In this document: positions 1 through 64,000 of the stretch, in pieces
Layout: each line of letters begins with the position of its first letter
Numbering within the stretch: the stretch's first letter is position 1
DNA from: an uncultured Monoglobus sp.
Lineage (GTDB): Bacteria; Bacillota; Clostridia; Monoglobales; Monoglobaceae
DNA length: 64,000 nt
Reading direction: 5' to 3'
Assembly (NCBI GenBank): GCA_947630135.1
Contig: CANRGH010000001.1
Location: forward strand, 186,001-250,000
Made by a program: the position numbers and the translations under genes
The notes under the pieces: generated by a model
What the model saw: the letters and a program-made list of their open reading frames with translations, nothing else
The model's database searches: none
What the model was told of the DNA's origin: nothing

Positions 1-2
1 AG

Positions 3-278
3 GTCGTTGACAGTATACAGGAAAAGCTCGAGAGCGACCACATGCAGCGGCTCAAGTCGCAGACCTGCTCGGTCGAGGCGGGAGTTATGCTGCTTGAGAT
101 AACGAGCAACGCCGAGAGGATCTCCGACCACTGCTCCAATATCGGCGTGGCGATCCTTCAGAACAACTCAAGCGAGGATATCGACAGACACGAGTATCTG
201 CGCCGCGTCCATGCCGAGATGCCCGGAAAATACCGCGACGATTACGAGAATTACAAGAAAAAATACGCGCTTGAATAA
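3..278 (+). CDS. Na/Pi cotransporter family protein, C-terminal PhoU-like part (5' truncated)
   Basis: The frame is open from the left edge and ends at TAA, so only the last 91 residues are present. The fragment is helical and charged, with the stretch EITSNAERISDHCSNIGVA, which is typical of the PhoU-like helical domain at the C-terminus of Clostridia Na/Pi cotransporter II proteins. In that family the N-terminal membrane domain moves phosphate with sodium and the cytoplasmic PhoU-like tail is thought to be regulatory. A free-standing PhoU protein is the alternative, because the membrane part lies outside the window. A terminator follows directly. Confidence 0.72.
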   Translation, partial: VVDSIQEKLESDHMQRLKSQTCSVEAGVMLLEITSNAERISDHCSNIGVAILQNNSSEDIDRHEYLRRVHAEMPGKYRDDYENYKKKYALE

Positions 279-285
279 AGCGTCA

Positions 286-321
286 TGCGTCGGAACGGCC
301 ACGTCGTCCGACGTATTTTTT
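286..321 (+). terminator. Intrinsic terminator after the Na/Pi cotransporter gene
   Basis: A 7-bp stem (CGTCGGA/TCCGACG) with a 12-nt loop is followed by a run of T ending near 321. It separates the truncated gene from the ABC transporter promoter. Confidence 0.75.
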
Positions 322-341
322 GTAGAATTTGGCAGTTTCGC

Positions 342-370
342 TTGACAAGCCGAAGGTTAAATGTTAAAAT
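342..370 (+). promoter_or_regulatory. Sigma-A-type promoter of the ABC transporter operon
   Basis: TTGACA at 342-347 and TAAAAT at 365-370 are separated by 17 bp. The implied leader is only about 45 nt, too short for the T-box leader often found in front of TrpX-type transporters. Confidence 0.8.
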
Positions 371-421
371 AAATTTTAGGCAAAATTAAATAAAAATTTT
401 TCCAAAAGGAGCTTATGTTTT

Positions 422-1456
422 ATGAAGAAAATGAAGAAATTACTGGCAATTATGGCCGCTTCCACTCTCGCCGTTACGTCTCTGGCCGGCTGCGGCGGCA
501 CAACCGGTGGGGGTGCCGCAAGCGGCACATCGGGCGGCAGCGCCGAGTCTAAGGCCGACACCGCCGAGAGCTACAGCGTCGGTCTCATTCAGCTGGTTCA
601 GCACGAGGCGCTCGATAAGGCGACCGAAGGATTTATGGACACTCTCGAGGAAAAGCTGGGCGACAAGGTTAAATTTGACCTTCAGAACGCCGCGGGCGAC
701 AGCGCCACCTGCGCAACGATCGCCAATCAGCAGGTTTCCTCAAACGTTGACCTGATCTTCGCCAACGCGACACCCGCACTTCAGGCTGCGGCGGCGGCCA
801 CCGACTCGATCCCGATCGTGGGCACCTCGATCACGGACTACGCCACGGCTCTCGATATCGACGACTGGACGGGCACGACCGGCAGAAACATCACCGGCAC
901 AGCCGACTTAGCGCCTCTTGAGGAGCAGGCGGCAATGTTCAAAGAGCTGCTTCCCGACGCGAAAAATATCGGTCTGCTCTACTGCTCAAACGAGGCCAAC
1001 TCGAAGTATCAGATCGACATTGTCGCGGCTGAACTTGAGAAGCTGGGCTACACCACGACCGAGTATCCCTTCGCGGACTCCAACGACATCGCGGCAGTGA
1101 CCACGACGGCCTGCGGCAGCGCGGACGCTCTCTATATCCCCACCGACAACACGGTTGCGGCAAACGGCGAGATCGTTGCCAATATCGCGGTTCCCGCCAA
1201 CATTCCGGTCATCGCCGGCGAGGAAGGCATTTGCAGAGCCTGCGGCATCGCGACGCTCTCTATCTCGTACTACAGCCTCGGTCAAGCGGCGGGCGAGATG
1301 GCTTATGACATTCTCGTAAACGGCAAAGATCCCGCCGAAATGGAGATCCAGTACGCTGAGGACCTCACAAAGATGTACGCTCCCGAGCGCGCGGAAGCGC
1401 TGGGAATCACGATTCCCGACGATTACGAGGCTCTGGCAGAGGAAGCCGCCGAGTAA
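422..1456 (+). CDS. ABC transporter substrate-binding lipoprotein (TrpX-like)
   Basis: 344 residues. The N-terminus has a lysine-rich start, a hydrophobic stretch and a lipobox ending LAGC, with Cys24 as the predicted lipidation site. A low-complexity Gly/Ser/Ala linker follows. The mature part (about 50-335) matches the ABC_sub_bind family (TrpX type), which binds aromatic amino acids or related small molecules outside the cell. An AAGGAG ribosome site lies 10 nt before the ATG; an in-frame ATG three codons later is also possible. It is the first gene of a three-gene importer, with permease and ATPase downstream. The ligand cannot be read from the sequence. Confidence 0.88.
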   Translation: MKKMKKLLAIMAASTLAVTSLAGCGGTTGGGAASGTSGGSAESKADTAESYSVGLIQLVQHEALDKATEGFMDTLEEKLGDKVKFDLQNAAGDSATCATIANQQVSSNVDLIFANATPALQAAAAATDSIPIVGTSITDYATALDIDDWTGTTGRNITGTADLAPLEEQAAMFKELLPDAKNIGLLYCSNEANSKYQIDIVAAELEKLGYTTTEYPFADSNDIAAVTTTACGSADALYIPTDNTVAANGEIVANIAVPANIPVIAGEEGICRACGIATLSISYYSLGQAAGEMAYDILVNGKDPAEMEIQYAEDLTKMYAPERAEALGITIPDDYEALAEEAAE

Positions 1457-1477
1457 TTCAAACCAAAATGAACACGG

Positions 1478-1511
1478 ATTTGCAATGGGGCTGAACCGTC
1501 TCATTGCAAAT
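1478..1511 (+). other. Intercistronic stem-loop behind the binding-protein gene
   Basis: ATTTGCAATG (1478-1487) and CATTGCAAAT (1502-1511) form a perfect 10-bp stem, followed by a short T-rich stretch. Such hairpins often protect binding-protein mRNA or partly terminate transcription, giving more binding protein than permease. That role is inferred from position. Confidence 0.55.
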
Positions 1512-1545
1512 TTCTTTGCTGAACACAAACGGAAGGATGATATAA

Positions 1546-2451
1546 ATGCTAAGTATTTTTGCCCCCATGCCGGGCGCGATAGCGCAGGGAATAATCTGGG
1601 GCATAATGGCCATGGGCGTTTACATAACGTTCAGAATACTGGATGTCGCCGACCTTACGGTTGACGGGACCATGGCCACGGGCGGCGCGACTCTGGTGGT
1701 CTGCGTGACCGGAGGAATGAACGTGTGGCCCGCGTTGCTTATCGCCTTTATCGCGGGCTGTCTGGCGGGTCTGATCACCGGAATTTTTCACACCAAATTC
1801 GGAATTCCCGCCATACTCGCCGGTATTCTGACACAGTTTGTCCTCTACTCGGTAAACCTGCGCATCATGTCGCAGAAGGCCAATCTTCCGCTCTCGGTCG
1901 AAAAGTATGACCTTATGATCTCGCTGCGCAACATTCCCGGCGCGATACTCACGGGAGCGATATTCGTTATCGTTATCATCGCGGTCATGTACTGGTTCTT
2001 CGGCACCGAGCTCGGCCACTCGCTGCGCGCCACAGGCTGCAACGGGAACATGGCAAGGGCCAACGGAATAAACACCGAGACAAACAAGATAATCGGCCTT
2101 GTGCTGTCAAACGGTCTGGTCGCTCTCTCGGGCGCGCTGCTGGCGCAATACCAGGGCTTCGCGGACATCAACATGGGCCGCGGTGCGATCGTTATCGGAC
2201 TTGCGGCGGTCATCATAGGCGAGGTGCTGCTAAGCCGGATATTCAAGAATTTCGCGCTGAAGCTGCTTGCGGCGGTGATCGGCGGCATAATATATTATAT
2301 GGTGATCACCCTTATTCTTCAGGCGGGTCTTAACGCCAACGACCTAAAGATGCTGTCAGCTCTGGTTGTCGCGGTATTCCTCGGAGTGCCGTACTGGAAG
2401 CGCAAAATAGCCGAGAGAAAAACAGATAAGGAGGCGGCGCGGGATGCTTAA
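1546..2451 (+). CDS. ABC transporter permease (BPD_transp_2 / TrpY-like)
   Basis: 301 residues, strongly hydrophobic, with about eight membrane helices and the pattern of branched-chain-type (BPD_transp_2) permeases. It forms the membrane channel for the lipoprotein upstream. A GGAAGGA ribosome site precedes the ATG. The charged tail ends at 2451 and overlaps the ATPase gene by 8 bp, so the two are probably translationally coupled. Confidence 0.88.
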   Translation: MLSIFAPMPGAIAQGIIWGIMAMGVYITFRILDVADLTVDGTMATGGATLVVCVTGGMNVWPALLIAFIAGCLAGLITGIFHTKFGIPAILAGILTQFVLYSVNLRIMSQKANLPLSVEKYDLMISLRNIPGAILTGAIFVIVIIAVMYWFFGTELGHSLRATGCNGNMARANGINTETNKIIGLVLSNGLVALSGALLAQYQGFADINMGRGAIVIGLAAVIIGEVLLSRIFKNFALKLLAAVIGGIIYYMVITLILQAGLNANDLKMLSALVVAVFLGVPYWKRKIAERKTDKEAARDA

Positions 2452-3238
2452 ACTGACAAACATTCACAAGACGTTCAACAAGGGCACCGTCAATGAGAAG
2501 CAGGCGCTGCGCGGCGTTGATCTGACCCTGAACGAAGGCGACTTTATTACGATTATCGGCGGCAACGGCGCCGGAAAATCCACGCTGCTCAACAGCATTT
2601 GCGGCGTGTTCCGCGTGGACCGCGGCAGCATCGTGATCGACGGGATCGACGTGACGCGCCTTCCCGAGCACAAGCGCGCCAAGTATCTCGGCCGCGTGTT
2701 TCAGGATCCGATGATGGGCACCGCGGCGGACATGTGGATCGAGGAAAACCTGTCAATCGCCTACCGAAGGGGAAAATCCCACGGCCTTAAATGGGCGATA
2801 ACCAACAAGGAGCGCAAGATGTACAAAGAGATGCTGTCGCACCTCGGTCTCGGCCTTGAGGACAGGCTGTCCACCAAGGTCGGGCTGCTGTCGGGCGGCC
2901 AGCGTCAGGCGCTGACTCTTCTGATGGCGGTAATGCGGAAGCCGAAGCTGCTGCTTCTCGACGAGCACACGGCGGCGCTCGACCCTAAGACCGCGGCGAC
3001 CGTGCTGGAGCTTTCGGACAAGTTTATCCGCGAGGAAGGCCTGACCGCGATGATGATCACGCACAACATGAAGGACGCGATAACCCACGGAAACAAGCTG
3101 ATCATGATGCACGAGGGCAGAATAATATACAGCGCCGAGGGCAACGAGAAAAAGTCACTCACAGTCGACGACCTGCTCAAAAAGTTCGCCGACATCAGCG
3201 GTGAGGAATTCGCCAACGACCGCGCGCTATTAAACTAA
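2444..3238 (+). CDS. ABC transporter ATP-binding protein (TrpZ-like)
   Basis: 264 residues, a complete nucleotide-binding domain: Walker A GGNGAGKST at about 39-47, signature LSGGQRQ near 149, and Walker B LLLLDEHTAALD near 170-180. The His in DEHTAALD, in place of the usual Pro, is characteristic of this ATPase subfamily. It powers the importer formed with the two upstream genes. An AGGAGG ribosome site lies inside the end of the permease gene. A hairpin terminator follows, so the operon is these three genes. Confidence 0.9.
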   Translation: MLKLTNIHKTFNKGTVNEKQALRGVDLTLNEGDFITIIGGNGAGKSTLLNSICGVFRVDRGSIVIDGIDVTRLPEHKRAKYLGRVFQDPMMGTAADMWIEENLSIAYRRGKSHGLKWAITNKERKMYKEMLSHLGLGLEDRLSTKVGLLSGGQRQALTLLMAVMRKPKLLLLDEHTAALDPKTAATVLELSDKFIREEGLTAMMITHNMKDAITHGNKLIMMHEGRIIYSAEGNEKKSLTVDDLLKKFADISGEEFANDRALLN

Positions 3239-3245
3239 ACAACCC

Positions 3246-3285
3246 CGCTGGAATATGCAATGGCATATTCCAGCGATATTTATTT
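3246..3285 (+). terminator. Terminator of the ABC transporter operon
   Basis: A perfect 13-bp stem (3246-3258 with 3263-3275, loop AATG) is followed by an A/T-rich tail with T runs. The U-tract is imperfect, but the stem is long. Confidence 0.7.
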
Positions 3286-3305
3286 TGAAATATAATATTT
3301 ATTTC

Positions 3306-3334
3306 TTGACATACGTAATATTACGTGTTACAAT
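3306..3334 (+). promoter_or_regulatory. hicAB promoter with a palindromic operator in the spacer
   Basis: TTGACA (3306-3311) and TACAAT (3329-3334) are 17 bp apart. The spacer contains a perfect 14-bp palindrome, ACGTAATATTACGT, at 3313-3326. A palindrome between -35 and -10 is a natural operator; the ribbon-helix-helix tail of HicB downstream is the obvious candidate repressor. Autoregulation is inferred. Confidence 0.75.
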
Positions 3335-3351
3335 AAATTTGGGGTGGGAAT

Positions 3352-3531
3352 ATGACCAAACGTGAACTTGAACGTATTTTAAAAAAGGCTGGTTGGCAAA
3401 TTATCAGCGGCGCTAACCACGACATGGCGGTAAAACTCGGAACAAGCACAAAAATTCCGATTCCGAGACATAAAGGTGATATTCCCGTCGGAACGGCCAA
3501 TAATATTTTAAAGGACGCAGGTTTAAAATAA
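3352..3531 (+). CDS. hicA: HicA-like mRNA interferase toxin
   Basis: 59 residues, with ATG at 3352 behind a GGGGTGGG ribosome site and TAA at 3529-3531. The sequence begins MTKRELERILKKAGW and continues with ISGANHDMAV and IPIPRHKGDIPVGT, the layout of HicA (double-stranded-RNA-binding fold, one catalytic His, here in GANHD). HicA toxins cleave mRNA on stressed ribosomes and are neutralised by HicB. The gene is preceded by its own promoter and followed 15 bp later by a HicB gene, so the pair is complete. Confidence 0.9.
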   Translation: MTKRELERILKKAGWQIISGANHDMAVKLGTSTKIPIPRHKGDIPVGTANNILKDAGLK

Positions 3532-3546
3532 TTTTGAGGTGATTTT

Positions 3547-3933
3547 ATGAAATACGTATATCCTGTTATATTCACTCAAGAGGATAACAAATATTTGGTT
3601 TCGGTGCCCGACCTGTCGGGCTGCCACACATTCGGCGACGATTTGTCGGACGCGATCGAAATGGCACGTGACGCAATGGCAATGTGGCTCTGTATAGCTG
3701 AGGACAACAAAGAAAAGATCCCGACGCCTTCGATCAATCTGAAGTCGGACAGCGGAATAGTCAGCCTTATAGACATAGACACGGAAGCTTACAGAAAAAA
3801 GACAGACAGCCGCGCCGTGAAAAAGACGCTGTCTCTGCCAAGCTGGCTTAACACAAGGGCGGAGCTTGAAGGCATCAATTTTTCCGCGGTTTTGCAGGAA
3901 GCGCTAAAAGATAGACTCTCGCACCGCGCTTGA
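3547..3933 (+). CDS. hicB: HicB-like antitoxin
   Basis: 128 residues. The N-terminal half (YPVIF..., VSVPDLSGCHTFGD, AIEMARDAMAMWL) is the partially degraded RNase H fold of HicB that covers the toxin. The C-terminal part, from about residue 85 (KKTLSLPSWLNTRAE onward), is a ribbon-helix-helix DNA-binding segment. A TGAGGTGA ribosome site precedes the ATG. It lies 15 bp behind hicA and is followed by a strong terminator. The C-terminal segment is the likely ligand of the palindrome in the hicAB promoter. Confidence 0.93.
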   Translation: MKYVYPVIFTQEDNKYLVSVPDLSGCHTFGDDLSDAIEMARDAMAMWLCIAEDNKEKIPTPSINLKSDSGIVSLIDIDTEAYRKKTDSRAVKKTLSLPSWLNTRAELEGINFSAVLQEALKDRLSHRA

Positions 3934-3953
3934 AAACAACAAAATTTGATTTA

Positions 3954-3990
3954 AACAGAGGTACGGCCGTACCTCTGTTTTGTTATATTT
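3954..3990 (+). terminator. hicAB terminator
   Basis: A 26-nt perfect palindrome (3954-3979; 11-bp stem with a GGCC loop) is followed by TTGTTATATTTTT. Confidence 0.85.
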
Positions 3991-4002
3991 TTCAATTCCG
4001 CA

Positions 4003-4031
4003 TTGACCTTTTTGGAATATTATGATATACT
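4003..4031 (+). promoter_or_regulatory. Promoter of the structured RNA
   Basis: TTGACC (4003-4008) and TATACT (4026-4031) have a 17-bp spacer, placing the start site near 4038, exactly where the long hairpin begins. Confidence 0.75.
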
Positions 4032-4036
4032 GATTG

Positions 4037-4241
4037 TGCCACATATCTGAATATATAACAATGAAAGCTGTTTTTTTCATGCATAGTTTTATTTACGCTG
4101 TAATAAGCTAAAAATGTCGGCTTTGACAAGCGTAAATAAAACAGTATGTGTGTTATTGTTGTATTTGTTTCGGATGTGTGGCAGCATTGAAGTCTTAGCC
4201 GCGTTTTTATGTGCAGCTCAGACTCGGGCTGCACATTTTTT
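4037..4241 (+). ncRNA. Candidate non-coding RNA: long rod-like hairpin plus terminator (6S-like architecture)
   Basis: No convincing gene lies here, but the transcript predicted from the promoter at 4003-4031 folds into one long rod. Positions 4037-4051 pair with 4169-4183 (15 bp including G-U), 4053-4062 with 4155-4164, and 4078-4098 with 4130-4152, leaving an asymmetric internal loop at 4063-4077 and a small apical stem. A short tail leads to a terminator at 4209-4241. Length (about 200 nt), pairing of the ends at the start site and the internal bubble recall 6S RNA, which sequesters sigma-A RNA polymerase. I do not recognise conserved 6S positions. A leader or riboswitch controlling the gene at 4331 is the main alternative. 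Confidence 0.5.
4209..4241 (+). terminator. Terminator of the structured RNA
   Basis: ATGTGCAGC (4209-4217) pairs with GCTGCACAT (4228-4236) and is followed by six T (4236-4241), a textbook intrinsic terminator about 90 nt before the next gene. Confidence 0.85.
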
Positions 4242-4330
4242 ATTTGAAATTTTTGTCGGAAAGGCGGGGAGAGAACATGACGCTCGGATAAAAGTGTCGG
4301 CCGTATTATAAAATATCGGAGGGTTATAAA

Positions 4331-5023
4331 ATGAAACCAATAATAAAAGAAAGATTAAAAGGCGCGGTCTCCGGCCTCATTATCGGAGCCTTGGTCGTAA
4401 GCGGCGGAGTGTTCGCGAAGCAGAAAATTGAAACGATCGAAGTAGAGTACAACAATATCAAAGTTTACAAGGACAATGTTTTATGTGAATTAAAAGACGC
4501 GAACGGCAGCACAATCGAGCCGTTTATCTACAACGGAACGACATATATGCCCGTAAGAGGCACGGCAAATCTCGCCGATATGCAGGTAACATGGGACGGA
4601 GCGACCCAAAGCGTGTATTTATGGGACGAAATGGTTCCGGGCGGAACCCCGTTTTTGGAAGCCTGCCCGCCGTATGATGAAAGTAATTGCTACACATATT
4701 TAGCAAGCGAAGGTCAAAGCTTTGAGATGTCGGGAGAAAAATACAGTAACGGTTTCGCATTCAGGGACTTTTGGGGTGGCAAAAATGGAAATGCATTATT
4801 TAATCTTAACGGCAAATATTCAACCATAGAATGTACAATAGGTCATGCCGTTGGTCAAAATAGTAAATCTGTATCATTTATCGTTGACGGAAGGACGGTA
4901 AAAGAGGTAGAGCTCGAAGATGAAGCTTTGCCCAAAACAGTTTCTATCCCTATAAATTACGGCTTGCAGTTGAAAATCGTGGGTGACGGAGGAATCGGCA
5001 TCGGCAACATGATGGTGCAATAA
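4331..5023 (+). CDS. Exported protein with copper-amine-oxidase-like stalk and NPCBM-like domain
   Basis: 230 residues. A signal-peptide-like N-terminus (basic start, hydrophobic core to about residue 30) is followed by a segment resembling the 'copper amine oxidase N-terminal' stalk repeat (IEPFIYNGTTYMPVRGTA, about 62-98). Residues 120-230 resemble an NPCBM-type carbohydrate-binding domain (SFEMSGEKYSNGF..., VSFIVDGRTVKEV). Such proteins are extracellular in Firmicutes and usually of unproven function. A GGAGGG ribosome site lies 7 nt before ATG. No clear promoter is seen between the terminator at 4241 and the start, so readthrough from the RNA promoter is possible. Base composition is AT-rich for this window. 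Confidence 0.7.
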   Translation: MKPIIKERLKGAVSGLIIGALVVSGGVFAKQKIETIEVEYNNIKVYKDNVLCELKDANGSTIEPFIYNGTTYMPVRGTANLADMQVTWDGATQSVYLWDEMVPGGTPFLEACPPYDESNCYTYLASEGQSFEMSGEKYSNGFAFRDFWGGKNGNALFNLNGKYSTIECTIGHAVGQNSKSVSFIVDGRTVKEVELEDEALPKTVSIPINYGLQLKIVGDGGIGIGNMMVQ

Positions 5024-5067
5024 GCAAAAGCATATTATCAAAGATAAAGATATGGAGAGAATAAATT

Positions 5068-5397
5068 ATGAAAAAGAAAATTTTAGCAATACTATTAGCA
5101 TTAGTGACAGTGCTGATACTGGCATCATGCGAACAAAAAAACAGTCTTGTCGGAGTATGGGATGTTGTTGATAGTACATCATCCACTTATGATGATTGGG
5201 AATTAGAATTATATGAAGACGGGACTGCTATATATGAATACGGCACAGGCCGATATGTTTCGACAGATAATACTTTGACCCTGCTCAATATGGGTGTAAT
5301 GGGAACAAAAGATGAATTTAGTTATGAACTTAAGGGTGATTATTTAACTCTAATCGATGAAGATGGAGATTTTATAAAACTTGAACGGGTTGAATAA
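5068..5397 (+). CDS. Small lipoprotein, lipocalin-like beta-barrel domain
   Basis: 109 residues. The start MKKKILAILLALVTVLI and the lipobox ending ILASC make it a lipoprotein (Cys21). The mature part has the pattern LVGVWDVVDS, ELELYEDGTAIYEYGTG, YELKGDYLTLID, typical of small lipocalin-like or DUF5640-like secreted Clostridia proteins that use an ITGxW-like strand start. A GGAGAG ribosome site precedes it. The coding sequence is markedly AT-rich, unlike the genes at either end of the window, which suggests transfer. Function is unknown. Confidence 0.65.
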   Translation: MKKKILAILLALVTVLILASCEQKNSLVGVWDVVDSTSSTYDDWELELYEDGTAIYEYGTGRYVSTDNTLTLLNMGVMGTKDEFSYELKGDYLTLIDEDGDFIKLERVE

Positions 5398-5449
5398 TAT
5401 TCAATAAAGTTATAACTGAAACAAGGTATGTCTGTTCAGCAACCTGCAA

Positions 5450-5995
5450 GGTGAGTAGGGGACGGCGCCCTCGACGTCCCGCGGCAGCATGTGGGCATGC
5501 CGCCCTACACCACAAAATGGTTACGCCACCTTTTCTGCCTCTCCCTTGGGGGAGCTGTCAACATAGGGAATAGGAAATAGGCTCTAGAGACTAGGAATAT
5601 CTCATAGAGATTTTCAATTCTAGTTCCTAGTCTCTATTCTTTAGTCCCTAAGTTCCCCTCTCCGTCTTTCCGCCTACGGCGGAAATCCACCTCCCCCCTA
5701 GGGGGAGGCAAAATAAGACCTACCCGCTATGGTGAGCATCTTACAAAAGGCTCCCTTTCATTTATGAGGGGATAATCAGCAAGCTTGCTTGCGGGTTATC
5801 CCCGGGGGAGGCAGTGAAAGAGGCTCCCCTTGGGGGGAGCTGTCTGCGGAGCAGACTGAGAGGGAGTTATTTCCCTACGTCGGTTCGCCTCCCTCTCCGT
5901 CGCCTTCGGCGCCACCTCTCCCTCCTAAAGGCGGGCGAGGCAAATGCCGATCATTTTGTTTCACCTACGCTTTGGTTTGGTCATATTATACCTCG
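5450..5995. repeat. Cluster of palindromic intergenic repeats
   Basis: This gap between the lipoprotein and the SOD-like gene is packed with inverted repeats: GGGACG/CGTCCC (5458-5463, 5475-5480), a CATG-TGGG-CATG hairpin (5483-5509), AGAGACTAGGAA with its exact complement (5586-5597, 5624-5635), TTTCCGCC/GGCGGAAA near 5665-5690, CCTCCCCC/GGGGGAGG near 5692-5708, and GTCTGC/GCAGAC near 5842-5856. Similar GGGGAG...CTGTCTGCGGAGCAGAC blocks are common dispersed intergenic elements in Clostridia. The 5483-5509 hairpin has a relative at 8562-8588. An open frame (5789-6007) runs through it, but it is repeat-derived. Confidence 0.7.
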
Positions 5996-6007
5996 GGAGG
6001 TAATAAT

Positions 6008-6460
6008 ATGACTAAAAATAACACATGCTCCGCCGCGCGGGCGGAGGTAAAAGGGATCGGTGACTGCCCGGACATTCACGGGACCGTGACATTCAGGCAG
6101 ATGACAAACGGCGTGCTGATTACAGCCAAAATATGCGGCCTGCCGACTGATGACGGCTGCGGCATATTCGCGTTTCATATCCACGGCGGAACAAGCTGCT
6201 CGGGAGACGCGGACGATCCGTTTGCCGACGCGGGTGCGCATTACAACCCGGACGAAAGCCCGCATCCGTGCCACGCCGGCGACCTGCCGCCGCTTTTCGG
6301 GAACCGCGGATACGCGTACATGTCGGTGCTTACCGACCGCTTCACGGTAAAAGAGATTATCGGCAAAACGGTCATTATTCACAGCAAGCCGGACGATTTT
6401 AAGACCCAACCGTCCGGGGACTCCGGAACAAAAATCGCCTGCGGCAAGATCCGCCGCTAA
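6008..6460 (+). CDS. Cu/Zn superoxide dismutase family protein
   Basis: 150 residues, counting from ATG 6008, which sits 7 nt behind a GGGAGG ribosome site; the frame is open further upstream, but that part is repeat sequence. All metal ligands of Cu/Zn SOD are present: His57 and His59 (FHIHGG), bridging His78 (GAHYN), His86, His89 and Asp92 (HPCHAGD), and His125 (VIIH). The disulphide pair is Cys64 and Cys145. The active-site Arg near the C-terminus (RLACG in classical enzymes) is Lys142 here (TKIACG). There is no signal peptide, which is unusual because most bacterial members are exported. Superoxide dismutation is the default reading; reduced activity is possible. Confidence 0.85.
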   Translation: MTKNNTCSAARAEVKGIGDCPDIHGTVTFRQMTNGVLITAKICGLPTDDGCGIFAFHIHGGTSCSGDADDPFADAGAHYNPDESPHPCHAGDLPPLFGNRGYAYMSVLTDRFTVKEIIGKTVIIHSKPDDFKTQPSGDSGTKIACGKIRR

Positions 6461-6498
6461 CATAAAAAAGAAATCCTCGCGGATTTCTTTTTTATGTT
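6459..6498. terminator. Bidirectional terminator between the SOD-like gene and hepT
   Basis: AACATAAAAAAGAAATCC, a TCGC loop and the exact complement form an 18-bp stem with A and T runs on both arms. It can stop transcription from either side; both flanking genes converge on it. Confidence 0.85.
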
Positions 6499-6851
6499 CA
6501 TTCTGTGCCGTTCTCAATGGCTTCATTGCAAAATTCAAGCAGCTGCGGTATATCATTGATAGCTGTTTCCCAAATAATATGTTCGTCCATTTCCGCATAT
6601 GCGTGAGCCATCCAGTTTCGCATACCGCGTATCATTTTCCAAGGAATTTTCTTTTGCGTTTCCTCGCGAAATTTATCGGAAAGGCCGTTTGCAAGCTCCC
6701 CGATTTGCAGTATGCACATTGAAATGGCGCTGAAATACGCCCGATCACCGACAAACGTATCATAGTCTTTGCCAAATCTCTCAATAAATTCCGCAATATC
6801 ATCGCAATATGTGCGAATATGAAGCAGTCTCTGAAAATCACTCTTATTCAT
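6498..6851 (-). CDS. hepT: HepT-like ribonuclease toxin (DUF86)
   Basis: 117 residues, all-helical, with the diagnostic Rx4HxY motif of HepT (RNWMAHAY, Arg78, His83, Tyr85). HepT proteins are HEPN-type RNases that cleave RNA. In characterised pairs the partner MntA silences HepT by adding AMP to the tyrosine next to this motif. The start overlaps the end of mntA by 8 bp, so the two are coupled. The stop sits at the edge of the bidirectional terminator. Confidence 0.9.
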   Translation of the reverse strand: MNKSDFQRLLHIRTYCDDIAEFIERFGKDYDTFVGDRAYFSAISMCILQIGELANGLSDKFREETQKKIPWKMIRGMRNWMAHAYAEMDEHIIWETAINDIPQLLEFCNEAIENGTE

Positions 6852-7164
6852 ATATTTTGATCTTCTCCGCGTTTACGTTTTCAATAAAATACGGCGTGCG
6901 CTGTTTTGTGCTCTGCTGTTCCAAGGTATGCGAAGTGACAAGATCAATATTTTTTCCGATGCTGTCACAAAGGTCATTGTATAAAGCTCCCATATCAAAC
7001 ATACCGCGGATCTTGGAGCCTGTTCTGTCAATAAGAATATCGACATCACTGCTGTCCGTGGCCTCGTTCCGGGCATATGAGCCGAAAACATACACGGCGT
7101 TTAGGTTATACTTTTTTGCCACCGGCGCGACGCATTTTTTTAACTCGTCAACCGTCAATACCAT
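6844..7164 (-). CDS. mntA: MntA-like minimal nucleotidyltransferase antitoxin
   Basis: 106 residues, with the complete nucleotidyltransferase motif GSx10DxD (GSYARNEATDSSDVD, Gly28-Ser29, Asp40, Asp42). This is the MntA half of a HepT/MntA (type VII) toxin-antitoxin system, which neutralises HepT by AMPylation. GGAGGTG lies 7 nt before the ATG. A TATAAT on the minus strand at 7193-7198 may give it its own promoter inside the end of the upstream gene; no terminator separates the two. Confidence 0.9.
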   Translation of the reverse strand: MVLTVDELKKCVAPVAKKYNLNAVYVFGSYARNEATDSSDVDILIDRTGSKIRGMFDMGALYNDLCDSIGKNIDLVTSHTLEQQSTKQRTPYFIENVNAEKIKIYE

Positions 7165-7204
7165 TACAGTGCACCTCCTTATCTATCCGAATATTATATA
7201 CCCT

Positions 7205-8413
7205 TTATTCCTCATCTTTATGCTTGCCGAAATGTATGTGGTGCTTATGCTTTTTCGGGGGCGGTTCTTCTTCGCGGGGCGGGCTGGGGATACCTGCCTT
7301 GGCCTCGCGGTATTCCATAAAGTCGATAATTATGCTGCGTCCGAGCGCCGCAATCGGCACCGCCAGGAAAATTCCGATCGTTCCGCAGAGACCGCCGCCC
7401 ACGAACACCGCGAATATGACCCACAGCGGCTTTACCTGAAGCGAACCCGCGAACAGCTTTGGCTGGATAAGGTTCGCGTCGAGCTGCTGAACGACTATCA
7501 TTGAGATGACCGCCACGATCGCCAGAGTCAGCGAGCCGGTGAACACGGTGATAACGCCGATCGCCGCGGTGGCTATGATCGCGCCGAAATACGGGATCAG
7601 GTTGAACACGCCCAGCATAAGGCCGAGCAGAGGCGCGTATTCGACGCCCTCGACCGTCAGAACCAAAAATCCGAGCACAAAGATTATTACCGCGTCGACC
7701 AGCATGCAATAGATATACTTATTGGCGAACTCGTTTATGCGGCGCAGATATTTTACCACAAACGCGCGGGTCCTGTCCTTGAATATGTCCCGCGACAGGC
7801 GCGCCAGCCCGCGTTTTATGTTCGAGCGGTCAAGCAGCATGTAGATCGAGACGATCAGCCCCATGAACACATGCACAACGCCCGAGCCGAAGTTTATGAC
7901 GCCCTGGGCGTAGCGGTTCATATTGGCGAGGTCTAAAAATTTTAAAAGCTGCTGAACAGAAAAATACTCGTTCTCGAACAATTGCGACAGCGTGTTCTCA
8001 CCGAGCGTGATGCCCAGTTTAAGAGAGTTGAACCAGTCCACAAACTCGTCTATAAGCCCGGGCAGGTTGTTATAGAACTCGATCAGGTTCGACACGATAG
8101 CGGGCACGATCGCCACAAGCACCAAAGCGATAAGCAGAATAAACGCCGCGTAGATCGTCACGACCGCGATGGGGCGGCGGTGATCCCTGAGCCAGGCGTT
8201 GCCGCGCTTTTCCAGAAATCTTTCAATAAAGCGGCAGGGCGCCACCAGTATGTACGCTATGACAAATCCGATTATAAACGGCCGCACCAGCGTCACCAAA
8301 CTGCCCAGCCACTTGAAGATCGTTCCGATATTGTCAAACGTTTTGTAAACCGCGATGACCGCCACCGCGAACACAAACAACCCCAAATATTTAGATACGT
8401 CTTTCCATTTCAT
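7205..8413 (-). CDS. AI-2E transporter family membrane protein
   Basis: 402 residues from the ATG at 8413, chosen because AAGGGGGA lies just upstream; the frame stays open to 8545 but those codons fall in repeat DNA. It has about seven membrane helices and the family pattern (FVIAYILVAPCRFIERF near the N-terminus, LVLTVEGVEYAPLLGLMLG, FNLIPYFGAIIAT, IVVQQLDANLIQPKLF). Length is as usual for PF01594. The family was named for autoinducer-2 export, but members also move Na+/H+ and most are uncharacterised. The C-terminal tail is Pro/Lys/His-rich. Confidence 0.88.
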   Translation of the reverse strand: MKWKDVSKYLGLFVFAVAVIAVYKTFDNIGTIFKWLGSLVTLVRPFIIGFVIAYILVAPCRFIERFLEKRGNAWLRDHRRPIAVVTIYAAFILLIALVLVAIVPAIVSNLIEFYNNLPGLIDEFVDWFNSLKLGITLGENTLSQLFENEYFSVQQLLKFLDLANMNRYAQGVINFGSGVVHVFMGLIVSIYMLLDRSNIKRGLARLSRDIFKDRTRAFVVKYLRRINEFANKYIYCMLVDAVIIFVLGFLVLTVEGVEYAPLLGLMLGVFNLIPYFGAIIATAAIGVITVFTGSLTLAIVAVISMIVVQQLDANLIQPKLFAGSLQVKPLWVIFAVFVGGGLCGTIGIFLAVPIAALGRSIIIDFMEYREAKAGIPSPPREEEPPPKKHKHHIHFGKHKDEE

Positions 8414-8779
8414 AATATGATTCCCCCTTAGTCGCTTCGCGGTGTAGGGCAGGCTGCGGCCGAAGCCGCGAAGCGGGTTCGTGACACCATAATTTTCCAT
8501 TTTATCGGATAAGCGAGGCCACAAATCATTAACATGAGCGGACATGAGCCCACATGCCGCCGGCCGGATGTGGGCATCCGGCCCTACAAAATTATGTTAT
8601 CATATTTCCTACAATTTATGTTATCATATTTTTCCAAATTAGTAAATACCGAATTTTTAATTCGGAGCGGAAAATTTGCGCTTTTTTCGACATTTTTACA
8701 AAGCTTCGGCCCCTTTTAAAGGCGCGAAAAAATCCGCGAAAAAATTTTCAAATTTTTTGCAAATTTTTTATAAAAACAT
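8414..8779. repeat. Intergenic repeats upstream of PFOR
   Basis: No gene is visible here. There is an inverted repeat GCTTCGCGG/CCGCGAAGC (8434-8442, 8466-8474), a hairpin GGCCGGATG-TGGG-CATCCGGCC (8562-8583) related to the one at 5483-5509 (shared ATGTGGGCAT core and GCCCTACA end), and a direct repeat of TTATGTTATCATATTT (8592-8607 and 8616-8631), each copy preceded by CCTACAA. The rest is AT-rich sequence leading into the PFOR promoter. Confidence 0.65.
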
Positions 8780-8808
8780 TTGAAATTCGCAAAAAGTTAT
8801 GTTATACT
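8780..8808 (+). promoter_or_regulatory. PFOR promoter
   Basis: TTGAAA (8780-8785) and TATACT (8803-8808) have 17 bp between them. The roughly 100-nt leader contains a hairpin (8825-8833 with 8846-8855) and ends in AAAGGAGG before the ATG. Confidence 0.7.
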
Positions 8809-8918
8809 CATTAAGGGATATAATGCGCCTCGGGTCTTGCTGTGTCCGAGAGCGCAAAATACCCGTAAAATTCACAAAAAATAACAATATATTATAATCC
8901 CAAAGGAGGACAAAAACA

Positions 8919-11900
8919 ATGGCTAAATTTAAGACCATGGATGGTAACTGCGCTGCCGCTCACGTTGCATACGCGTTTACGGAAGTTGCGGCTATCTATC
9001 CCATCACGCCTTCCTCGCCGATGGCCGAGTACGTTGACGAGTGGAGCGCGCAGGGCCAAAAGAACATTTTTGGCGAGACAGTAGAACTGGTTGAGATGCA
9101 GTCCGAAGCCGGCGCCGCGGGCGCCGTTCACGGTTCGCTTCAGGCGGGCGCTCTGACCACAACATTCACAGCATCACAGGGTCTGCTTCTTATGATCCCG
9201 AACATGTACAAGATCGCCGGCGAGCTTCTGCCGACAGTCTTCCATGTAAGCGCGAGAGCTATCGCGGCTCACGCTCTTAACATCTTCGGCGACCATCAGG
9301 ACGTTATGGCCTGCCGTCAGACGGGCTTCGCAATGCTGGCTTCGGGCAGCGTTCAGGAGGTTATGGATCTGGGCGGCGTTGCTCATCTGGCCGCTATCAA
9401 GGGCAGAGTTCCCTTCCTGCACTTCTTCGACGGCTTCAGAACCTCTCACGAGATCCAGAAGATCGAGGTTATGGACTATGAGGACCTCAAAAAGCTGGTT
9501 GACTGGGACGCTGTAAAGGCGTTCAAGGACAACGCTCTGAACCCCGAGCACCCCGTGCTCAGAGGTACCGCGCAGAACGGCGATATCTACTTCCAGGGCA
9601 GAGAAGCCTCGAACAAGTTCTATGACGACATTCCCGACATCGTTAACGAGTACATGCAGGAGATCTCCAAGATCACAGGCAGAGACTACAAGCCCTTCAA
9701 CTACTACGGCGCGCCCGACGCGACCAAGGTTATCATCGCTATGGGCAGCGTTTGCCAGGCGGCTGAGGAGACCGTTGACTATCTGACAGCCAAGGGCGAG
9801 AAGGTCGGCGTTCTGAACGTTCACCTTTACAGACCTTTCTCGGCCAAGTATTTCTTCGACGCTATCCCCGAGACGGTTGAGAAGATCGCGGTTCTCGACA
9901 GAACAAAGGAGCCCGGCTCACTGGGCGAGCCTCTGTTCCTCGACATCTGCAACGTTTACAAAGACTGCAAGAACGCTCCCAAGATCGTCGGCGGACGCTA
10001 TGGTCTGGGTTCAAAGGACACCACGCCCACACAGCTCGTTGCGGTATTTGACAATCTGGACGCAGACGAGCCCAAGACAAACTTCACGATCGGTATCGTG
10101 GACGACGTTACAGGCCTGTCGCTGCCTCTCGGCGAGACAGTTAACTGCGCGCCCGAAGGCACCACGCGCTGCAAGTTCTGGGGCTTCGGAAGCGACGGTA
10201 CTGTCGGCGCCAACAAGGACGCCATCAAGATCATCGGCGACAACACCGATCTCTATGCTCAGGCGTACTTTGATTACGACTCCAAGAAGTCGGGCGGTGT
10301 AACAATGTCTCACTTGAGATTCGGCAAAAAGCCCATCAAGTCCACATATCTGCTTGACGAGGCCGATTACATAGCCTGCCACAAGCCCGCGTATGTTCAT
10401 CAGTATGACATACTCGAGGGTCTCCGCGAGGGCGGAACATTCCTGCTTAACTGCGTATGGTCGGACGAGGAGCTCGACAAGAACCTGCCCGCCAACGTTA
10501 AGAAGTATATCGCCGAGAAGAACATCAACTTCTACACGATCAACGCCGTTGACGTTGCTGTAAAAGTAGGCCTCGGCCCCACAAGAATAAACATGGTTAC
10601 TCAGAGCGCGTTCTTCAAGCTCTCGAACGTTATCCCGTTTGACGAGGCTGTCGGCTACATCAAGGCGGCTATCAAGCACACCTACGGCAGAAAGGGCGAC
10701 GAGATCGTTAAAATGAACTGCGACGCGGTTGACGGCGCTATCGACGCTCTGCACAAGGTTGACGTTCCCGCTTCATGGAAAGACGCGACAGACGCTCCCG
10801 CGGCTGACGCCGGCAGACCCGAGTTCGTTACAAAGGTTGTTGATCCGGTTAACGCTCAGCGCGGCAACAAGCTGCCCGTAAGCACATTCGCGGGCCGCGA
10901 GGACGGAACATTCGAGACAGGCACATCACGCTATGAGAAGCGCGGCGTGGCCGTTCTGGTTCCCGAGTGGGATGTTACGAAGTGTATCCAGTGTAACCAG
11001 TGCTCGGCGGTATGTCCGCACGCTGCTATCCGTCCCGTTCTGCTCACAGACGAAGAGGCGGCCGCGGCTCCGGAAGGATTTGCCACAAAGCCCGCTATGG
11101 GTCCCGAGCTCAAGGGTCTCAAGTTCAGAATGCAGGTATCTCCGCTTGACTGCTTAGGCTGCGGAGTATGCGCAAACGTTTGCCCGGAGAAGGTACACGC
11201 TCTCGACATGAAGCCTATCGACGACGTTCTGGCCAAGGGCGAAGCCGCCAACTGGGATTACGGAATGTCCGTTCCCAACAAGGCGAACCTGGTTGACAAG
11301 ACAAAGAGCATCAAGAACTCTCAGTTCGCAATGCCTTATCTCGAGTTCTCGGGCGCATGCGCAGGCTGCGGCGAGACACCCTATATCAAGCTGATCACTC
11401 AGCTGTTCGGCGACAGAATGATTGTTGCCAACGCTACCGGATGTACTTCTATCTGGGGCGGCTCGGCTCCCTCGATGCCTTACTGCAAGGACGAGAACGG
11501 CAGAGGTCCCGCATGGGCCAACTCGCTGTTTGAGGACAACGCGGAGTACGGTCTCGGTATGGTTGTTGCCAACAAGAAGATCAGAGAGACTCTGGCAAAC
11601 AGAATGAACGAGGCTATGGACGCTGTTGATCCCAAGCTGGCCGACGCCTTCAAGGCATGGATCGCCGGCAAGGACGACACCGAGGCTTCAAAGGCCGCCG
11701 CTAAGGATATCGAAGCGCTGATAAAAGACGCCGACATGTCCAATCCCGCGATCAAGGATATCGCTGACAGAACCGACTTCCTGGTTAAGCGTTCGCAGTG
11801 GGTATTCGGCGGAGACGGTTGGGCTTACGACATCGGTTACGGCGGACTTGACCACGTTATCGCTGCCGATATGGACATCAACCTGTTCGTTGTTGACACA

Positions 11901-12452
11901 GAGGTTTACTCCAACACCGGCGGTCAGGCTTCAAAGGCCACACCCACAGCCGCTATCGCCCAGTTCGCGGCTTCCGGTAAGAGAGTTAAGAAAAAGGATC
12001 TCGGCATGATCGCCACGACCTACGGCTATGTATACGTTGCTCAGATAGCTCTGGGCGCCAACATGCAGCAGGCTCTGACGGCTATCAAAGAGGCCGAGGC
12101 TTATCCCGGACCGTCACTGGTAATCGCCTACGCTCCGTGTATCAACCACGGTATCAAGGCCCGCGGCGGCATGGGCAACTCGATTGCCGAGGAGAAGAAG
12201 GCAGTAGACGCCGGTTACTGGCATCTGTGGAGATACAATCCGCAGGCTCCCGAGGGCACAAATCCGTTCACGCTCGACTCCAAGCCGCCTCAGGGCAGCA
12301 TCCAGGAGTTCATGAAGGGCGAGAACAGATACCTGCAGCTCCTCAGAGCTTTCCCGGACGAGGCTCCCGGACTGTTCGACAAGGCCGAAAAAGACCTTAC
12401 CGACAGATACAAGACCTATCTCAGAAAGGCCGCGGAGGATTACTCCGAATAA
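8919..12452 (+). CDS. nifJ: Pyruvate:ferredoxin (flavodoxin) oxidoreductase
   Basis: 1177 residues, the full single-chain PFOR. The N-terminal pyrimidine domain carries YPITPSSPMAEYVDEW. Two ferredoxin-type [4Fe-4S] sites are CIQCNQCSAVC (near 689) and CLGCGVCANVC (near 745). A third cluster is held by GACAGCGE (near 814). The thiamine-diphosphate domain has GDGWAYDIGYGG and DTEVYSNTGGQ (from about 965). The enzyme oxidises pyruvate to acetyl-CoA and CO2 and reduces ferredoxin, the entry point of clostridial fermentation. The AAGGAGG ribosome site and restricted codon choice (few rare codons) suggest very high expression. It is monocistronic. Confidence 0.98.
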   Translation: MAKFKTMDGNCAAAHVAYAFTEVAAIYPITPSSPMAEYVDEWSAQGQKNIFGETVELVEMQSEAGAAGAVHGSLQAGALTTTFTASQGLLLMIPNMYKIAGELLPTVFHVSARAIAAHALNIFGDHQDVMACRQTGFAMLASGSVQEVMDLGGVAHLAAIKGRVPFLHFFDGFRTSHEIQKIEVMDYEDLKKLVDWDAVKAFKDNALNPEHPVLRGTAQNGDIYFQGREASNKFYDDIPDIVNEYMQEISKITGRDYKPFNYYGAPDATKVIIAMGSVCQAAEETVDYLTAKGEKVGVLNVHLYRPFSAKYFFDAIPETVEKIAVLDRTKEPGSLGEPLFLDICNVYKDCKNAPKIVGGRYGLGSKDTTPTQLVAVFDNLDADEPKTNFTIGIVDDVTGLSLPLGETVNCAPEGTTRCKFWGFGSDGTVGANKDAIKIIGDNTDLYAQAYFDYDSKKSGGVTMSHLRFGKKPIKSTYLLDEADYIACHKPAYVHQYDILEGLREGGTFLLNCVWSDEELDKNLPANVKKYIAEKNINFYTINAVDVAVKVGLGPTRINMVTQSAFFKLSNVIPFDEAVGYIKAAIKHTYGRKGDEIVKMNCDAVDGAIDALHKVDVPASWKDATDAPAADAGRPEFVTKVVDPVNAQRGNKLPVSTFAGREDGTFETGTSRYEKRGVAVLVPEWDVTKCIQCNQCSAVCPHAAIRPVLLTDEEAAAAPEGFATKPAMGPELKGLKFRMQVSPLDCLGCGVCANVCPEKVHALDMKPIDDVLAKGEAANWDYGMSVPNKANLVDKTKSIKNSQFAMPYLEFSGACAGCGETPYIKLITQLFGDRMIVANATGCTSIWGGSAPSMPYCKDENGRGPAWANSLFEDNAEYGLGMVVANKKIRETLANRMNEAMDAVDPKLADAFKAWIAGKDDTEASKAAAKDIEALIKDADMSNPAIKDIADRTDFLVKRSQWVFGGDGWAYDIGYGGLDHVIAADMDINLFVVDTEVYSNTGGQASKATPTAAIAQFAASGKRVKKKDLGMIATTYGYVYVAQIALGANMQQALTAIKEAEAYPGPSLVIAYAPCINHGIKARGGMGNSIAEEKKAVDAGYWHLWRYNPQAPEGTNPFTLDSKPPQGSIQEFMKGENRYLQLLRAFPDEAPGLFDKAEKDLTDRYKTYLRKAAEDYSE

Positions 12453-12462
12453 TGCAAAACTC

Positions 12463-12489
12463 AAGGGCTGCCTCCGGGCAGCCCTTTTT
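12463..12489 (+). terminator. PFOR terminator
   Basis: AAGGGCTGCC-TCCG-GGCAGCCCTTTTTG forms a strong stem-loop with a T tract. It also abuts the convergent gene at 12491. Confidence 0.9.
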
Positions 12490-12490
12490 G

Positions 12491-13927
12491 TTAACTGTAA
12501 TACTTTTGGTTTTTGCTCTTCGGCTTGTCGGGGATCGTCATTTTAAGTTTTCCCCGATCAACCAACGGGCGTATCGTCATTTTCATAAGATACGCTATGG
12601 ATATCATACCCTTAAAACGCTGTTCAAGCTCGGCGCGACTCCGCGGCGTTTTACAAAATTCAAGCGCCTCTGCCGCAAAAGGAATGTTGCCGTCCGCTTC
12701 ATCAACAGGAGCCTCGACTCTGTTATACAAGGTCGCCCTGAAAACGCCGCGGTCATTCTCAAAAAACGGCTCGGGCAGCTTAAACTCCTTCATAGCGTTC
12801 CTGATAGTAGGTATGCCGCTGAAACGGTTCTCTGTCTGCTCCATGACCTCCATAGCATTGGCTATCGCGGGATTTCTGGTGTCGGCAGACACCTCGCCAA
12901 GCCTGTCTAAAGTCATTCTTCCGTACAATCCGCCCGGGTTTTCGATCATAAACCTGTCGCTGTACATTTCTATCACGATCGGCGAGTTTTCGGTGTGAAT
13001 ACTGTAATCCCTGTGGATCAGCGCGTTCAAAATAAGCTCCCTGAGCGCGACAACGGGATACTCGGTTCTGTCGGCCCGCTTTCCCGTGTTCGGGTCGATT
13101 ATCGTGCGCGTTTTCATATTTCTGCGCACAAAGCTCATTGCCGCGTCAAGCATTTGAGGAATGTTTCCCTCAAGCCTCGCGTTGTCAATGAACCGCTCGC
13201 CTACCGGGCCCGACGCGCTTTTTTGAGTCCCCGGCACAACCACCGCGGTGATCGAAAGCTGCGGAAAAAACGCCTGAGGATAATCACAAAACAGCATTAT
13301 CGCCGCAAGCGTGGGCTTTTCGGAAACCTCGAAACTTTGCAGCCGCATCAGCTTTTTTATCGGAAGATTCGCCAGATTGGGCTTTTTTTCTTTCAAAATC
13401 GTCATATATCTGTCGAACGACTCTGACTCAAAATCTTCTTCCTCAGCGTTAAAGTCAGTCCGAAGCTCGTCGCGGATCGACCTTTTAAACGCCTCATAGC
13501 TGTAAACCTCATACTCGCTCATTTTGCGGTCGCCGTCGCCCACGCGGATATACGAGCCTTTCATGCGCCCCACTCCGCCGTAAAAGCACGGCTTGTCAAA
13601 ATTGTCTATCTCCTGTATCTCGGCGCAGATGACAAGCTTGTCGCCAAACCTCGCCGTAGTGCAGAGAGGGCGAACCGGAGGTACCATCTGAAGGCTCTGC
13701 TCCATTATTTTTTTCTGCAGATCATCTCCGTTATACACTCCGCAGATCTCATAGTTTTCGTCGATCCCGAAAACAATTTTTCCGCCGCCGGACTGATTGG
13801 AAAACGCCGACAACGTATCAATTATTTTGGGGCATCCCTCTTTTGCCGCTTTAACTTCTAAATAATTATTCTCGCATTTTTGCTTTAAAATTTCGGCAAC
13901 TAATTCCTTTAATTCTTTTTCAAGCAT
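12491..13927 (-). CDS. AlbA_2 (Schlafen-like) and HATPase domain protein, putative transcriptional regulator
   Basis: 478 residues. Residues 15-135 match the AlbA_2/Schlafen-type domain (LEVKAAKEGCPKIIDTLSAF, GGGKIVFGIDEN). Residues 285-380 match the GHKL-type ATPase domain of the COG2865 family (LRELILNALIHRDYS, FMIENPGGLYGRMTLDRLG). The C-terminal 90 residues look like a winged helix. The family is often annotated as 'RecG-like helicase' but has no helicase motifs; roles suggested are transcription control or defence. ATG 13927 follows a GGGGGTGAT ribosome site and a consensus promoter, with an unusual repeat array just upstream. Confidence 0.85.
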   Translation of the reverse strand: MLEKELKELVAEILKQKCENNYLEVKAAKEGCPKIIDTLSAFSNQSGGGKIVFGIDENYEICGVYNGDDLQKKIMEQSLQMVPPVRPLCTTARFGDKLVICAEIQEIDNFDKPCFYGGVGRMKGSYIRVGDGDRKMSEYEVYSYEAFKRSIRDELRTDFNAEEEDFESESFDRYMTILKEKKPNLANLPIKKLMRLQSFEVSEKPTLAAIMLFCDYPQAFFPQLSITAVVVPGTQKSASGPVGERFIDNARLEGNIPQMLDAAMSFVRRNMKTRTIIDPNTGKRADRTEYPVVALRELILNALIHRDYSIHTENSPIVIEMYSDRFMIENPGGLYGRMTLDRLGEVSADTRNPAIANAMEVMEQTENRFSGIPTIRNAMKEFKLPEPFFENDRGVFRATLYNRVEAPVDEADGNIPFAAEALEFCKTPRSRAELEQRFKGMISIAYLMKMTIRPLVDRGKLKMTIPDKPKSKNQKYYS

Positions 13928-13952
13928 CGAATCACCCCCTGTTTTTTATTTT

Positions 13953-13981
13953 ATTATACATATTTTAGACGAAAAAGTCAA
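13953..13981 (-). promoter_or_regulatory. Consensus promoter of the AlbA_2 gene
   Basis: On the minus strand TTGACT (13981-13976) and TATAAT (13958-13953) have 17 bp between them. The -35 box lies 7 bp from the repeat array. Confidence 0.8.
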
Positions 13982-13987
13982 GAAATA

Positions 13988-14123
13988 TTCTTCTAATTTT
14001 CTTCTAAATTCTTCTAATTTAAGGTTTTTTCTTTTAGTTTTCTTCTAAACTTGGATTTTTTCTTTTAAATTCACCTAATTTTATGATTTTTCTTCTAATT
14101 TTCTTCTAAATTCTTTTAAATTT
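13988..14123 (-). repeat. Helically phased array of TTCTTCTAAWTT repeats
   Basis: Plus-strand copies of TTCTTCTAAWTT or close variants start at 13988, 13999, 14009, 14029, 14040, 14060, 14070, 14090, 14101 and 14111. All offsets are near-multiples of 10.25 bp, one DNA turn. The three skipped registers (near 14019, 14050, 14081) hold degenerate GG/GA plus T-run units, giving a 3-1-2-1-2-1-3 pattern and a super-period near 30.5 bp. On the minus strand the array occupies roughly -42 to -177 of the AlbA_2 gene. Likely roles are a multi-site operator or a curved UP-like element. Confidence 0.85.
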
Positions 14124-14134
14124 CAGGCAGCAAG

Positions 14135-14160
14135 AAGGCGCGCCGAGGGGCGCGCCTTTT
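14135..14160 (-). terminator. GC-rich hairpin behind the flavodiiron gene
   Basis: AAGGCGCGCC-GAGG-GGCGCGCCTT is a perfect 10-bp stem just past the stop of the flavodiiron gene on the minus strand. The U tract on that strand is weak, so termination efficiency is uncertain. Confidence 0.6.
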
Positions 14161-14169
14161 CGGTTGTTT

Positions 14170-15339
14170 TTATTTTACCAGCGCGTCGGCGAGAGCGTTC
14201 AGCGCTTCGACCGTCTCGGGCTTCATTGAGGATTTAACGGTGACGATCGGCTCGATTATCTCGATGCCGCTCAGCTTTTCCATTGCCTCTTTGATCTTTT
14301 TGCCCGCGGACGGCGCCCATGTGCCGTTCTCGATTATGCCGACCTTTCTGTTTCTGTAAGTCTTGGCGGTAAGGTGGCCGATAAATTCCTCGGCGGGAGT
14401 GAATATTCCGCCGTCATATGTGGGCGACGCGATAACCAAACGGTCATAGCGGAACGCGTCCTCGACGCACTCGGCCCAGTCGTCGCGCGCCAGATCGGCG
14501 ATCGAAACCTTTTCCGCGCCCTTCTCGCGCAGCAGCTCAGCCAGCTTTTCGGCAGCCTTTTTGGTGTTGCCGTAGATCGAGGCGTAGGCGATAAACACGC
14601 CGCGGCTCTCGGGCTCATATTTGCTCCATGTGTCATAGAGGCCGATATAATGGCCGAGGTCCTCTTTAAGGATCGGGCCGTGAAGCGGGCAGATGATCCT
14701 GATGTCCAGCGCTGCGGCCTTTTTAAGCAGAGCCTGAACCTGCGCGCCGTACTTTCCGACAATGTTGAAGTAATAGCGGCGGGCCTCGCAGTCCCAATCC
14801 TCGTCGGTGTCAAGCGCGCCGAATTTTCCGAAGCCGTCGGCGGCGAACAGTATCTTCTCGCTGCTTTCATAGCTCACCATGACCTCGGGCCAGTGAACCA
14901 TTGGCGCCATAACGAACGTCAGCGTATGCGAGCCAAGCGAGAGCGTGTCGCCTTCCTTGACCTCAACCGTTCTGCCGCTCAGATCAATATCAAAGAACTG
15001 ATCGATCATAACAAATGTTCTGGCGTTGCCGACGATCTTCATCTCGGGATATTTTTCGGCGGCCGCATTGATGCTCGCCGAGTGGTCGGGCTCCATGTGC
15101 TGAACCACGAGATAGTCGGGCGTTTTGCCGCCGAGCACCTCGTCAAGGTTTTTGAGCCACTCATCGCAGGCGCGGATGTCGACCGTGTCCATGACCGCTG
15201 TTTTTTCGTCCATAATAACATAGGAATTATAAGCGACGCCGTTGGGGATGATGTACTGGCCCTCGAACAGATCAAGATCATAGTCCTGAACGCCGACATA
15301 CTTTACCGCGTCGGTTACAACAATATCACTGTATTTCAT
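14170..15339 (-). CDS. Flavodiiron protein (FprA-type O2/NO reductase)
   Basis: 389 residues. The N-terminal metallo-beta-lactamase-like domain has the diiron ligands: HMEPDH (His81, Glu83, Asp85, His86), His149 (MVHWPE), Asp168 (AADGFG) and His220 (PLHGP). The C-terminal flavodoxin domain begins about residue 248 (VFIAYASIYGNTKKAA). Such enzymes reduce O2 to water or NO to N2O with electrons from rubredoxin or NADH-linked carriers and protect anaerobes. GGAGGTG precedes ATG 15339. The gene is divergent from dnaN and probably single. Confidence 0.95.
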   Translation of the reverse strand: MKYSDIVVTDAVKYVGVQDYDLDLFEGQYIIPNGVAYNSYVIMDEKTAVMDTVDIRACDEWLKNLDEVLGGKTPDYLVVQHMEPDHSASINAAAEKYPEMKIVGNARTFVMIDQFFDIDLSGRTVEVKEGDTLSLGSHTLTFVMAPMVHWPEVMVSYESSEKILFAADGFGKFGALDTDEDWDCEARRYYFNIVGKYGAQVQALLKKAAALDIRIICPLHGPILKEDLGHYIGLYDTWSKYEPESRGVFIAYASIYGNTKKAAEKLAELLREKGAEKVSIADLARDDWAECVEDAFRYDRLVIASPTYDGGIFTPAEEFIGHLTAKTYRNRKVGIIENGTWAPSAGKKIKEAMEKLSGIEIIEPIVTVKSSMKPETVEALNALADALVK

Positions 15340-15573
15340 ATTTACACCTCCAAAATTTTCTTTTATTATTATACCATTAATTTTTCATACGTCAACATAT
15401 TTTTTTAAAAATTCCACGATCCCGCGGCCCGAAAACCACGTGTCGGATTTGAATTCGCGGGCCCCGCGCGGCCCTTAAAACGCGGGGGCAATTTGTATAA
15501 AAAAATCTTAAAAAACAACGTATTTTCGGCACTTTTAAGGCTTTAAAAAAGTTGCGAAAATTTCAAAAAACTG
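15340..15573. other. Divergent intergenic region between the flavodiiron gene and dnaN
   Basis: No gene is visible. The first part is AT-rich, the middle (15415-15490) is a GC-rich block with several CGCGG/CCGCG palindromic pieces, and the rest is AT-rich with A/T runs leading into the dnaN promoter. I found no TTATCCACA-type DnaA boxes, so there is no support for oriC here. Confidence 0.5.
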
Positions 15574-15602
15574 TTGATTTGGAATTTTCGTTATGTTATA
15601 AT
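15574..15602 (+). promoter_or_regulatory. dnaN promoter
   Basis: TTGATT (15574-15579) and TATAAT (15597-15602) have a 17-bp spacer, about 50 nt before the ATG. Confidence 0.8.
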
Positions 15603-15654
15603 TATTATAGTGTGAATTAAACGCTTAATCTTTAAAATCGAAAGGAAAAAAGCT

Positions 15655-16773
15655 ATGAAATTTATATGCGGCAGAGACGCTTTAAACGCGGTTGTTACCG
15701 ACGCCTCAAGGGCGGTCGCGGCCCGTTCCAGCATGCCCGTCCTTGAGGGAATTTACTTAAAAGCCGAGGACGGCGGACGGCTGACGGTTATCGGAAACGA
15801 CCTTGAAATCGCTATCGAATCGGTTATTGACGCGGACGTCCGCGAGGCGGGCGAGGTTGTGCTCAACGCCAAGCTGCTCGCGAGGATCATCGCGGCGTCG
15901 GGCGACGTTTCGGTTTCGGTCGAGACCGACAGCAACAACCTTACTCTTATCAAGTCGGGCAACGCCAAGATTGAAATCCCCGGGATCCCGTCAGACGACT
16001 TTCCCGATCTTCCCCATGTTGACGAGGAATATTCCGCGTCGCTCCCGGCGGCGGTACTTAAAAACATGATCGAGACCACGGCCTTCGCCGCGGCCAAGAC
16101 CGACAATGACCCCACGAGAATGGGCGTTCAGCTCAAAATCGCGGAGCACGGCCTTTCAATGGTCGCTCTTGACGGATACAGGATCGCGCGCCGCATTGTT
16201 GAGCTTGAGGGCGAGTATGAGCCGAAGGAAATGATAATCCCCGAAAAATCGCTGACGGAGCTCGCGAGGATAATCGGCGACTATGACGGCGACGTCAAAA
16301 TCGTCGCGGCGCCCGGCCACGCGGTGTTCACAATCGACAGCTGCCGTCTCGTGACCCGTCTGATCGAGGGGTCTTACACCAACTATGAGAGGATAATCCC
16401 CACGTCGTTTGATCTGGAGCTTGAGTGCTCGACCGCCATGATAGCCGACTCGGTAAGACGCGCGTCGCTTATTATCATCAACGACGTTATCAAGGGCCCC
16501 ATAAAGTTCACAATAACCGACGGCAATATCAACGTCTCGTGCAGCACGTCGGCGGGCTCGGTCGACGACAACATAGCGGTCGACACGCCGCCCGACACCA
16601 TGCTTGAGATAGGATTTTACAACCGCTATCTTCAGGACGTTTTCAACGTTGTTCCCGATGACGAGATCGTGATGAGATTCAACAAGAGCGTGAACCCGCT
16701 TATCATCACTCCCAAAGAGGGCAACGACTATATGTACATGATCCTGCCCATCAGGCTGAGAAGCTCATACTAA
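15655..16773 (+). CDS. dnaN: DNA polymerase III beta subunit (sliding clamp)
   Basis: 372 residues, normal length, with three clamp repeats. It starts MKFICGRDALNAVVTDASRA and ends in the typical clamp C-terminus YMILPIRLRSSY. Two copies form the ring that tethers polymerase III to DNA. GAAAGGAAAA precedes the ATG. It heads the dnaN-recF-remB-gyrB run and has its own promoter; the usual upstream neighbour dnaA is not present. Confidence 0.97.
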   Translation: MKFICGRDALNAVVTDASRAVAARSSMPVLEGIYLKAEDGGRLTVIGNDLEIAIESVIDADVREAGEVVLNAKLLARIIAASGDVSVSVETDSNNLTLIKSGNAKIEIPGIPSDDFPDLPHVDEEYSASLPAAVLKNMIETTAFAAAKTDNDPTRMGVQLKIAEHGLSMVALDGYRIARRIVELEGEYEPKEMIIPEKSLTELARIIGDYDGDVKIVAAPGHAVFTIDSCRLVTRLIEGSYTNYERIIPTSFDLELECSTAMIADSVRRASLIIINDVIKGPIKFTITDGNINVSCSTSAGSVDDNIAVDTPPDTMLEIGFYNRYLQDVFNVVPDDEIVMRFNKSVNPLIITPKEGNDYMYMILPIRLRSSY

Positions 16774-16780
16774 GCCGGTC

Positions 16781-17902
16781 ATGAGGGCAGACAAACTCCG
16801 GCTTGAAAACTTCCGCAACTACGAGGAGCAGGAAATTGAGTTCGGGCCAAAGATCAACGTGATACACGGCGACAACGCCCAGGGCAAGACCAACCTGCTC
16901 GAGGCCGTGCACATGTTCTCGCTCGGCCGCTCCAACCGGACGGCCAAGGACGCGGAGCTTATCCGCCACGGCTGCTCGGATGCGAAGATCGCTCTCGACT
17001 ACGCGGCCTATGACCGCGAGAGCAGATTTGAGATCGAGCTCGGCAGAAACAAGCGGAAGTCGATAACCTATAACGACATTCCGGTGAGGAAAAACAGCGA
17101 GCTTTTGGGCAAGTTCAACGTGGTCTATTTCGGCCCCGAGCTCATGGGGCTCGTGAAGGAGGGCCCGCGGGGCAGGCGGCGCAATTTTGACATGCTGATA
17201 AGCCAGCTCCGCCCCAACTATTTCTCGGCTCTCAGCAATCTGAGACGGGTGGTGGAAAGCAAAAACGCGCTGCTCCGCATGTCGGAGCCCAACCGCTCGC
17301 TGCTTGAGATAATGAACGAAAAGCTTGTCTCGTACTCGGCCGAGATCATCGGTTACAGGATCGAATTTATCCGCCGCGTCGAAAAGCTGGCGGCGGAGAT
17401 ACAGAGCGAGATCTCGGGCGGCCGCGAGGAGCTTAAATACCGCTACATGTCCTGCATCGGCAGGGTTGACGTCGAAAACGATATGACGCCCGACGAGATA
17501 GGCGAAAGGCTGCGCGAAAAAATCAAGGCGGCCGAGCCACGCGAGCTTGACAGCGGCGAGACGATAATCAGCCCGCACCGCGAGGACATCGCCTTTGAGA
17601 TAAACGGCAAGGACGCGCGCTCGTTCGCCTCGCAGGGGCAGCAGAAAACCATAGTTCTCGTGCAGAAGCTGGCCGAGGTGCGCCTGATAAGGGACGAGAT
17701 CTCCGAAACGCCTGTGCTGCTGCTGGACGACATTTTGAGCGAGCTTGACAGGAACCGCCGCAGATTTGTGATGAAATGCATTGACGATATGCAGATCATC
17801 ATCACCTGCACCGACCTTGAGGAATTTTCCGAGACTATGGACGGCGGCGGCGAGATCAACAAAATATATGTGAGCGGCGGCCGCGCCGAGCGGCAGCCGT
17901 AA
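16781..17902 (+). CDS. recF: DNA replication/repair protein RecF
   Basis: 373 residues. Walker A is GDNAQGKTNLLEAV (near 30-43), the ABC-type signature is SQGQQKTIVLVQKLAEV (near 285) and Walker B is PVLLLDDILSELDRNR (near 308). RecF loads RecA at gaps together with RecO/RecR. It begins 7 bp after dnaN with no good ribosome site, which points to translational coupling. The S4-domain protein often found between dnaN and recF is missing. Confidence 0.95.
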   Translation: MRADKLRLENFRNYEEQEIEFGPKINVIHGDNAQGKTNLLEAVHMFSLGRSNRTAKDAELIRHGCSDAKIALDYAAYDRESRFEIELGRNKRKSITYNDIPVRKNSELLGKFNVVYFGPELMGLVKEGPRGRRRNFDMLISQLRPNYFSALSNLRRVVESKNALLRMSEPNRSLLEIMNEKLVSYSAEIIGYRIEFIRRVEKLAAEIQSEISGGREELKYRYMSCIGRVDVENDMTPDEIGERLREKIKAAEPRELDSGETIISPHREDIAFEINGKDARSFASQGQQKTIVLVQKLAEVRLIRDEISETPVLLLDDILSELDRNRRRFVMKCIDDMQIIITCTDLEEFSETMDGGGEINKIYVSGGRAERQP

Positions 17903-17927
17903 GCGAGCGACAGAGAGGGATTTGTTT

Positions 17928-20251
<2,324 letters not shown>

Positions 20252-20280
20252 CTCAACCATATTTTATCGGAGGCTTGACT

Positions 20281-20898
20281 ATGATTTTAATCGAGAAAAC
20301 AAAGGTTATGAACCTTGAGGGCGCCATACGCGGCGCACGGAACCCCATGAACAGCTGGGCGCGGATCGACAGCAAATACGACGAAAAGGGCCGCTACATC
20401 TTAGGCCCCAACGATCTTGACCTCGCCAAGCGGCTGTGCAGGGCAGGCAGCGACCACCGCAAATTTATCCGCCAGATCATGGTGAGCGTGGACATCACCG
20501 CGCCGCTTTACTGGTGGAAGGAATTTGACACCTACAAGGTGGGCACCGTGGCGAACTCGACCAGCACTATGCACAAGATACACGCCAAGCCGTTTGAGGC
20601 GGCCGACTTTTCATGCGAAAAGCTGAGCAAGAGCGCAATGGAAGCCTTCACGGCGTATATGGAATTTTTGGAGCTCAAGCGCCTCCACTATGTTGAGACA
20701 AAGGACAAGGCGGACTGGGACGATATTATTCAGCTCCTGCCCTCGTCATATAACCAGAAGCGCACGATAACCATGAACTATGAAAATCTGCTCAATATGT
20801 ACTACGCGCGCAGGAACCACAAACTGAGCGAGTGGCACGAATACTGCGACTGGATATTGACGCTGCCCTACACAAAGGAGCTGTTTCTTGATGAATAG
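20281..20898 (+). CDS. Conserved hypothetical protein, ThyX-like motif region
   Basis: 205 residues from ATG 20281 (CGGAGG 7 nt upstream). The core, DHRKFIRQIMVSVDITAP followed by LYWWKEFDTYKVGTV and NSTSTMH (residues 59-98), is very like a protein family found in Clostridia and gut phages. It resembles the flavin/dUMP-binding region of flavin-dependent thymidylate synthase (ThyX) but lacks the canonical RHRxxSxNxxSxRY. A further conserved part is MYYARRNHKLSEWHEYCDWI near the end. The stop overlaps the next start by 8 bp. Thymidylate synthesis is not demonstrated; the family assignment is inference from recall. Confidence 0.6.
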   Translation: MILIEKTKVMNLEGAIRGARNPMNSWARIDSKYDEKGRYILGPNDLDLAKRLCRAGSDHRKFIRQIMVSVDITAPLYWWKEFDTYKVGTVANSTSTMHKIHAKPFEAADFSCEKLSKSAMEAFTAYMEFLELKRLHYVETKDKADWDDIIQLLPSSYNQKRTITMNYENLLNMYYARRNHKLSEWHEYCDWILTLPYTKELFLDE

Positions 20899-22225
20899 CG
20901 GCGGCGCGGAGCGCTTGTTTAAGACGGAAAACACGGAGGTCTGCGCCGAGCCGCTGTTCGGCCCGCTTATCGCCCTCCGTCACAGATTTGAGTTTGAGGT
21001 TTCCCCCGGGAAGCCTTTTTCTCAACGCCTGAAATTCAGCCTGCCGAAAAGCGCGGCAGTCTCGGGCTTTGAGATCGGAAACGGACGGCTGACCGTCGGC
21101 GGGGCTATCACCGAGGTCGCCGGAAAGACTGCCGCCTCTTTGCGCCAAACAAGCGAAACGGAATACAGCCTCGAGCTTTTCGACGTTCCCGCGGGCGGAA
21201 ATATTCTGACCGTCACTGTTTTCTCGGCGGCGGTCATGGAATATGACGGCGCGGGCGCATATTTTTTAAATATCCCGATCCGCGGCAGGACCGAAAGGAT
21301 CACCGCGGTTCCCGACGCGGACAGCAGCGGATATATATACAAATGCCCGACGGGCGGAGTATACTGCCTTTACGCGCTGCGCCCGAGGCTGAGCCGCGGC
21401 CTGTTCGGGCACATAAGGATCAGAGAATACTCCCACGGAACATACTACATGGTGCCGCGCGAGCTCGACGGGCTCAAAAAGGACGAGCCGATAACCGTCA
21501 CTTTGGGCTCGCAGATCTCATATCCCGAAAAATTCTATTTGGAACACGGCGGCGCGGAGACCGAGGTCCCGATAGACAAAATAACGCAGATCGGCTCACC
21601 GGGAGCCGCTCACGCCTTCGCCTGCCGTGCCATAAACGAAATGTATAAATACATCCGCCAAAACACACTCGCGCCCGAGTCGGTCATCAGGCTCAAAAAG
21701 CAGGCGGCGAGGCTCGCCGCCGAGACCGGAGTGCTGTGCCCCGAGAACCGCTGCGTTATAAGCTTTTCCGAAGGCGACATAAGAGCCGCGCGGATCTCGC
21801 TCACGGGCGGCGCCGAGGCGGGAAGGCCGAGGCTCGGCGGCGGTCTTTCGGACCCGAAGTCCATGACCTTCGCACGGGCACGGGAGCTGGCCGAGGCCGC
21901 AGTCAGAGCGCTTATGTGCTGCCTACGGACAGACGGCTCGTTCACCACGCCTTATACCTACGGCGCCCGCGCGGCCGCCGAGCAGAGCGCCTACGCTGCC
22001 GCGGCATTAAGAGCGATTGATAAGACCTTTCCCGAATACGCCGCGGCCGCGGAGAGCGCCGAAAGCTTTGCCCGCACGAACGGGATTGATCCCGAAAACA
22101 TTCCCGTTGTTTTTGATCGCGGCGAATATCTTTATTCTTCCGAAATTCTGGACAGCCTCGACGTAAAGCGCGTGTCGCGCCTGATTTTGTCGCTCAAGAC
22201 GGGGCTCTGGAGCGGGCTGACCTAA
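20891..22225 (+). CDS. Hypothetical protein with VIT-like beta domain, no vWA domain
   Basis: 444 residues from ATG 20891. Residues 20-125 read like a VIT domain: RLKFSLPKSAAVSGFEIGN, a G-AITEVAGK step, then ELFDVPAGGNILTVTVFSA. Residues 130-225 are beta-rich. The helical C-terminal half (AINEMYKYIRQ..., LKKQAARLAAETGVL..., DGSFTTPYTYGARAAAEQSA) resembles the tail of VIT-vWA proteins, but the vWA domain with its MIDAS DxSxS motif is absent. There is no signal peptide. It overlaps the preceding gene and converges on spoIIE with 4 bp of overlap. Function unknown. Confidence 0.6.
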   Translation: MNSGGAERLFKTENTEVCAEPLFGPLIALRHRFEFEVSPGKPFSQRLKFSLPKSAAVSGFEIGNGRLTVGGAITEVAGKTAASLRQTSETEYSLELFDVPAGGNILTVTVFSAAVMEYDGAGAYFLNIPIRGRTERITAVPDADSSGYIYKCPTGGVYCLYALRPRLSRGLFGHIRIREYSHGTYYMVPRELDGLKKDEPITVTLGSQISYPEKFYLEHGGAETEVPIDKITQIGSPGAAHAFACRAINEMYKYIRQNTLAPESVIRLKKQAARLAAETGVLCPENRCVISFSEGDIRAARISLTGGAEAGRPRLGGGLSDPKSMTFARARELAEAAVRALMCCLRTDGSFTTPYTYGARAAAEQSAYAAAALRAIDKTFPEYAAAAESAESFARTNGIDPENIPVVFDRGEYLYSSEILDSLDVKRVSRLILSLKTGLWSGLT

Positions 22226-24606
22226 GCCGCCGCGCCTCCGCCGGGCTCAAGGCGGACGCAGATCACCGTCATGTCATCATCTTCGATATTGTTTTCCTTG
22301 TTCCGCCGCACAGCCTCGTCCAGAATGATTTTGGCGAGTTCTTTGGGCGGGACTTCTATGTCAACGCACTCCACAAGCTCCTTGATCCACGGGTCCTCGG
22401 GCGGCGACGTCACTCCGTCGCTGGTCATGACCACGAGCGAGCCGTTTTCAAGAGTCCTCGCGAAGGCCTCAATGTCCCCGATCGGCACTATCCCTATCGG
22501 CAATGAGGCGGCGCGGATCGTTTCGGTGTAGGCGCCGTACTTTATGAAGCTTGGCTCCGCGCCGTTTTTTATAAACTCGATCTGGCCGGTGTAAAGATCG
22601 ATTATGCACATGTCGATCGTGGCGAAAACGTCCCGCGCCGATTTCATCACCATGATCGAGTTCACGAGCTTCACCGCGATCTTTTTGTCAAAACCCGCGT
22701 CAAGAAAACTGCTTAAAAGGTTTACGATCGTTCCGCTCTCAAGCGAGGCCCTGCGGCCCGTGCCCATTCCGTCGCTTATCGTGACGGCGAGCTTGCCGCC
22801 GCTTAAATAGTCGGTGTAATGCTTGTCCCCGCTTTCCGCGCTTCCCGACCGCGACGCTATTCCCACATTCGGCTCAAAGCTCTCAAGCTGGCAGAAACGG
22901 ATTTTGCATTTGCCGCCGTTTTTGGCCTCGCAGACGCCGAAGGGCGTGGAAACGCTTATGCCAAGTGTGTTTTTTATCTCGTCTTTTATTTTTTTGCGGC
23001 ACACGCTGTAATCATTGCAGTCGCTGACATGCGCCTCGATCGTGTACTTACGGTTTTTGTCGCAGATAACCTCCACGCGCTCTGCCTTTATCCCCGCGTC
23101 GCAGAGCCGCGCCTTGAGCTCGTCCGCGGCCTCAATGTCAAGCGTGTTCCCGCCGCATATTTCCTCGGCGGCGTTTTTTATTATTTCGGAAATTCCTTTA
23201 AACTGCTGCGAGGTCAGCTCGCGGCTCTCCTCGAGCTTGTTTTTCCATGTGGTGTTTATCTTGTATATCTCAAACAGACGGTTTATCTCGGTTATCAGCG
23301 GCAGCAAATGCACGCACTTATCCGAAAACGCCTTCGGCACGTCCGAGCGCTGCAAAACGCCCTTGCGCTCCATTATCTCAAGGAACTTGAACATTGCCGC
23401 GTAGGTGGCGTTAAAATCCTTTTCCCAGCAGTATCTCGATCTTTCGCAGTTTTTGCAGACGCGGTCGGCGGCGGTGTCAAACAGCAGCGAGATCTCAGTC
23501 ATATCGGCCGCGCCGCGGCCTTCCGACGTTTCGGAAAGAATTTCCGAGATCTCGTCAAACGAGTCCGCGATCCCGCCCAGCTTCTCGTCAACATAGCGGC
23601 GGAAACGCCCGATCTCATCCTCGCCGCCGATATCGAAATCTATTATCTTGTCGGCCGCGACTATGGCCGATCTCGGCACGAAATACAGCGCTGCGGCCGC
23701 CGCGATTATTTCATAAATATTAGGCAGGTGCGCGTAGCCCTCGGGGATGCCCAAATAAAGCATTGCCGCGAAGCCGAACAGGGCCGCGGCCGCGCACGCC
23801 GCCTTTTTGCCAAGCTTGGCGGCGATCCCGATCAGCAGTCCGCCGATCGTGAGATAGGCGGCGTAATCCGGGAAATTCCCGCCGAGCCCCAGAATTATTC
23901 CCGCGGCCGTTCCGCACATCGCGCCCCTCGTCACGCTCTTGCCGGTCAGCGTCACAATTCCTATCATCAGGAACGCGAGAAAATTTGAAAGGTTAAACAG
24001 GCCGAAAACGGTCATATATCGGCTGCTCAGCAGAATTATTCCCGCGGTGACGCACAGGCTTATTTTCTCATCAACCAGCAGGCCCCTGCTCAAAAATTTG
24101 TTTTCAAGCAGAACCACGCGGCAGCGGTCAAACACCAGCGCGCCAACGACCATAAGCAGCGTGTCGCAGAGCGCGAGGATGAGCCCCGCCACGGTGAACC
24201 CCGTCAAAAGCAGGGCAGCGGTCTCGCACAGAAACATCGAAACGCCCGCCGCCGCGGCGATAAAAACGAAGGACGGCGTTTCGCCGCGCTCGACCACAAA
24301 AAGAGCCGTCTCAAAAATCAGGCAGGCGGATATGTAGGCGAAGGCCTCGGGGAAATCAAACAGAACCAGATAGCCCGCGGAAACAAAAAGCAAATTCAAC
24401 ACGCTTCCGAGCGAAAATTTTCGGTCGATCGTAAGGAACGACAAGCCGAACGGCGCCAGCCCGCTGATCGGCATGGCGCCCGCGAGCAAAAAGCCGAGCA
24501 TTCGCAGCGGAATGTCCCGAAGTCTCAGCCTTAGGCGGCTTTTGTCCCTTTTCCCGTTATTCGGCTCCGGCAAATATTCCATCGCCATAAGCTCCGTATT
24601 ATTCAT
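22222..24606 (-). CDS. spoIIE: Stage II sporulation protein E (SpoIIE) phosphatase
   Basis: 794 residues. The N-terminal 300 or so are a multi-helix membrane region. A central cytoplasmic segment has a Cys-containing stretch (CKNCERSRYCWEKDF), and the C-terminal PP2C-type phosphatase domain (about 590-785) has VTISDGMGTGRRAS and MTSDGVTSPPED. In Bacillus SpoIIE dephosphorylates SpoIIAA to release sigma-F in the forespore and helps polar septation. Length and order match. GGAGGT precedes ATG 24606. A Spo0A-box-like site overlaps the -35 region of the upstream promoter. Confidence 0.95.
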   Translation of the reverse strand: MNNTELMAMEYLPEPNNGKRDKSRLRLRLRDIPLRMLGFLLAGAMPISGLAPFGLSFLTIDRKFSLGSVLNLLFVSAGYLVLFDFPEAFAYISACLIFETALFVVERGETPSFVFIAAAAGVSMFLCETAALLLTGFTVAGLILALCDTLLMVVGALVFDRCRVVLLENKFLSRGLLVDEKISLCVTAGIILLSSRYMTVFGLFNLSNFLAFLMIGIVTLTGKSVTRGAMCGTAAGIILGLGGNFPDYAAYLTIGGLLIGIAAKLGKKAACAAAALFGFAAMLYLGIPEGYAHLPNIYEIIAAAAALYFVPRSAIVAADKIIDFDIGGEDEIGRFRRYVDEKLGGIADSFDEISEILSETSEGRGAADMTEISLLFDTAADRVCKNCERSRYCWEKDFNATYAAMFKFLEIMERKGVLQRSDVPKAFSDKCVHLLPLITEINRLFEIYKINTTWKNKLEESRELTSQQFKGISEIIKNAAEEICGGNTLDIEAADELKARLCDAGIKAERVEVICDKNRKYTIEAHVSDCNDYSVCRKKIKDEIKNTLGISVSTPFGVCEAKNGGKCKIRFCQLESFEPNVGIASRSGSAESGDKHYTDYLSGGKLAVTISDGMGTGRRASLESGTIVNLLSSFLDAGFDKKIAVKLVNSIMVMKSARDVFATIDMCIIDLYTGQIEFIKNGAEPSFIKYGAYTETIRAASLPIGIVPIGDIEAFARTLENGSLVVMTSDGVTSPPEDPWIKELVECVDIEVPPKELAKIILDEAVRRNKENNIEDDDMTVICVRLEPGGGAAA

Positions 24607-24650
24607 AAAAATACCTCCGTAACCAAAATTTTCTTTTGTTTTACAAAAAT

Positions 24651-24684
24651 ATTATAATAAAGCGATATGGAAAAATTTGTCGCA
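24651..24684 (-). promoter_or_regulatory. spoIIE promoter with a Spo0A-box-like site
   Basis: TATAAT on the minus strand (24656-24651) has no good -35 hexamer at 17 bp. Instead the plus strand reads TTTGTCGCA at 24676-24684, one base off the 0A box TTTGTCGAA, overlapping the -35 position. Spo0A-activated sigma-A promoters such as Bacillus spoIIE and spoIIG have this layout. Confidence 0.5.
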
Positions 24685-24720
24685 ATCGGTACGATAATTA
24701 AAAAAATATATTTTTTAAAC

Positions 24721-24759
24721 AAAAAAATCCCGACCCGGATTTTTCCGGATCGGGGTTTT
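24721..24759 (-). terminator. Terminator of the pectate lyase gene
   Basis: The stem AAATCCCGA/TCGGGGTTT, extended by CCGGA/TCCGG around a T-rich loop, has A and T runs on both sides just beyond the stop at 24769, so it can work in both directions. Confidence 0.8.
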
Positions 24760-24768
24760 CAGCGTTAA

Positions 24769-27576
24769 TTAATTTTTGGGTCTTTCAAGCTTGGCGCCCA
24801 TAAACCTCGTCTTGGAACCGCCCGCTATATAGAAATAATAGCTCTTGCCGGCCTCAACGTTGATCTGGCAAAGCACCTTTTTGTTTGCCTCGTCGATCGG
24901 ATTATTGTATATATTCTCCGTGGCGGGATCGGCCGCGCCCTCGGGAACCGCGTAGAACATCGTGGGCGGATCTTTAACCGAAACGCCGTAAGCGTAGATC
25001 GTGAACCGTCCGCTCTCCGGCGCGGTATATTTCATAGCGCACCCGGTGGCCTTTCCGTCGGCCCAGCCGCCGTTTGTGTTTTTGCAGGTTATCGCGAAGT
25101 TGTGCTTAAAGCCATCGGAATATTCTTTCTCGTCGGTCATAGCTCTCTCGAGCTGCGTCATTCCCACAAGGCCGGGCATAAATTCGGTGCCCGCCGCCTT
25201 GTTTTCGTCTCCGCTTGCTGCTTTCCACTCGGAAGCAATCTCATATTGCGGCTCTGCGGGAGTCACATATCTTTCAAGCTTGGCGCCCATAAACCTCGTC
25301 TTGGAGCCGCCCGCTATATAGAAGTAATAGCTCTTGCCGGCCTCGACGTTGATCTGGCAAAGCACCTTTTTGTTGGCCTCGTCGATCGGATTATTGTAGA
25401 TATTCTCTGTGGCGGGATCGGCCGCGCCCTCGGGAACCGCATAGAACATTGTGGGCGGATTTTTTACCGAAACGCCGTAGGCGTAGATCGTGAACCGTCC
25501 GCTCTCGGGCGCGGTATATTTCATAGCGCAGCCTGTGGCCTTGCCGTCGGCCCAGCCGCCGTTTGTGTTTTTGCAGGTTATCGCGAAGTTGTGCTTAAAG
25601 CCGTCGGAATATTCTTTTTCGTCGGTCATAGCTCTCTCGAGCTGCGTCATTCCCACAAGACCGGGCATAAATTCGGTGCCCGCCGCCTTTTTCTCGTCGC
25701 CGCTTGCCGCCTTCCACTCGTTCACGAGCTCAAAAGTCGGCTGACTTGAGGGGCCTGTTGAGGGCTCGGGCTCGTTTACGGACGGGTCAAAATCCTTCGC
25801 GTCCGGATCATACGCGGGGTCGGGGGTGTAGCTCTTGTCGGCGAGCGCATTGGCGTATACCTCAAGGTTGGTATAGCCGCTTGCCGATATGGCAAGACCG
25901 TCGTCCGCATTGTTCTTGTCAAGACCGTTTTTATCCTCCCACTCGTTGGGCATTCCGTCGCCGTCGCTGTCCTTGGATTTTGTTCCGGTGAGTTCCGGAT
26001 ATCCGCCAACGTCGGAGGGCGAGCTGATTATGCCGTAGGTCGTGTCGGTCTTTGTAACGCCGTTGTCGTCGTATTTCTTATCAAGCTTTATACCCGTGCG
26101 GTTCTTGGTGTCGTCTATGACCCGCTGATCCGCGGAGTCGCGCGCGATACTCGCGCCCGCACTTTCGAGCACTGACTGATAGGCTTCTTCGGCCGTCTGG
26201 GTCGTGACGGGATAATCGTTTTCATACTTAAAGTGAACCGCCTTTGCCTCGTCGGTTATGTTATTCTTTGTCCAGATATATTTTTTGGATGCCGAGCTGT
26301 CCTCATCAACTCCCTTTGAGTTATCGGCGGTGACTTCGGCGTTTCCGTCAACATAGTTTCCGTCAACATAGATATCGGTGCTCCACGGCGACGTTATGTC
26401 GTTGCCTGTGGATGTGGTCTGGAAGATCCTGCTTCTCACGCGATTTGACGTCGACGGGCCGTATTTGTAGTAGCTGTTGATTATGTTCGCGGCCGCGGCG
26501 CCCTGTCCGCCGTAGGCGGAGTTGCCGCCCCAGTTGTAGATTACGTTGTTGCGAAGATCGGTCAGACTTGTCTGTGCGCTCATGTCATAATCCGCTTGGC
26601 CGACAAACGGACCCTCGGCGATCCTCGGGTTCCTGCTGTCGTGATGCGCAAGCAGGTTGTGGTGGAAGCTGGCGTTTGTGCCGCCCCAAATTCCCGCGTA
26701 GCCGTGGGCTTCCTTGGCGTGAACAGAGTGCTTGAGGCTTTCCGCGACTATGCACCACTGCATGGTAAAGTCGGTTACTTCATAGAACGAGGCGCACTCG
26801 TCAACACTCCAGCTGAACGAGCAGTGATCAACGATTATATTGTGCCTGCCGCGGCTTCCGATCGTGTCCTCCTCCATTGTCTTTTCATCGCCCATTCTGA
26901 ACCTCATATAGCGCAGAATGACGTTGTTTCCGGTGATGTCGGTGTTGCAGTTTTTCACGCACACGCCCATTCCGGGGGCCGTCTGGCCGAGTATGGTCAG
27001 ATTGTCGGCCTTGATCGTCAGCGTGTCGGTAAGCTCAATATTTCCCGCAACGTCGAACACGATTATTCTGTTCGGCTGCGATACCGCGTCGCGGAACGTG
27101 CCGTAGCTGCCGTCGTCGGTCAGCTTGTATACATGATAAACCTCCGGGCTGCCGCCTCTTGCGCCCGTTGTCCACATTCCGCCGCCCTCGGCTCCGGGGA
27201 AAGCGGGAAGCTTGTCAGGCGCCGCCGCGACGGGCTCGCCGTGGGGCGCGATCGAATTATCCGACCAGAGATAGCATTTAACGCCATTCGCCGCGCCGTT
27301 TAAAGTCGCCGAAACAGCCGTTTCGCCGCCGCTCGGCACTGTCTTGACAGCGGCGTCGGTAAGAGCGTCGCCGCTGTATGCCGCCGCGATAAACATAACG
27401 TCGGAGCCGCTTGTGTTCATGACCTTGGCCGAGACGGTGTTTCCCGAGACCGTCGGCTCTGATGTATAGTAAACCTCGGCGCCGCTGTCCGCCGCGAACG
27501 CCGGAACGCATATTGACGAAAGCGCCACGCACAGAGCAACAAGCCAAATAACGGCCGTCAATTTTCTGAGTTTCAT
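24769..27576 (-). CDS. Secreted pectate lyase (PL1-like) with duplicated C-terminal modules
   Basis: 935 residues. A signal peptide ends near ...VPAFAADS (about residue 29). The catalytic part (about 120-500) is a right-handed beta-helix pectate-lyase type: FPGAEGGGMWTTGARGG, AVSQPNRIIVFDVAGNIELTD, ILGQTAPG, NIIVDHCSFSWSVDE, HDSRNPRIAEG. A calcium-binding SKDSDGDGMPNEWEDKNGLD segment (about 530) resembles a thrombospondin-type-3 repeat. The C-terminus has two nearly identical modules of about 150 residues, each starting with EWKAASGDE and ending with KTRFMGAKLER. The enzyme would cut de-esterified homogalacturonan by beta-elimination. No SLH or sortase signal is present, so it is probably released. 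Confidence 0.9.
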   Translation of the reverse strand: MKLRKLTAVIWLVALCVALSSICVPAFAADSGAEVYYTSEPTVSGNTVSAKVMNTSGSDVMFIAAAYSGDALTDAAVKTVPSGGETAVSATLNGAANGVKCYLWSDNSIAPHGEPVAAAPDKLPAFPGAEGGGMWTTGARGGSPEVYHVYKLTDDGSYGTFRDAVSQPNRIIVFDVAGNIELTDTLTIKADNLTILGQTAPGMGVCVKNCNTDITGNNVILRYMRFRMGDEKTMEEDTIGSRGRHNIIVDHCSFSWSVDECASFYEVTDFTMQWCIVAESLKHSVHAKEAHGYAGIWGGTNASFHHNLLAHHDSRNPRIAEGPFVGQADYDMSAQTSLTDLRNNVIYNWGGNSAYGGQGAAAANIINSYYKYGPSTSNRVRSRIFQTTSTGNDITSPWSTDIYVDGNYVDGNAEVTADNSKGVDEDSSASKKYIWTKNNITDEAKAVHFKYENDYPVTTQTAEEAYQSVLESAGASIARDSADQRVIDDTKNRTGIKLDKKYDDNGVTKTDTTYGIISSPSDVGGYPELTGTKSKDSDGDGMPNEWEDKNGLDKNNADDGLAISASGYTNLEVYANALADKSYTPDPAYDPDAKDFDPSVNEPEPSTGPSSQPTFELVNEWKAASGDEKKAAGTEFMPGLVGMTQLERAMTDEKEYSDGFKHNFAITCKNTNGGWADGKATGCAMKYTAPESGRFTIYAYGVSVKNPPTMFYAVPEGAADPATENIYNNPIDEANKKVLCQINVEAGKSYYFYIAGGSKTRFMGAKLERYVTPAEPQYEIASEWKAASGDENKAAGTEFMPGLVGMTQLERAMTDEKEYSDGFKHNFAITCKNTNGGWADGKATGCAMKYTAPESGRFTIYAYGVSVKDPPTMFYAVPEGAADPATENIYNNPIDEANKKVLCQINVEAGKSYYFYIAGGSKTRFMGAKLERPKN
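24782..25714 (-). repeat. Tandem duplication inside the pectate lyase gene
   Basis: Positions 24782-25225 and 25271-25714 are near-identical at DNA level, offset by 489 bp (163 codons), and encode the two C-terminal modules. The near lack of silent differences indicates a recent duplication or gene conversion. Confidence 0.9.
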
Positions 27577-27601
27577 ATTTATCCCTCTTTCGTATTAATT
27601 T

Positions 27602-27784
27602 TTATTTTACACGTTTTCTGATGAGCATCAGGCATAACGCACCGATAATCACAACAAACGCAAGATACTTGCGCACCTCGGCCTGCGTCGCCGGGTCAAC
27701 CACCGGCAAAAAGCTCGCGGCAACGGCAATAACAACCAATATGAACCATATTGCGGCTATTATATAAAAAGTTCTCCTGCTCAT
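27602..27784 (-). CDS. Small membrane protein, two helices
   Basis: 60 residues from ATG 27784, with GCGAGG 8 nt upstream. Two hydrophobic helices (residues 7-27 and 42-55) flank a short polar loop, ending in a basic tail. No family is recognised. It lies 25 bp before the pectate lyase and 27 bp behind the antiporter on the same strand with no terminator between, so the three may be cotranscribed. It could be a DUF-type holin-like or accessory membrane peptide; function unknown. Confidence 0.6.
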   Translation of the reverse strand: MSRRTFYIIAAIWFILVVIAVAASFLPVVDPATQAEVRKYLAFVVIIGALCLMLIRKRVK

Positions 27785-27811
27785 ATACAAAACCTCGCTT
27801 TATGCATAATT

Positions 27812-28774
27812 TTACATTATTTCTCTCATTACCGCGTAAACCATATACGCCGCGTACATAAGCACCATTGCTATGCCCGGCAGACGCTCGATCTTGTTCC
27901 GCATGCGGACGATTATGTATATAATCACGCTGACCGCGATAAACAGACACAGGTCGATTATCGAAAGGTGTCCGACCGAGTAGGGGCTTATCGCTCCCGA
28001 AAGGCCCGCGACGCCGAGAATATTGAAAATGTTCGAGCCGATAACGTTGCCCATCGCCAGATCGTTCTCACCCTTACGCGTGGCGACCAGCGAGGTCACG
28101 AGCTCGGGCAGGGATGTGCCGACCGCCAAAATCGTCAGTCCGATTATAACGTCGCTGAGGCCGAACGTCTTGGCAATGTCGGTCGCAGCGTCAACGACCA
28201 TATCGCCGCCGAACGCTATTCCGGCAATTCCGATGAGCGTGAAGATAACGCTCTTCAGCGGCGACATGACCTTAATTTCCTCGCCCGCCTCGGTCCTGTT
28301 TTTTATCGCCGCGAACACCAGATATACCAGATACGCGATAAGCAGCGCGAACATAACAATGCCCTCAATTCTGCCTATTTTAAGGCCGCCGCCGATAAAC
28401 AGGCCGTCTGCGCAAAACAGCAGCAAAACCAGCGCGACAATTATCGAAAACGGAAAGTCACGCCTTTTAAGGTCTTTGGAGATCGGCAGATTTTTGATAA
28501 CAGCACAGCCGCCGGCGACGACCAGAAGGTTAAACATGTTCGAGCCGAGAACGTTGCTGATAACAATGTCGTTGCTGCCCTTGATCGCTGCGGAAACCGA
28601 CACCGCCATCTCGGGCGCGCTGGTGCCCATTGCCACGATCGTCAGGCCCACGACAATGCTCGGCACCTTGAGCAGCCTCGCGATCGACGACGAGCCGTCA
28701 ACAAAAAGATCCGCGCCCTTGATAAGCAGCACAAAGCCCACCAAAAGCCAAACGTACATCAAAACACTTCCCAT
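27812..28774 (-). CDS. Calcium/sodium antiporter (CaCA family, YrbG-like)
   Basis: 320 residues with about ten membrane helices in two inverted halves. Each half carries the alpha-repeat: GTSAPEMAVSVSAAIKGSNDIVISNVLGSN (first half, broken here only by naming GTSAPE and NVLGSN as keys) and GTSLPE with NVIGSN (second half). Such proteins exchange Ca2+ for Na+ or H+. AGGAGG precedes ATG 28774. It has its own promoter. Confidence 0.93.
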   Translation of the reverse strand: MGSVLMYVWLLVGFVLLIKGADLFVDGSSSIARLLKVPSIVVGLTIVAMGTSAPEMAVSVSAAIKGSNDIVISNVLGSNMFNLLVVAGGCAVIKNLPISKDLKRRDFPFSIIVALVLLLFCADGLFIGGGLKIGRIEGIVMFALLIAYLVYLVFAAIKNRTEAGEEIKVMSPLKSVIFTLIGIAGIAFGGDMVVDAATDIAKTFGLSDVIIGLTILAVGTSLPELVTSLVATRKGENDLAMGNVIGSNIFNILGVAGLSGAISPYSVGHLSIIDLCLFIAVSVIIYIIVRMRNKIERLPGIAMVLMYAAYMVYAVMREIM

Positions 28775-28812
28775 AACCGACCTCCTGAATTTTAATCGAA
28801 ATTACAGTTTTT

Positions 28813-28841
28813 ATTTTAACACATATTCACAAATTTTACAA
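28813..28841 (-). promoter_or_regulatory. Promoter of the antiporter gene
   Basis: On the minus strand TTGTAA (28841-28836) and TAAAAT (28818-28813) have 17 bp between them. Confidence 0.65.
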
Positions 28842-28848
28842 GATATTT

Positions 28849-29394
28849 TTAAATAAATTTGTCATAATCCCGCTCAAAAAGCTCATTGCACAGCTCGCGG
28901 CGCAGGGTGTCGGCGTCGAGCTTTTCGATCATATATTTTATGCAGAACAGCTTGCTTTTGTCTGCGTATTTGTGAAGGCCGTGCCTGAGCCTTATGCTCA
29001 TAAGCTCGCTTCTCCAGAGCAGCGAGAGCTGCCACCGCATTTTGACCTTCGGGTTCGGCTCTGCTTCGCGCTGAACCGTTATTTCATTGCCCACATCGGG
29101 AATAACGATTATCCCCCAGTACGGCGGCACATGCTCGGCGGCGTGCTTTGAGTGGGTCTCGCCCACAACAAGGTAGTTATAGTCAAAATATTTGTCGTAT
29201 GACTTTGTCTGCGACGGAAGCCTCGCGTAGCTGTCGCCATTGCTCTTGAGCTCATATCCGACGAGCCTGTCGGGCAGCACCGCCGCCACGTCGGCGCGCG
29301 ATTTGCCTATGACGATCTCCTCCATGACTCTGATTTTTTCGTGGCTCATATCGAGGTACCAGAAAAAATCCTCTTTCATATCCTTTTCAAGCAT
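28849..29394 (-). CDS. PD-(D/E)XK nuclease-like protein (sce7726-like)
   Basis: 181 residues. SRADVAAVLPDRLVGYELKS (about residues 32-51) gives the D...ExK arrangement of a PD-(D/E)XK nuclease core, and QTKSYDKYFDYNYLVVGE follows as in sce7726-family proteins. Members are orphan proteins linked to mobile or defence contexts. The start overlaps the end of the radical SAM gene by 19 bp. In many Clostridia the chromosome-segregation gene smc follows the rnc-radical SAM pair; here this protein takes that place. The biochemical role is unknown. Confidence 0.65.
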   Translation of the reverse strand: MLEKDMKEDFFWYLDMSHEKIRVMEEIVIGKSRADVAAVLPDRLVGYELKSNGDSYARLPSQTKSYDKYFDYNYLVVGETHSKHAAEHVPPYWGIIVIPDVGNEITVQREAEPNPKVKMRWQLSLLWRSELMSIRLRHGLHKYADKSKLFCIKYMIEKLDADTLRRELCNELFERDYDKFI

Positions 29395-30368
29395 AATCTG
29401 ACTCCGTATTTCTCCTTAAAATACTCGCGGTTCGAGCCTTTCTGGCCTATTATCTTTGAGGTTTCCGAAGGCGGCGCCCCGATCTCGTAGTCGCAGTCTT
29501 TGAGGCCGCGGCTTATTATGTCGGCCTCGATCCTGTTTCGGTATATCCGGTTTTCCACCAGTTCGCCGAAGGCGGGATGAAACGGCCCGGCCACAATATT
29601 GCCCTCGCTCCGCAGGTCCTCGCCGGGATAGAGGCCGACGCGTATAACGTCGATCCCGTGCGCCCTGAATTTGTTCAGAATGATTTCCGAAAGCTCCACC
29701 GCCTCATCAAGGCCGAGAGGCGCGTACTCGCCCGCCTTGTAAAGCTCCGCGAGGCGGGTGTCCTTAAGCACGAGAGTGGGGTATATTCTGGCGCAGACGG
29801 GCCCAAGCCCGATTATTTTTTCACATGTCGCAATGTCATCCTCACGGCTTGAGCCGTACATTCCGATCATCATCTGAAGACCAAGGCTGATGCCAAACGA
29901 CTTTATCATCTCCGCCGCTTTTTCCACCCGCGCGAAGGTATGGCCGCGGCGGTTCAGCTCAAGCACCCTGTCGCTCGCCGACTGAACGCCGAGCTCTATC
30001 GTTCTGACGCCGAACTCGGCGCATTGCGAAAGCACACGCTCGTTTATGTAATCGGGGCGGGTAGACAGCCTTATGCCGCTTATTCTCTCATCCTTAAACG
30101 ACGCGGCGGCCTCGAAAAAGCGGCGCTGCAGCTCAAGGTCAAGGCCGGTGAAGCTGCCGCCGAAATACGCGATCTCTATATCGCAGTCGGGATTTTTGAT
30201 CGTGGATAGGTATTCAGCGATTTCCTCTTTGGCCTTCTCGGGCGTCACCGAGGTCTGAAAGCCCGTTATTTTGCGCTGATTGCAGAACACGCAGTCGTGG
30301 CCGCAGCCCTCGTGGGGAATAAAGAGCGGTATGTTATACTTTCTTTTTCTTTGTTTTTTCAAGGGCAT
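29376..30368 (-). CDS. Radical SAM protein (Elp3-like, COG1243 type)
   Basis: 330 residues. The cluster motif CGHDCVFC (Cx3Cx2C, near residue 23) binds the [4Fe-4S]/SAM centre; IAYFGGSFTGL, LSTRPDYIN and ELGVQSASDRVL are typical of the Elp3/HemN-like branch. The Elp3 acetyltransferase domain is absent. The family in Clostridia is uncharacterised but almost always sits next to rnc. The start lies inside the last codons of rnc (35-bp overlap), so expression is coupled. Confidence 0.8.
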   Translation of the reverse strand: MPLKKQRKRKYNIPLFIPHEGCGHDCVFCNQRKITGFQTSVTPEKAKEEIAEYLSTIKNPDCDIEIAYFGGSFTGLDLELQRRFFEAAASFKDERISGIRLSTRPDYINERVLSQCAEFGVRTIELGVQSASDRVLELNRRGHTFARVEKAAEMIKSFGISLGLQMMIGMYGSSREDDIATCEKIIGLGPVCARIYPTLVLKDTRLAELYKAGEYAPLGLDEAVELSEIILNKFRAHGIDVIRVGLYPGEDLRSEGNIVAGPFHPAFGELVENRIYRNRIEADIISRGLKDCDYEIGAPPSETSKIIGQKGSNREYFKEKYGVRLCLKRI

Positions 30369-31002
30369 GTCTCGCCGCCTCCTGTTCCGCGCTCTTGCGG
30401 TTCTTTCCGCCGCCCCTGCCGATCACCTTGCCGAGATAGACCGCCTCGACCTCAAAATACGGGTCGTGGTCGGGCCCCGATTTTGAGACGAGCCGATAGG
30501 TCACGACCTCGCGGTTGCGGTCGCGCTTCTGGTAATAGCTCTGTATTTCCGACTTGGCGTTCTCAAGCTCCGAAAACGTCACGTCGCCTATCATGCCGCC
30601 GATCGTGCTCATCACGAACTCGCGGGCGGGCTCTATGCCTCCGTCGAGATATATCGCCGCGAGCACCGACTCGTAGGTGTCGGCAAGCACCGAGTCCTTA
30701 TATTTTCCGCCCGACATTCTCTCCGATTTTCCGAAGCGCAGGTCCTCGCCGAGCTCGAGCTCGCGCGCGGCGATCGCCAGTGTTTTCTCGCATACCGCCG
30801 AGGCGCGCAGCTCGGTCAGCTTGCCCTCCGCCACATTGCGGTGGCGGTCATAGATATAATCCGCCACCACAAACGACAGCACGCTGTCGCCGAGGAACTC
30901 AAGCCTTTGGTTGCTCTCGACGTGCTTGTCGTTGGCGTATGAGATATGCGTGGTGGCAAGACGGTACAGTTTTTTATTTTTAAATTCATAATTATATTTC
31001 AT
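30334..31002 (-). CDS. rnc: Ribonuclease III
   Basis: 222 residues from ATG 31002, chosen because AAGGAG sits 6 nt upstream; an in-frame ATG at 31017 would place that site inside the coding part. The signature NQRLEFLGDSVLSFVV is at 31-46, with further acidic metal ligands in KYKDSVLADTYESVLAAIY. The C-terminal double-stranded-RNA-binding domain has IGRGGGKNRKSAEQEAARHAL. It processes rRNA and double-stranded RNA. Placement behind fabF is common in Firmicutes; a terminator separates it from the fab genes. Confidence 0.95.
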   Translation of the reverse strand: MKYNYEFKNKKLYRLATTHISYANDKHVESNQRLEFLGDSVLSFVVADYIYDRHRNVAEGKLTELRASAVCEKTLAIAARELELGEDLRFGKSERMSGGKYKDSVLADTYESVLAAIYLDGGIEPAREFVMSTIGGMIGDVTFSELENAKSEIQSYYQKRDRNREVVTYRLVSKSGPDHDPYFEVEAVYLGKVIGRGGGKNRKSAEQEAARHALEKTKKKKV

Positions 31003-31040
31003 TGCAGGCTCCTTCATGTTTTATCGCGGGTCTGTTTGAA

Positions 31041-31072
31041 AACAAAAGGCTTCCCTCTGTCCGGGGAAGCCT
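31041..31072 (-). terminator. Terminator of the fatty-acid operon
   Basis: On the minus strand AGGCTTCCC pairs with GGGAAGCCT, followed by TTTGTTTTC, directly behind fabF and before rnc. Confidence 0.8.
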
Positions 31073-31084
31073 CGCCGCTGTTTC

Positions 31085-32323
31085 CTAATCGGTATATTTT
31101 TTGATCACTATCGAGGCGTTATGACCGCCGAAGCCAAGCGAGTTGGAAACGGCATAATTGATCTCGGCCTCTCTGCCCTTGTTGGGAACGTAGTCAAGGT
31201 CGCACTCCGGGTCCGGATCGTCAAGATTGATCGTCGGGGGCAGGAAGTTGTCCCTCACGGCCCACGCGGAAATTATTCCCTCAATGCCGCCCGCCGCGCC
31301 AAGCATATGTCCGGTCATTGACTTTGTGGAGCTCACAGCCAGCTTGTAGGCGTGGTCCCCGAAAACGGTCTTTATCGCCGCCGTCTCGAACTTGTCGTTA
31401 TACGGCGTAGACGTGCCGTGTGCGTTTATATAATCGACCTGTTCGGGCTCGATCCCCGCGTCCTTCACGGCCGCGGCCATGCACCTCGCGCCGCCCTCGC
31501 CGTCCGGAGCCGGCGCGGTGATGTGATACGCGTCGTTGGTGGAGCCGTATCCCGCGAGCTCCGCTATGATGTTCGCGCCGCGCGCCTTGGCGTGCTCCAG
31601 AGACTCGAGTATCATTATGCCGCTGCCCTCGCCCATAATAAATCCGTCTCGCTTTTTGTCAAAGGGCGAGCAGGCCTTTTCGGGCGTGTCGTTGCGGGTC
31701 GTCAGCGCCTTCATGGACGAGAAGCCCGCCAGCGCGAGCTCGTTGATCGTGGCTTCCGCTCCGCCCGTGAACATAACGTCAGCGTCGCCGCGGCGGATCG
31801 CGAGCATCGCCTGACCAATAGCGTCGGTGCCCGACGCGCAGGCCGAAACCGTTGTCAGATTAACGCCCTTGCAGCCGAACGCGATACCTATCTGGCCGAC
31901 CGCCATGTTTGAGATCATCATCGGTATCATAAAGGGCGAGACTCTGCCCGGGCCTTTGTCAAGCAGTCTCTTGTGCTGCTCGCACAAGGTGTTAATTCCG
32001 CCTATGCCCGAGCCAACCATGACTCCGACGCGGTTTTTGTCCTCGGCGCTCATGTCAAGCTTCGCGTTTTCGGCCGCGATTTTGGCTGCGGCCACCGCGT
32101 ACTGCACAAAAAGGTCCATGCGCTTCGCTTCGCGCTTGTCAATATACTCGGCGGCGTCAAAATCCTTTACCTCGGCGCCGACCTGACACGCGAAAGCCTC
32201 GGGGTCGAATTTTGTTATCCTTCCTATGCCCGAAACTCCGTTTTTTATATTCTCCCAGACGTTCTCGGTTCCTATTCCCACCGGGGTTATCGCTCCGACG
32301 CCTGTTATCACTACTCTGTTCAT
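31085..32323 (-). CDS. fabF: Beta-ketoacyl-ACP synthase II
   Basis: 412 residues from ATG 32323, with AGGAGG upstream; the frame is open for 32 further codons, but those run through a hairpin in the leader. The start [16 protein letters not shown] is typical. The catalytic triad is Cys ([11 protein letters not shown]), His ([11 protein letters not shown]) and His ([10 protein letters not shown]). It condenses malonyl-ACP with growing acyl-ACP in the elongation cycle. It is the last fab gene before the terminator. Confidence 0.97.
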
Positions 32324-32361
32324 TTTAAGCTTCCTCCTAATGTACGTTTTATGTTTTCGAT

Positions 32362-32411
32362 AAATCATACAGAGGCTTGTTTTGTCCGCAAAACAAGCTT
32401 CTGTATGATTT
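32362..32411. repeat. 50-nt nearly perfect hairpin between acpP and fabF
   Basis: AAATCATACAGA-G-GCTTGTTTTG pairs with CAAAACAAGC-T-TCTGTATGATTT around a TCCG loop; the only non-Watson-Crick position is a G-T. There is no T tract on the minus strand, so it is probably an mRNA processing or attenuation element, or a short mobile palindrome. Confidence 0.8.
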
Positions 32412-32531
32412 GACCGCAAATACGCGCATCCGAGGGCGGATATTATCCGCCCATACGATGCAAACGCGAAGTGCGGGCGCGGGCCGATATATTGCCCGCG
32501 TATCCGCCGTTCGCCGGTTTTGACTGCTGTA

Positions 32532-32765
32532 TTAGTCCTGATGCTCCTTGATATAATCCACAGCGTCGCTTACCGTCGAGATCTTCTCGGCGTCCTCGTC
32601 GGGGATCTCGATGTCAAACTCTTCCTCAAGAGCCATCATAAGCTCAACGATATCAAGAGAATCCGCCTCAAGATCGTCAATGAAAGACGCGTCCATTGTC
32701 ACGGCATCCTCATCAGCGCCAAGCTGGTCGATCGTGATCTCTTTTACTTTCTCAAAAATATCCAT
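32532..32765 (-). CDS. acpP: Acyl carrier protein
   Basis: 77 residues, acidic and helical. The phosphopantetheine attachment serine is in [11 protein letters not shown] (Ser36). GGAGG precedes ATG 32765. It carries acyl chains between the Fab enzymes encoded around it. The next gene, fabF, is 209 bp away behind a long hairpin, which may allow acpP to be expressed more than fabF. Confidence 0.97.
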
Positions 32766-32833
32766 TTTTGTTTCCTCCAGTTTTTATTTATAAAATTTTT
32801 TATTTTTAATTTAATTTTATTTCTGTTAGTTTA

Positions 32834-33586
32834 TCACATTACAAGTCCGCCGTCAACATTTATTACCTGACCCGTTATATATTTCGCCTTGTCGCCCGCG
32901 AGGAATACCGCCAGATTGGCTATATCCTCGACCTGACCGAACCGCTTGAGCGGGATCGAGTCCTTATAGGCCTTCTGAATGTCCTCGGGCAGCTTGGCCG
33001 TCATAGGCGTCTCGATAAATCCAGGCGCTATGGCGTTGCAGCGTATATTACGAGAGGCGAGCTCCTTCGCCACAGACTTTGTGAGGCCGATAAGACCCGC
33101 CTTTGAGGCCGAGTAGTTCGCCTGGCCCGCGTTGCCCATAACGCCCGAAACCGACGCCATGTTGACGATAACGCCCGCCCGCTGCTTCATGAGCGTCCTT
33201 GCCGCCGATTTTATCACGTTGAACGCGCCCTTCAGGTTGACGGTCAGCACCGCGTCCCAATCCGCCTCGCTCATGCGCATGATGAGATTGTCGCGGGTTA
33301 TTCCGGCGTTGTTCACGATAACGTCAACGCTGCCGAATTTGTCCTTGGCGAATTTTATCAGCGCGTCGGTGTCTGCGGGCTTTGAAACGTCGCCCAGAAA
33401 GTATTCGGCTTCTCCGCCAGCGGCTCTGATCTCGCCGCATACCGCGTCGGCGATCTCTGCCTGGCCGTCGATATCAATGTCAAAAACCACAACGCGCGCG
33501 CCCTCGGCGCCGAACTTCAGCGCGATCTCTCTGCCTATTCCGCGGGCGCTGCCCGTTACTATTACAGTTTTATTCTCAAACTCCAT
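32834..33586 (-). CDS. fabG: 3-oxoacyl-ACP reductase
   Basis: 250 residues, short-chain dehydrogenase fold. The cofactor site is TGSARGIGREIA near the N-terminus, then NNAG, and the catalytic Ser-Tyr-Lys set is SVSGVMG...YSASK. NADPH-dependent reduction of 3-ketoacyl-ACP is expected. GGAGGTAA precedes the ATG; fabD is 15 bp upstream. Confidence 0.96.
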   Translation of the reverse strand: MEFENKTVIVTGSARGIGREIALKFGAEGARVVVFDIDIDGQAEIADAVCGEIRAAGGEAEYFLGDVSKPADTDALIKFAKDKFGSVDVIVNNAGITRDNLIMRMSEADWDAVLTVNLKGAFNVIKSAARTLMKQRAGVIVNMASVSGVMGNAGQANYSASKAGLIGLTKSVAKELASRNIRCNAIAPGFIETPMTAKLPEDIQKAYKDSIPLKRFGQVEDIANLAVFLAGDKAKYITGQVINVDGGLVM

Positions 33587-33601
33587 TTTTATTACCTCCG
33601 C

Positions 33602-34537
33602 CTACTCGATACCGAGAGCCGCCTTGGTCTTTTCAAGCGACGCCATATCCTCGATATTGAGTATAGTCTTTGTCTTGTCTATTCTCTTAACAAATCCGCT
33701 GAGCGCCTTGCCCGGGCCGATCTCGATAAACGTGTCGACTCCGTCGGCTATCATGCGCCTTAAGCTTTCCTCGAACAGGACCGAGCTTGAAACCTGCCGC
33801 ACGAGCAGATCCTTGATCTCATCCTTGCTCTTTACATAGTCCGCCGTAACGTTTGTTATGAGCGGAACGCGCATCTCGCCTATCTCAACGTTTTCAAGCT
33901 CCGCCTTGAGCTTCTCGCCCGCGCCCCTTAGCATGCTGCAATGGAAAGGCGCGGAAACCGGCATCATCAGAGCGCGCTTCGCGCCCTTTTCCTTGGCCAG
34001 CTCGCAGGCGTACTCAACGGCCGCTGTCTCACCCGCGACGGTCGTCTGACCGGGGCAGTTGAAGTTGGCGGGCTCGCAAATTCCCTTTTCGGAGGTCTTT
34101 GCGCAGATCTCGCGAATGTCGTCGGGGGTCAGCGCGATTATCGCGGCCATTGCTCCCTTACCGACCGGGACCTCCTCCTGCATGAACTTACCCCTCTTTT
34201 TGACCAGCTTCACCGCGTCAGAAAATTTCATGCTGCCCGAGCAGACATGGGCGGTGTACTCGCCGAGGCTGAGACCCGCAACAACGTCGGGCTTAAGCCC
34301 AAATTCCTCCGCCACCTTGAGCGCGGCGGCGGACATTGTTAAGATAGCGGGCTGGGTGTTCTCGGTTATCATCAGCGTCTCGCTGTCGCCGTTCCAGATC
34401 ATGTCCTTTATGTCAAAGCCCAGCGCCTCGCTTGCCTCGTCAAACACCTTGTCGGCTGCGGGGAAGTTCTCGCAGAGCTCCTTTCCCATTCCTATCGCCT
34501 GGGCGCCCTGGCCCGAAAATAAAAACGCAGTTTTCAT
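33602..34537 (-). CDS. fabD: Malonyl-CoA:ACP transacylase
   Basis: 311 residues. The N-terminal FSGQGAQ, the nucleophile in AGLSLGEYTA and the histidine in PVSAPFHCSML are the transacylase marks. It loads malonyl groups on AcpP. It starts 3 bp after fabK; the AAGGAG lies within the end of fabK about 15 nt away, so translation is probably coupled. Confidence 0.96.
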   Translation of the reverse strand: MKTAFLFSGQGAQAIGMGKELCENFPAADKVFDEASEALGFDIKDMIWNGDSETLMITENTQPAILTMSAAALKVAEEFGLKPDVVAGLSLGEYTAHVCSGSMKFSDAVKLVKKRGKFMQEEVPVGKGAMAAIIALTPDDIREICAKTSEKGICEPANFNCPGQTTVAGETAAVEYACELAKEKGAKRALMMPVSAPFHCSMLRGAGEKLKAELENVEIGEMRVPLITNVTADYVKSKDEIKDLLVRQVSSSVLFEESLRRMIADGVDTFIEIGPGKALSGFVKRIDKTKTILNIEDMASLEKTKAALGIE

Positions 34538-34540
34538 AGC

Positions 34541-35449
34541 TTAAAATTCTACTCCTTTGAAATAATCTTGTATAATGTCCGCGCAGGGCTCTATCGCCTT
34601 GACCATGGCCGCGCTCTGGCCCGCCATCAATGAGCCCGTCTGAACGTCGCCCTCCTCGAATGCGCGGCGCAGTCCGCCGACGCCGAGCGCCTCGATCTCC
34701 TCAAACGACGCGCCCTCCTTTTCAAGTCTGTCATACTCGCGCGTCAGCTTGTTCTTGAGCGCCCTGACCGGCGCTCCTGTCGAGCGGCCCGTCACGACCG
34801 CGTCCCTGTCCTTGGCCTTGAGCACCGCGTTCTTGTAGTTCTCGTGCGCCAGACACTCGGTGGAGCAGATGAACCTCGTTCCCACCTGAATTCCGTCCGC
34901 GCCCAGCGCGAACGCGGCTCTTGTGCCGCGGCTGTCGGCATAGCCGCCCGCGGAGATAACGGGGATCGAAACCGCGTCGACCACCTGTGGGGTCAGCACC
35001 ATGGTGGTGAGCTCACCTATATGGCCCCCGGCCTCGGTGCCCTCGGCGATAACCGCGTCAGCGCCCGCCTTTTCCATGCGCTTTGCCATGGCGACGCTCG
35101 CGATTACCGGCATTATTTTTATGCCAGCCTCCTTGAGGCCCGCTATGTATTTTCCGGGATTTCCCGCTCCTGTGGCGACAACCGCCGGTTTTTCCTCAAT
35201 AATGACCCGCATTATCTCGTCGGCGTTGGGGTTCATCAGCATAACGTTCACGCCGAATGGCTTGTCGGTCAAGGTTCTCGCTTTTTTTATCTGCTCGCGC
35301 ACGACCTCGGCGGGCGCTCCGCCCGCTGCGATAAGGCCCAGACCGCCGCCGTTTGACACCGCGGCCGCGAGCTCGGCGGTGGCGACCCACGCCATTCCGC
35401 CTTGTATTATCGGATATTTTATTCCTAATAATTCACAAATTCTGTTCAT
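34541..35449 (-). CDS. fabK: Enoyl-ACP reductase II (FabK type)
   Basis: 302 residues from the second ATG (35449), 7 nt behind GGGGAGG; the first ATG (35455) would overlap that site. A TIM-barrel flavoprotein of the nitronate-monooxygenase/FabK family: KYPIIQGGMAWVATAELAAAV, VMLMNPNADEI, AEGTEAGGHIGE, ISAGGYADSRG, GADGIQVGTRF. Position within the fab cluster supports FabK rather than a 2-nitropropane dioxygenase. It reduces enoyl-ACP with FMN. Confidence 0.93.
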   Translation of the reverse strand: MNRICELLGIKYPIIQGGMAWVATAELAAAVSNGGGLGLIAAGGAPAEVVREQIKKARTLTDKPFGVNVMLMNPNADEIMRVIIEEKPAVVATGAGNPGKYIAGLKEAGIKIMPVIASVAMAKRMEKAGADAVIAEGTEAGGHIGELTTMVLTPQVVDAVSIPVISAGGYADSRGTRAAFALGADGIQVGTRFICSTECLAHENYKNAVLKAKDRDAVVTGRSTGAPVRALKNKLTREYDRLEKEGASFEEIEALGVGGLRRAFEEGDVQTGSLMAGQSAAMVKAIEPCADIIQDYFKGVEF

Positions 35450-35462
35450 CTTCATTCCTCCC

Positions 35463-36452
35463 CTAAAGCTCGATCAGCGCGCTGCCCCATGTGAGGCCGC
35501 CGCCGAAGCCCACGATAACCAGCTTCTCGCCGCGCTTCACTCTGCCCTGCTCGACAGCCTCGCACAGCGCTATCGGCACGCAGGCGGCCGACATGTTGCC
35601 GTATTTCTCCACATTGCAGAACACCTTCTCTCCGTCGAGCTTGAGCCGCTTTCTCGCACCTTCGATTATGCGCTTGTTGGCCTGGTGCGGGATTATCAGC
35701 TCAAGATCGTCGACCTTGACGCCGCACTTTTCGGCGACCTCGATCGTCGCGCTCTCCATTGTCTTGACGGCGAACTTGAACACCGCCTGACCGTCCATCC
35801 AGATCGTGCGTTTGTTCTCGCTGAAGGGCCTGCGCTCTATGTCTTCCTCGCTCGCCTTGAGGCCGCAGCAGGTGAGCAGATTGCCCTGCGAGCCGTCAGA
35901 GCCCAGAACCGTGCCGAGCACTCCCGTTTTCTCGCTTGTCGCCGTGAGCACCGCCGCTCCCGCTCCGTCGCCGAACAGAACGCAGGTCGCCCTGTCCTTA
36001 TACTCGGTGATCTTTGTCAGCGTGTCGGCACCGATAACAAGAGCGTTTTTGTAAGCCCCGCTTTTTATGAACATATTCGCCGTCGAGACCGCGAATATAA
36101 ATCCCGAGCACGCGGCGTTTATGTCAAAGGCGACCGCACGCGACGCACCGATCTTCGACTGTATCATGCATGATACCGAAGGCGTGTACATCTCGGGCGA
36201 CACCGTGGCCAGAATGATAAGCTCGATCTCGTCCGCGGTCATGCCCGCGTCATTAAGCGCCGCCTCCGCGGCCTTGGCGCCGAGATCGGATGAGAACTCG
36301 TCGGGCGCGCTCATGCGCCGCTCTTTAACGCCGACCCGCTTTGTGATCCACTCGTCGCTTGTGTCGACTATGCTCTCGAAATACGCGTTGTCCAGAATTT
36401 TTTCCGGAAGGTATTTGCCGACGCCGGCAATTTTTGCATATATTTCACTCAT
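35463..36452 (-). CDS. fabH: Beta-ketoacyl-ACP synthase III
   Basis: 329 residues. The catalytic set is Cys (NAACSGFIFA), His (IPHQANKRI) and Asn (YGNMSAACVP). It starts fatty-acid synthesis by condensing acetyl-CoA-type primers with malonyl-ACP. A GAAAGG ribosome site is 11 nt from ATG 36452. It lies between plsX and fabK in the operon. Confidence 0.96.
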   Translation of the reverse strand: MSEIYAKIAGVGKYLPEKILDNAYFESIVDTSDEWITKRVGVKERRMSAPDEFSSDLGAKAAEAALNDAGMTADEIELIILATVSPEMYTPSVSCMIQSKIGASRAVAFDINAACSGFIFAVSTANMFIKSGAYKNALVIGADTLTKITEYKDRATCVLFGDGAGAAVLTATSEKTGVLGTVLGSDGSQGNLLTCCGLKASEEDIERRPFSENKRTIWMDGQAVFKFAVKTMESATIEVAEKCGVKVDDLELIIPHQANKRIIEGARKRLKLDGEKVFCNVEKYGNMSAACVPIALCEAVEQGRVKRGEKLVIVGFGGGLTWGSALIEL

Positions 36453-36485
36453 TTTTGTTATGCCTTTCTTTATGCTGAATTTGGG

Positions 36486-37475
36486 TTAATAGCTGTTTAT
36501 ATTCTCCGCGATCGCGCCCGCGAGGTTGTTGTTCACCATGTCGATCGCCTGTCTGACCGCGTGATAAAACGCTTTGGCGTTCGAGCTTCCGTGCGCCTTT
36601 ATGACCGGCTTCGCGCAGCCTAAGATCGGCGCGCCGCCGTATTCGGTGTAATCCATTTGCTTGGCGAAGGCCTTCGCCTTGTCGCGCACCATAAGCGCCG
36701 CCATTTTGGAGCGCGCTCCGTCAAAAAGCAGGCTTTTCAGGGCGTTTTTGATGAATATTCCCATGCCCTCCATGAATTTGAGCACCACGTTTCCGGTAAA
36801 CCCGTCGCACACGACCACGTCCGCGCGGCCCAAAGGGATGTCTCTGCCCTCGATGTAGCCGGTATAGTTGATCGGCGTCTCCTTGAGCAGCTTTCCGGCC
36901 TCAATAACAGACTCGGTGCCCTTCTCGTCCTCGGAGCCGATATTCACAAGCGCGACTCTCGGTCTGCTTATCTTCATTATCTTTTCCATGTATATCGAGC
37001 CCATGATCGCGAACTGCTTCAGAAACGCCGGACTGCATTCGGTGTTGGCGCCGCCGTCAACCATAAGGAAGCAGCCGTTCTCGCAGGGCATTAGCGGGGC
37101 AAGCGCCACACGGCGCACGCCCTTTATACGCTTGACAATGAGTGTCGCTCCGGTTATCAGCGCGCCCGTGTTCCCGGCGCTGACCAGAACATCACCCATA
37201 TCCTTGTGCAGCATCTCAAGCCCCACTCTTAAGGATGAGTTCTTCTTTTTGCGGATCGCCGCGGTGGGCTCGTCGTCGCCGCTGATTACCTCGTCCGCAT
37301 TTTCGACAACTATTTTATCCCCGCTGTATCCGCAGCTTTCAAGCTCGCTTTTTATAAGGGCGCCGCGGCCCACAAGCGTTATTTTCTCACCGAAATCCTC
37401 GGCCGCCATAACGCAGCCCTTGACTATCTCGGCCGGAGCGTTGTCGCCGCCCATAGCGTCTATAATTATATTCAT
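36486..37475 (-). CDS. plsX: Phosphate acyltransferase PlsX
   Basis: 329 residues, starting MNIIIDAMGGDNAPAEIVKG as in all PlsX proteins, with VSAGNTGALI and VCDGFTGNVVLKFMEG. It makes acyl-phosphate from acyl-ACP for phospholipid synthesis and leads the fab genes. AGGAA lies upstream of ATG 37475. The 82-bp gap to pgsA contains AT-rich sequence but no clear FapR or FabT operator and no MarR-type regulator gene. Confidence 0.96.
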   Translation of the reverse strand: MNIIIDAMGGDNAPAEIVKGCVMAAEDFGEKITLVGRGALIKSELESCGYSGDKIVVENADEVISGDDEPTAAIRKKKNSSLRVGLEMLHKDMGDVLVSAGNTGALITGATLIVKRIKGVRRVALAPLMPCENGCFLMVDGGANTECSPAFLKQFAIMGSIYMEKIMKISRPRVALVNIGSEDEKGTESVIEAGKLLKETPINYTGYIEGRDIPLGRADVVVCDGFTGNVVLKFMEGMGIFIKNALKSLLFDGARSKMAALMVRDKAKAFAKQMDYTEYGGAPILGCAKPVIKAHGSSNAKAFYHAVRQAIDMVNNNLAGAIAENINSY

Positions 37476-37557
37476 ACACTCATTCCTATCTGTCGGTTAA
37501 AACATAATATAAATTAAGAGAAATTTCAATAGCTGTCATATTTATGTAACACAATTG

Positions 37558-38124
37558 TTACTTAAACGTTAACAAACTCCGGTTTTTCATAAGGTAATCA
37601 AGTCCCGAAAGCACGGTGAGCGCGGTCGCGAGCACGACCAGAACAAGCACGATCATGTTCCAAAATCCGCCCGACATTGGCTCGCGGTAAACCTCAAGTA
37701 TCTCATTGATTATGACCGCGATGATCATGAAAAACTGCGACACCGTCTTGAGCTTTCCAAAAAAGCTCGCCGCGATCACTTGGTTTTCCTCGAGGGCAAG
37801 CATCCGCATTCCGGTCACAATGAGCTCGCGGGCGATTATCACGACCACGACTCCGGCGCTTATATAAGCCGCGTCGGAGGCCAGAAAGCAAATCAGCACG
37901 CTTATTGTCAGCAGCTTATCCGCCATGGGGTCCATCAGCTTGCCGAAGTTGGTGACGCTTTTGGTGCGCCGCGCGATCTGCCCGTCGAAATAATCGGTGG
38001 CCGCCGCCAGCAGGAACACCGCCAGCGACAGATACAGCCCGACCGTGCCGCAGCACAGATACAGCACCATAAACACCGGAATAAGTATCACTCTGATGAT
38101 CGTCAGCTTATTGGGCAGACTCAT
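37558..38124 (-). CDS. pgsA: CDP-diacylglycerol-glycerol-3-phosphate 3-phosphatidyltransferase
   Basis: 188 residues with about five membrane helices. The CDP-alcohol phosphotransferase motif DGx2ARx8Gx3Dx3D is complete in DYFDGQIARRTKSVTNFG plus KLMDPMADK (residues 43-69). It makes phosphatidylglycerophosphate at the membrane. GGAGGGG precedes the ATG. It lies between rimO and plsX on the same strand. Confidence 0.95.
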   Translation of the reverse strand: MSLPNKLTIIRVILIPVFMVLYLCCGTVGLYLSLAVFLLAAATDYFDGQIARRTKSVTNFGKLMDPMADKLLTISVLICFLASDAAYISAGVVVVIIARELIVTGMRMLALEENQVIAASFFGKLKTVSQFFMIIAVIINEILEVYREPMSGGFWNMIVLVLVVLATALTVLSGLDYLMKNRSLLTFK

Positions 38125-38149
38125 AATTACCCCTCCGTTTCTCCGGTTT

Positions 38150-39496
38150 TTATTCCCAAACGGCGGTTCCGAACAAATTCATGTCGGCCGCCTCGTTTAT
38201 CTTAACCTTGGCGAAATCGCCGGGCTTAAGCTTTTGCTTTGACTTAAAGAACACCATGCCGTCGATATCGACAGAGTCGGCATAGGTCCTGCCGTAATAG
38301 CTCTTTATTATCTCGTCGCGACCCTCGACCAGCACGGTCTGGATCGTGCCTACCTTGGCCGCGTTGTGCTCGTCGTCAATATCAGCCTGCGCCACCATGA
38401 CGCTTTCAAGGCGGCGGCGCTTTTCCTCCTCGTCTATCTGATCGGGCATGTCATAGGCCGGAGTGTCCTCCTCGCGGGAGTATGTAAACACGCCAAGGCG
38501 GTCAAACCGCGCCTCGTCTATAAACTTAAGCAGGTCCTCCATGTCCTCCTCGGTCTCGCCGGGGAAGCCCACGATCAGCGTTGTCCGCAGAGCCGCGTCG
38601 GGAATACGCTCGCGGATCTTTTTTATCATTGCGGTGATCTGCGCCCTGTCGGTCCTTCTGCCCATGCGCTTTAATACTCTGTCGCTTGAGTGCTGGATCG
38701 GTATATCAAAATAATTGCAGATCTTAGGCTCGGAGGCCACCGTGTCGATCAGCTCGTCGGTCACGAGCTCGGGATAGCAGTAGTGCACGCGCACCCATTC
38801 AATGCCGTCAATGGCGCACAGCTTTTTCAAAAGCTCGGGCAGACGGTACTCGCCATACAGATCGATCCCGTATCGGCTTGTGTCCTGGGCTATCAATATG
38901 AGCTCCTTAACGCCCTCCGCCGCCATTTCCTCTGCCTCTTTTAAAATGTCCTCCATGGCGCGGCTACGATACTTGCCGCGTATCGACGGGATAACGCAGT
39001 AGGTGCAGTGGTTGTCACAGCCCTCGGCGATCTTGATAAACGCCGTGTAGGGCGGGGTCGAGCGCTCGCGCTCTCCCTCAAACATAAGCGGCTTTTCGGA
39101 ACAGCTCACGCTCGCGGGGCCGCCGCCTATCCGCGCGTTTATTATGTCAACGATCCTGTCGAACTCATTGACGCCGATCACCGCGTCGACCTCGGGAATT
39201 TCGCGCAGGATCTGTTCCTTGTAGCGCTGCGCGAGGCAGCCGGTCACGACAAGCAGCTTTTTCTTGTTTTTGTCGGCCTTTTTGTACTGCGCGAGCTCCA
39301 AAATACAGTTTATCGACTCGGTCTGCGCGTCCTCGATAAAGGTGCAGGTGTTGACGATCATAATGTCGGCGTCAGCCTCGTTTTCCCAGATCTCAAAGCC
39401 GCCCGCTTTGAGCAGCGCGGTCATCTGCTCGCTGTCTATCTGATTTTTCGAGCATCCGAGGGATGCGATCGAAACCTTTTTCAATTCGTCTTTCAA
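38150..39496 (-). CDS. rimO: Ribosomal protein S12 methylthiotransferase RimO
   Basis: 448 residues. The N-terminal auxiliary-cluster domain has SLGCSKNQIDSE, VNTCTFIEDA and TGCLAQRY. The radical SAM motif is EGCDNHCTYCVIP (near 155). A TRAM domain fills the last 65 residues. RimO thiomethylates an aspartate of ribosomal protein S12. It starts at TTG 39496, 7 nt behind AAGGAG. Confidence 0.95.
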   Translation of the reverse strand: MKDELKKVSIASLGCSKNQIDSEQMTALLKAGGFEIWENEADADIMIVNTCTFIEDAQTESINCILELAQYKKADKNKKKLLVVTGCLAQRYKEQILREIPEVDAVIGVNEFDRIVDIINARIGGGPASVSCSEKPLMFEGERERSTPPYTAFIKIAEGCDNHCTYCVIPSIRGKYRSRAMEDILKEAEEMAAEGVKELILIAQDTSRYGIDLYGEYRLPELLKKLCAIDGIEWVRVHYCYPELVTDELIDTVASEPKICNYFDIPIQHSSDRVLKRMGRRTDRAQITAMIKKIRERIPDAALRTTLIVGFPGETEEDMEDLLKFIDEARFDRLGVFTYSREEDTPAYDMPDQIDEEEKRRRLESVMVAQADIDDEHNAAKVGTIQTVLVEGRDEIIKSYYGRTYADSVDIDGMVFFKSKQKLKPGDFAKVKINEAADMNLFGTAVWE

Positions 39497-39507
39497 ATTG
39501 TCTCTCC

Positions 39508-39975
39508 TTAATCTTCTCTGAAATCAAACTCAAACTCGTCAAGGACCCGCCTGATCTCGCCCGGCGAAAATCCGCGCCGCGCCAGCGCCGCCTTGAACTT
39601 CATCAGCGACTTATAGTCGGTTATCTCGGTGACGCGGAGCCGCTCCTTTACATACTCGCGCAGGGCGGCATCAAAATCAACGTCCGCGTCGTCAAAGGCG
39701 CGGTCGATCAGGCTCGCAGCCACGCCCTTGCGCAGCAGCTCCTGACGAATTCGGTACTCGCCCTTGGCCGAAAGGTTCACGCTGTCGGCTATATAGCAGT
39801 CGGCGTAATGCTTGTCGTCAAGCAGCTTTTCGGAAATCAGCCCGCCGACAATGCTTTCGGCGGTTTCCTCGTCATAGCCCTTGCGGCGGAGGCGATCGTA
39901 TATCTCGCGCGAGGTGTACATCCGCGACGCTAAGAACCGCATGGCCAAATGTTTTCCTTTGGTTAGATCATCCAT
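39508..39975 (-). CDS. recX: Regulatory protein RecX
   Basis: 155 residues from ATG 39975, which has GGAG 7 nt upstream; an ATG four codons earlier contains that site. All-helical with RecX repeats: LASRMYTSREIYDRLRRKGY, LISEKLLDDKHYA, EYRIRQELLRKGV, ALARRGFSPGEIRRVL. RecX modulates RecA filaments and lies directly downstream of recA, as is usual. Confidence 0.9.
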   Translation of the reverse strand: MDDLTKGKHLAMRFLASRMYTSREIYDRLRRKGYDEETAESIVGGLISEKLLDDKHYADCYIADSVNLSAKGEYRIRQELLRKGVAASLIDRAFDDADVDFDAALREYVKERLRVTEITDYKSLMKFKAALARRGFSPGEIRRVLDEFEFDFRED

Positions 39976-40003
39976 AATTTTCTCCATTCACTTTATTTCG
40001 CTT

Positions 40004-41068
40004 TTATTTCTTCTTTTTCGGCTTTTCCAGGCCCTCGACAGGAGCGTCGTCAAACATTGACGGGCCTTCCTCGCCGAGCTTGGGCAATCCCGCCTTCTCG
40101 CGTATCTTGTTCTCGATCTCCTCGGCCAGCTCGGGATTTTGCTCTAAAATTCCCTTGACCTTCTCGCGACCCTGACCGAGCCTTTCACCCTCATAGCTGA
40201 ACCATGAGCCGCTCTTTTTGATTATGTCAAAATCGACAGCGACGTCGATAATATTGCCCATTTTCGATATGCCTTCGCCGTAGATTATGTCAAACTCCGC
40301 CTCCTTGAACGGCGGCGCGACCTTGTTCTTGACTACCTTGACTCTTGTGCGGTTGCCCATAACGCCGTCGTCGCCCTTTAAGGTCTCTATCCTGCGCACG
40401 TCAAGCCGCACCGAGGCATAGAACTTGAGCGCGCGTCCGCCGGTGGTAGTCTCGGGGTTTCCGAACATAACGCCGACCTTCTCGCGGAGCTGGTTGATAA
40501 ATATCGCGGTGGTGTTGGATTTTGAAATTATTCCGGCCAGCTTTCTTAAGGCCTGGGACATCAGCCTCGCCTGAAGTCCCACATGCGAGTCGCCCATAAG
40601 GCCCTCTATCTCGGCTCTGGGAACAAGCGCCGCGACCGAGTCGATCACGATAACGTCAACCGCGCCGCTGCGCACGAGCTGCTCGGTGATCTCGAGCGCC
40701 TGTTCGCCCGTGTCGGGCTGGGAGACGATAAGATCGTCGGTGTGAACGCCGAGCGCCTCGGCGTAGATCGGGTCGAGCGCGTGCTCGGCGTCGATAAACG
40801 CGGCCTCGCCGCCCATTTTCTGGACCTGCGCCACAACATGCAGCGCGACGGTGGTCTTACCCGAGGACTCGGGGCCGTATATCTCAATGATCCTGCCCCT
40901 CGGCAGGCCGCCTATTCCGAGCGCTATGTCGAGCGACAGCGCGCCCGTCGGGATCGCCTCAACATTGGCGTCGGGCTTCTCGCCGAGGCGCATTACCGCG
41001 CCGCTTCCGAACTGTTTTTCAATCTGGCCCATCGCCAGATCAAGTGCTTTTCTTTTTTCCTCATTCAT
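40004..41068 (-). CDS. recA: Recombinase RecA
   Basis: 354 residues. [15 protein letters not shown] at the start, Walker [10 protein letters not shown] (near 66), Walker [19 protein letters not shown] (near 140), and loops [10 protein letters not shown] and [22 protein letters not shown]. It forms filaments on single-stranded DNA for strand exchange and SOS signalling. Own consensus promoter; I found no LexA-type box in the leader. recX follows 28 bp downstream. Confidence 0.98.
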
Positions 41069-41136
41069 TATATTTTTCTCCGTTTCTGCGAAATTTTTAT
41101 GCGTGATTTTAAAAGGATACTATTCCCCTGAATATA

Positions 41137-41165
41137 ATTATAATTTACAGACAAAACCATGTCAA
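41137..41165 (-). promoter_or_regulatory. recA promoter
   Basis: On the minus strand TTGACA (41165-41160) and TATAAT (41142-41137) are 17 bp apart, a full-consensus sigma-A promoter about 65 nt before the recA start site codon. Confidence 0.85.
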
Positions 41166-41200
41166 GCAATTTATATTACAATTTTATTACATAAAATCAT

Positions 41201-41225
41201 AAAAAGCAGCCCGCTCGGGGCTGCC
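41201..41225 (-). terminator. Terminator of the polyamine genes
   Basis: On the minus strand GCAGCCC-CGAGC-GGGCTGC is followed by TTTTT, directly after the decarboxylase stop codon and before the recA promoter. Confidence 0.88.
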
Positions 41226-42668
41226 TTATATTGCCGCAATATTGATGTAGTTAAGCTCTATGTCCTCGGTTCCGGTCATAAAGCAGCCCTTTTCCTTGGC
41301 GTAGGATATATACTCAAGAATCTCGGGGGTTATCCTCTCGCCGGGCGCGAGGATCGGGATCCCGGGCGGATAGCACATGACGAACTCGGCGCACACCATG
41401 CCCGCGCTCTTTTCGATCGGCACCGCCCGCTTGGGCGCGAAAAACGCGCGTTTCGGCACGGCGGCGACCTCGGGCGAAATATACTCGTGGTCAAACATTC
41501 CCGCCGTGGGGCGCCTGTGGATATGCTCGATCTGGCTGAGCGAGGATATGAGCCGCTCGATCATCAGGTATGTGTCGCCCACCGAGATTATCGCCAGAAT
41601 ATTTCCTATGTCGCCGAACTCGATCTGAATGTCATAATCGTCGCGCAGAATGTCATAGACCTCGATCCCCGCGAGGCCTATGTCGCGGGTGTGGATCGAG
41701 AGCTTGGCCAAATCGAAGTCATAGACCGCCTTTCCGTCGATCAGGTCTTTGCCGAAGGCGTAATAGCCGCCTATGCGGTTGACCTCGCTGCGGGCGTACT
41801 CCGCGAGCTCGCTGACGCGGCGGTATATTTTTTTGCCGTTTAAGGCGAGGTTCTTGCGCGACAGGTCAAGAGACGACATAAGCAGATACGAGCCGCTGGT
41901 GGTCTGGGTCAGGTTTATTATCTGGCGGGTGTAGCCCTCGCTGACGTAGTTATTGATAAGCAAAAAAGAGCTCTGGGTGAGAGAGCCTCCGTTTTTGTGC
42001 ATACTGACAGCGGACATGTCCGCGCCCGCGGCCATCGCGCTTATCGGGAACCCGTCGCCAAAATAAAAATGCGTGCCGTGCGCCTCGTCGACAAGGACGA
42101 GCATTCCCGCCCTGTGTGCCGTTTCGACTATCTTTCTGAGGTCGCTGCAAATGCCGTAATATGTGGGGTTGTTGACGAACACCGCCTTGGCGTCCGGATT
42201 TTTGGCTATCGCCGCCATGACGTCGTCGGCGCTCATTCCGAGCGGGATCCCGAGCCGCTTGTTGACGCCCGGGTTCACATAGACCGGCTCCGCGCCGCTC
42301 AGCACGAGCGCGTTTATCGCGCTGCGGTGGACGTTTCGGGGCAGAATGATCTTCTCGCCCTCTTTAACGGCGGAAAATATCATCGCCTGCACCGCGCTTG
42401 TGGTCCCGTTGACCATAAAAAACGCGTGGCGCGCGCCGAACGCGTCGGCCGCGAGCTCCTCCGCCTCGCGTATTACCGAAACGGGGTGGCACAGATTGTC
42501 AAGAGGCTTCATCGAGTTCACGTCGGCCTCCATGCACTGCTTGCCCAGAAAAGCGGTCAGCTCGGGGCTGCCCTTGCCCCGCTTGTGGCCGGGCACGTCA
42601 AAGGGCACTATTCTCATTGATTTAAAATTCTGCAAGGCCTCGTAGATCGGGGCTCTGTTCTGTTCCAA
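41226..42668 (-). CDS. Orn/Lys/Arg decarboxylase (arginine decarboxylase-like, PLP)
   Basis: 480 residues from TTG 42668, which sits behind GGAGGGAGCGCCG; a TTG six codons earlier overlaps the speD stop but puts the ribosome site inside the gene. Class III PLP fold: VPGHKRGKGSPEL, FMVNGTTSAVQAM, LVDEAHGTHFYFG, and the PLP lysine in SMHKNGGSLTQSS. The short form (about 480) is the Bacillus SpeA/YaaO type. Next to speD, arginine or lysine decarboxylation for polyamines is likely, but the substrate cannot be read from the sequence. Confidence 0.88.
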   Translation of the reverse strand: MEQNRAPIYEALQNFKSMRIVPFDVPGHKRGKGSPELTAFLGKQCMEADVNSMKPLDNLCHPVSVIREAEELAADAFGARHAFFMVNGTTSAVQAMIFSAVKEGEKIILPRNVHRSAINALVLSGAEPVYVNPGVNKRLGIPLGMSADDVMAAIAKNPDAKAVFVNNPTYYGICSDLRKIVETAHRAGMLVLVDEAHGTHFYFGDGFPISAMAAGADMSAVSMHKNGGSLTQSSFLLINNYVSEGYTRQIINLTQTTSGSYLLMSSLDLSRKNLALNGKKIYRRVSELAEYARSEVNRIGGYYAFGKDLIDGKAVYDFDLAKLSIHTRDIGLAGIEVYDILRDDYDIQIEFGDIGNILAIISVGDTYLMIERLISSLSQIEHIHRRPTAGMFDHEYISPEVAAVPKRAFFAPKRAVPIEKSAGMVCAEFVMCYPPGIPILAPGERITPEILEYISYAKEKGCFMTGTEDIELNYINIAAI

Positions 42669-42682
42669 CGGCGCTCCCTCCG

Positions 42683-43471
42683 TCAATAAATATTTTGTCC
42701 GCTGAATATCTCGATCATCTCGCGGCGCAGACTGCTGCTGATATTGAGCCGCGTCCTCGGGTCGAGCTCATATACGTCGGTCTTGAACAAATAGTTCTGC
42801 AGGTCGATCTCCTTGATGAGCAGCTTGGTGTGGAAAATGTTCGACTGGTACACGTTGACGTCGATCGCGTCGTAACGCTCAAGAGTCTTTTTGTCTATGT
42901 AATCCTGAATGGAAGTTATGTCATGGTCGATAAACAGCTTTTTGCCGTCAAGATCTCGGGTGAAGCCGCGAACGCGGTAATCGGCCGTGATTATATCGGA
43001 ATCAAAGCTGCCGATAAGATAGTCAAGCGCTTTAAGCGGCGATATTTTGCCGCAGGTGGAGACGCAGATGTCAACGCGAAAGGTCGAGATCGCCTTGTCG
43101 GGGTGGTATTCGGGATAGGTGTGGACCGTGACATGGCTCTTGTCGAGGTGGGCCATGATCTCGTCGCCCGCGACCGTGCTGCTGTAAGCGGGCTGCGCGG
43201 GCTTCAGCGCGTCGTCGCTTATCATAAGGTTGACGCTCGCGCCCTGCGGGTCGTAGTCCTGCTTTGAGATGCTCAGCACGTTCGCGCCGATGATCTCGGT
43301 TACTTTGAGCAGAATATTGGTCAGACGCTCGGAGTTATACTGTTCGTCGATATAAGCGATATAGTCCTTCTGCTCTCGCGCGCTCTTGGCGTAGCACACG
43401 TCATAGATGTTAAAGCTTAGAGTCTTTGTCAGATTGTTGAACGCGTAAAGCTTGATCTTGTTGTTTGCCAT
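42683..43471 (-). CDS. speD: S-adenosylmethionine decarboxylase proenzyme
   Basis: 262 residues, the long Escherichia-type form. The self-cleavage site is Lys111-Ser112 in [16 protein letters not shown], giving a pyruvoyl group at Ser112. Cys140 (CVSTCGK) matches the catalytic Cys of the family. It makes decarboxylated SAM, the aminopropyl donor for spermidine. The next gene is a PLP decarboxylase. No spermidine synthase (speE) lies here, so the acceptor step is encoded elsewhere or differs. Confidence 0.95.
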
Positions 43472-43490
43472 TTTTTCATCCCCCGCCTTT

Positions 43491-44045
43491 TTATTTCAGT
43501 TTCCGCGCGGCTATTCCGAAAACCGCGCTCACGGGTATCGGGCCGAACTCGCGGCTGTCGCGGCTGTTGCCGCGGTTGTCGCCGAGAACAAAGACAAATC
43601 CGTCCCCGACCACATAGGGCGACTCCTTGCTATAAGCCCCGCCGCTTTGGAGCTCGGTTATAAATTTGCCGCCCGTGCCCGCCGATATTTTCGCGTAAGG
43701 CTCGTCGGCAAGCTCGCCGTTTACATAAAGTCTGCCGCTCTGCATGTCGATATAAACGCTGTCGCCGCCAACCGCCGCGACGCGCGAGATCGAAGCGCCG
43801 CCGTCGTCCGAGTTAAAAACGACAATGTCGCCGCGGCTTATATCGTCGAAGCGTTTGTCAATGAGCCACCTTTCGCCCGAATATATCGCGGGCTCCATGC
43901 CCGCGCCCGTGACCTTTATCATTGAAAACATGTATTTATTGATCAGCGCCGTGATCATCACGGCGGCAATCAGTGCGCACAGCGCGATCACAACGATCAT
44001 GGCGGCAGGCCTCATCCTCCCGCCGCGCGGATTTTCCTTTTGCAT
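43491..44045 (-). CDS. Signal peptidase I homologue lacking the catalytic Ser and Lys
   Basis: 184 residues: one membrane helix (about 14-36) and the S26 fold. Box B is [13 protein letters not shown], where the nucleophile serine of the usual SMxPT is Gly49. Box C/D is RGDIVVFNS and [12 protein letters not shown], where the general-base lysine of KRVIGxPGD is Ser87. Box [17 protein letters not shown] is intact. Codons at both sites are clear and the frame is unbroken, so it looks like a maintained pseudoenzyme rather than a decaying gene. AAGGAG precedes ATG 44045. True substrate cleavage by an alternative dyad cannot be excluded. Confidence 0.8.
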
Positions 44046-44122
44046 TTATTTACTCCTTTATTTGTTTGCACTATTATACCACAGCTTATTTGAAAATACA
44101 AGCTATTTTTGGCGGGGCGCAA

Positions 44123-44158
44123 AAAATCGCCCCTCGGGAAATCCCGAGGGGCGATTTT
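44123..44158 (-). terminator. Terminator of the first giant SLH gene
   Basis: AAAATCGCCCCTCGGG pairs perfectly over 16 bp with its complement around an AAAT loop, with A and T runs at the ends, next to the stop at 44169. Confidence 0.9.
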
Positions 44159-44168
44159 GAATTACGGA

Positions 44169-47100
44169 TTAGTTAGCCGCGGGATATTTAACAGAGAAAG
44201 ATCTGATATAACCAATATTTCCTGTTATAACTATATCCGCACTTGCTTTACCCGAAACAGTAACGCTTTGATCGCTTCCGACTTTTTCGGTGCCGTCAAT
44301 GGTATATGCTCCGTCAGCATTCATTATTTGAACCATTGTTATTACAGAATCACCGTAAATCGGAACAGTAAATTTTGTTCCGGGATTGCACTGGGCCCAA
44401 TCTGTCCAATTCTTGTTCGCAAGCTTTCCGCCATTGTTGGTATCAACATCCGCTTTAACATCAATAGGTTTGCCGTCGGCTGTTGTTCCCTGAGCAACAT
44501 ATATCTTGTTCGCATTCTGCCACTCAATAGTGGGAGCACCGTTTCTTGTCTGGAAGTCAAACACAACATCTCCTACCGGAACCGCATTCGCATCATTCTG
44601 TGTAAATACCGGTGTCAGCGTCATATCTTTGCCAACGGTGATTGACTCGCCAATCTTGTATTGGGTCGTACCGTTATCGGGCGTCCACGCGGTAAACGTA
44701 TAACCTTCCTTATAGAAAGCTCTGTATTTAGTAACCGCGATTTTCTCTCCAACATCAACCGTAGCCTCAGCAGGAACATCTCCTGTTACAGCTGCATCAT
44801 CGCCAAAGCTGTATGTTACCGTAGCTTGTTTCGCGGGGGTCGGTACAGCACTTGCCTCAACATTCTCAATCTTCAGATAGTGAATGTATCCCGCGTTGTT
44901 AAATTCAACTTTTACCTTTCCCGCATCCGGGCCGGGATAATACAATACCTCGTATCCGTTGCCTTCTGTTGCTTTGTCGCCGTAACAAACCTGATTAAAT
45001 TTTTTGCTCCAAAGCACATTACCGCTCGCGTCCTTAAGCTCGCCGCTGGACATGCTGCCGTATGCGCAAACGCCTATCGTAACCTTAAGCGGGCCAACAG
45101 CATCAATATCAATGCTGTTTACGTTCATAGAACCATGAGTAGCATCATGGAAAGCTGAATCGCTGTCAAACGTAATGCCCTTAGCCTCAAGCGCCGCGAT
45201 TGTTTCCGGTTTGAACGCTGAACCTTCTGTATTGCCTACATAGTTCGAGGCGTCATTCAGCTTTATCTCATAATCATTTGATGTAATCTCGGGCTTCGGA
45301 GTCGCGTCGGGGTCCTCGATCTCGGGGGATACTACCTTGATGTTATGCAGATAGATTGTTCCGCCGGTAATTGAGAACACAAGCTCCGCCGCTTCGCCTT
45401 CATAGGCGAAATCGATCGCGGTGTTGTCGGATGAGGTTTTCAGATTAGCGCTCGCGGGTGTAATTCCCTCTGTCTCCGCTGTGATCATTGTGGCGTCGCC
45501 CGCGAAAGCGCAGCCGCCCAGCGAAATTGTTGACTTACCCGCCGGAACCAGTATTTTTACCTTGAGAGGCTTGGTATTGTCAGCGTCGCATACGCCGTGG
45601 TCGTTATAATATTTCATGTTTTCAAACTTAACCAAGCCATCCTGTGTTACAAACTGGTTATAATTTACCTGAACGGTCGGAACCTGACTGCCATTTCCGA
45701 GCTGATATGTCGTTGTGCCGCCCAATACTTTGGGAACAACCTTTGTGGCTTCGATTGCGGGATCAGCGCTGTCATATTTTACAACAATGTCCTTGGGGAT
45801 CGTGTAAGCGCTCGCGCCGCCATACACGCCCGATACCTCAAACTTGCCTGAAGCCGCCAGCGTCACCTTAGCCTCGCCGCTTGTGACGGACAAAGCTTTG
45901 CCTACGCCGTCAAGCTTTCCTATAACTGTAACCGCGCTCGCGTCAGCCTCATCAAGACCGTTAACCTTTATGGTTACCTCTTTCTCCGGCTCGGGAGTGG
46001 GAACCTCGGCCGAGGGGTGTTCGGGCGATATAACTGTCACGTCTCTGAAAAATCCGCCGTTTGTTATCACTATATCAACCGTGGTGTCTGTTCCGTAGTA
46101 AGTATAGGTCTTCGGCGTTTTTTCGCTTACAAATTCCTTGCCGTTAATGGTGTACGCTTCTGTGCCGTAATAGGTGTCGCCGACTGTGATCTTGCTGCCG
46201 TTTACAACGGGAACAGTCAGCTTTACCTCGGCGTCAACGCCTATCCAGTCGCCTTGGTCGCGGCCGCCCCATTTGCCTGTGGTGGCCTCAATGGTCATTG
46301 TGGAGTCGCCGCCAACGCTGTTCTTTACGACATAATCCCACTTTTCACCGGCGTTAACGGTGTACTGGAGATTGTCGGAACCCTTGGGATAACCTTCATT
46401 CATCTGGAAAGTCCACTTTGAAGTGATGTAGTTCTGCTCGGCCTCCGCGCCCTCGGTTGTGGGAACGAACTTAGCTCCGAGATAGTTGCCCTTTGAGCCG
46501 CTTACCGAAGCGTAGTATGTCTCGCCCTTAGTCACGTCAACCGTTACCTCAACGGGCTTGTTCTCACCGTTTAAGGTTGTGGGATCCGCCGTGCTGCCAA
46601 CATAGAAGGTCTTGTTCGAGCCGGGGATAGCGTAAACCGTCCACTTGCCGTCTGCGGGAGCGACAAACTTAAGCTGGTTAGCGCCGTCCTGCGGGGGCCA
46701 TCTGCCGTTATTGCTGTTACTGCTCAGACCGCAGTCGAACTTAATACCGCCTGCTTCGCCGCCGGCGCCCTTTTTGTCGGGCGAATACATGATCGTCATA
46801 CCTCTCATAAGGTATGTGTCCTTGGGTGTTCCAACCTCGCCCGCGTTGGCTCTCCAGAATGTGGTGTAAGCCTTTGTCGCGTCAGTGTGATCGGAAACCG
46901 CTATATCGTCATATGTGCCGTCTGCAAGACTAACCGCTGAAAGAACGTCTGTCAGCGCGCCTTCAACCGCAGCTGCCTCGCCGCCGTTTACCGAAACGGT
47001 GATCTTGTCAGCGATAGAGATCTCAACGGTGTTCCACTTATCCGCTTCAAGGCCCGCGGGTGTAACAGCCACGGTCTGATCCTTCGCGTCTTTAAGTGTG

Positions 47101-50100
47101 GCAACGCCGCCTGCAGCGCCGTATACCTTGTAGGATACCTTAACGGGATCGCCGGCCACGGGCGCAACGTCAAGCGCCGCGGAAACCGCGCCCTTGACAG
47201 CCTTGCCGGACTCGCCGGCGGGATCGTCGATAACCGAGCCGCCAACGGTTGAATATCCGCCCTCGAAATCATCGTAATACAGATCAGCCTTCTTGTAGGG
47301 GATAGAAACATCATACGAGATTTCTTCTCTTACCAGAGCGCCGTCCTTTACGCACTCGATCGTGTACTTAACCGTGCCGTTTGCAGCCTCGGAAGCGTAA
47401 GCGTTTCTGATGATAGTTCCGTCGGGATTGATAAATCCGCTGAACTCGGCCGTAACGTTGGTCTTAACGCCGTCAATATCCTCAACCGCCGGGATGGGCG
47501 CCTGTCTGTCAAGAACAGTTACGCCGTAATCATTCTTCTGGCTGTATGCCGCGTCGAGAACCGCTTTGGCCGCCGCCATTGCCTGCTGGAACGGCGCCGG
47601 ATCGATCGTCGGATCGGCTGTGATCGAAACATTGATCTCGCGCGATGCTCCGACAGGACCTGCCATAGGCGAGCTCTTGAGCTTAATGTAGGCTGTGATC
47701 GATGTCTCAATGGTTCCCTCAACGGGTCTTGTTACCGCAACATTGCCTTTGTCGTCTATCTTGAGATAATTCTCATTGTTGCTTATAAAGCGAACGTCAT
47801 ACTTGGGAGCGCCGGGATACTCCGCGGGCAGAGTGAAGTTGCCCGATACAGTGTACACGCCGTCCTCGCCGAGTTTGAGAGTGTCGCTCTCGGGGATCTT
47901 AAGATCGTTCATGTCGGCAATCACAGGCTCCCAGACAGCTTTTACGCCCATGGGATCCCAATCGTCGCCTTCCTTGATCATGTAATTATACGGATTGAAC
48001 TTCAGCGCTTCCCAAACATCGGGAAGAACAACGTTTCTCTTCTTAGACGCGAGGTCGATCGGGTTGCCCTCGGCGTCAAGCGTGCCGTACTCATAGTACT
48101 TGGACTCGACGGCCTTAGATGACCAGTCGCCCCAGCCGGAATCCATGATCGCGGGTGTCTTTCCGTCCTTCAGATTGAGAACCTGAACGCCGATCGCCGC
48201 TGTGGGCGAATCGTTTCCGCCCCAAGGACGTCCGAAGTCGCCGGCAACGAATGTGCCGCCCAATGTTCCCATTCCAACGCGTCCGCCGTAGAGCAGATAG
48301 CCCTTCTCGGTGGTGGAATTCTTAACAGCCGTTACATGACCGCCGGCCGAGCCTGTTCCGTAACCGGCCCAGTTGAAGTCGCAGTCGTCGAATATCAGAG
48401 TGTTTCCGCCGAACATATAGTCGGTCTGACCCTCGATCGTGCAGTTCTTGAAGTAAATTCTGTTGTCCTTTGAACCCGAATAGATCGTGTCCTGAGAGCT
48501 GAGGAACTGGCAGTTATAGAATTCAGTTTTGTCGCAGGTGTCCTCGATAGCGATCGCGGCCGCTCTCTCGGTGAAGTCTCTGCCGTATACGTTTGAATCC
48601 TTTGTTCTCTCGGGCTTGCCGCCTGTGTCGGAATATACTCCGCCAACAGGTGCCGGCTTAACGCCGTCTTCGATCTCCTCATCCGTTATATATCTGTTGA
48701 ACGAGTTCTCAAATACAATGTCTTTCGCGATAAGATTGCTTCCCGTAAGTCTGGTAGCGCAGCCCCATCTGTCAACGCCTCTGTCGGCAACTGTGCCGGC
48801 CGCTTTGTTTGCTTCGTAAGCGGACTTGCTGTAGTAGCCGTTCGAGCCGGTGCTGTAATACTGATAGCCTATGCCATAGTACCATGTGAACAGAACGTCG
48901 CCCTCGGTTTCGGGAGCCTTCTGGATCGTCAAATAGTTAACGTCAATCATGATCTGCTCGCGGTATATGCCGGGAACAACATTGATCTGGATCCTGTCGG
49001 CCTCACTCGCGTGGCTGTTCATGCTCTTTGCGTATGCGATAGCCTCGTTAACTGTCTTAAAGGTCTTCTGCTCCGCGTTTGTATCCTTTGAGCCGTCAAC
49101 CGTAATAACGTTTGAGGGGGCAACTGTCGGCGCGGGCGGTGTGGGAACTGTATAAGCAACCTCAACCGCGATCGCGTGATTGGGCATTGTGAACTTGCCG
49201 TCCGCAACCGCAAGATTAACGGGTATGCCGTCCTCGCCGTAGATCACTACCGCGGCCTCGGCGCCCTCAACGTCGGGTGTGGTGTTTATAGTTACCTCTG
49301 AGCCTTCAAGGATCTCATACTCACTGTAAGTCTGCGGCTCGTCGCCGGGCTGCTCGGTAGCGGCGGGCTCATCCGTTGCCGTGGGCTCGTCTGTTGCCGC
49401 GGGCTCATCCGTTGCCGCGGGCTCATCTGTTGCCGAAGGCTCATCCGTGGTCTCGGGAGCGCTTGAGAGATCAGCTTCAACCTTTAAGCTTATATCGCCG
49501 AAGTATGCGGGGTTCGCCGTTTGAACCAGACGGATCTGAGTTATAACGTTATCAATATCCGCTATTGTACCCATCGTCGCTGTGCCGAGCTGTGTGCCGT
49601 CGGCAGCCGTGGCCGTTACCGTGATAAGCTGCGCGGGATCGGCGCTGTAATCAACAACGATCTCATAGGTTACCCACTGAGCCGAAGTAATAGCGGTGTA
49701 TGGGAATAAAGTGCCGCCTTCCGCACCTGACGTACGTCCAACATCGAGGCCGGGGCCGTAGTTTATGTTATTTCCGGCATTGTTTAAAGCTTCCGCCGCT
49801 ATGGTTTTTTTGTCGTTCTTGGCGTCCGATGTGGCGGTCGCGTTTGCGTTCTCCAGATAAATTCTGAAATTGCGCTCAACCGTCGGATCAAGATAATGAG
49901 CCGCAGTGAAAATCAGCTTGCCCTTCGCCTCGGCAACTTCCGCCATTGTGTGGCCGTTTAATCCTTCAACAGCGGCCTTGTTGGCATCGATATTATAATA
50001 AGCGTTTTTGCTTGTTATATTCATAGCGAACTTGCCTTCATATTCTAATGTCGCGCCGGCGCCGTTCGCACTGCCGTCATCGCCTGCTACCCAGCCTGTG

Positions 50101-51971
50101 TAAGGAGCGGAATATTCTTGTCCGTTTGTAACTTCGCCGGGTGTGTAAGTTTCGTCAACTGCCGCCTGAGCTGTGGCGTCGGTCTTGATGCCGGGGCCTG
50201 TCAGCGAGCCTGTGCCGCCTGTTACCTTAAGCGTAGCCTTGTGGTAAACGTCCTGAACGCCGGGCGTGGGTGTTGCCGGTGCCTCAGTCGCGGGTACTTC
50301 CGTTGCGGGAGCCTCAGTCGAGGGTACCTCGGTTGCCGGAGCTTCTGTTGCAGGAGCCTCTGTTGCGGGAACTTCCGTTGCCGGAGCCTCGGTCGCGGGT
50401 GCTTCTGTTGCGGGTGCTTCCGTTGCGGGAGCCTCTGTTGCAGGAGCCTCAGTCGCAGGAGCCTCGGTCGCAGGAGCCTCGGTTGCGGGAGCCGCTGTGG
50501 GCACGGGTATTTCTGAACCGTTTACTACGATTTCAAACTGAACGGTTCCGCCGCTGGTCTCAATTACAACTTTATGAGTTCCGTCATAGAGACTATTGAG
50601 GAATTCTTCTTTAAATACAACGTTATTGCCTTCGATTACATAATCCTTGCCCTCTTCGAGAGTAACGGACTGACCGGCCTCGTTGGTTCCTTCCCAAACA
50701 ACGCCGCTTACGGTCACGTCTGCTCCGTCCGCGGGAACCAGCTCCGCCTTAACCTCTGCGGGAGCCTCGGGGTTGTATTCCTGTGTGGGATCCTTTATCG
50801 AAACCGAGGGTGTTGCCGTGGGAGCCTCGGCTGTGGGAGCCGCCGTCGCGTTCGGATCGGGCGTAAATCCGGCGTAAACGCTTGTGTTGCCGGTAATTCT
50901 TGTTGTGCCGAAGTCAAAAATGCCTGTGGTGCCCGCCTGCGCCGCGTAATTCGCCGAGGTGTACCAGCCGGCGAACGTATAACCCGTTTTAACGGGATCT
51001 GTGGGGATGTTCGTAAGATAGTTGTTGTATCTTACGGAAGTGCTGTGATAAGTTCTGCCGTCAACATAGAATGTTACGGTGTAGGTTCTGTAATTGCTCG
51101 AACCCATGGGGCCGCCATAGATGGTGGAGCCGTTGCTGCCCGAGGTCGTGGTGTTGCTGCCGACGCTGTTGACCGTCATCGTGCTTGACATATTGTAGAT
51201 GTTGTTGTCAACCTGCGAATTGGTGAGCGTAAGCTGGCCGCCGGCGGACGGAGAAATAACAACGCCGCTTGCCACGATGCCGTTCAGATTAACGCCGCCG
51301 CTCTTTACCATAACAAGGCCCTTTACATAGGCCGGGCCGTAGGTGCCGGGAGCCGCTATGTACAGGCCGATCATGTTGTCGAGAATTTTAACGAACTCGG
51401 CTCTTGAAACCGTCGCCTGAGGTCTGATCGTGCCGTCCTCATAGCCGTTGACATAGCCCGCCGCTGTCATTGCGCCGATATAGCCGTTGGCATACTCGGA
51501 AATGCTCTGATAGTCGGAATACTGCGTGATGCCCGCGTTGGTGTTGGCGGGCGTCAGACCATAGGCTCTGCCCAGCATGGTCATTGCCTCTTCACGGGTC
51601 ATGTACGCGTCGGGGCTCATTGTTCCGTCGCCGTTGCCCTTGAGCGCTCCGGCCTCGGCGAGGCGCAGGATCGCGTCGGTGTACCACGCGTTGGGCTCAA
51701 CGTCTGTGAATGTGTTCTCGGTCGTCGCGGCATAGCCGATAACGTTCTGCGTTACCTGCGCAACCTCTGCGCGGGTGATCGCGTCATCGGGTCTGAAATA
51801 GCCGCCGTCGCCCCGGATAACTCCATAACCTGTCCATTCGTCGATCACGGCCTCGGCCCAGTGACCCGGAGTGTCCGCGTAGTTCGCGGCCGAAACCGTC
51901 ACCATGCCAAAGGTTGTGAGCACCATGGCGATCGCCAGAACAATTGAAAGTGTTCTTTTTAAGGTTCTCAT
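44169..51971 (-). CDS. Giant S-layer-anchored pectinesterase (CE8) protein
   Basis: 2600 residues. Signal peptide to about residue 28; three SLH domains (about 30-205: HWAEAVIDEWTGYGVIRGDG, FTDVEPNAWYTDAILRLAEAG, ISEYANGYIGAMTAAGYVNG), which bind pyruvylated wall polymer; an InlB-type Listeria-Bacteroides repeat (about 295-365); a TEAPATEAP linker (about 485-570); a TDEPAATDEP linker (about 840-877). The pectinesterase domain (about 955-1330) has SSQDTIYSG and GQTDYMFGG (the two catalytic Asp) and FGRPWGG (substrate Arg). The second half holds several beta-sandwich modules, probably carbohydrate-binding, and another InlB-type repeat near 2400. It removes methyl esters from pectin at the cell surface. 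Confidence 0.9.
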   Translation of the reverse strand: MRTLKRTLSIVLAIAMVLTTFGMVTVSAANYADTPGHWAEAVIDEWTGYGVIRGDGGYFRPDDAITRAEVAQVTQNVIGYAATTENTFTDVEPNAWYTDAILRLAEAGALKGNGDGTMSPDAYMTREEAMTMLGRAYGLTPANTNAGITQYSDYQSISEYANGYIGAMTAAGYVNGYEDGTIRPQATVSRAEFVKILDNMIGLYIAAPGTYGPAYVKGLVMVKSGGVNLNGIVASGVVISPSAGGQLTLTNSQVDNNIYNMSSTMTVNSVGSNTTTSGSNGSTIYGGPMGSSNYRTYTVTFYVDGRTYHSTSVRYNNYLTNIPTDPVKTGYTFAGWYTSANYAAQAGTTGIFDFGTTRITGNTSVYAGFTPDPNATAAPTAEAPTATPSVSIKDPTQEYNPEAPAEVKAELVPADGADVTVSGVVWEGTNEAGQSVTLEEGKDYVIEGNNVVFKEEFLNSLYDGTHKVVIETSGGTVQFEIVVNGSEIPVPTAAPATEAPATEAPATEAPATEAPATEAPATEAPATEAPATEVPATEAPATEAPATEVPSTEAPATEVPATEAPATPTPGVQDVYHKATLKVTGGTGSLTGPGIKTDATAQAAVDETYTPGEVTNGQEYSAPYTGWVAGDDGSANGAGATLEYEGKFAMNITSKNAYYNIDANKAAVEGLNGHTMAEVAEAKGKLIFTAAHYLDPTVERNFRIYLENANATATSDAKNDKKTIAAEALNNAGNNINYGPGLDVGRTSGAEGGTLFPYTAITSAQWVTYEIVVDYSADPAQLITVTATAADGTQLGTATMGTIADIDNVITQIRLVQTANPAYFGDISLKVEADLSSAPETTDEPSATDEPAATDEPAATDEPTATDEPAATEQPGDEPQTYSEYEILEGSEVTINTTPDVEGAEAAVVIYGEDGIPVNLAVADGKFTMPNHAIAVEVAYTVPTPPAPTVAPSNVITVDGSKDTNAEQKTFKTVNEAIAYAKSMNSHASEADRIQINVVPGIYREQIMIDVNYLTIQKAPETEGDVLFTWYYGIGYQYYSTGSNGYYSKSAYEANKAAGTVADRGVDRWGCATRLTGSNLIAKDIVFENSFNRYITDEEIEDGVKPAPVGGVYSDTGGKPERTKDSNVYGRDFTERAAAIAIEDTCDKTEFYNCQFLSSQDTIYSGSKDNRIYFKNCTIEGQTDYMFGGNTLIFDDCDFNWAGYGTGSAGGHVTAVKNSTTEKGYLLYGGRVGMGTLGGTFVAGDFGRPWGGNDSPTAAIGVQVLNLKDGKTPAIMDSGWGDWSSKAVESKYYEYGTLDAEGNPIDLASKKRNVVLPDVWEALKFNPYNYMIKEGDDWDPMGVKAVWEPVIADMNDLKIPESDTLKLGEDGVYTVSGNFTLPAEYPGAPKYDVRFISNNENYLKIDDKGNVAVTRPVEGTIETSITAYIKLKSSPMAGPVGASREINVSITADPTIDPAPFQQAMAAAKAVLDAAYSQKNDYGVTVLDRQAPIPAVEDIDGVKTNVTAEFSGFINPDGTIIRNAYASEAANGTVKYTIECVKDGALVREEISYDVSIPYKKADLYYDDFEGGYSTVGGSVIDDPAGESGKAVKGAVSAALDVAPVAGDPVKVSYKVYGAAGGVATLKDAKDQTVAVTPAGLEADKWNTVEISIADKITVSVNGGEAAAVEGALTDVLSAVSLADGTYDDIAVSDHTDATKAYTTFWRANAGEVGTPKDTYLMRGMTIMYSPDKKGAGGEAGGIKFDCGLSSNSNNGRWPPQDGANQLKFVAPADGKWTVYAIPGSNKTFYVGSTADPTTLNGENKPVEVTVDVTKGETYYASVSGSKGNYLGAKFVPTTEGAEAEQNYITSKWTFQMNEGYPKGSDNLQYTVNAGEKWDYVVKNSVGGDSTMTIEATTGKWGGRDQGDWIGVDAEVKLTVPVVNGSKITVGDTYYGTEAYTINGKEFVSEKTPKTYTYYGTDTTVDIVITNGGFFRDVTVISPEHPSAEVPTPEPEKEVTIKVNGLDEADASAVTVIGKLDGVGKALSVTSGEAKVTLAASGKFEVSGVYGGASAYTIPKDIVVKYDSADPAIEATKVVPKVLGGTTTYQLGNGSQVPTVQVNYNQFVTQDGLVKFENMKYYNDHGVCDADNTKPLKVKILVPAGKSTISLGGCAFAGDATMITAETEGITPASANLKTSSDNTAIDFAYEGEAAELVFSITGGTIYLHNIKVVSPEIEDPDATPKPEITSNDYEIKLNDASNYVGNTEGSAFKPETIAALEAKGITFDSDSAFHDATHGSMNVNSIDIDAVGPLKVTIGVCAYGSMSSGELKDASGNVLWSKKFNQVCYGDKATEGNGYEVLYYPGPDAGKVKVEFNNAGYIHYLKIENVEASAVPTPAKQATVTYSFGDDAAVTGDVPAEATVDVGEKIAVTKYRAFYKEGYTFTAWTPDNGTTQYKIGESITVGKDMTLTPVFTQNDANAVPVGDVVFDFQTRNGAPTIEWQNANKIYVAQGTTADGKPIDVKADVDTNNGGKLANKNWTDWAQCNPGTKFTVPIYGDSVITMVQIMNADGAYTIDGTEKVGSDQSVTVSGKASADIVITGNIGYIRSFSVKYPAAN
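50262..50510 (-). repeat. TEAPA/TEVPA coding microsatellite linker
   Basis: About fifteen 15-bp units encode TEAPA or TEVPA pentapeptides, with occasional STEAPA. It is a flexible, probably glycosylated spacer between the SLH part and the catalytic part, and prone to length change by slippage. Confidence 0.9.
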
Positions 51972-52028
51972 AAAAACCCTCCTTAAAATGTTATATTAAT
52001 TTTTTATTTTTTTGCATAGTCAGCGCAT

Positions 52029-52057
52029 ATTATAATTATTGTATTTTACATTGTAAC
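52029..52057 (-). promoter_or_regulatory. Promoter of the first giant SLH gene
   Basis: On the minus strand GTTACA (52057-52052) and TATAAT (52034-52029) have a 17-bp spacer; AAGGAGGG lies 5 nt before the ATG. Confidence 0.6.
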
Positions 52058-52112
52058 ACAACCGGAACAAAAAATCAATTGGTTTTTAGTCTTTTATTAT
52101 TGTTTTTTTATC

Positions 52113-52146
52113 AAATAACAATAAAAGAGGTACCGCCGAAGCGGTA
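52113..52146 (-). terminator. Terminator of the second giant SLH gene
   Basis: AAAGAGGTACCGC and GCGGTACCTCTTT form a 13-bp stem with a CGAA loop and T/A runs, just past the stop at 52168. Confidence 0.9.
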
Positions 52147-52167
52147 CCTCTTTTTGTTTATTAACCC

Positions 52168-55100
52168 TTAGAATTCCACGTTTACCTTTGTGTCGGCCGC
52201 AGGCATCTCGAAGGTGTAATATCCGTCCTTGCCCTCAACGGGTGTAACCGTTGTGCCGGGCAGCGTCAGAACGTTCTTTGCCTTCGGGCTGGTCTTGATC
52301 GTGATGATCTCGCCGGGAGCCGCCATATAAGACTTGGCTAAATTCTCATCAGACGGTGTCGTGCCATAGTTCACGGGAGCCCAGCCTCCGAAGTATTGCT
52401 CGGGTGTGGGCAGCGTGTAACCGTTGGCGTCGTAGGTTCCGTTGGGGTTATCGGTCGAAGCCGTGATGTCCGTCGCGGGATCGCCTGCCTTGTAAACGCC
52501 GTTTACTACATAGTATATAGCCACTTCGGGGCCGCTGCCGCTCATCGAGGTCCAGCCTGTGGGCTTGTTGACGCCATCGCCTATCGTGGTGTTGTCGAAG
52601 ATAGTAACGGTCTTGCCCTTGCCGCCCCAAGGTCTGCCCCAGTTGCCGCCTTTTCCGGCATCCATTTCCGTATCGGGATTTCTGGTGATCGTGCAGTTCT
52701 TGAAGTAGTAGCCCAGGTCTGTCTCGGCCGAATTCTTGCAGGCCGTGATGTAGCCGCCGTTGTCGCCGCCGGTCATGCCCTGCCATCTCAGTTCGCAGTT
52801 CTCGAAGTAGCAGTTGTTTCCGCCGCAGATGTAGTCGGTGTTGCCCGAGATCATGCAGTCCTTAACGTACATTGAAGACGCACCTGTGCCGAACGTGTCC
52901 TGGCTGGATACGAACGAGCAGTTGTAAAGCTCGATCTCGCTGCCGCCGGCGAATATAGCCGCCGCTCTCTCGTTGTAGGTCCTGTTGTTTACCTTGGTAT
53001 CGAGGCTGTCTCTGAACACGTCTGTCTTGGCGTCTCCGCCACCGGGAGTTACGTGGTCGTCAAGCTCTTTCTGAGTGATGTACAGATTGAAGCTGCTCTG
53101 AACGTCGATGTTCTCCATGTAGAAGCCCCTGTTCAGAGTTCTGATCGTCGATCCCCAGTTATTGACCGTCCACTGGCCCGTCTTGGCGACAGCGTATTCG
53201 GCGCTGTACCAGCCCTGATAGGACTTGCCCTCGCCGGTCTCGGGATCGCCCGGGTCTGTCTGAGGCGCGGCTGAGTCGTAAACATAGCCTATGCCGTAGT
53301 ACCAGGTGATCAACGGTCTTTGCTCGGGATCCGCCGCCTTGAGAGCTATATCATCCATGTTGACATAGAGCTGCTCTTCATAGGTGCCGGGGTCGATAAC
53401 TATCGTAACGACCTGACCGGGCTCTCTTGACATCAGTCTTACCGCCGCGAGAGCCTCACTGATCGTTTTGTATTCCTTGTCGGCGCCGACCGTCAGAGTG
53501 TCTTTATAATCAAGCTTATCGGGGCCGTCCTTCATCAGAAGTATGTTCTTGAAGGGGTTCTGATCGCCCGCCAGGAACTGATAGCTTCCCGACAGAGGCG
53601 ACAGCGTGTATGCCTGACCGTCCGCCGTCGTGAGGGCGATATCGTATGTCTCGTTGGACATCAGCGTAACCTTGTATGTGCCGTCCGCAGCTACTTCGGC
53701 TGTGTCGTAAGGCTCGGCCTCACCCTGCTTGGTGAATGTCAGCTTGGCGCCTATGGCCGCGTCGTAGGGATATACGGGCGTCAGCAGGTCGTGCGACGAG
53801 ATCGTCGAAACATTACCGCCTACCTCAGCGTTCGCGATAAGAACGAACGTCAGATCCATTGTCTGGTCGTATCTGTTCTGCTCGATCTTGATATGCTGAG
53901 ATTCAATAGTCGCGCAGACGTCTGCTTCGCCCTCGATCGAGGGTGTAAACGTCTTGCCCTTGGGCAGCGTGATGCTGTAATCATCCTCAACGGGTATCGA
54001 ATATGTTTCTGTCGGGTCATCGTCATTTGTGAACACGATGTTCTTGCCGCTTAAATCGCGTCCGGTCAGGTTCTGAACGCTTCCCGACAGAGTCTTATCG
54101 GGCGTTTCCTCATAGTACTCGATGAATATCGCGTAGAGGTTCTTGTTGGAGCCGCCGCCGTAGGTGTAAACGGGCTTGCCGCTCTCGGCCTGAGCCTTTG
54201 TCAGGTCGTAAGTCACCGCTGTCACGCCATCTTTGCCCGAAGCTTCCGAGGCAACAACCTCGGGTGTGCCGTCGCCGTCAGCGTCATAGGCGATGTTCTG
54301 GGATCTGCCGGCATTGCCGTGACCGTCAAACACTACCGTGACCGTGCAGGCATAGGGCTCGGGAATGATCGAAACAAACATCTTCTCGGTGCTGCCGCCG
54401 CCGCCTCTCAGCGAGCCGGTCAATTTATACTCCTGTCCGTTGTCATGGGTGTAGTTCACGCTTCTGCTCACGTCGTATACGTATCCGGGACCTACCACCG
54501 CGCCGTCAACGTTTTCAACCGGAGCGGTAGCATTGGAATCGTAATTAGCCAGCGCTTCCTTGACCGCCGGGTTATCAAGCTTCCAGATCTTATCCGCGGG
54601 GAGATTTCCTGACTCGCCTGAATCCGCAGGCTCACCTGAAGCCGTGGGCTCGTCAGCAGCGGCAACCGCGGACGCCTCATAAGGCATATCCGCCGCGAGA
54701 GCCGAAGTCGTTGCGTCGGGTGAGAATACTATCGCGTAGTAGCTCGTGTTGGTGTCGCTGTATACCTGAACATTCTCTCCGCCAAAAATTTTCTGCTCAA
54801 GAACCGGATAGCCCTCGGCAGGCTTTTCTCCCGAACCCGCGAGAGTGAGTTTGGAAACCTCGCTGTTATTAATGGCGATATGCAGTACCGTGTCATTGCT
54901 GTCGCCGCTGGTCGCGTATACATATACGGTTCCGTTTACGGGAGTGGTAAACTCGAAGCACTTGTCCTTTAAATACTCGCCGGGCTCTTCGGCAGGTTCT
55001 AATGTGCCTCTGCCCTGTGTCTTAATCGACGATGTAAATATCCGGCCGTCAGCGAAATTTTTTGTGCCTTTCTTTACAAACGCATTCACGGTAGGCTTTG

Positions 55101-58100
55101 TGCCCATTTCGGACTTCGAATAATATGTCAGTCCGTTCACGTCAACGATCGACTCGGGACCAACGTTGTATCTGTCCTCCAATGTGCCCGCGGGGAACAT
55201 TGTGGTGTTCACCGTGCCGTCGGCGTTAATGAAGGGCTCTTTGCCGAAGTCCCAAACGATCGAGCCTGCGGGATAGTCGTTTCCGGCTGCGGGATCCTGC
55301 GTTCCGGGAGTTCCTGCGGGAGGCGCAGCCGTGGGTGCCGCGGTCGCGGGAACCTCTGTGGGTGCCTCTGTGGGAGCAACAGTCGCGGGAGTCGGTTCCT
55401 CGGTGGTGTCGGGAACAACTATCCACGCGTCGCCCTCTCCGGTGATGTCGCCTATCGAAACTTCGTATTTGCTCGGTGCGACGACGGTGTAGGTTACCTC
55501 GACTCTAACGTTCTGAGCAGGCATTGTGAAGGAATTGCCGCTTACGGGAATATCCTTGCCGTCGGCGCCTGTTACCTTCATTGTCATCTCGGCTCCCTCC
55601 GTTTCGGGTGTGCCGGTGTAAGTAACGGTCGCGCCTGCCTCGAACTGATATGTCTTTGTTCCGGGCTCCGGCGTCGCGGGAGCGTCTGTGGGCGTCGAGG
55701 GGCCGGGCTGAACCGAGCCGCCCGCGGGCGTGAAGCTCAGAGCCGGGAGATAGAAGCCGTTCGTGCCGCCCGCTACCTTGATGGTCTCGCCGGCTGCCAG
55801 TTCATACGAATAATCCTTCGTCAGCACTACCGGATCCGCGCTGCAGTATGTATCCTCTTTCTCTTTCTCTGTGCCCTTTGTTATCTTTATTGATCTTAAT
55901 GTTGTGTCTCCGTCTTTCTTGTACGGCGAATCGCCCGACGCCTTTACCGTGAACTTGATAGTTCCGGCCTCGGCAGCCGTGTATGAGAAGTAGCAGCTTC
56001 CCGACGCGCTGAGCTTAAGTCCGTCCTCCGCGCTCGTCGTGATGCTCTTTGCTCCCGATACGCCCTTGACAGCACCTACCGTTATGCCGTCAACGGTCTT
56101 CTGCGAAGCCGCATTTTCATCAAGCGAGAACGAGAAGTCCTTCCACTCGCCCTCGGTGAAGTTCCATACCTTCGCCTCGCCGCCGACTGCCGGGGGATTA
56201 TCCGGTGCCTGCGTGGGCTCTGCCGGCGCTGTTGTCGGCTGCTCGGGAGCTGTTGTGGGCAGCTCGGGTTCGGAGCCGCCTTCGTCCTTTATCAATGTGA
56301 ACGAAACGACCGTTCCGGCACCGCTGTCAAACCAGAAGTATACGGTATCGCCGGCTTTGGCGCTGTATGTCTCGGGAACCTCAACAACGCCGTTTTTCAC
56401 ATCCAATGAGTACGAAAGCGCCTTTTTGGTCGGGTTGTCAACGCCCAATCCGGTCTGAGCGTTAATGCTTAACTCAGTCATGCTGCCTTCTGTGCCGCCT
56501 GACTGACCCGCTCTTACCATGATCTTGCAGTCGTAGGGAGCGTAAACCGCGACAACGTTGTTGAGGTCAGCCTCCCACTTGGCCATTGTGCCTGTTCTCA
56601 GGATAATTCTGCCGCCGTCATAACCCTTTGCGGTTCCAAGCTTGGGAGCCCTTCCCTCACCCTTGCTGTATACCGTCATATTCTCATTGCCGAAAGTTGT
56701 GCCATAATTAAGCTCTTTCTCGGGATCGTTAGGATCGGGTTTGCCGAAGTAGTATTCCAGATTGTCGTCAACATACTGATCGAGTATGAATTTGTACATG
56801 CCCGCCTCATCCTCAACGGGTGTCAGCTCCGCTGCCTCGGCAGTCGCGTCGGAAGCGGACGCCGCAGGTATAAACTCGTAGCCGAAGATCAAACCGGTCG
56901 TGCCGCCCGCCCAGAGGCCGTAGAGCTTATCCTTGCTGAGGTTCCACGTCTTTGTGCCGTAGCCGTAATCCTCGCCTTCGCTCAATGTTTCGATATTCTC
57001 CGAAGCACAGGGAACCGTTCCGGTCGTCTCATCGGCAAGCTTGGTGTCTTTGCCGTTATCGGGTGTAAAGTTGGTGGTGCCGCTGTCGGGCTGACGTCTG
57101 TAATAAATCTTGAATACTCCGTCAACATGAGGAGTTATCTCAAGGATCGTGCAATCGAAGCTCGCCGGCGTACCGTCGTCATTCTTCGCGCCCGTGGATG
57201 CGAAGAACGTCAAGTCATTTACCGATTTCGGGCTGGTGTTCGCGCTTCTCACTCTCAGGATGCATGTGCTGTCAAACTCTTTGCCGCCTATTGTCAGAGT
57301 CTGGGGATCATGGAACTGATCACCAACCTCGCCGCTGTACTTGTTAACAACCGTAACATTGGCGTCGTCGGTCAGCTTTTTGCCTTCGCTTATAAGCGCG
57401 TTTTTGTCAACAGTATATGTGCTCGCGCCTTCGGGTGTCTCACCGCCTGTTGAGGGAGCCTGCGTGGGCTCTGCGGGAGCCTGTGTGGGCTCCGCGGGAC
57501 CGGGATCAACGCTGCCGCCGCCGTTGGGCGTGAAGCTCAGAGACGGGAGATAGAAACCGTTCGTGCCGCCCGCTACCTTGATGGTCTCGCCGGCTGCCAG
57601 TTCATACGAATAATCCTTCGTCAGCACTACCGGATCCGCGCTGCAGTATGTATCCTCTTTCTCTTTCTCTGTGCCCTTTGTTATCTTTATTGATCTTAAT
57701 GTTGTGTCTCCGTCTTTCTTGTACGGCGAATCGCCCGACGCCTTTACCGTGAACTTGATAGTTCCGGCCTCGGCAGCCGTGTATGAGAAGTAGCAGCTTC
57801 CCGACGCGCTGAGCTTAAGTCCGTCCTCCGCGCTCGTCGTGATGCTCTTTGCTCCCGATACGCCCTTGACAGCACCTACCGTTATGCCGTCAACGGTCTT
57901 CTGCGAAGCCGCATTTTCATCAAGCGAGAACGAGAAGTCCTTCCACTCGCCCTCGGTGAAGTTCCATACCTTCGCCTCGCCGCCGACTGCCGGAGGATTA
58001 TCCGGAGCCTGTGTGGGCTGCGCGGGAGCCGTTGTGGGCTGGGCCGCCGCTGCCGCCAAAGTTCCCTCGCCGCCGTTTACCTTAAGTGTGGCGGTGTACA

Positions 58101-59415
58101 TTTTTGAGGGAGCCTGCGTGGGCTGCGCGGGAGCCTTTGTCGGCTGCTCGGGAGCCGTTGTGGGCTGCTCGGGAGCCTTTGTCGGCTCGGAAGGAGCTGT
58201 CGTCTCGCCGGGAGCCGCCGTGGGAGCATCCGTGGGAGCCGCCGTCGCGTTCGGGTCCGGAGACGGAGAAGCCGTGGGAGCCTCGCCCGTGCTTACAAAG
58301 CCGGCGTAATAGCTCGTGTTCTGCGTAACTCTTGTGCTTGTGGGAACTATGGGCTGGTGGTTCGCAGCGTCAGCCGCGTCTGTCTTTGAGGCGTACCAGC
58401 CGTTAAACTTGGCGTATGCCTTTGTGGGGTCGATAGGCATATTCGTGCTGAGATAAGCGTTGTTTGAATATGTCTTCGTCGCATAAACCGCGTCATCAAC
58501 ATAGAATGTTACGGTGTAGCTTCTCGTTCCCGAGCTGCCGCTGCTGCTGCCGCTGCTACTGCCGTAATAGCCGCCGAGCATTCCGCTTACCACGGTATTG
58601 GAAGAAGACTCGTTAACCGTGGCCGTGCCCGAAAGGTTCAGCACGCCCTGGTTGATCTGCGAGCCGCTCGTCGTAACGTTGCCCGAAACCATAGGCGAGA
58701 TAACGACCTTTTCGGCAACTATGCCGTCCAGCGTAACGCCGCCGGCCTTAACCATTACGAAGCCGCCGACATAAGCGGGGCCGTAGGTGCCGGGAGCCGT
58801 TATGTACATCTTGATCATGTTGTCAAGGATCTTGACAAACTCGGCTCTTGAGATCGTCGCCTGAGGTCTGATAGTTCCGTCCTCATAGCCGTTAACATAG
58901 CCCGCCGCCGTCATAGCGCCGATGTAGCCGTTGGCAAACTCGGAAACGCTCTGATAGTCGGCATACTGCGTGATGCCCGCGTTGGTATTCACGGGTGTCA
59001 GGCCGTAGGCTCTGCTCATCATTGTCATGGCCTCCTCACGCGTCATGTACGCGTCGGGGCTCATTGTGCCGTCGCCGTTGCCCTTGAGGACCGCCGCGGC
59101 AACCAGACGCAGAACAGCGTCGGCGTACCACGCGTTGGGGTCAACGTCGCTGAATGAATTTTCGGCCTTGGTAACATAGCCGATAACGTTCTGCGTTATC
59201 TGAGCGACCTCGGCGCGGGAAATCGCGTCGTCGGGTCTGAAATAGCCGCCGTCACCCTGCACAACGCCGTAACCCGACCAAAGGTCGATTACGCCCTCGG
59301 CCCAGTGGCCCGGAGTGTCCGCGTAATTCGCGGCCGAAACCGTCACCATACCGAAGGTTGTGAGGACCATAGCGATGGCAAGTACCAATGCCAGTGTTTT
59401 CTTTAAGGTTCTCAT
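52168..59415 (-). CDS. Giant S-layer-anchored pectinesterase (CE8) protein, paralogue
   Basis: 2415 residues. Signal peptide, three SLH domains (about 27-210) and an InlB-type repeat (about 300-380), all closely matching the neighbouring gene. Thr/Ala/Pro linkers with PTQAP and PTTAP units follow (about 386-470). Two identical beta modules of about 160 residues (about 470-633 and 1070-1233) share the text VWNFTEGEWKDFSFSLDEN, which resembles modules added to secreted pectinases. The C-terminal pectinesterase (about 1965-2310) has SSQDTFGTG, GNTDYICGG and NWGRPWGG. Unlike its neighbour the catalytic domain is last. Function: surface pectin de-esterification. Confidence 0.9.
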   Translation of the reverse strand: MRTLKKTLALVLAIAMVLTTFGMVTVSAANYADTPGHWAEGVIDLWSGYGVVQGDGGYFRPDDAISRAEVAQITQNVIGYVTKAENSFSDVDPNAWYADAVLRLVAAAVLKGNGDGTMSPDAYMTREEAMTMMSRAYGLTPVNTNAGITQYADYQSVSEFANGYIGAMTAAGYVNGYEDGTIRPQATISRAEFVKILDNMIKMYITAPGTYGPAYVGGFVMVKAGGVTLDGIVAEKVVISPMVSGNVTTSGSQINQGVLNLSGTATVNESSSNTVVSGMLGGYYGSSSGSSSGSSGTRSYTVTFYVDDAVYATKTYSNNAYLSTNMPIDPTKAYAKFNGWYASKTDAADAANHQPIVPTSTRVTQNTSYYAGFVSTGEAPTASPSPDPNATAAPTDAPTAAPGETTAPSEPTKAPEQPTTAPEQPTKAPAQPTQAPSKMYTATLKVNGGEGTLAAAAAQPTTAPAQPTQAPDNPPAVGGEAKVWNFTEGEWKDFSFSLDENAASQKTVDGITVGAVKGVSGAKSITTSAEDGLKLSASGSCYFSYTAAEAGTIKFTVKASGDSPYKKDGDTTLRSIKITKGTEKEKEDTYCSADPVVLTKDYSYELAAGETIKVAGGTNGFYLPSLSFTPNGGGSVDPGPAEPTQAPAEPTQAPSTGGETPEGASTYTVDKNALISEGKKLTDDANVTVVNKYSGEVGDQFHDPQTLTIGGKEFDSTCILRVRSANTSPKSVNDLTFFASTGAKNDDGTPASFDCTILEITPHVDGVFKIYYRRQPDSGTTNFTPDNGKDTKLADETTGTVPCASENIETLSEGEDYGYGTKTWNLSKDKLYGLWAGGTTGLIFGYEFIPAASASDATAEAAELTPVEDEAGMYKFILDQYVDDNLEYYFGKPDPNDPEKELNYGTTFGNENMTVYSKGEGRAPKLGTAKGYDGGRIILRTGTMAKWEADLNNVVAVYAPYDCKIMVRAGQSGGTEGSMTELSINAQTGLGVDNPTKKALSYSLDVKNGVVEVPETYSAKAGDTVYFWFDSGAGTVVSFTLIKDEGGSEPELPTTAPEQPTTAPAEPTQAPDNPPAVGGEAKVWNFTEGEWKDFSFSLDENAASQKTVDGITVGAVKGVSGAKSITTSAEDGLKLSASGSCYFSYTAAEAGTIKFTVKASGDSPYKKDGDTTLRSIKITKGTEKEKEDTYCSADPVVLTKDYSYELAAGETIKVAGGTNGFYLPALSFTPAGGSVQPGPSTPTDAPATPEPGTKTYQFEAGATVTYTGTPETEGAEMTMKVTGADGKDIPVSGNSFTMPAQNVRVEVTYTVVAPSKYEVSIGDITGEGDAWIVVPDTTEEPTPATVAPTEAPTEVPATAAPTAAPPAGTPGTQDPAAGNDYPAGSIVWDFGKEPFINADGTVNTTMFPAGTLEDRYNVGPESIVDVNGLTYYSKSEMGTKPTVNAFVKKGTKNFADGRIFTSSIKTQGRGTLEPAEEPGEYLKDKCFEFTTPVNGTVYVYATSGDSNDTVLHIAINNSEVSKLTLAGSGEKPAEGYPVLEQKIFGGENVQVYSDTNTSYYAIVFSPDATTSALAADMPYEASAVAAADEPTASGEPADSGESGNLPADKIWKLDNPAVKEALANYDSNATAPVENVDGAVVGPGYVYDVSRSVNYTHDNGQEYKLTGSLRGGGGSTEKMFVSIIPEPYACTVTVVFDGHGNAGRSQNIAYDADGDGTPEVVASEASGKDGVTAVTYDLTKAQAESGKPVYTYGGGSNKNLYAIFIEYYEETPDKTLSGSVQNLTGRDLSGKNIVFTNDDDPTETYSIPVEDDYSITLPKGKTFTPSIEGEADVCATIESQHIKIEQNRYDQTMDLTFVLIANAEVGGNVSTISSHDLLTPVYPYDAAIGAKLTFTKQGEAEPYDTAEVAADGTYKVTLMSNETYDIALTTADGQAYTLSPLSGSYQFLAGDQNPFKNILLMKDGPDKLDYKDTLTVGADKEYKTISEALAAVRLMSREPGQVVTIVIDPGTYEEQLYVNMDDIALKAADPEQRPLITWYYGIGYVYDSAAPQTDPGDPETGEGKSYQGWYSAEYAVAKTGQWTVNNWGSTIRTLNRGFYMENIDVQSSFNLYITQKELDDHVTPGGGDAKTDVFRDSLDTKVNNRTYNERAAAIFAGGSEIELYNCSFVSSQDTFGTGASSMYVKDCMISGNTDYICGGNNCYFENCELRWQGMTGGDNGGYITACKNSAETDLGYYFKNCTITRNPDTEMDAGKGGNWGRPWGGKGKTVTIFDNTTIGDGVNKPTGWTSMSGSGPEVAIYYVVNGVYKAGDPATDITASTDNPNGTYDANGYTLPTPEQYFGGWAPVNYGTTPSDENLAKSYMAAPGEIITIKTSPKAKNVLTLPGTTVTPVEGKDGYYTFEMPAADTKVNVEF
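55728..58010 (-). repeat. 480-bp module duplicated at an offset of exactly 1800 bp
   Basis: Positions about 55728-56210 and 57528-58010 are almost identical (a few substitutions near the ends; the lines starting 55801 and 57601 onward match base for base). The offset of 1800 bp is 600 codons. Such identity means a very recent duplication or ongoing gene conversion. Confidence 0.93.
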
Positions 59416-59498
59416 AAAAACCCTCCTTAAAATAATAAATTTAATGTTTTTTACAAATCCGCATGCCGATAAACCGAATATATCGGCAATTATTATAA

Positions 59499-59527
59499 AT
59501 TATACAACTTTTTTTATAAAAAGTCAA
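59499..59527 (-). promoter_or_regulatory. Promoter of the second giant SLH gene
   Basis: On the minus strand TTGACT (59527-59522) and TATAAT (59504-59499) with 17 bp spacing. The leader has a 7-bp hairpin GCCGATA/TATCGGC (59465-59487), then AAGGAGGG before the ATG. Confidence 0.8.
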
Positions 59528-59587
59528 TATATTTTGCGCAAAAAATATGCCCGAATGGCCCGCGCTCAAATTAATTTAATTTACCCC

Positions 59588-59616
59588 TTGATAAAATTTC
59601 CTCACTTTGGTATAAT
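59588..59616 (+). promoter_or_regulatory. ruvAB promoter
   Basis: TTGATA (59588-59593) and TATAAT (59611-59616) with 17 bp between. No LexA-type box is visible nearby. Confidence 0.75.
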
Positions 59617-59666
59617 GTGAAGATGAAGGTTTTTTATCCTTATTAAACAAAACGGAGAAAAATAAA

Positions 59667-60257
59667 ATGCTTTATTATATTGAAGGAAAACTTATATTAA
59701 AGGCCGAGGACTGCGCGGTGATCGACTGCGGCGGCATAGGGTACCGGATATTCTCGACGCGCCCCTCGCTGGACGCGCTCGGCGAGCCCGGCTCGACCGC
59801 GAGGCTCTACACCTATCTGAACATCAAGACCTCGGCGGACACGTTCGCGCTCTACGGCTTCGCGACGCTTGAGGAGCGGAACATCTTTGAGATGATCCTC
59901 GGCGTCAGCGGCATAGGCGCGAAAACGGCGGCAAGCCTTTTGTCAAACGTGTCGCCCTCGAAATTCGCCCTGTGCGTTATCGGCGACGATTCGGCCTATC
60001 TCTCAAAGCACACGCCGGGACTCGGCCCCAAGGGCGCGAAGCGGCTTGTGCTCGAGCTCAAGGACAAGTTCAAGAACGCCGACCTTGAGGGCGTCGCGGG
60101 CGACGAGATCTTCGCACCCGAAACCGACGACGGAAACGAGGCGGTCTCGGCGCTTATCGCCCTCGGCTATTCGCCCGACGAGGCGAAGCGCGCTCTGCGC
60201 GGCGCGGAGGGAACCACCGAGGAAATGATCAAGCAAGCCCTTAAAAATCTGATATAA
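59667..60257 (+). CDS. ruvA: Holliday junction helicase subunit RuvA
   Basis: 196 residues, usual length. The N-terminal OB fold (MLYYIEGKLILKAED), the helix-hairpin-helix part (LGVSGIGAKTAASLL, TPGLGPKGAKRLVLELKDK) and the C-terminal domain III (SALIALGYSPDEAKRAL) are all present. It binds four-way junctions and recruits RuvB, encoded 17 bp downstream. ruvC is not adjacent. Confidence 0.96.
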   Translation: MLYYIEGKLILKAEDCAVIDCGGIGYRIFSTRPSLDALGEPGSTARLYTYLNIKTSADTFALYGFATLEERNIFEMILGVSGIGAKTAASLLSNVSPSKFALCVIGDDSAYLSKHTPGLGPKGAKRLVLELKDKFKNADLEGVAGDEIFAPETDDGNEAVSALIALGYSPDEAKRALRGAEGTTEEMIKQALKNLI

Positions 60258-60274
60258 AATATTTTCGGAAATGA

Positions 60275-61342
60275 GTGAAACAGTTGGCTATTAACAACAG
60301 CATTAACAGCAGCGAGGAGAGAATTGTCTCGACCACCGAGCAGAACGAGGACTCGCAGATCGAATTCAGTCTGCGGCCCAAGACCCTGAACGATTATATC
60401 GGGCAGGACAAGGTGAAGGACAACCTTAAGGTGTTCATTGAGGCCGCCAAGCAAAGAGGCGAGCCTCTTGACCATGTGCTTTTTTACGGCCCTCCGGGTC
60501 TCGGCAAGACCACGCTCGCCGGGATCATTGCCGCTGAGATGAACGTCAATATCCGCGTTACCTCGGGCCCGGCGATTGAGAAGCCCGGCGATCTGGCGGC
60601 GTTGCTCACGAATTTGTCGCAGGGAGACATTCTGTTCGTGGACGAGATACACCGCCTAAGCCGCAGCGTGGAGGAGATACTCTACCCCGCAATGGAGGAT
60701 TACGCGCTCGATATTATAATAGGAAAAGGCCCGTCGGCGAGGTCGATAAGGCTGGATCTGCCGAAGTTCACGCTGATAGGCGCGACGACCCGCGCGGGAG
60801 CGCTGGCGGCGCCGCTGCGCGACAGGTTCGGCATAATCAACCGCCTTGACATGTACAAGCCCGCCGACCTTTCCAAAATAGTGATCCGCAGCGCGGGAAT
60901 TCTCGGCATAGGGATCGACGCGGGCGGCGCGGGAGAGATCGCGGCCCGCTCGCGCGGAACGCCGAGGATTGCCAACCGCCTTCTAAAGCGCGTCAGGGAC
61001 TTCGCCCAGATAAGCGGCAGCGAGATCGTCACCGGGGCCCTCGCGAAGGACGCTCTCAACAGGCTTGAGATCGACTCGCTCGGCCTTGACGCGATAGACA
61101 AGCGAATGCTTCTGACGGTGATCGATCACTACGGGGGAGGCCCGGTCGGGGTCGAGACCCTCGCCGCCACGATAGGCGAGGAAGCCGGAACGATCGAGGA
61201 TGTTTATGAGCCGTATCTGATGCAGATAGGATTTATAAACAGAACTCCGCGCGGCAGGGTGGTGACGCCCCTCGCCTACGAGCATTTCGGTATCGCCTAC
61301 GAGCCCGGGCGTGATCGGCAGCCGTCGCAAATAAATTTTTAA
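60275..61342 (+). CDS. ruvB: Holliday junction helicase subunit RuvB
   Basis: 355 residues from GTG 60275; there is no strong ribosome site, so the exact start within the first 20 codons is uncertain. AAA+ features: [20 protein letters not shown], Walker [12 protein letters not shown], Walker B FVDEIHRL, sensor 1 GATTRAG, and the C-terminal winged helix ([23 protein letters not shown], quoted in part by RTPRGR). It drives branch migration with RuvA. Confidence 0.96.
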
Positions 61343-61374
61343 TATGATATAAATATAATATAGGAGACAAAGCT

Positions 61375-63312
61375 ATGTGTAAAAAAGAAAAATATTATAT
61401 TACGACCGCGATAGCGTATACCTCGAAAAAGCCGCATATCGGCAACACATACGAGATAATCCTGACCGACGCGATCGCGAGATTTAAGAGATACATGGGC
61501 TATGACGTGTGCTTCTGCACCGGCACGGACGAGCACGGACAGAAAATACAGGAGCTGGCCGAGGAGGCCGGAATAACGCCCAAGCAGCATGTTGACAGGA
61601 TAGCGGGCGAGATCAAAGAAATCGCCGACATGCTGAACGTCAGCTATGACATATTTATCCGCACCACCGACGATTACCACGAGAAGGCGGTGCAGAAGAT
61701 ATTCACCAAGCTCTATGAGCAGGGCGACATATATAAATCCGAGTACGAGGGACTCTACTGCACGCCCTGCGAGTCGTTCTGGACCGAGTCGCAGCTTGTG
61801 GACGGCAAATGCCCCGACTGCGGCAGAGAGGTCCACAAGACCCGCGAGGAAGCGTACTTCCTGCGCCTCAGCAAATATCAGGACAGACTGATGAAGCATA
61901 TCGAGGATCACCCCGAGTTCATTCAGCCCGAGGCGCGCAAGAAAGAGATGATAAACAACTTTTTAAAGCCCGGCCTTCAAGATTTGTGCGTGTCGCGCAC
62001 AAGCTTCTCGTGGGGTATTCCGGTGGAATTCGATCCGGGCCACGTTATCTATGTGTGGATAGACGCGCTCTCGAACTATATCACGGCGCTGGGCTACTCG
62101 CCCGACGGCTCGGGCGAGAATTATAAAAAATACTGGCCCGCCGACGTGCATATAATCGGCAAGGACATCCTGCGCTTCCACACGATCTACTGGCCGATAA
62201 TGCTCATGGCTCTGGGCGAGCCGCTGCCTAAGCAGGTGTTCGGCCACCCGTGGCTGCTTTTCGGCGAGGAAAAAATGTCGAAATCCCGCGGCAACGTGAT
62301 CTACGCCGACGATCTTGTGCGCCACTTCGGGGTTGACGCGGTGAGGTACTACTCGCTCCACGAAATGCCGTTCGCGCAGGACGGCAGCATCACCTATGAC
62401 GTGTTCATCAGCCGCTATAACTCCGACCTCGCCAACACGCTCGGCAATCTGGTCAACAGGACCGTGTCAATGGTCAACAAGTATTTTGACGGGGTAATCC
62501 AAGACGGAAATGTCGAGGGCGAGTTTGACGCCGACCTCAAGGCGGTCGCCGCGGGCGCGCTTGACAAGATAGACAAAAAAATGGAGACGCTGCACGTTGC
62601 CGACGCGATTGACGAGATATGGAAGATCGTGGGCCGCGCAAACAAATATATTGACGAGACCACGCCGTGGATACTGGCCAGGAACGAGGCCGATATGCCG
62701 AGGCTCGGCACGGTGCTTTACAACCTTGTGGAGTCGATCAGGATAATCGCCTCGCTGCTCTCGCCGTTTATGCCCGAGACGGCAGACAAGATCAAGGCCC
62801 AGATCAACGCCGCGGACATAAGCGCGGACAGCGCGAAAATTTTCGGCGTGACCGAGGCGGGAGCCAAGGTCGGCACTCCCGAGCCGCTGTTCGCGAGGAT
62901 CGACGCGGACAAAAAGATCGAGAAGCTTGCGGCGGAATTCGCCGCGTCGGACGAGGCGGAAGCCGCTCCCGAGATCGAGCCGTTTAAGGACAACATCTCA
63001 TTTGACGATTTTCTGAAGCTTGACGTGCGCGTGGGCAAGGTCAAGGTCTGCGAGAAGGTTCCCAAGTCCTCAAAGCTGCTGCGGTTCGAGCTTGAGTGCG
63101 GCGGCGAGACAAGGCAGATCCTCTCGGGCATTGCCAAATATTACAAGCCCGAGGAGCTTGTCGGCAAAAACGTGCTGTTTATCGCCAACCTGCCCCCGAG
63201 GAAGATGATGGGCCTTGAGTCTCAGGGAATGATACTCTCGGCGGAGCACGGCGACAGGCTGACGCTGCTGACCACCGAAGGCGACATCCAAAGCGGCGCG
63301 GTCATGGTATAA
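61375..63312 (+). CDS. metG: Methionyl-tRNA synthetase
   Basis: 645 residues. Class I motifs: HIGNTYE (HIGH-like) and KMSKS (GEEKMSKSRGN, near 300). The inserted zinc knuckle has CTPCESF and CPDCGRE. The last 110 residues are a tRNA-binding EMAP-type domain (DDFLKLDVRVGKVKVCEKVP), as in the dimeric Firmicutes enzyme. AGGAG precedes the ATG. No terminator or promoter is obvious between ruvB and metG (32 bp), so they may be cotranscribed. Confidence 0.97.
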   Translation: MCKKEKYYITTAIAYTSKKPHIGNTYEIILTDAIARFKRYMGYDVCFCTGTDEHGQKIQELAEEAGITPKQHVDRIAGEIKEIADMLNVSYDIFIRTTDDYHEKAVQKIFTKLYEQGDIYKSEYEGLYCTPCESFWTESQLVDGKCPDCGREVHKTREEAYFLRLSKYQDRLMKHIEDHPEFIQPEARKKEMINNFLKPGLQDLCVSRTSFSWGIPVEFDPGHVIYVWIDALSNYITALGYSPDGSGENYKKYWPADVHIIGKDILRFHTIYWPIMLMALGEPLPKQVFGHPWLLFGEEKMSKSRGNVIYADDLVRHFGVDAVRYYSLHEMPFAQDGSITYDVFISRYNSDLANTLGNLVNRTVSMVNKYFDGVIQDGNVEGEFDADLKAVAAGALDKIDKKMETLHVADAIDEIWKIVGRANKYIDETTPWILARNEADMPRLGTVLYNLVESIRIIASLLSPFMPETADKIKAQINAADISADSAKIFGVTEAGAKVGTPEPLFARIDADKKIEKLAAEFAASDEAEAAPEIEPFKDNISFDDFLKLDVRVGKVKVCEKVPKSSKLLRFELECGGETRQILSGIAKYYKPEELVGKNVLFIANLPPRKMMGLESQGMILSAEHGDRLTLLTTEGDIQSGAVMV

Positions 63313-63414
63313 CAAAAAAAGATAATAAAATGTTAACATTCCCGTAAACATTGCGGGAGCCGATTTGATATAATTATTATGTTATAATTAATTCTGATTG
63401 AATGGAGTGATAAT

Positions 63415-64000
63415 ATGTTTTGCTCAAATTGCGGAAAGGAGCTTCCGGAAAATGCTAAGTTCTGTGACTCGTGCGGCATGATGGTAAAGCCCGCGGAAAA
63501 TCAAACGGCGGACACGGTTTACACGCCTCAGGTCGTTCGGCCGAAGCGCAAGACCTCCGGCAAGACCGCGGCGATAATAATCGGCATTGTCTCGGCGGCG
63601 ATCGTTTTGGTATGCTTTATCGCGCTGCTTATAACCTCGCTTGTAGGGGCGTATCACCGCAGCCACAATAACCTGCCCGGAAATTTCCCAGGCGGATATT
63701 TTGATGACTATGACGATTACGGCGACTTCTTTGATGATTATTACGATTTTTTTGATGACGATCATCACGGCGGTTATCCCGGATATTACGGGAACTCAAA
63801 CCCCGCCGCGGCGCCCACGCAGGCTCCCGCAGCGACGGCAGATCCCGCCGCGAGCGCCCCTCCGCTGCCCACCGACAGCAACGGCAACACCTATGACAGC
63901 CCGAACTATCAGTGGCCGACAGGGGACGGGACCTATGAGTTCTACGCCAAATCCACCATCCCCAAGTTTGAGAGCGTGACCGGAAAGCCCTGCACCGACA
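63415..64000 (+). CDS. Zinc-ribbon membrane protein, Asp/Tyr-rich linker (3' truncated)
   Basis: At least 195 residues, open to the right edge. GGAGTGA precedes ATG 63415. The start MFCSNCGKELPENAKFCDSC is a zinc ribbon with two CxxC knuckles. One membrane helix follows (about 50-78). Then comes an unusual stretch rich in Asp, Tyr and Phe (about 92-115), a Pro/Ala linker and the beginning of an extracellular domain (TYEFYAKSTIPKFESVTG). Zinc-ribbon/TM proteins of this kind are common and uncharacterised in Clostridia. Two TATAAT sequences lie upstream (63369 and 63383) without a clear -35. Confidence 0.72.
   Translation, partial: MFCSNCGKELPENAKFCDSCGMMVKPAENQTADTVYTPQVVRPKRKTSGKTAAIIIGIVSAAIVLVCFIALLITSLVGAYHRSHNNLPGNFPGGYFDDYDDYGDFFDDYYDFFDDDHHGGYPGYYGNSNPAAAPTQAPAATADPAASAPPLPTDSNGNTYDSPNYQWPTGDGTYEFYAKSTIPKFESVTGKPCTD

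Follow-up and report, generated by a model that had tools for sequence, protein, structure and literature searches.

Leaders of the c-di-GMP and ydaO types are terminator-type riboswitches that control envelope genes. The RNA that we describe here lies in a window of DNA (the whole analyzed stretch of 64,000 nucleotides, from an uncultured Monoglobus sp.) and, based on sequence comparison, it shares with such riboswitches a 5' leader position, a promoter of its own, terminator and antiterminator hairpins that exclude each other, many copies and a putative regulon of surface proteins. It differs from them in having a long rod of variable length and not a compact junction aptamer, in an apical loop that is predicted to pair with the antiterminator strand and in the lack of an Rfam match. 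T-box leaders are similar in that a long 5' stem influences the choice between antiterminator and terminator further downstream, but the window RNA has no T-box Rfam match and its targets are surface proteins rather than amino-acid genes. In rod shape and size it is like 6S RNA, yet it is multi-copy and gene-linked and is without the central promoter-like bubble. We suggest that the window RNA belongs to a family of multi-copy, cis-acting, riboswitch-like transcription attenuators, a reading to which we give a probability of about 0.7; such a family would most likely control a surface-protein regulon and represent a new class of attenuator. The features of the locus and its surroundings are as follows.

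3352-3531, + strand: HicA-like short ORF (identified by eye), directly 5' of the region of the element
3547-3933, + strand: HicB-like antitoxin gene (PF15919), after the HicA-like ORF and directly 5' of the element
4003-4031, + strand: sigma-70-type promoter TTGACC-17-TATACT with a TG before the -10 (extended -10), 10 of 12 matches; from sequence reading and copies elsewhere
4037-4183, + strand: leader rod of 147 nt; from the fold, partner-specific pairing in 72 copies and compensatory changes
4110-4127, + strand: conserved apical motif AAAAAUGUCGGCUUUGAC, complementary to segment S; from alignments and own-versus-cross pairing
4190-4208, + strand: switch segment S, AAGUCUUAGCCGCGUUUUU; from sequence reading and pairing tests across the family
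4191-4224, + strand: antiterminator hairpin, which excludes the terminator; from own-versus-cross pairing (z -11.1)
4209-4241, + strand: intrinsic terminator, a hairpin (4209-4236) and a U tract
4318-4323, + strand: Shine-Dalgarno GGAGGG of the downstream gene; from sequence reading
4331-5023, + strand: gene of a 230-aa exported protein with an N-terminal hydrophobic segment and a Cu_amine_oxidN1 domain (PF07833)
5068-5397, + strand: 109-aa lipoprotein-like ORF with the signal ...LASC

The promoter, the rod and the terminator had been read from this DNA in an earlier note and all three were recovered in our analysis. The RNA (4037-4241) has a minimum free energy of -77.3 kcal/mol, compared with -46.9 +/- 3.7 kcal/mol for dinucleotide shuffles (z -8.17), and none of 200 shuffles was as stable. 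In the predicted fold the basal stem P1 pairs 4037-4051 with 4169-4183, in agreement with the note's proposal that the transcript ends pair at the start site, with the 5' end paired from about +1; the G-U pairs that it had listed (4044-4176, 4048-4172 and 4056-4161) are all present in the minimum-energy structure. Above P1 there is an A/U-rich hinge followed by the upper helices, and one side of the rod carries a 13-nt bulge (4065-4077). The terminator hairpin has 11 pairs, six of them G-C. In the antiterminator, AGUCU (4191-4195) pairs with AGACU (4220-4224) and the pairing continues inward; when forced, this fold reaches -74.8 kcal/mol, which is 2.5 kcal/mol from the terminator fold. S can also pair with the apical motif (4201-4208 with 4110-4117, 4197-4200 with 4119-4122 and 4192-4194 with 4125-4127) in a predicted duplex of about -19.8 kcal/mol.

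Around the element, the HicA/HicB-like pair has its own promoter-like sequence and is separated from the RNA by a strong palindromic terminator (3953-3980). Short interspersed repeats of the CTCCCCTTGGGGGAG type are clustered at 5440-5960 of the window, and repeats resembling this type lie between the RNA and the gene at L084 and L094.

When the DNA of 60 relatives was searched, orthologues of the locus appeared in five genomes belonging to the genus, and numerous further stretches of these same genomes matched it in part, some in the promoter and 5' part and some in the terminator part. The earlier note had considered a single locus, which proves to be a member of a large family with dispersed copies. 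A covariance model (R1), built on 33 copies, identified 26 copies at E < 0.001 in the window's own 2.35-Mb genome, four tandem pairs included. Copies are present in 36 of the 38 genomes of the window's taxonomic family, with up to 35 per genome, and the other 13 genomes of the order gave one weak match. In a class sample, 84 of 391 genomes (46 of 222 genera) had matches with E ≤ 1e-9, a lower bound because only six candidates per genome were scored. The sole matching genome in a phylum sample of 299 genomes, some of them from the same class, was the window's own, which shows the specificity of the model. A related motif also occurs in named records; these are metagenome-assembled genomes, either of uncultured Monoglobus or of other Clostridia, and many of them come from animal guts. 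The closed, single-contig genome G009, which is probably that of the cultured species Monoglobus pectinilyticus, has one copy 5' of the gene of a secreted M23-peptidase-like protein with Ig-like repeats (identified by eye), and a bench test should therefore be feasible. At L071 (G006:C27) a MazE/AbrB-like gene is preceded by three consecutive copies of the RNA, all of which have a terminator of their own. The apical-motif pattern had no exact match in viral contigs, none was found on plasmids, and the single match in phages was partial (75% identity), on an unannotated faecal contig.

The family layout from 5' to 3' consists of the promoter, the basal stem (TGCCACAT.../...TGTGGCA), the hinge AAUAU, the rod and the switch region. 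Such a promoter is found about 5-7 nt 5' of the basal stem in nearly all the copies inspected. The rod arms are highly divergent between copies, yet complementary within each copy. The family apical motif, AAAAAYGYNNGCUYU, is followed by the return arm, GCARCA, S ending in UUUUU and the terminator. Hinge and apical motif are conserved across the family consensus, and no compact ligand pocket was recognised in it.

Since a column-wise alignment of the rods is impossible, we used an own-versus-cross test, in which the strand of each copy is paired with its own partner or with partners taken from other copies. The set contained 72 copies with less than 70% identity, in 10 sequence clusters, and 2000 permutations were made (an earlier version had 57 copies). 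Own partners paired better for the basal stem P1 (z -17.1), the rod helix P2 (z -34.7), the terminator (z -17.6), the antiterminator formed by S and the terminator 5' arm (z -11.1) and the apical motif with S (z -8.3), in each case with 0 of 2000 permutations reaching the observed value. With permutation only inside the 10 clusters all five pairings were still beyond every permutation (z -4.3 for the apical motif with S), and three control pairings in the 72 copies gave no signal (z between -0.7 and 0.2). These results support the five predicted helices. For the apical motif with S the alignment-free test replaced column counts because S differs by a few nucleotides between two subclasses. In the P1 and terminator columns, from an alignment fitted to a model that already holds this structure and is biased toward it, 97.5% of the cells are paired and both-side changes occur at 15 of 17 pairs (97.4% and 8 of 9 for the terminator helix alone); there are 227 cells with both-side changes compared with 45.8 after shuffling, and shifting the partner abolishes the signal. 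In the orthologues of the window locus from five genus relatives 366 of 375 pair cells are kept, with four compensatory double changes: 4095-4133 (A-U to G-C), 4096-4132 (C-G to U-A), 4099-4129 (U-A to A-U) and 4219-4226 (C-G to U-A). The covariation that the earlier note had proposed to look for is present both at the locus and family-wide. Sequence comparison establishes the predicted helices, the mutual exclusivity of their pairings, the family and its linkage to downstream genes, and the mutually exclusive terminator and antiterminator with covariation is a property expected of an attenuator leader.

Another such property is a same-strand position 5' of a gene. A same-strand ORF with a Shine-Dalgarno sequence starts within 60 nt of the terminator in 46 of 90 copies, compared with 1 of 92 on the divergent side, and signal-peptide-like N-termini are found in 41 of 61 ORFs within 120 nt, compared with 0 of 6 on the divergent side. 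Among the 26 copies in the window's own genome, the distance from the end of the RNA to a start codon is 13-89 nt in 17 and 254-353 nt in three, four are the upstream partner in a tandem pair and two (L093 and L097) are without a clear target; copies with no evident downstream gene (these two, L119, L122 and L123) are mainly outside the window's genus. In many copies the terminator abuts the Shine-Dalgarno sequence directly and leaves no space for a second promoter, so the description of the RNA as free-standing in the earlier note is probably wrong, as many copies run directly into the gene. The orphan copy L097 (G000:C4:122009-122183) is convergent with a gene resembling a ribosome-hibernation factor; it may be an RNA in its own right or act as an antisense regulator.

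At the window locus the exported-protein gene (4331-5023) is the probable target, and the lipoprotein-like ORF is possibly a second gene on the same transcript, its operon membership being inferred. In G004 and G010 a deletion took the promoter, most of the RNA (the 3' half) and both downstream genes, and left a remnant. In several genera that are distant from the window's, genes of exported proteins resembling the Cu_amine_oxidN1 type likewise stand 3' of the RNA (L165, L171 and L183, by eye). A Pfam scan of representative targets found LRR_5, SLH, RCC1, Cu_amine_oxidN1 and MazE/MraZ-like domains; the targets are mostly secreted proteins (BspA-type LRR, SLH, Cu_amine_oxidN1) or MazE/AbrB-like zinc-ribbon proteins. 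The leader recurs 5' of genes for proteins of about 80 aa whose N-terminus is of the MazE/MraZ/AbrB type and whose C-terminus resembles a CxxC zinc ribbon (L079, L098 and L100, and in relatives L042, L049, L067 and L071). These proteins could be co-regulated regulators, or could even act on the RNA. Outside the window's family, a small acidic protein (MNIK(V/L)ELLK.YISDF...) with no Pfam match is encoded 3' of the RNA at L166, L173 and L177.

How could such a leader work? S can pair with the apical loop or with the terminator 5' arm, never with both, and for the 5' arm the possible partners are S and the terminator 3' arm; when S is on the loop, the terminator 5' arm is free for termination. 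In the attenuation model, polymerase would start just 5' of the basal stem and transcribe the rod and then S. With S bound to the apical motif, the terminator would fold and an RNA of ~205 nt would be released (OFF). With that motif already bound or masked, S would pair with the terminator 5' arm, forming the antiterminator, and the gene would be transcribed (ON). The effector may be a metabolite, a protein or an RNA that acts on the apical or hinge region, and a single signal might set the whole regulon of surface proteins and small MazE/AbrB-like zinc-ribbon proteins. We infer that termination is regulated, as well as the direction of the switch and the site of the effector. As for the geometry, S begins 0-8 nt 3' of P1 and the rods are 29-64 bp long. 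A rigid fold-back, with P1 and P2 of equal length, is unsupported (Spearman 0.11, p 0.34), and the rod and linker lengths have a weak to moderate correlation (Spearman 0.49 and 0.26 in two analyses). With S near P1, long rods and unmatched P1 and P2 lengths, the pairing of loop and S needs a bend, a partly open rod or two molecules; the hinge and the bulges were considered as bend sites.

A pairing between two molecules is the core of a rather unlikely option, in which the terminated rods of ~200 nt are trans-acting small RNAs that pair with the S or apical segments of other copies, the leaders cross-regulate and read-through is incidental. A straight rod could not reach S in cis, 34% of the within-genome cross pairs come to no more than 2 kcal/mol from the energy of the own pairing of apical motif and S, nearly all copies have their own promoter and terminator, and certain copies have no target gene or stand in tandem with separate promoters. 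However, the very strong cis linkage with same-strand gene starts, the co-divergence of apical motif and S within each copy and the terminators that abut the Shine-Dalgarno sequence all fit a leader acting on its own gene better. A dual role as cis attenuator and trans RNA, with cross-talk between leaders, may also exist.

It is less probable still that the leader is passive, with a stable 5' rod that protects the mRNA and a leaky terminator that fixes a constant low expression. The long stem at the 5' terminus and the nearly equal energies of the terminator and antiterminator folds would suit this explanation, but three mutually exclusive pairings, kept in many families, would then be purposeless. 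A mobile or repeat element (MITE-like, REP-like or attC-like single-stranded DNA) is very improbable: the copies are dispersed, numerous, palindrome-like and located beside fast-evolving accessory genes, but their orientation is consistently toward gene starts and not random, they share low sequence identity, and they have a conserved spacing of promoter and P1, a U-tract terminator and arm-specific compensatory changes.

A divergent 6S RNA, suggested by the long rod, the paired 5' end, the own promoter and terminator and the length of ~200 nt, can be practically discarded, as the family has 26 copies in this genome with cis linkage to genes, the 6S covariance model (RF00013) has no match over the element, the predicted fold has a one-sided bulge in continuous helices and not a large central bubble, and the true 6S RNA lies on another contig (G000:C35:7213-7406, 78.7 bits), so that the window RNA is not a missing 6S. 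The earlier note had left three options open, and with 6S rejected the other two are both supported and coincide: the new RNA class is at the same time the proposed terminator-bearing leader of the gene at 4331.

Rfam, to which the earlier note had pointed, did not identify the element: no Rfam 15 family reached its gathering score over it, and permissive thresholds gave only weak, unrelated scores at chance level. Two skipping-rope RNAs (RF02924) were found in the same genome, G000:C9:65275-65354 (60 bits) and G000:C39:11551-11650 (46.5 bits); these are the only matches of that family above the cut-off and both are away from the element, so that skipping-rope, which had been considered as a candidate identity, is rejected. 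No description of the family was found in the open literature searched, and the main text of PMC8040213, PMC11109978 and PMC8632094 had no keyword match, although an unnamed listing in their supplements is possible. We consider the RNA a candidate new attenuator class that belongs to no tested family, its novelty meaning that neither Rfam 15 nor the open literature searched contains it.

To our knowledge, few RNA switch classes have tens of copies per genome. On balance, and with less assurance than for attenuation as such, we lean toward a previously undescribed, class-wide set of RNA switches of gut Clostridia, with at most ~35 per genome, in which the rod loop and the terminator compete for one strand, possibly between molecules too, and one signal or a network of leaders coordinates the surface proteome. 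If these leaders sense a signal, their expression platform would be an unusual one, with the antiterminator strand captured by a distal loop, and as an orphan riboswitch candidate they would supply hundreds of natural variants with which to search for the ligand. The RNA family would then define a large regulon of surface proteins in gut Clostridia, a poorly studied group.

Follow-up and report, generated by a model that had tools for sequence, protein, structure and literature searches.

In an uncultured Monoglobus species, the gene directly downstream of gyrB, here referred to as gene 1, probably encodes the thymidylate synthase that is otherwise missing from the genome, a divergent relative of ThyX. 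We put the probability of this reading at roughly 80%; it is based on the predicted fold, the conservation of the protein, its mutual exclusion with ThyA and ThyX and the gene neighborhoods of its relatives, and we infer the reaction, the cofactor and the roles of single residues. Almost every cell requires thymidylate synthesis to make its DNA, and to our knowledge only two families of thymidylate synthase are recognized. In titles and abstract openings, with most subscription journals outside the scope of the search, no publication was found on the gene 1 family or on thymidylate synthase in the lineages that carry it.

Genomic context of the gene pair

The window, that is, the whole stretch of 64,000 nucleotides analyzed here (G000:C1:186001-250000), is part of a genome of 2.35 Mb in 42 contigs which is 99.5% complete. 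As stated in a preliminary description of this DNA, two overlapping genes are located between gyrB and a spoIIE-like gene (Table 1); both open reading frames are present, they share 8 bp (20891-20898), and both are retained as proteins in relatives. The pair is preceded by dnaN, recF, remB and gyrB, and RefSeq gives the same order for M. pectinilyticus, where gene 1 and gene 2 are both annotated as 'hypothetical protein'. The ATG of gene 1 follows the end of gyrB by 29 bp, and as a promoter scan revealed no promoter-like site on the forward strand of this interval, gyrB and gene 1 might reside on one transcript. Gene 2 extends from an ATG at 20891, or possibly from an alternative TTG start at 20888, to a stop at 22225, and its 3' end reaches 4 bp into the convergent spoIIE-like gene, which is retained downstream in 10 of 12 Monoglobus loci.

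Table 1. Features of the locus, in positions of the window.
Feature	Position	Strand	Basis and remarks
dnaN	15655..16773	+	ORF; dnaN annotation in M. pectinilyticus
recF	16781..17902	+	ORF; recF annotation in M. pectinilyticus
remB (RemA-like)	17922..18224	+	Pfam PF04025; remB annotation in M. pectinilyticus
gyrB	18299..20251	+	gene 1 directly downstream
Shine-Dalgarno-like GGAGG of gene 1	20269..20273	+	sequence
Gene 1, divergent ThyX-fold protein, candidate thymidylate synthase	20281..20898	+	ATG ORF, 205 aa
Codons of gene 1 residues 83-98, DTYKVGTVANSTSTMH, site of the ThyX motif	20527..20574	+	conservation, register test
Codon of gene 1 R177, counterpart of T. maritima ThyX Arg174	20809..20811	+	invariant; alignment
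AAGGAG, possible ribosome site of gene 2, within gene 1	20875..20880	+	sequence
Gene 2, VIT domain and C-terminal part of an inter-alpha-inhibitor-heavy-chain-like protein, vWA missing	20891..22225	+	ORF, alignment, model; 444 aa
spoIIE-like gene, convergent with gene 2	22222..24606	-	ORF; name taken from the preliminary description

Gene 1 belongs to a conserved family

Over its full length, gene 1 belongs to phrog_6721 (PHROG, E 1.7e-71), a family of unknown function. Its scores against Pfam Thy1 (PF02511; 20.6 bits, cut-off 24.8) and NCBIfam ThyX (TIGR02170; 12.9 bits, cut-off 87.9) remain below the respective cut-offs, Thy1 is matched at E 0.1 or better by 14 of 20 aligned relatives, and ThyA (PF00303 in Pfam) yielded no match. 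The core LYWWKEFDTYKVGTVANSTS is present and, as had been claimed, strongly conserved among 104 family members of less than 75% identity; in the same set the residues L52, S93, S95, M97, P154, R177, H180 and P196 do not vary at all, whereas Y85 is kept in 103 members. A motif of the type DT[YFHW]-x7/8-S-x-S-T-M-H matches 187 of the 208 loci with a family ORF, and among the remaining 21 is a distant clade with the pattern ERYRF...SSQSTMH. The RHRX7S motif of ThyX is absent from gene 1, which has T84-Y85-K86 instead, and from the 21 loci outside the family pattern. An assignment to ThyX by motif was rejected, as gene 1 lacks RHRX7S and stays below both profile cut-offs.

Across 22 Monoglobaceae genomes, gene 1 is 75-97% identical. 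In comparison to the relative G012, identity amounts to 92% for gene 1, 96% for gyrB, 88% for dnaN and 35% for gene 2; the rate at which gene 1 evolves is only slightly above that of gyrB and below that of dnaN. The family is encoded in at least 569 genomic and at least 591 viral stretches, in agreement with its described occurrence in Clostridia and gut phages. Among the 21 phage records with a match, 16 annotate the product as hypothetical protein and five do not annotate it, and all 13 plasmid records with a match list it as a hypothetical protein.

Predicted fold and putative active site

Structural modeling of gene 1 with AlphaFold2, using an alignment of 20 relatives, resulted in a model with a pLDDT of 87.1 and a pTM of 0.77 (the five models span 87.1 to 65.7). 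In a Foldseek search all 50 rows listed were ThyX chains (best E 8.5e-7), and VIA-align placed 47 rows of ThyX or PolB relatives ahead of the first other fold, with H. pylori ThyX (3n3y_A) at Z 13.5 over 186 residues (rmsd 3.1, 17% identity). The ThyX likeness that had been noted for this protein is thus supported by the predicted fold, at Z 13.5 versus 4.6 for the best non-ThyX chain. ThyA chains do not appear among the fold matches listed, which by itself excludes nothing. Searches with phmmer and hmmsearch found no relative of solved structure; only the fold search found one. The similarity to ThyX in profile-profile comparison is weak and becomes weaker with more rows: hhalign gave E 3e-4 and a probability of 38%, which decreased to 4% with a deeper alignment of 104 rows. 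In the 38% match the C-terminal block LPSSYNQKRTITMNYENLLNMYYARR aligns well with a 26-residue ThyX segment, and gene 1 and ThyX share an alignable LP...TMN...R block which includes the dUMP-activating arginine.

The position of the ThyX motif was assigned by comparing nine registers against 11 ThyX segments, on the basis of sequence scores rather than a structural alignment. In the best register, which is the same in both clades, T84-Y85-K86 of gene 1 is located opposite R78-H79-R80 of T. maritima ThyX, and T94, T96 and M97 opposite Ser88, Arg90 and Tyr91. An alignment by eye, with D83-T84-Y85 as RHR and S93 as Ser88, was discarded because the neighboring register scores better (-5.8 versus -29.9, mean of all rows). 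According to PMC3498832, dUMP is contacted in T. maritima ThyX by Arg78, Arg80, Ser88 and Arg90, the places of which are taken in gene 1 by T84, K86, T94 and T96. PMC8316439 describes Arg174 as activating dUMP, with Ser88 and Tyr91 assisting; R177, present in 104 of 104 family members, is aligned with Arg174 by hhalign. Thus, the dUMP-activating arginine is retained in gene 1 and most of the ThyX motif is rebuilt, and therefore we do not class the protein as ThyX, though we hold that it is likely to work like one. The fold and the linkage of some relatives to riboflavin genes (see below) suggest that the putative enzyme uses a flavin.

Gene 1 occurs mainly where ThyA and ThyX are missing

Bacteria carry either thyA or thyX, and the few without both carry tdk, according to PMC1971073. 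In the genome of the window a search for ThyA gave no matches, and Thy1 matched only gene 1 itself, below the cut-off. Among the 23 genomes of the order that are at least 90% complete, gene 1 is found in 14, ThyA in eight and ThyX in one; none has two of the three and none has zero. The same question was addressed at the level of the class in an even draw of 393 genomes of at least 90% completeness, including the 23 of the order. ThyA is present in 196 of these and ThyX, above the cut-off, in 168, both in 13 and neither in 42, eight sub-cut-off Thy1 matches not being counted as ThyX since they represent gene 1 itself in Monoglobus genomes. Gene 1 occurs in 36 genomes, namely in 30 of the 42 without ThyA and ThyX versus 6 of the 351 with either (Fisher p 2e-29), and upon removal of its own family still in 16 of 28 versus 6 of 350 (p 3e-16), p-values which ignore kinship. 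By the rule given above, gene 1 fills the thyA/thyX gap in many Clostridia.

As a control for kinship, genomes with gene 1 only were assigned to families; they are distributed over nine (f1, f9, f15, f16, f150, f154, f161, f176 and f212), and in seven of them other genomes possess ThyA or ThyX and no gene 1; the exceptions, f161 and f212, are represented by one genome each. In genus g418, ThyA alone is found in one genome and gene 1 alone in two, and all four genomes of genus g321 have gene 1 only. Six genomes possess gene 1 in addition to ThyA or ThyX. The match of G524 is a fragment of 99 aa, the copies of G620, G635 and G788 reside among phage-like genes, G687 has one copy downstream of riboflavin genes and another among phage-like genes, and the copy of G110 looks chromosomal; in four of the six, the copies look phage-borne or broken. 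None of gene 1, ThyA and ThyX was found in 12 of the 393 genomes, and so the absence of a synthase is survivable, presumably through salvage of thymidine. A phylum-wide search identified gene 1 in 7 of 398 genomes, a sample too sparse to be used.

Gene neighborhoods and phylogeny

Immediately upstream of gene 1 lies gyrB, both in the window and at 21 distinct loci retrieved from Monoglobaceae. At 9 of the 208 loci, among them those of Hungatella effluvii DSM 24995, Lachnoclostridium sp. An14 and Clostridium sp. chh4-2, a dihydrofolate reductase (DHFR) gene of the same orientation is located no more than 99 bp downstream of gene 1; at a tenth locus the distance is 892 bp, and H. effluvii has a second DHFR gene upstream. 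Six of these proteins, from five loci, match PF00186 in Pfam (E 2e-41 to 1e-45), and the remaining ones were called by phmmer similarity to one of the Pfam-checked proteins. In a tree of the family the DHFR loci belong to one clade of 12 rows, and so the arrangement reflects one or few events. Elsewhere, genes of the distant clade directly follow ribD-ribE-ribBA-ribH in G598 and G687 (one RibH and one RibBA confirmed by Pfam), the relative on Ilyobacter polytropus pILYOP01 is located 15 bp downstream of nrdD-x-nrdG, and that on the Selenomonas plasmid pSRC4 follows a dUTPase gene, a hypothetical gene and ssb. By contrast, none of the genes around the copy in Cetobacterium is informative. In viruses, a dNMP kinase is encoded near the relative in Enterocloster phage PMBT24, and a Pfam scan of the longer 142 of 277 neighbor proteins, leaving out 135, identified NRDD six times, the guanylate-kinase family and MazG four times each, and FolD and nucleoside deoxyribosyltransferase twice each, amid replication genes; as evidence to the contrary, the neighbors in the three phage regions read (Fnu1, LIBA6276 and bajarodcaudo) are mainly replication genes or unannotated. 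The neighborhood evidence is drawn from few clades.

The tree is a quick one of 126 of the 208 rows, with no bootstrap and several long branches, and omits short matches and duplicates from the same genome, together with roughly half of the rows from viruses and other hosts. In this tree the 22 gyrB-linked rows form one clade (99*), which is nested in a chromosomal branch of 67 rows, one of them viral; viral rows are mostly found elsewhere, and the riboflavin-linked clade is distant.

Proposed function and alternative explanations

We propose that gene 1 is a divergent ThyX relative which has probably taken the place of ThyA and of canonical ThyX, both in Monoglobaceae and in several other clostridial lineages, many phages carrying copies. 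A ThyX-like oligomer of gene 1 would hold dUMP, methylene-tetrahydrofolate would serve as the carbon donor, and a reduced flavin would carry the carbon and reduce it to yield dTMP. The RHR/Ser/Arg/Tyr set of ThyX would be replaced by (T/R)-Y-(K/R/H) ... S-x-S-T-M-H, and the dUMP-activating R177 would be retained. Against this reading stand the weak similarity to ThyX profiles, the six genomes in which gene 1 overlaps with a known synthase, the 12 genomes with none of the three and the replacement of the residues in contact with dUMP. The preliminary description had further stated that nothing about gyrase explains the two genes; for gene 1 this is a weak point, as an enzyme of DNA precursor synthesis is sensibly placed beside dnaN-recF-gyrB.

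In view of the linkage to DHFR, dihydrofolate may be a product, unlike in ThyX. It might tentatively be speculated that the family represents a third kind of synthase in terms of mechanism, with a ThyX fold and a rebuilt dUMP/flavin site, which would leave dihydrofolate like ThyA, would depend on DHFR and would have been exchanged with phages and recruited several times; dependence on DHFR would then be the reason for the DHFR gene beside gene 1 in Lachnospiraceae.

Alternatively, the lineages with gene 1 might be thymidine auxotrophs which live on salvage by thymidine kinase, with gene 1 encoding a related enzyme of nucleotide metabolism whose product differs, such as a methylase or hydroxymethylase of dUMP, UMP or dCMP. 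The tdk of bacteria without thyA and thyX (PMC1971073), the 12 genomes without any of the three genes and the rebuilt motif would agree with this, as would PolB, a UMP/dUMP methylase which has the same fold and occupies rows 38 and 40 of the fold list. However, an enzyme with another product would leave unexplained why, in seven families, the presence of gene 1 coincides exactly with the absence of ThyA and ThyX, and why DHFR, NrdDG and dUTPase are encoded next to it, and we consider this explanation unlikely.

Gene 1 and gene 2 might also form one functional unit, either a complex or a toxin-antitoxin or defense pair, produced in a fixed ratio. Gene 2 adjoins gene 1 in all 12 Monoglobus genomes, at 26-97% identity, and the 8-bp overlap of the window recurs in G007 and G010 and perhaps in G014. 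The joint occurrence that had been expected elsewhere is, however, only half borne out: at the 10 loci read from other genera of the family, the gyrB-adjacent gene 1 has no gene 2 beside it. Nor is there support for production in a fixed ratio, as the overlap had been taken to imply: gene 2 has its own AAGGAG, and within the genus its length and the spacing of the pair vary, with gaps in others. Gene 2 also decreases to 35% identity where gene 1 holds 92%. A toxin-antitoxin or defense pair was rejected in view of zero PADLOC hits for either protein and the occurrence of gene 1 without gene 2. As gene 1 is widespread without gene 2, no shared function is indicated, and a functional pair appears highly improbable; we regard gene 2 as an unrelated VIT-family protein whose place downstream of gene 1 in this genus is coincidental.

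That gene 1 is a phage gene for DNA modification or takeover, involved in the synthesis of a modified pyrimidine, with the chromosomal copies being remains of prophages, might be suspected from the many viral stretches that encode the family and from host copies amid phage-like genes (L210, L220-L223); the idea is hardly tenable, as the chromosomal copies form their own, almost virus-free branch, are located beside gyrB throughout the Monoglobaceae loci listed above and show a degree of conservation similar to that of housekeeping genes. Lastly, we give next to no credence to the view that a ThyA or ThyX was missed through assembly gaps or extreme divergence and that the exclusion is an artefact: most of the genomes are drafts, as is G000 with its 42 contigs, but the single-contig genomes G005 and G472 follow the same pattern, control genomes were positive (9 of 14 and 6 of 14), and the pattern is repeated over nine families.

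Relation to known enzymes

Gene 1 shares with ThyX (PF02511, TIGR02170; T. maritima TM0449, H. pylori ThyX) the predicted fold over its whole length and, like ThyX, it is exclusive with ThyA. It differs in the motif, where RHRX7SxRY of ThyX corresponds to TYKX7TxTM in gene 1 of the window and to a pattern like RY(R/H)X7QxTM in the distant clade, the signature S-x-S-T-M-H taking the place of the ThyX motif in the family, and in the occasional position of its relatives beside DHFR, whereas organisms with ThyX are often without DHFR (PMC1971073). With ThyA (PF00303) the protein would share the product dTMP, besides the mutual exclusion, and the downstream DHFR genes in Lachnospiraceae suggest a similar need for DHFR; however, there is no sequence match to ThyA, and the fold list contains ThyX-type chains and no ThyA. 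Within phrog_6721, the gyrB- and DHFR-linked branch is chromosomal and does not belong to a phage. PolB (4p5a, 4p5b; Z 12.1-12.4 to the gene 1 model) represents a ThyX fold with an altered task, the methylation of UMP or dUMP in polyoxin synthesis, whereas gene 1 has replication and DNA-precursor genes as neighbors.

Should gene 1 indeed encode a third kind of synthase or a strongly altered ThyX, then many gut Clostridia, such as Monoglobus, Hungatella, Lachnoclostridium and Oscillospiraceae, and hundreds of gut phages would use an enzyme annotated in databases as 'hypothetical'. A predicted dependence of these bacteria on others for thymidine would be wrong and metabolic models would have to be corrected, and from the rebuilt active site it could be learned which elements of the ThyX mechanism are exchangeable.

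Gene 2 is a VIT protein without vWA

Gene 2 yielded no Pfam match, including VIT (PF08487), and no PHROG match. Among its relatives, the orthologue L056 scores 17.8 bits and L070 26.0 bits against PF08487 (cut-off 26.5), and one long orthologue matches VIT at E 0.004 and VWA_3 at E 0.008 in Pfam, both below the cut-off. The model of gene 2 (pLDDT 77.7, falling below 50 at residues 294-322) matches inter-alpha-inhibitor heavy chain 1 (ITIH1, 6fpy_A) at Z 17.6 over 267 residues, the next fold reaching Z 7.8; residues 13-293 are aligned with 54-615, a span which leaves room for a skipped vWA domain, and a helical end begins at about residue 325. In an alignment of the 12 orthologues of the genus, three (690-751 aa) have an extra segment of about 200 columns, the vWA segment, which is absent from gene 2 of the window and eight others (444-519 aa). 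The description of gene 2 as a VIT protein without its vWA domain is thus borne out by the predicted ITIH1-like fold together with the orthologue alignment. In relation to ITIH1 and the VIT-vWA proteins (PF08487), gene 2 shares the VIT domain and the region that follows vWA, and differs in the vWA domain, which is missing in the window and, judging from the sequence, kept in a degenerate form in the orthologues of 690-751 aa. Inspection by eye revealed no evident signal sequence, and as a guess, gene 2 might encode an internal binding protein of the VIT type.

Relatives of gene 1 and gene 2

In the long gene 2 orthologues at loci L055, L056 and L058, alignment revealed a vWA-like segment whose metal-site motif has decayed, the positions reading DTADSS, DSDGLK and DSENFS instead of DxSxS, the metal-site motif of vWA. 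Based on these sequences, the decay might represent a step towards the loss of vWA in gene 2 of the window. A further VIT protein related to gene 2 occurs in another genus (genome G019), where it is adjoined by queH, encoding epoxyqueuosine reductase, and not by gene 1.

Besides its chromosomal copy of gene 1, the Monoglobus genome G013 possesses a second, phage-type copy, which is 47% identical and surrounded by phage-like genes. In Hungatella effluvii, a gene 1 relative is flanked on both sides by DHFR genes, which differ from each other. ThyA, ThyX and gene 1 are all absent from 12 near-complete genomes among the 393 surveyed in the class (G445, G452, G474, G517, G519, G570, G575, G584, G648, G700, G736 and G786); these organisms are presumably thymidine auxotrophs or use yet another enzyme.

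The PLSDB entry NZ_OY725739.1 (locus L310) is recorded as the 368-kb 'plasmid 15' of Monoglobus pectinilyticus. As it carries dnaN-recF-remB-gyrB and carAB, it is probably a mislabelled fragment of the chromosome.

Other genes in the window

The two giant proteins are encoded by adjacent genes, and their starts are near-identical; with SLH stretches and a pectinesterase domain in both, such a pair fits a pectin-degrading Monoglobus. For the 935-aa protein, a Pfam search at 1e-5 returned no match; in the C-terminal half of its translation, a repeat unit of about 135 aa occurs twice with hardly any change.

Location of the features discussed
Feature	Position	Strand	Characteristics
Giant protein, 2600 aa	window 44169-51971	-	three SLH stretches, pectinesterase domain
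Giant protein, 2415 aa	window 52168-59415	-	three SLH stretches, pectinesterase domain
935-aa protein	window 24769-27576	-	signal-like start
Second gene 1 copy, G013	L071 7406-8140 (contig G013:C1)		phage-type
Gene 1 relative with its two flanking DHFR genes, H. effluvii	L175 5428-7156		
VIT protein, G019	L070 4801-7308
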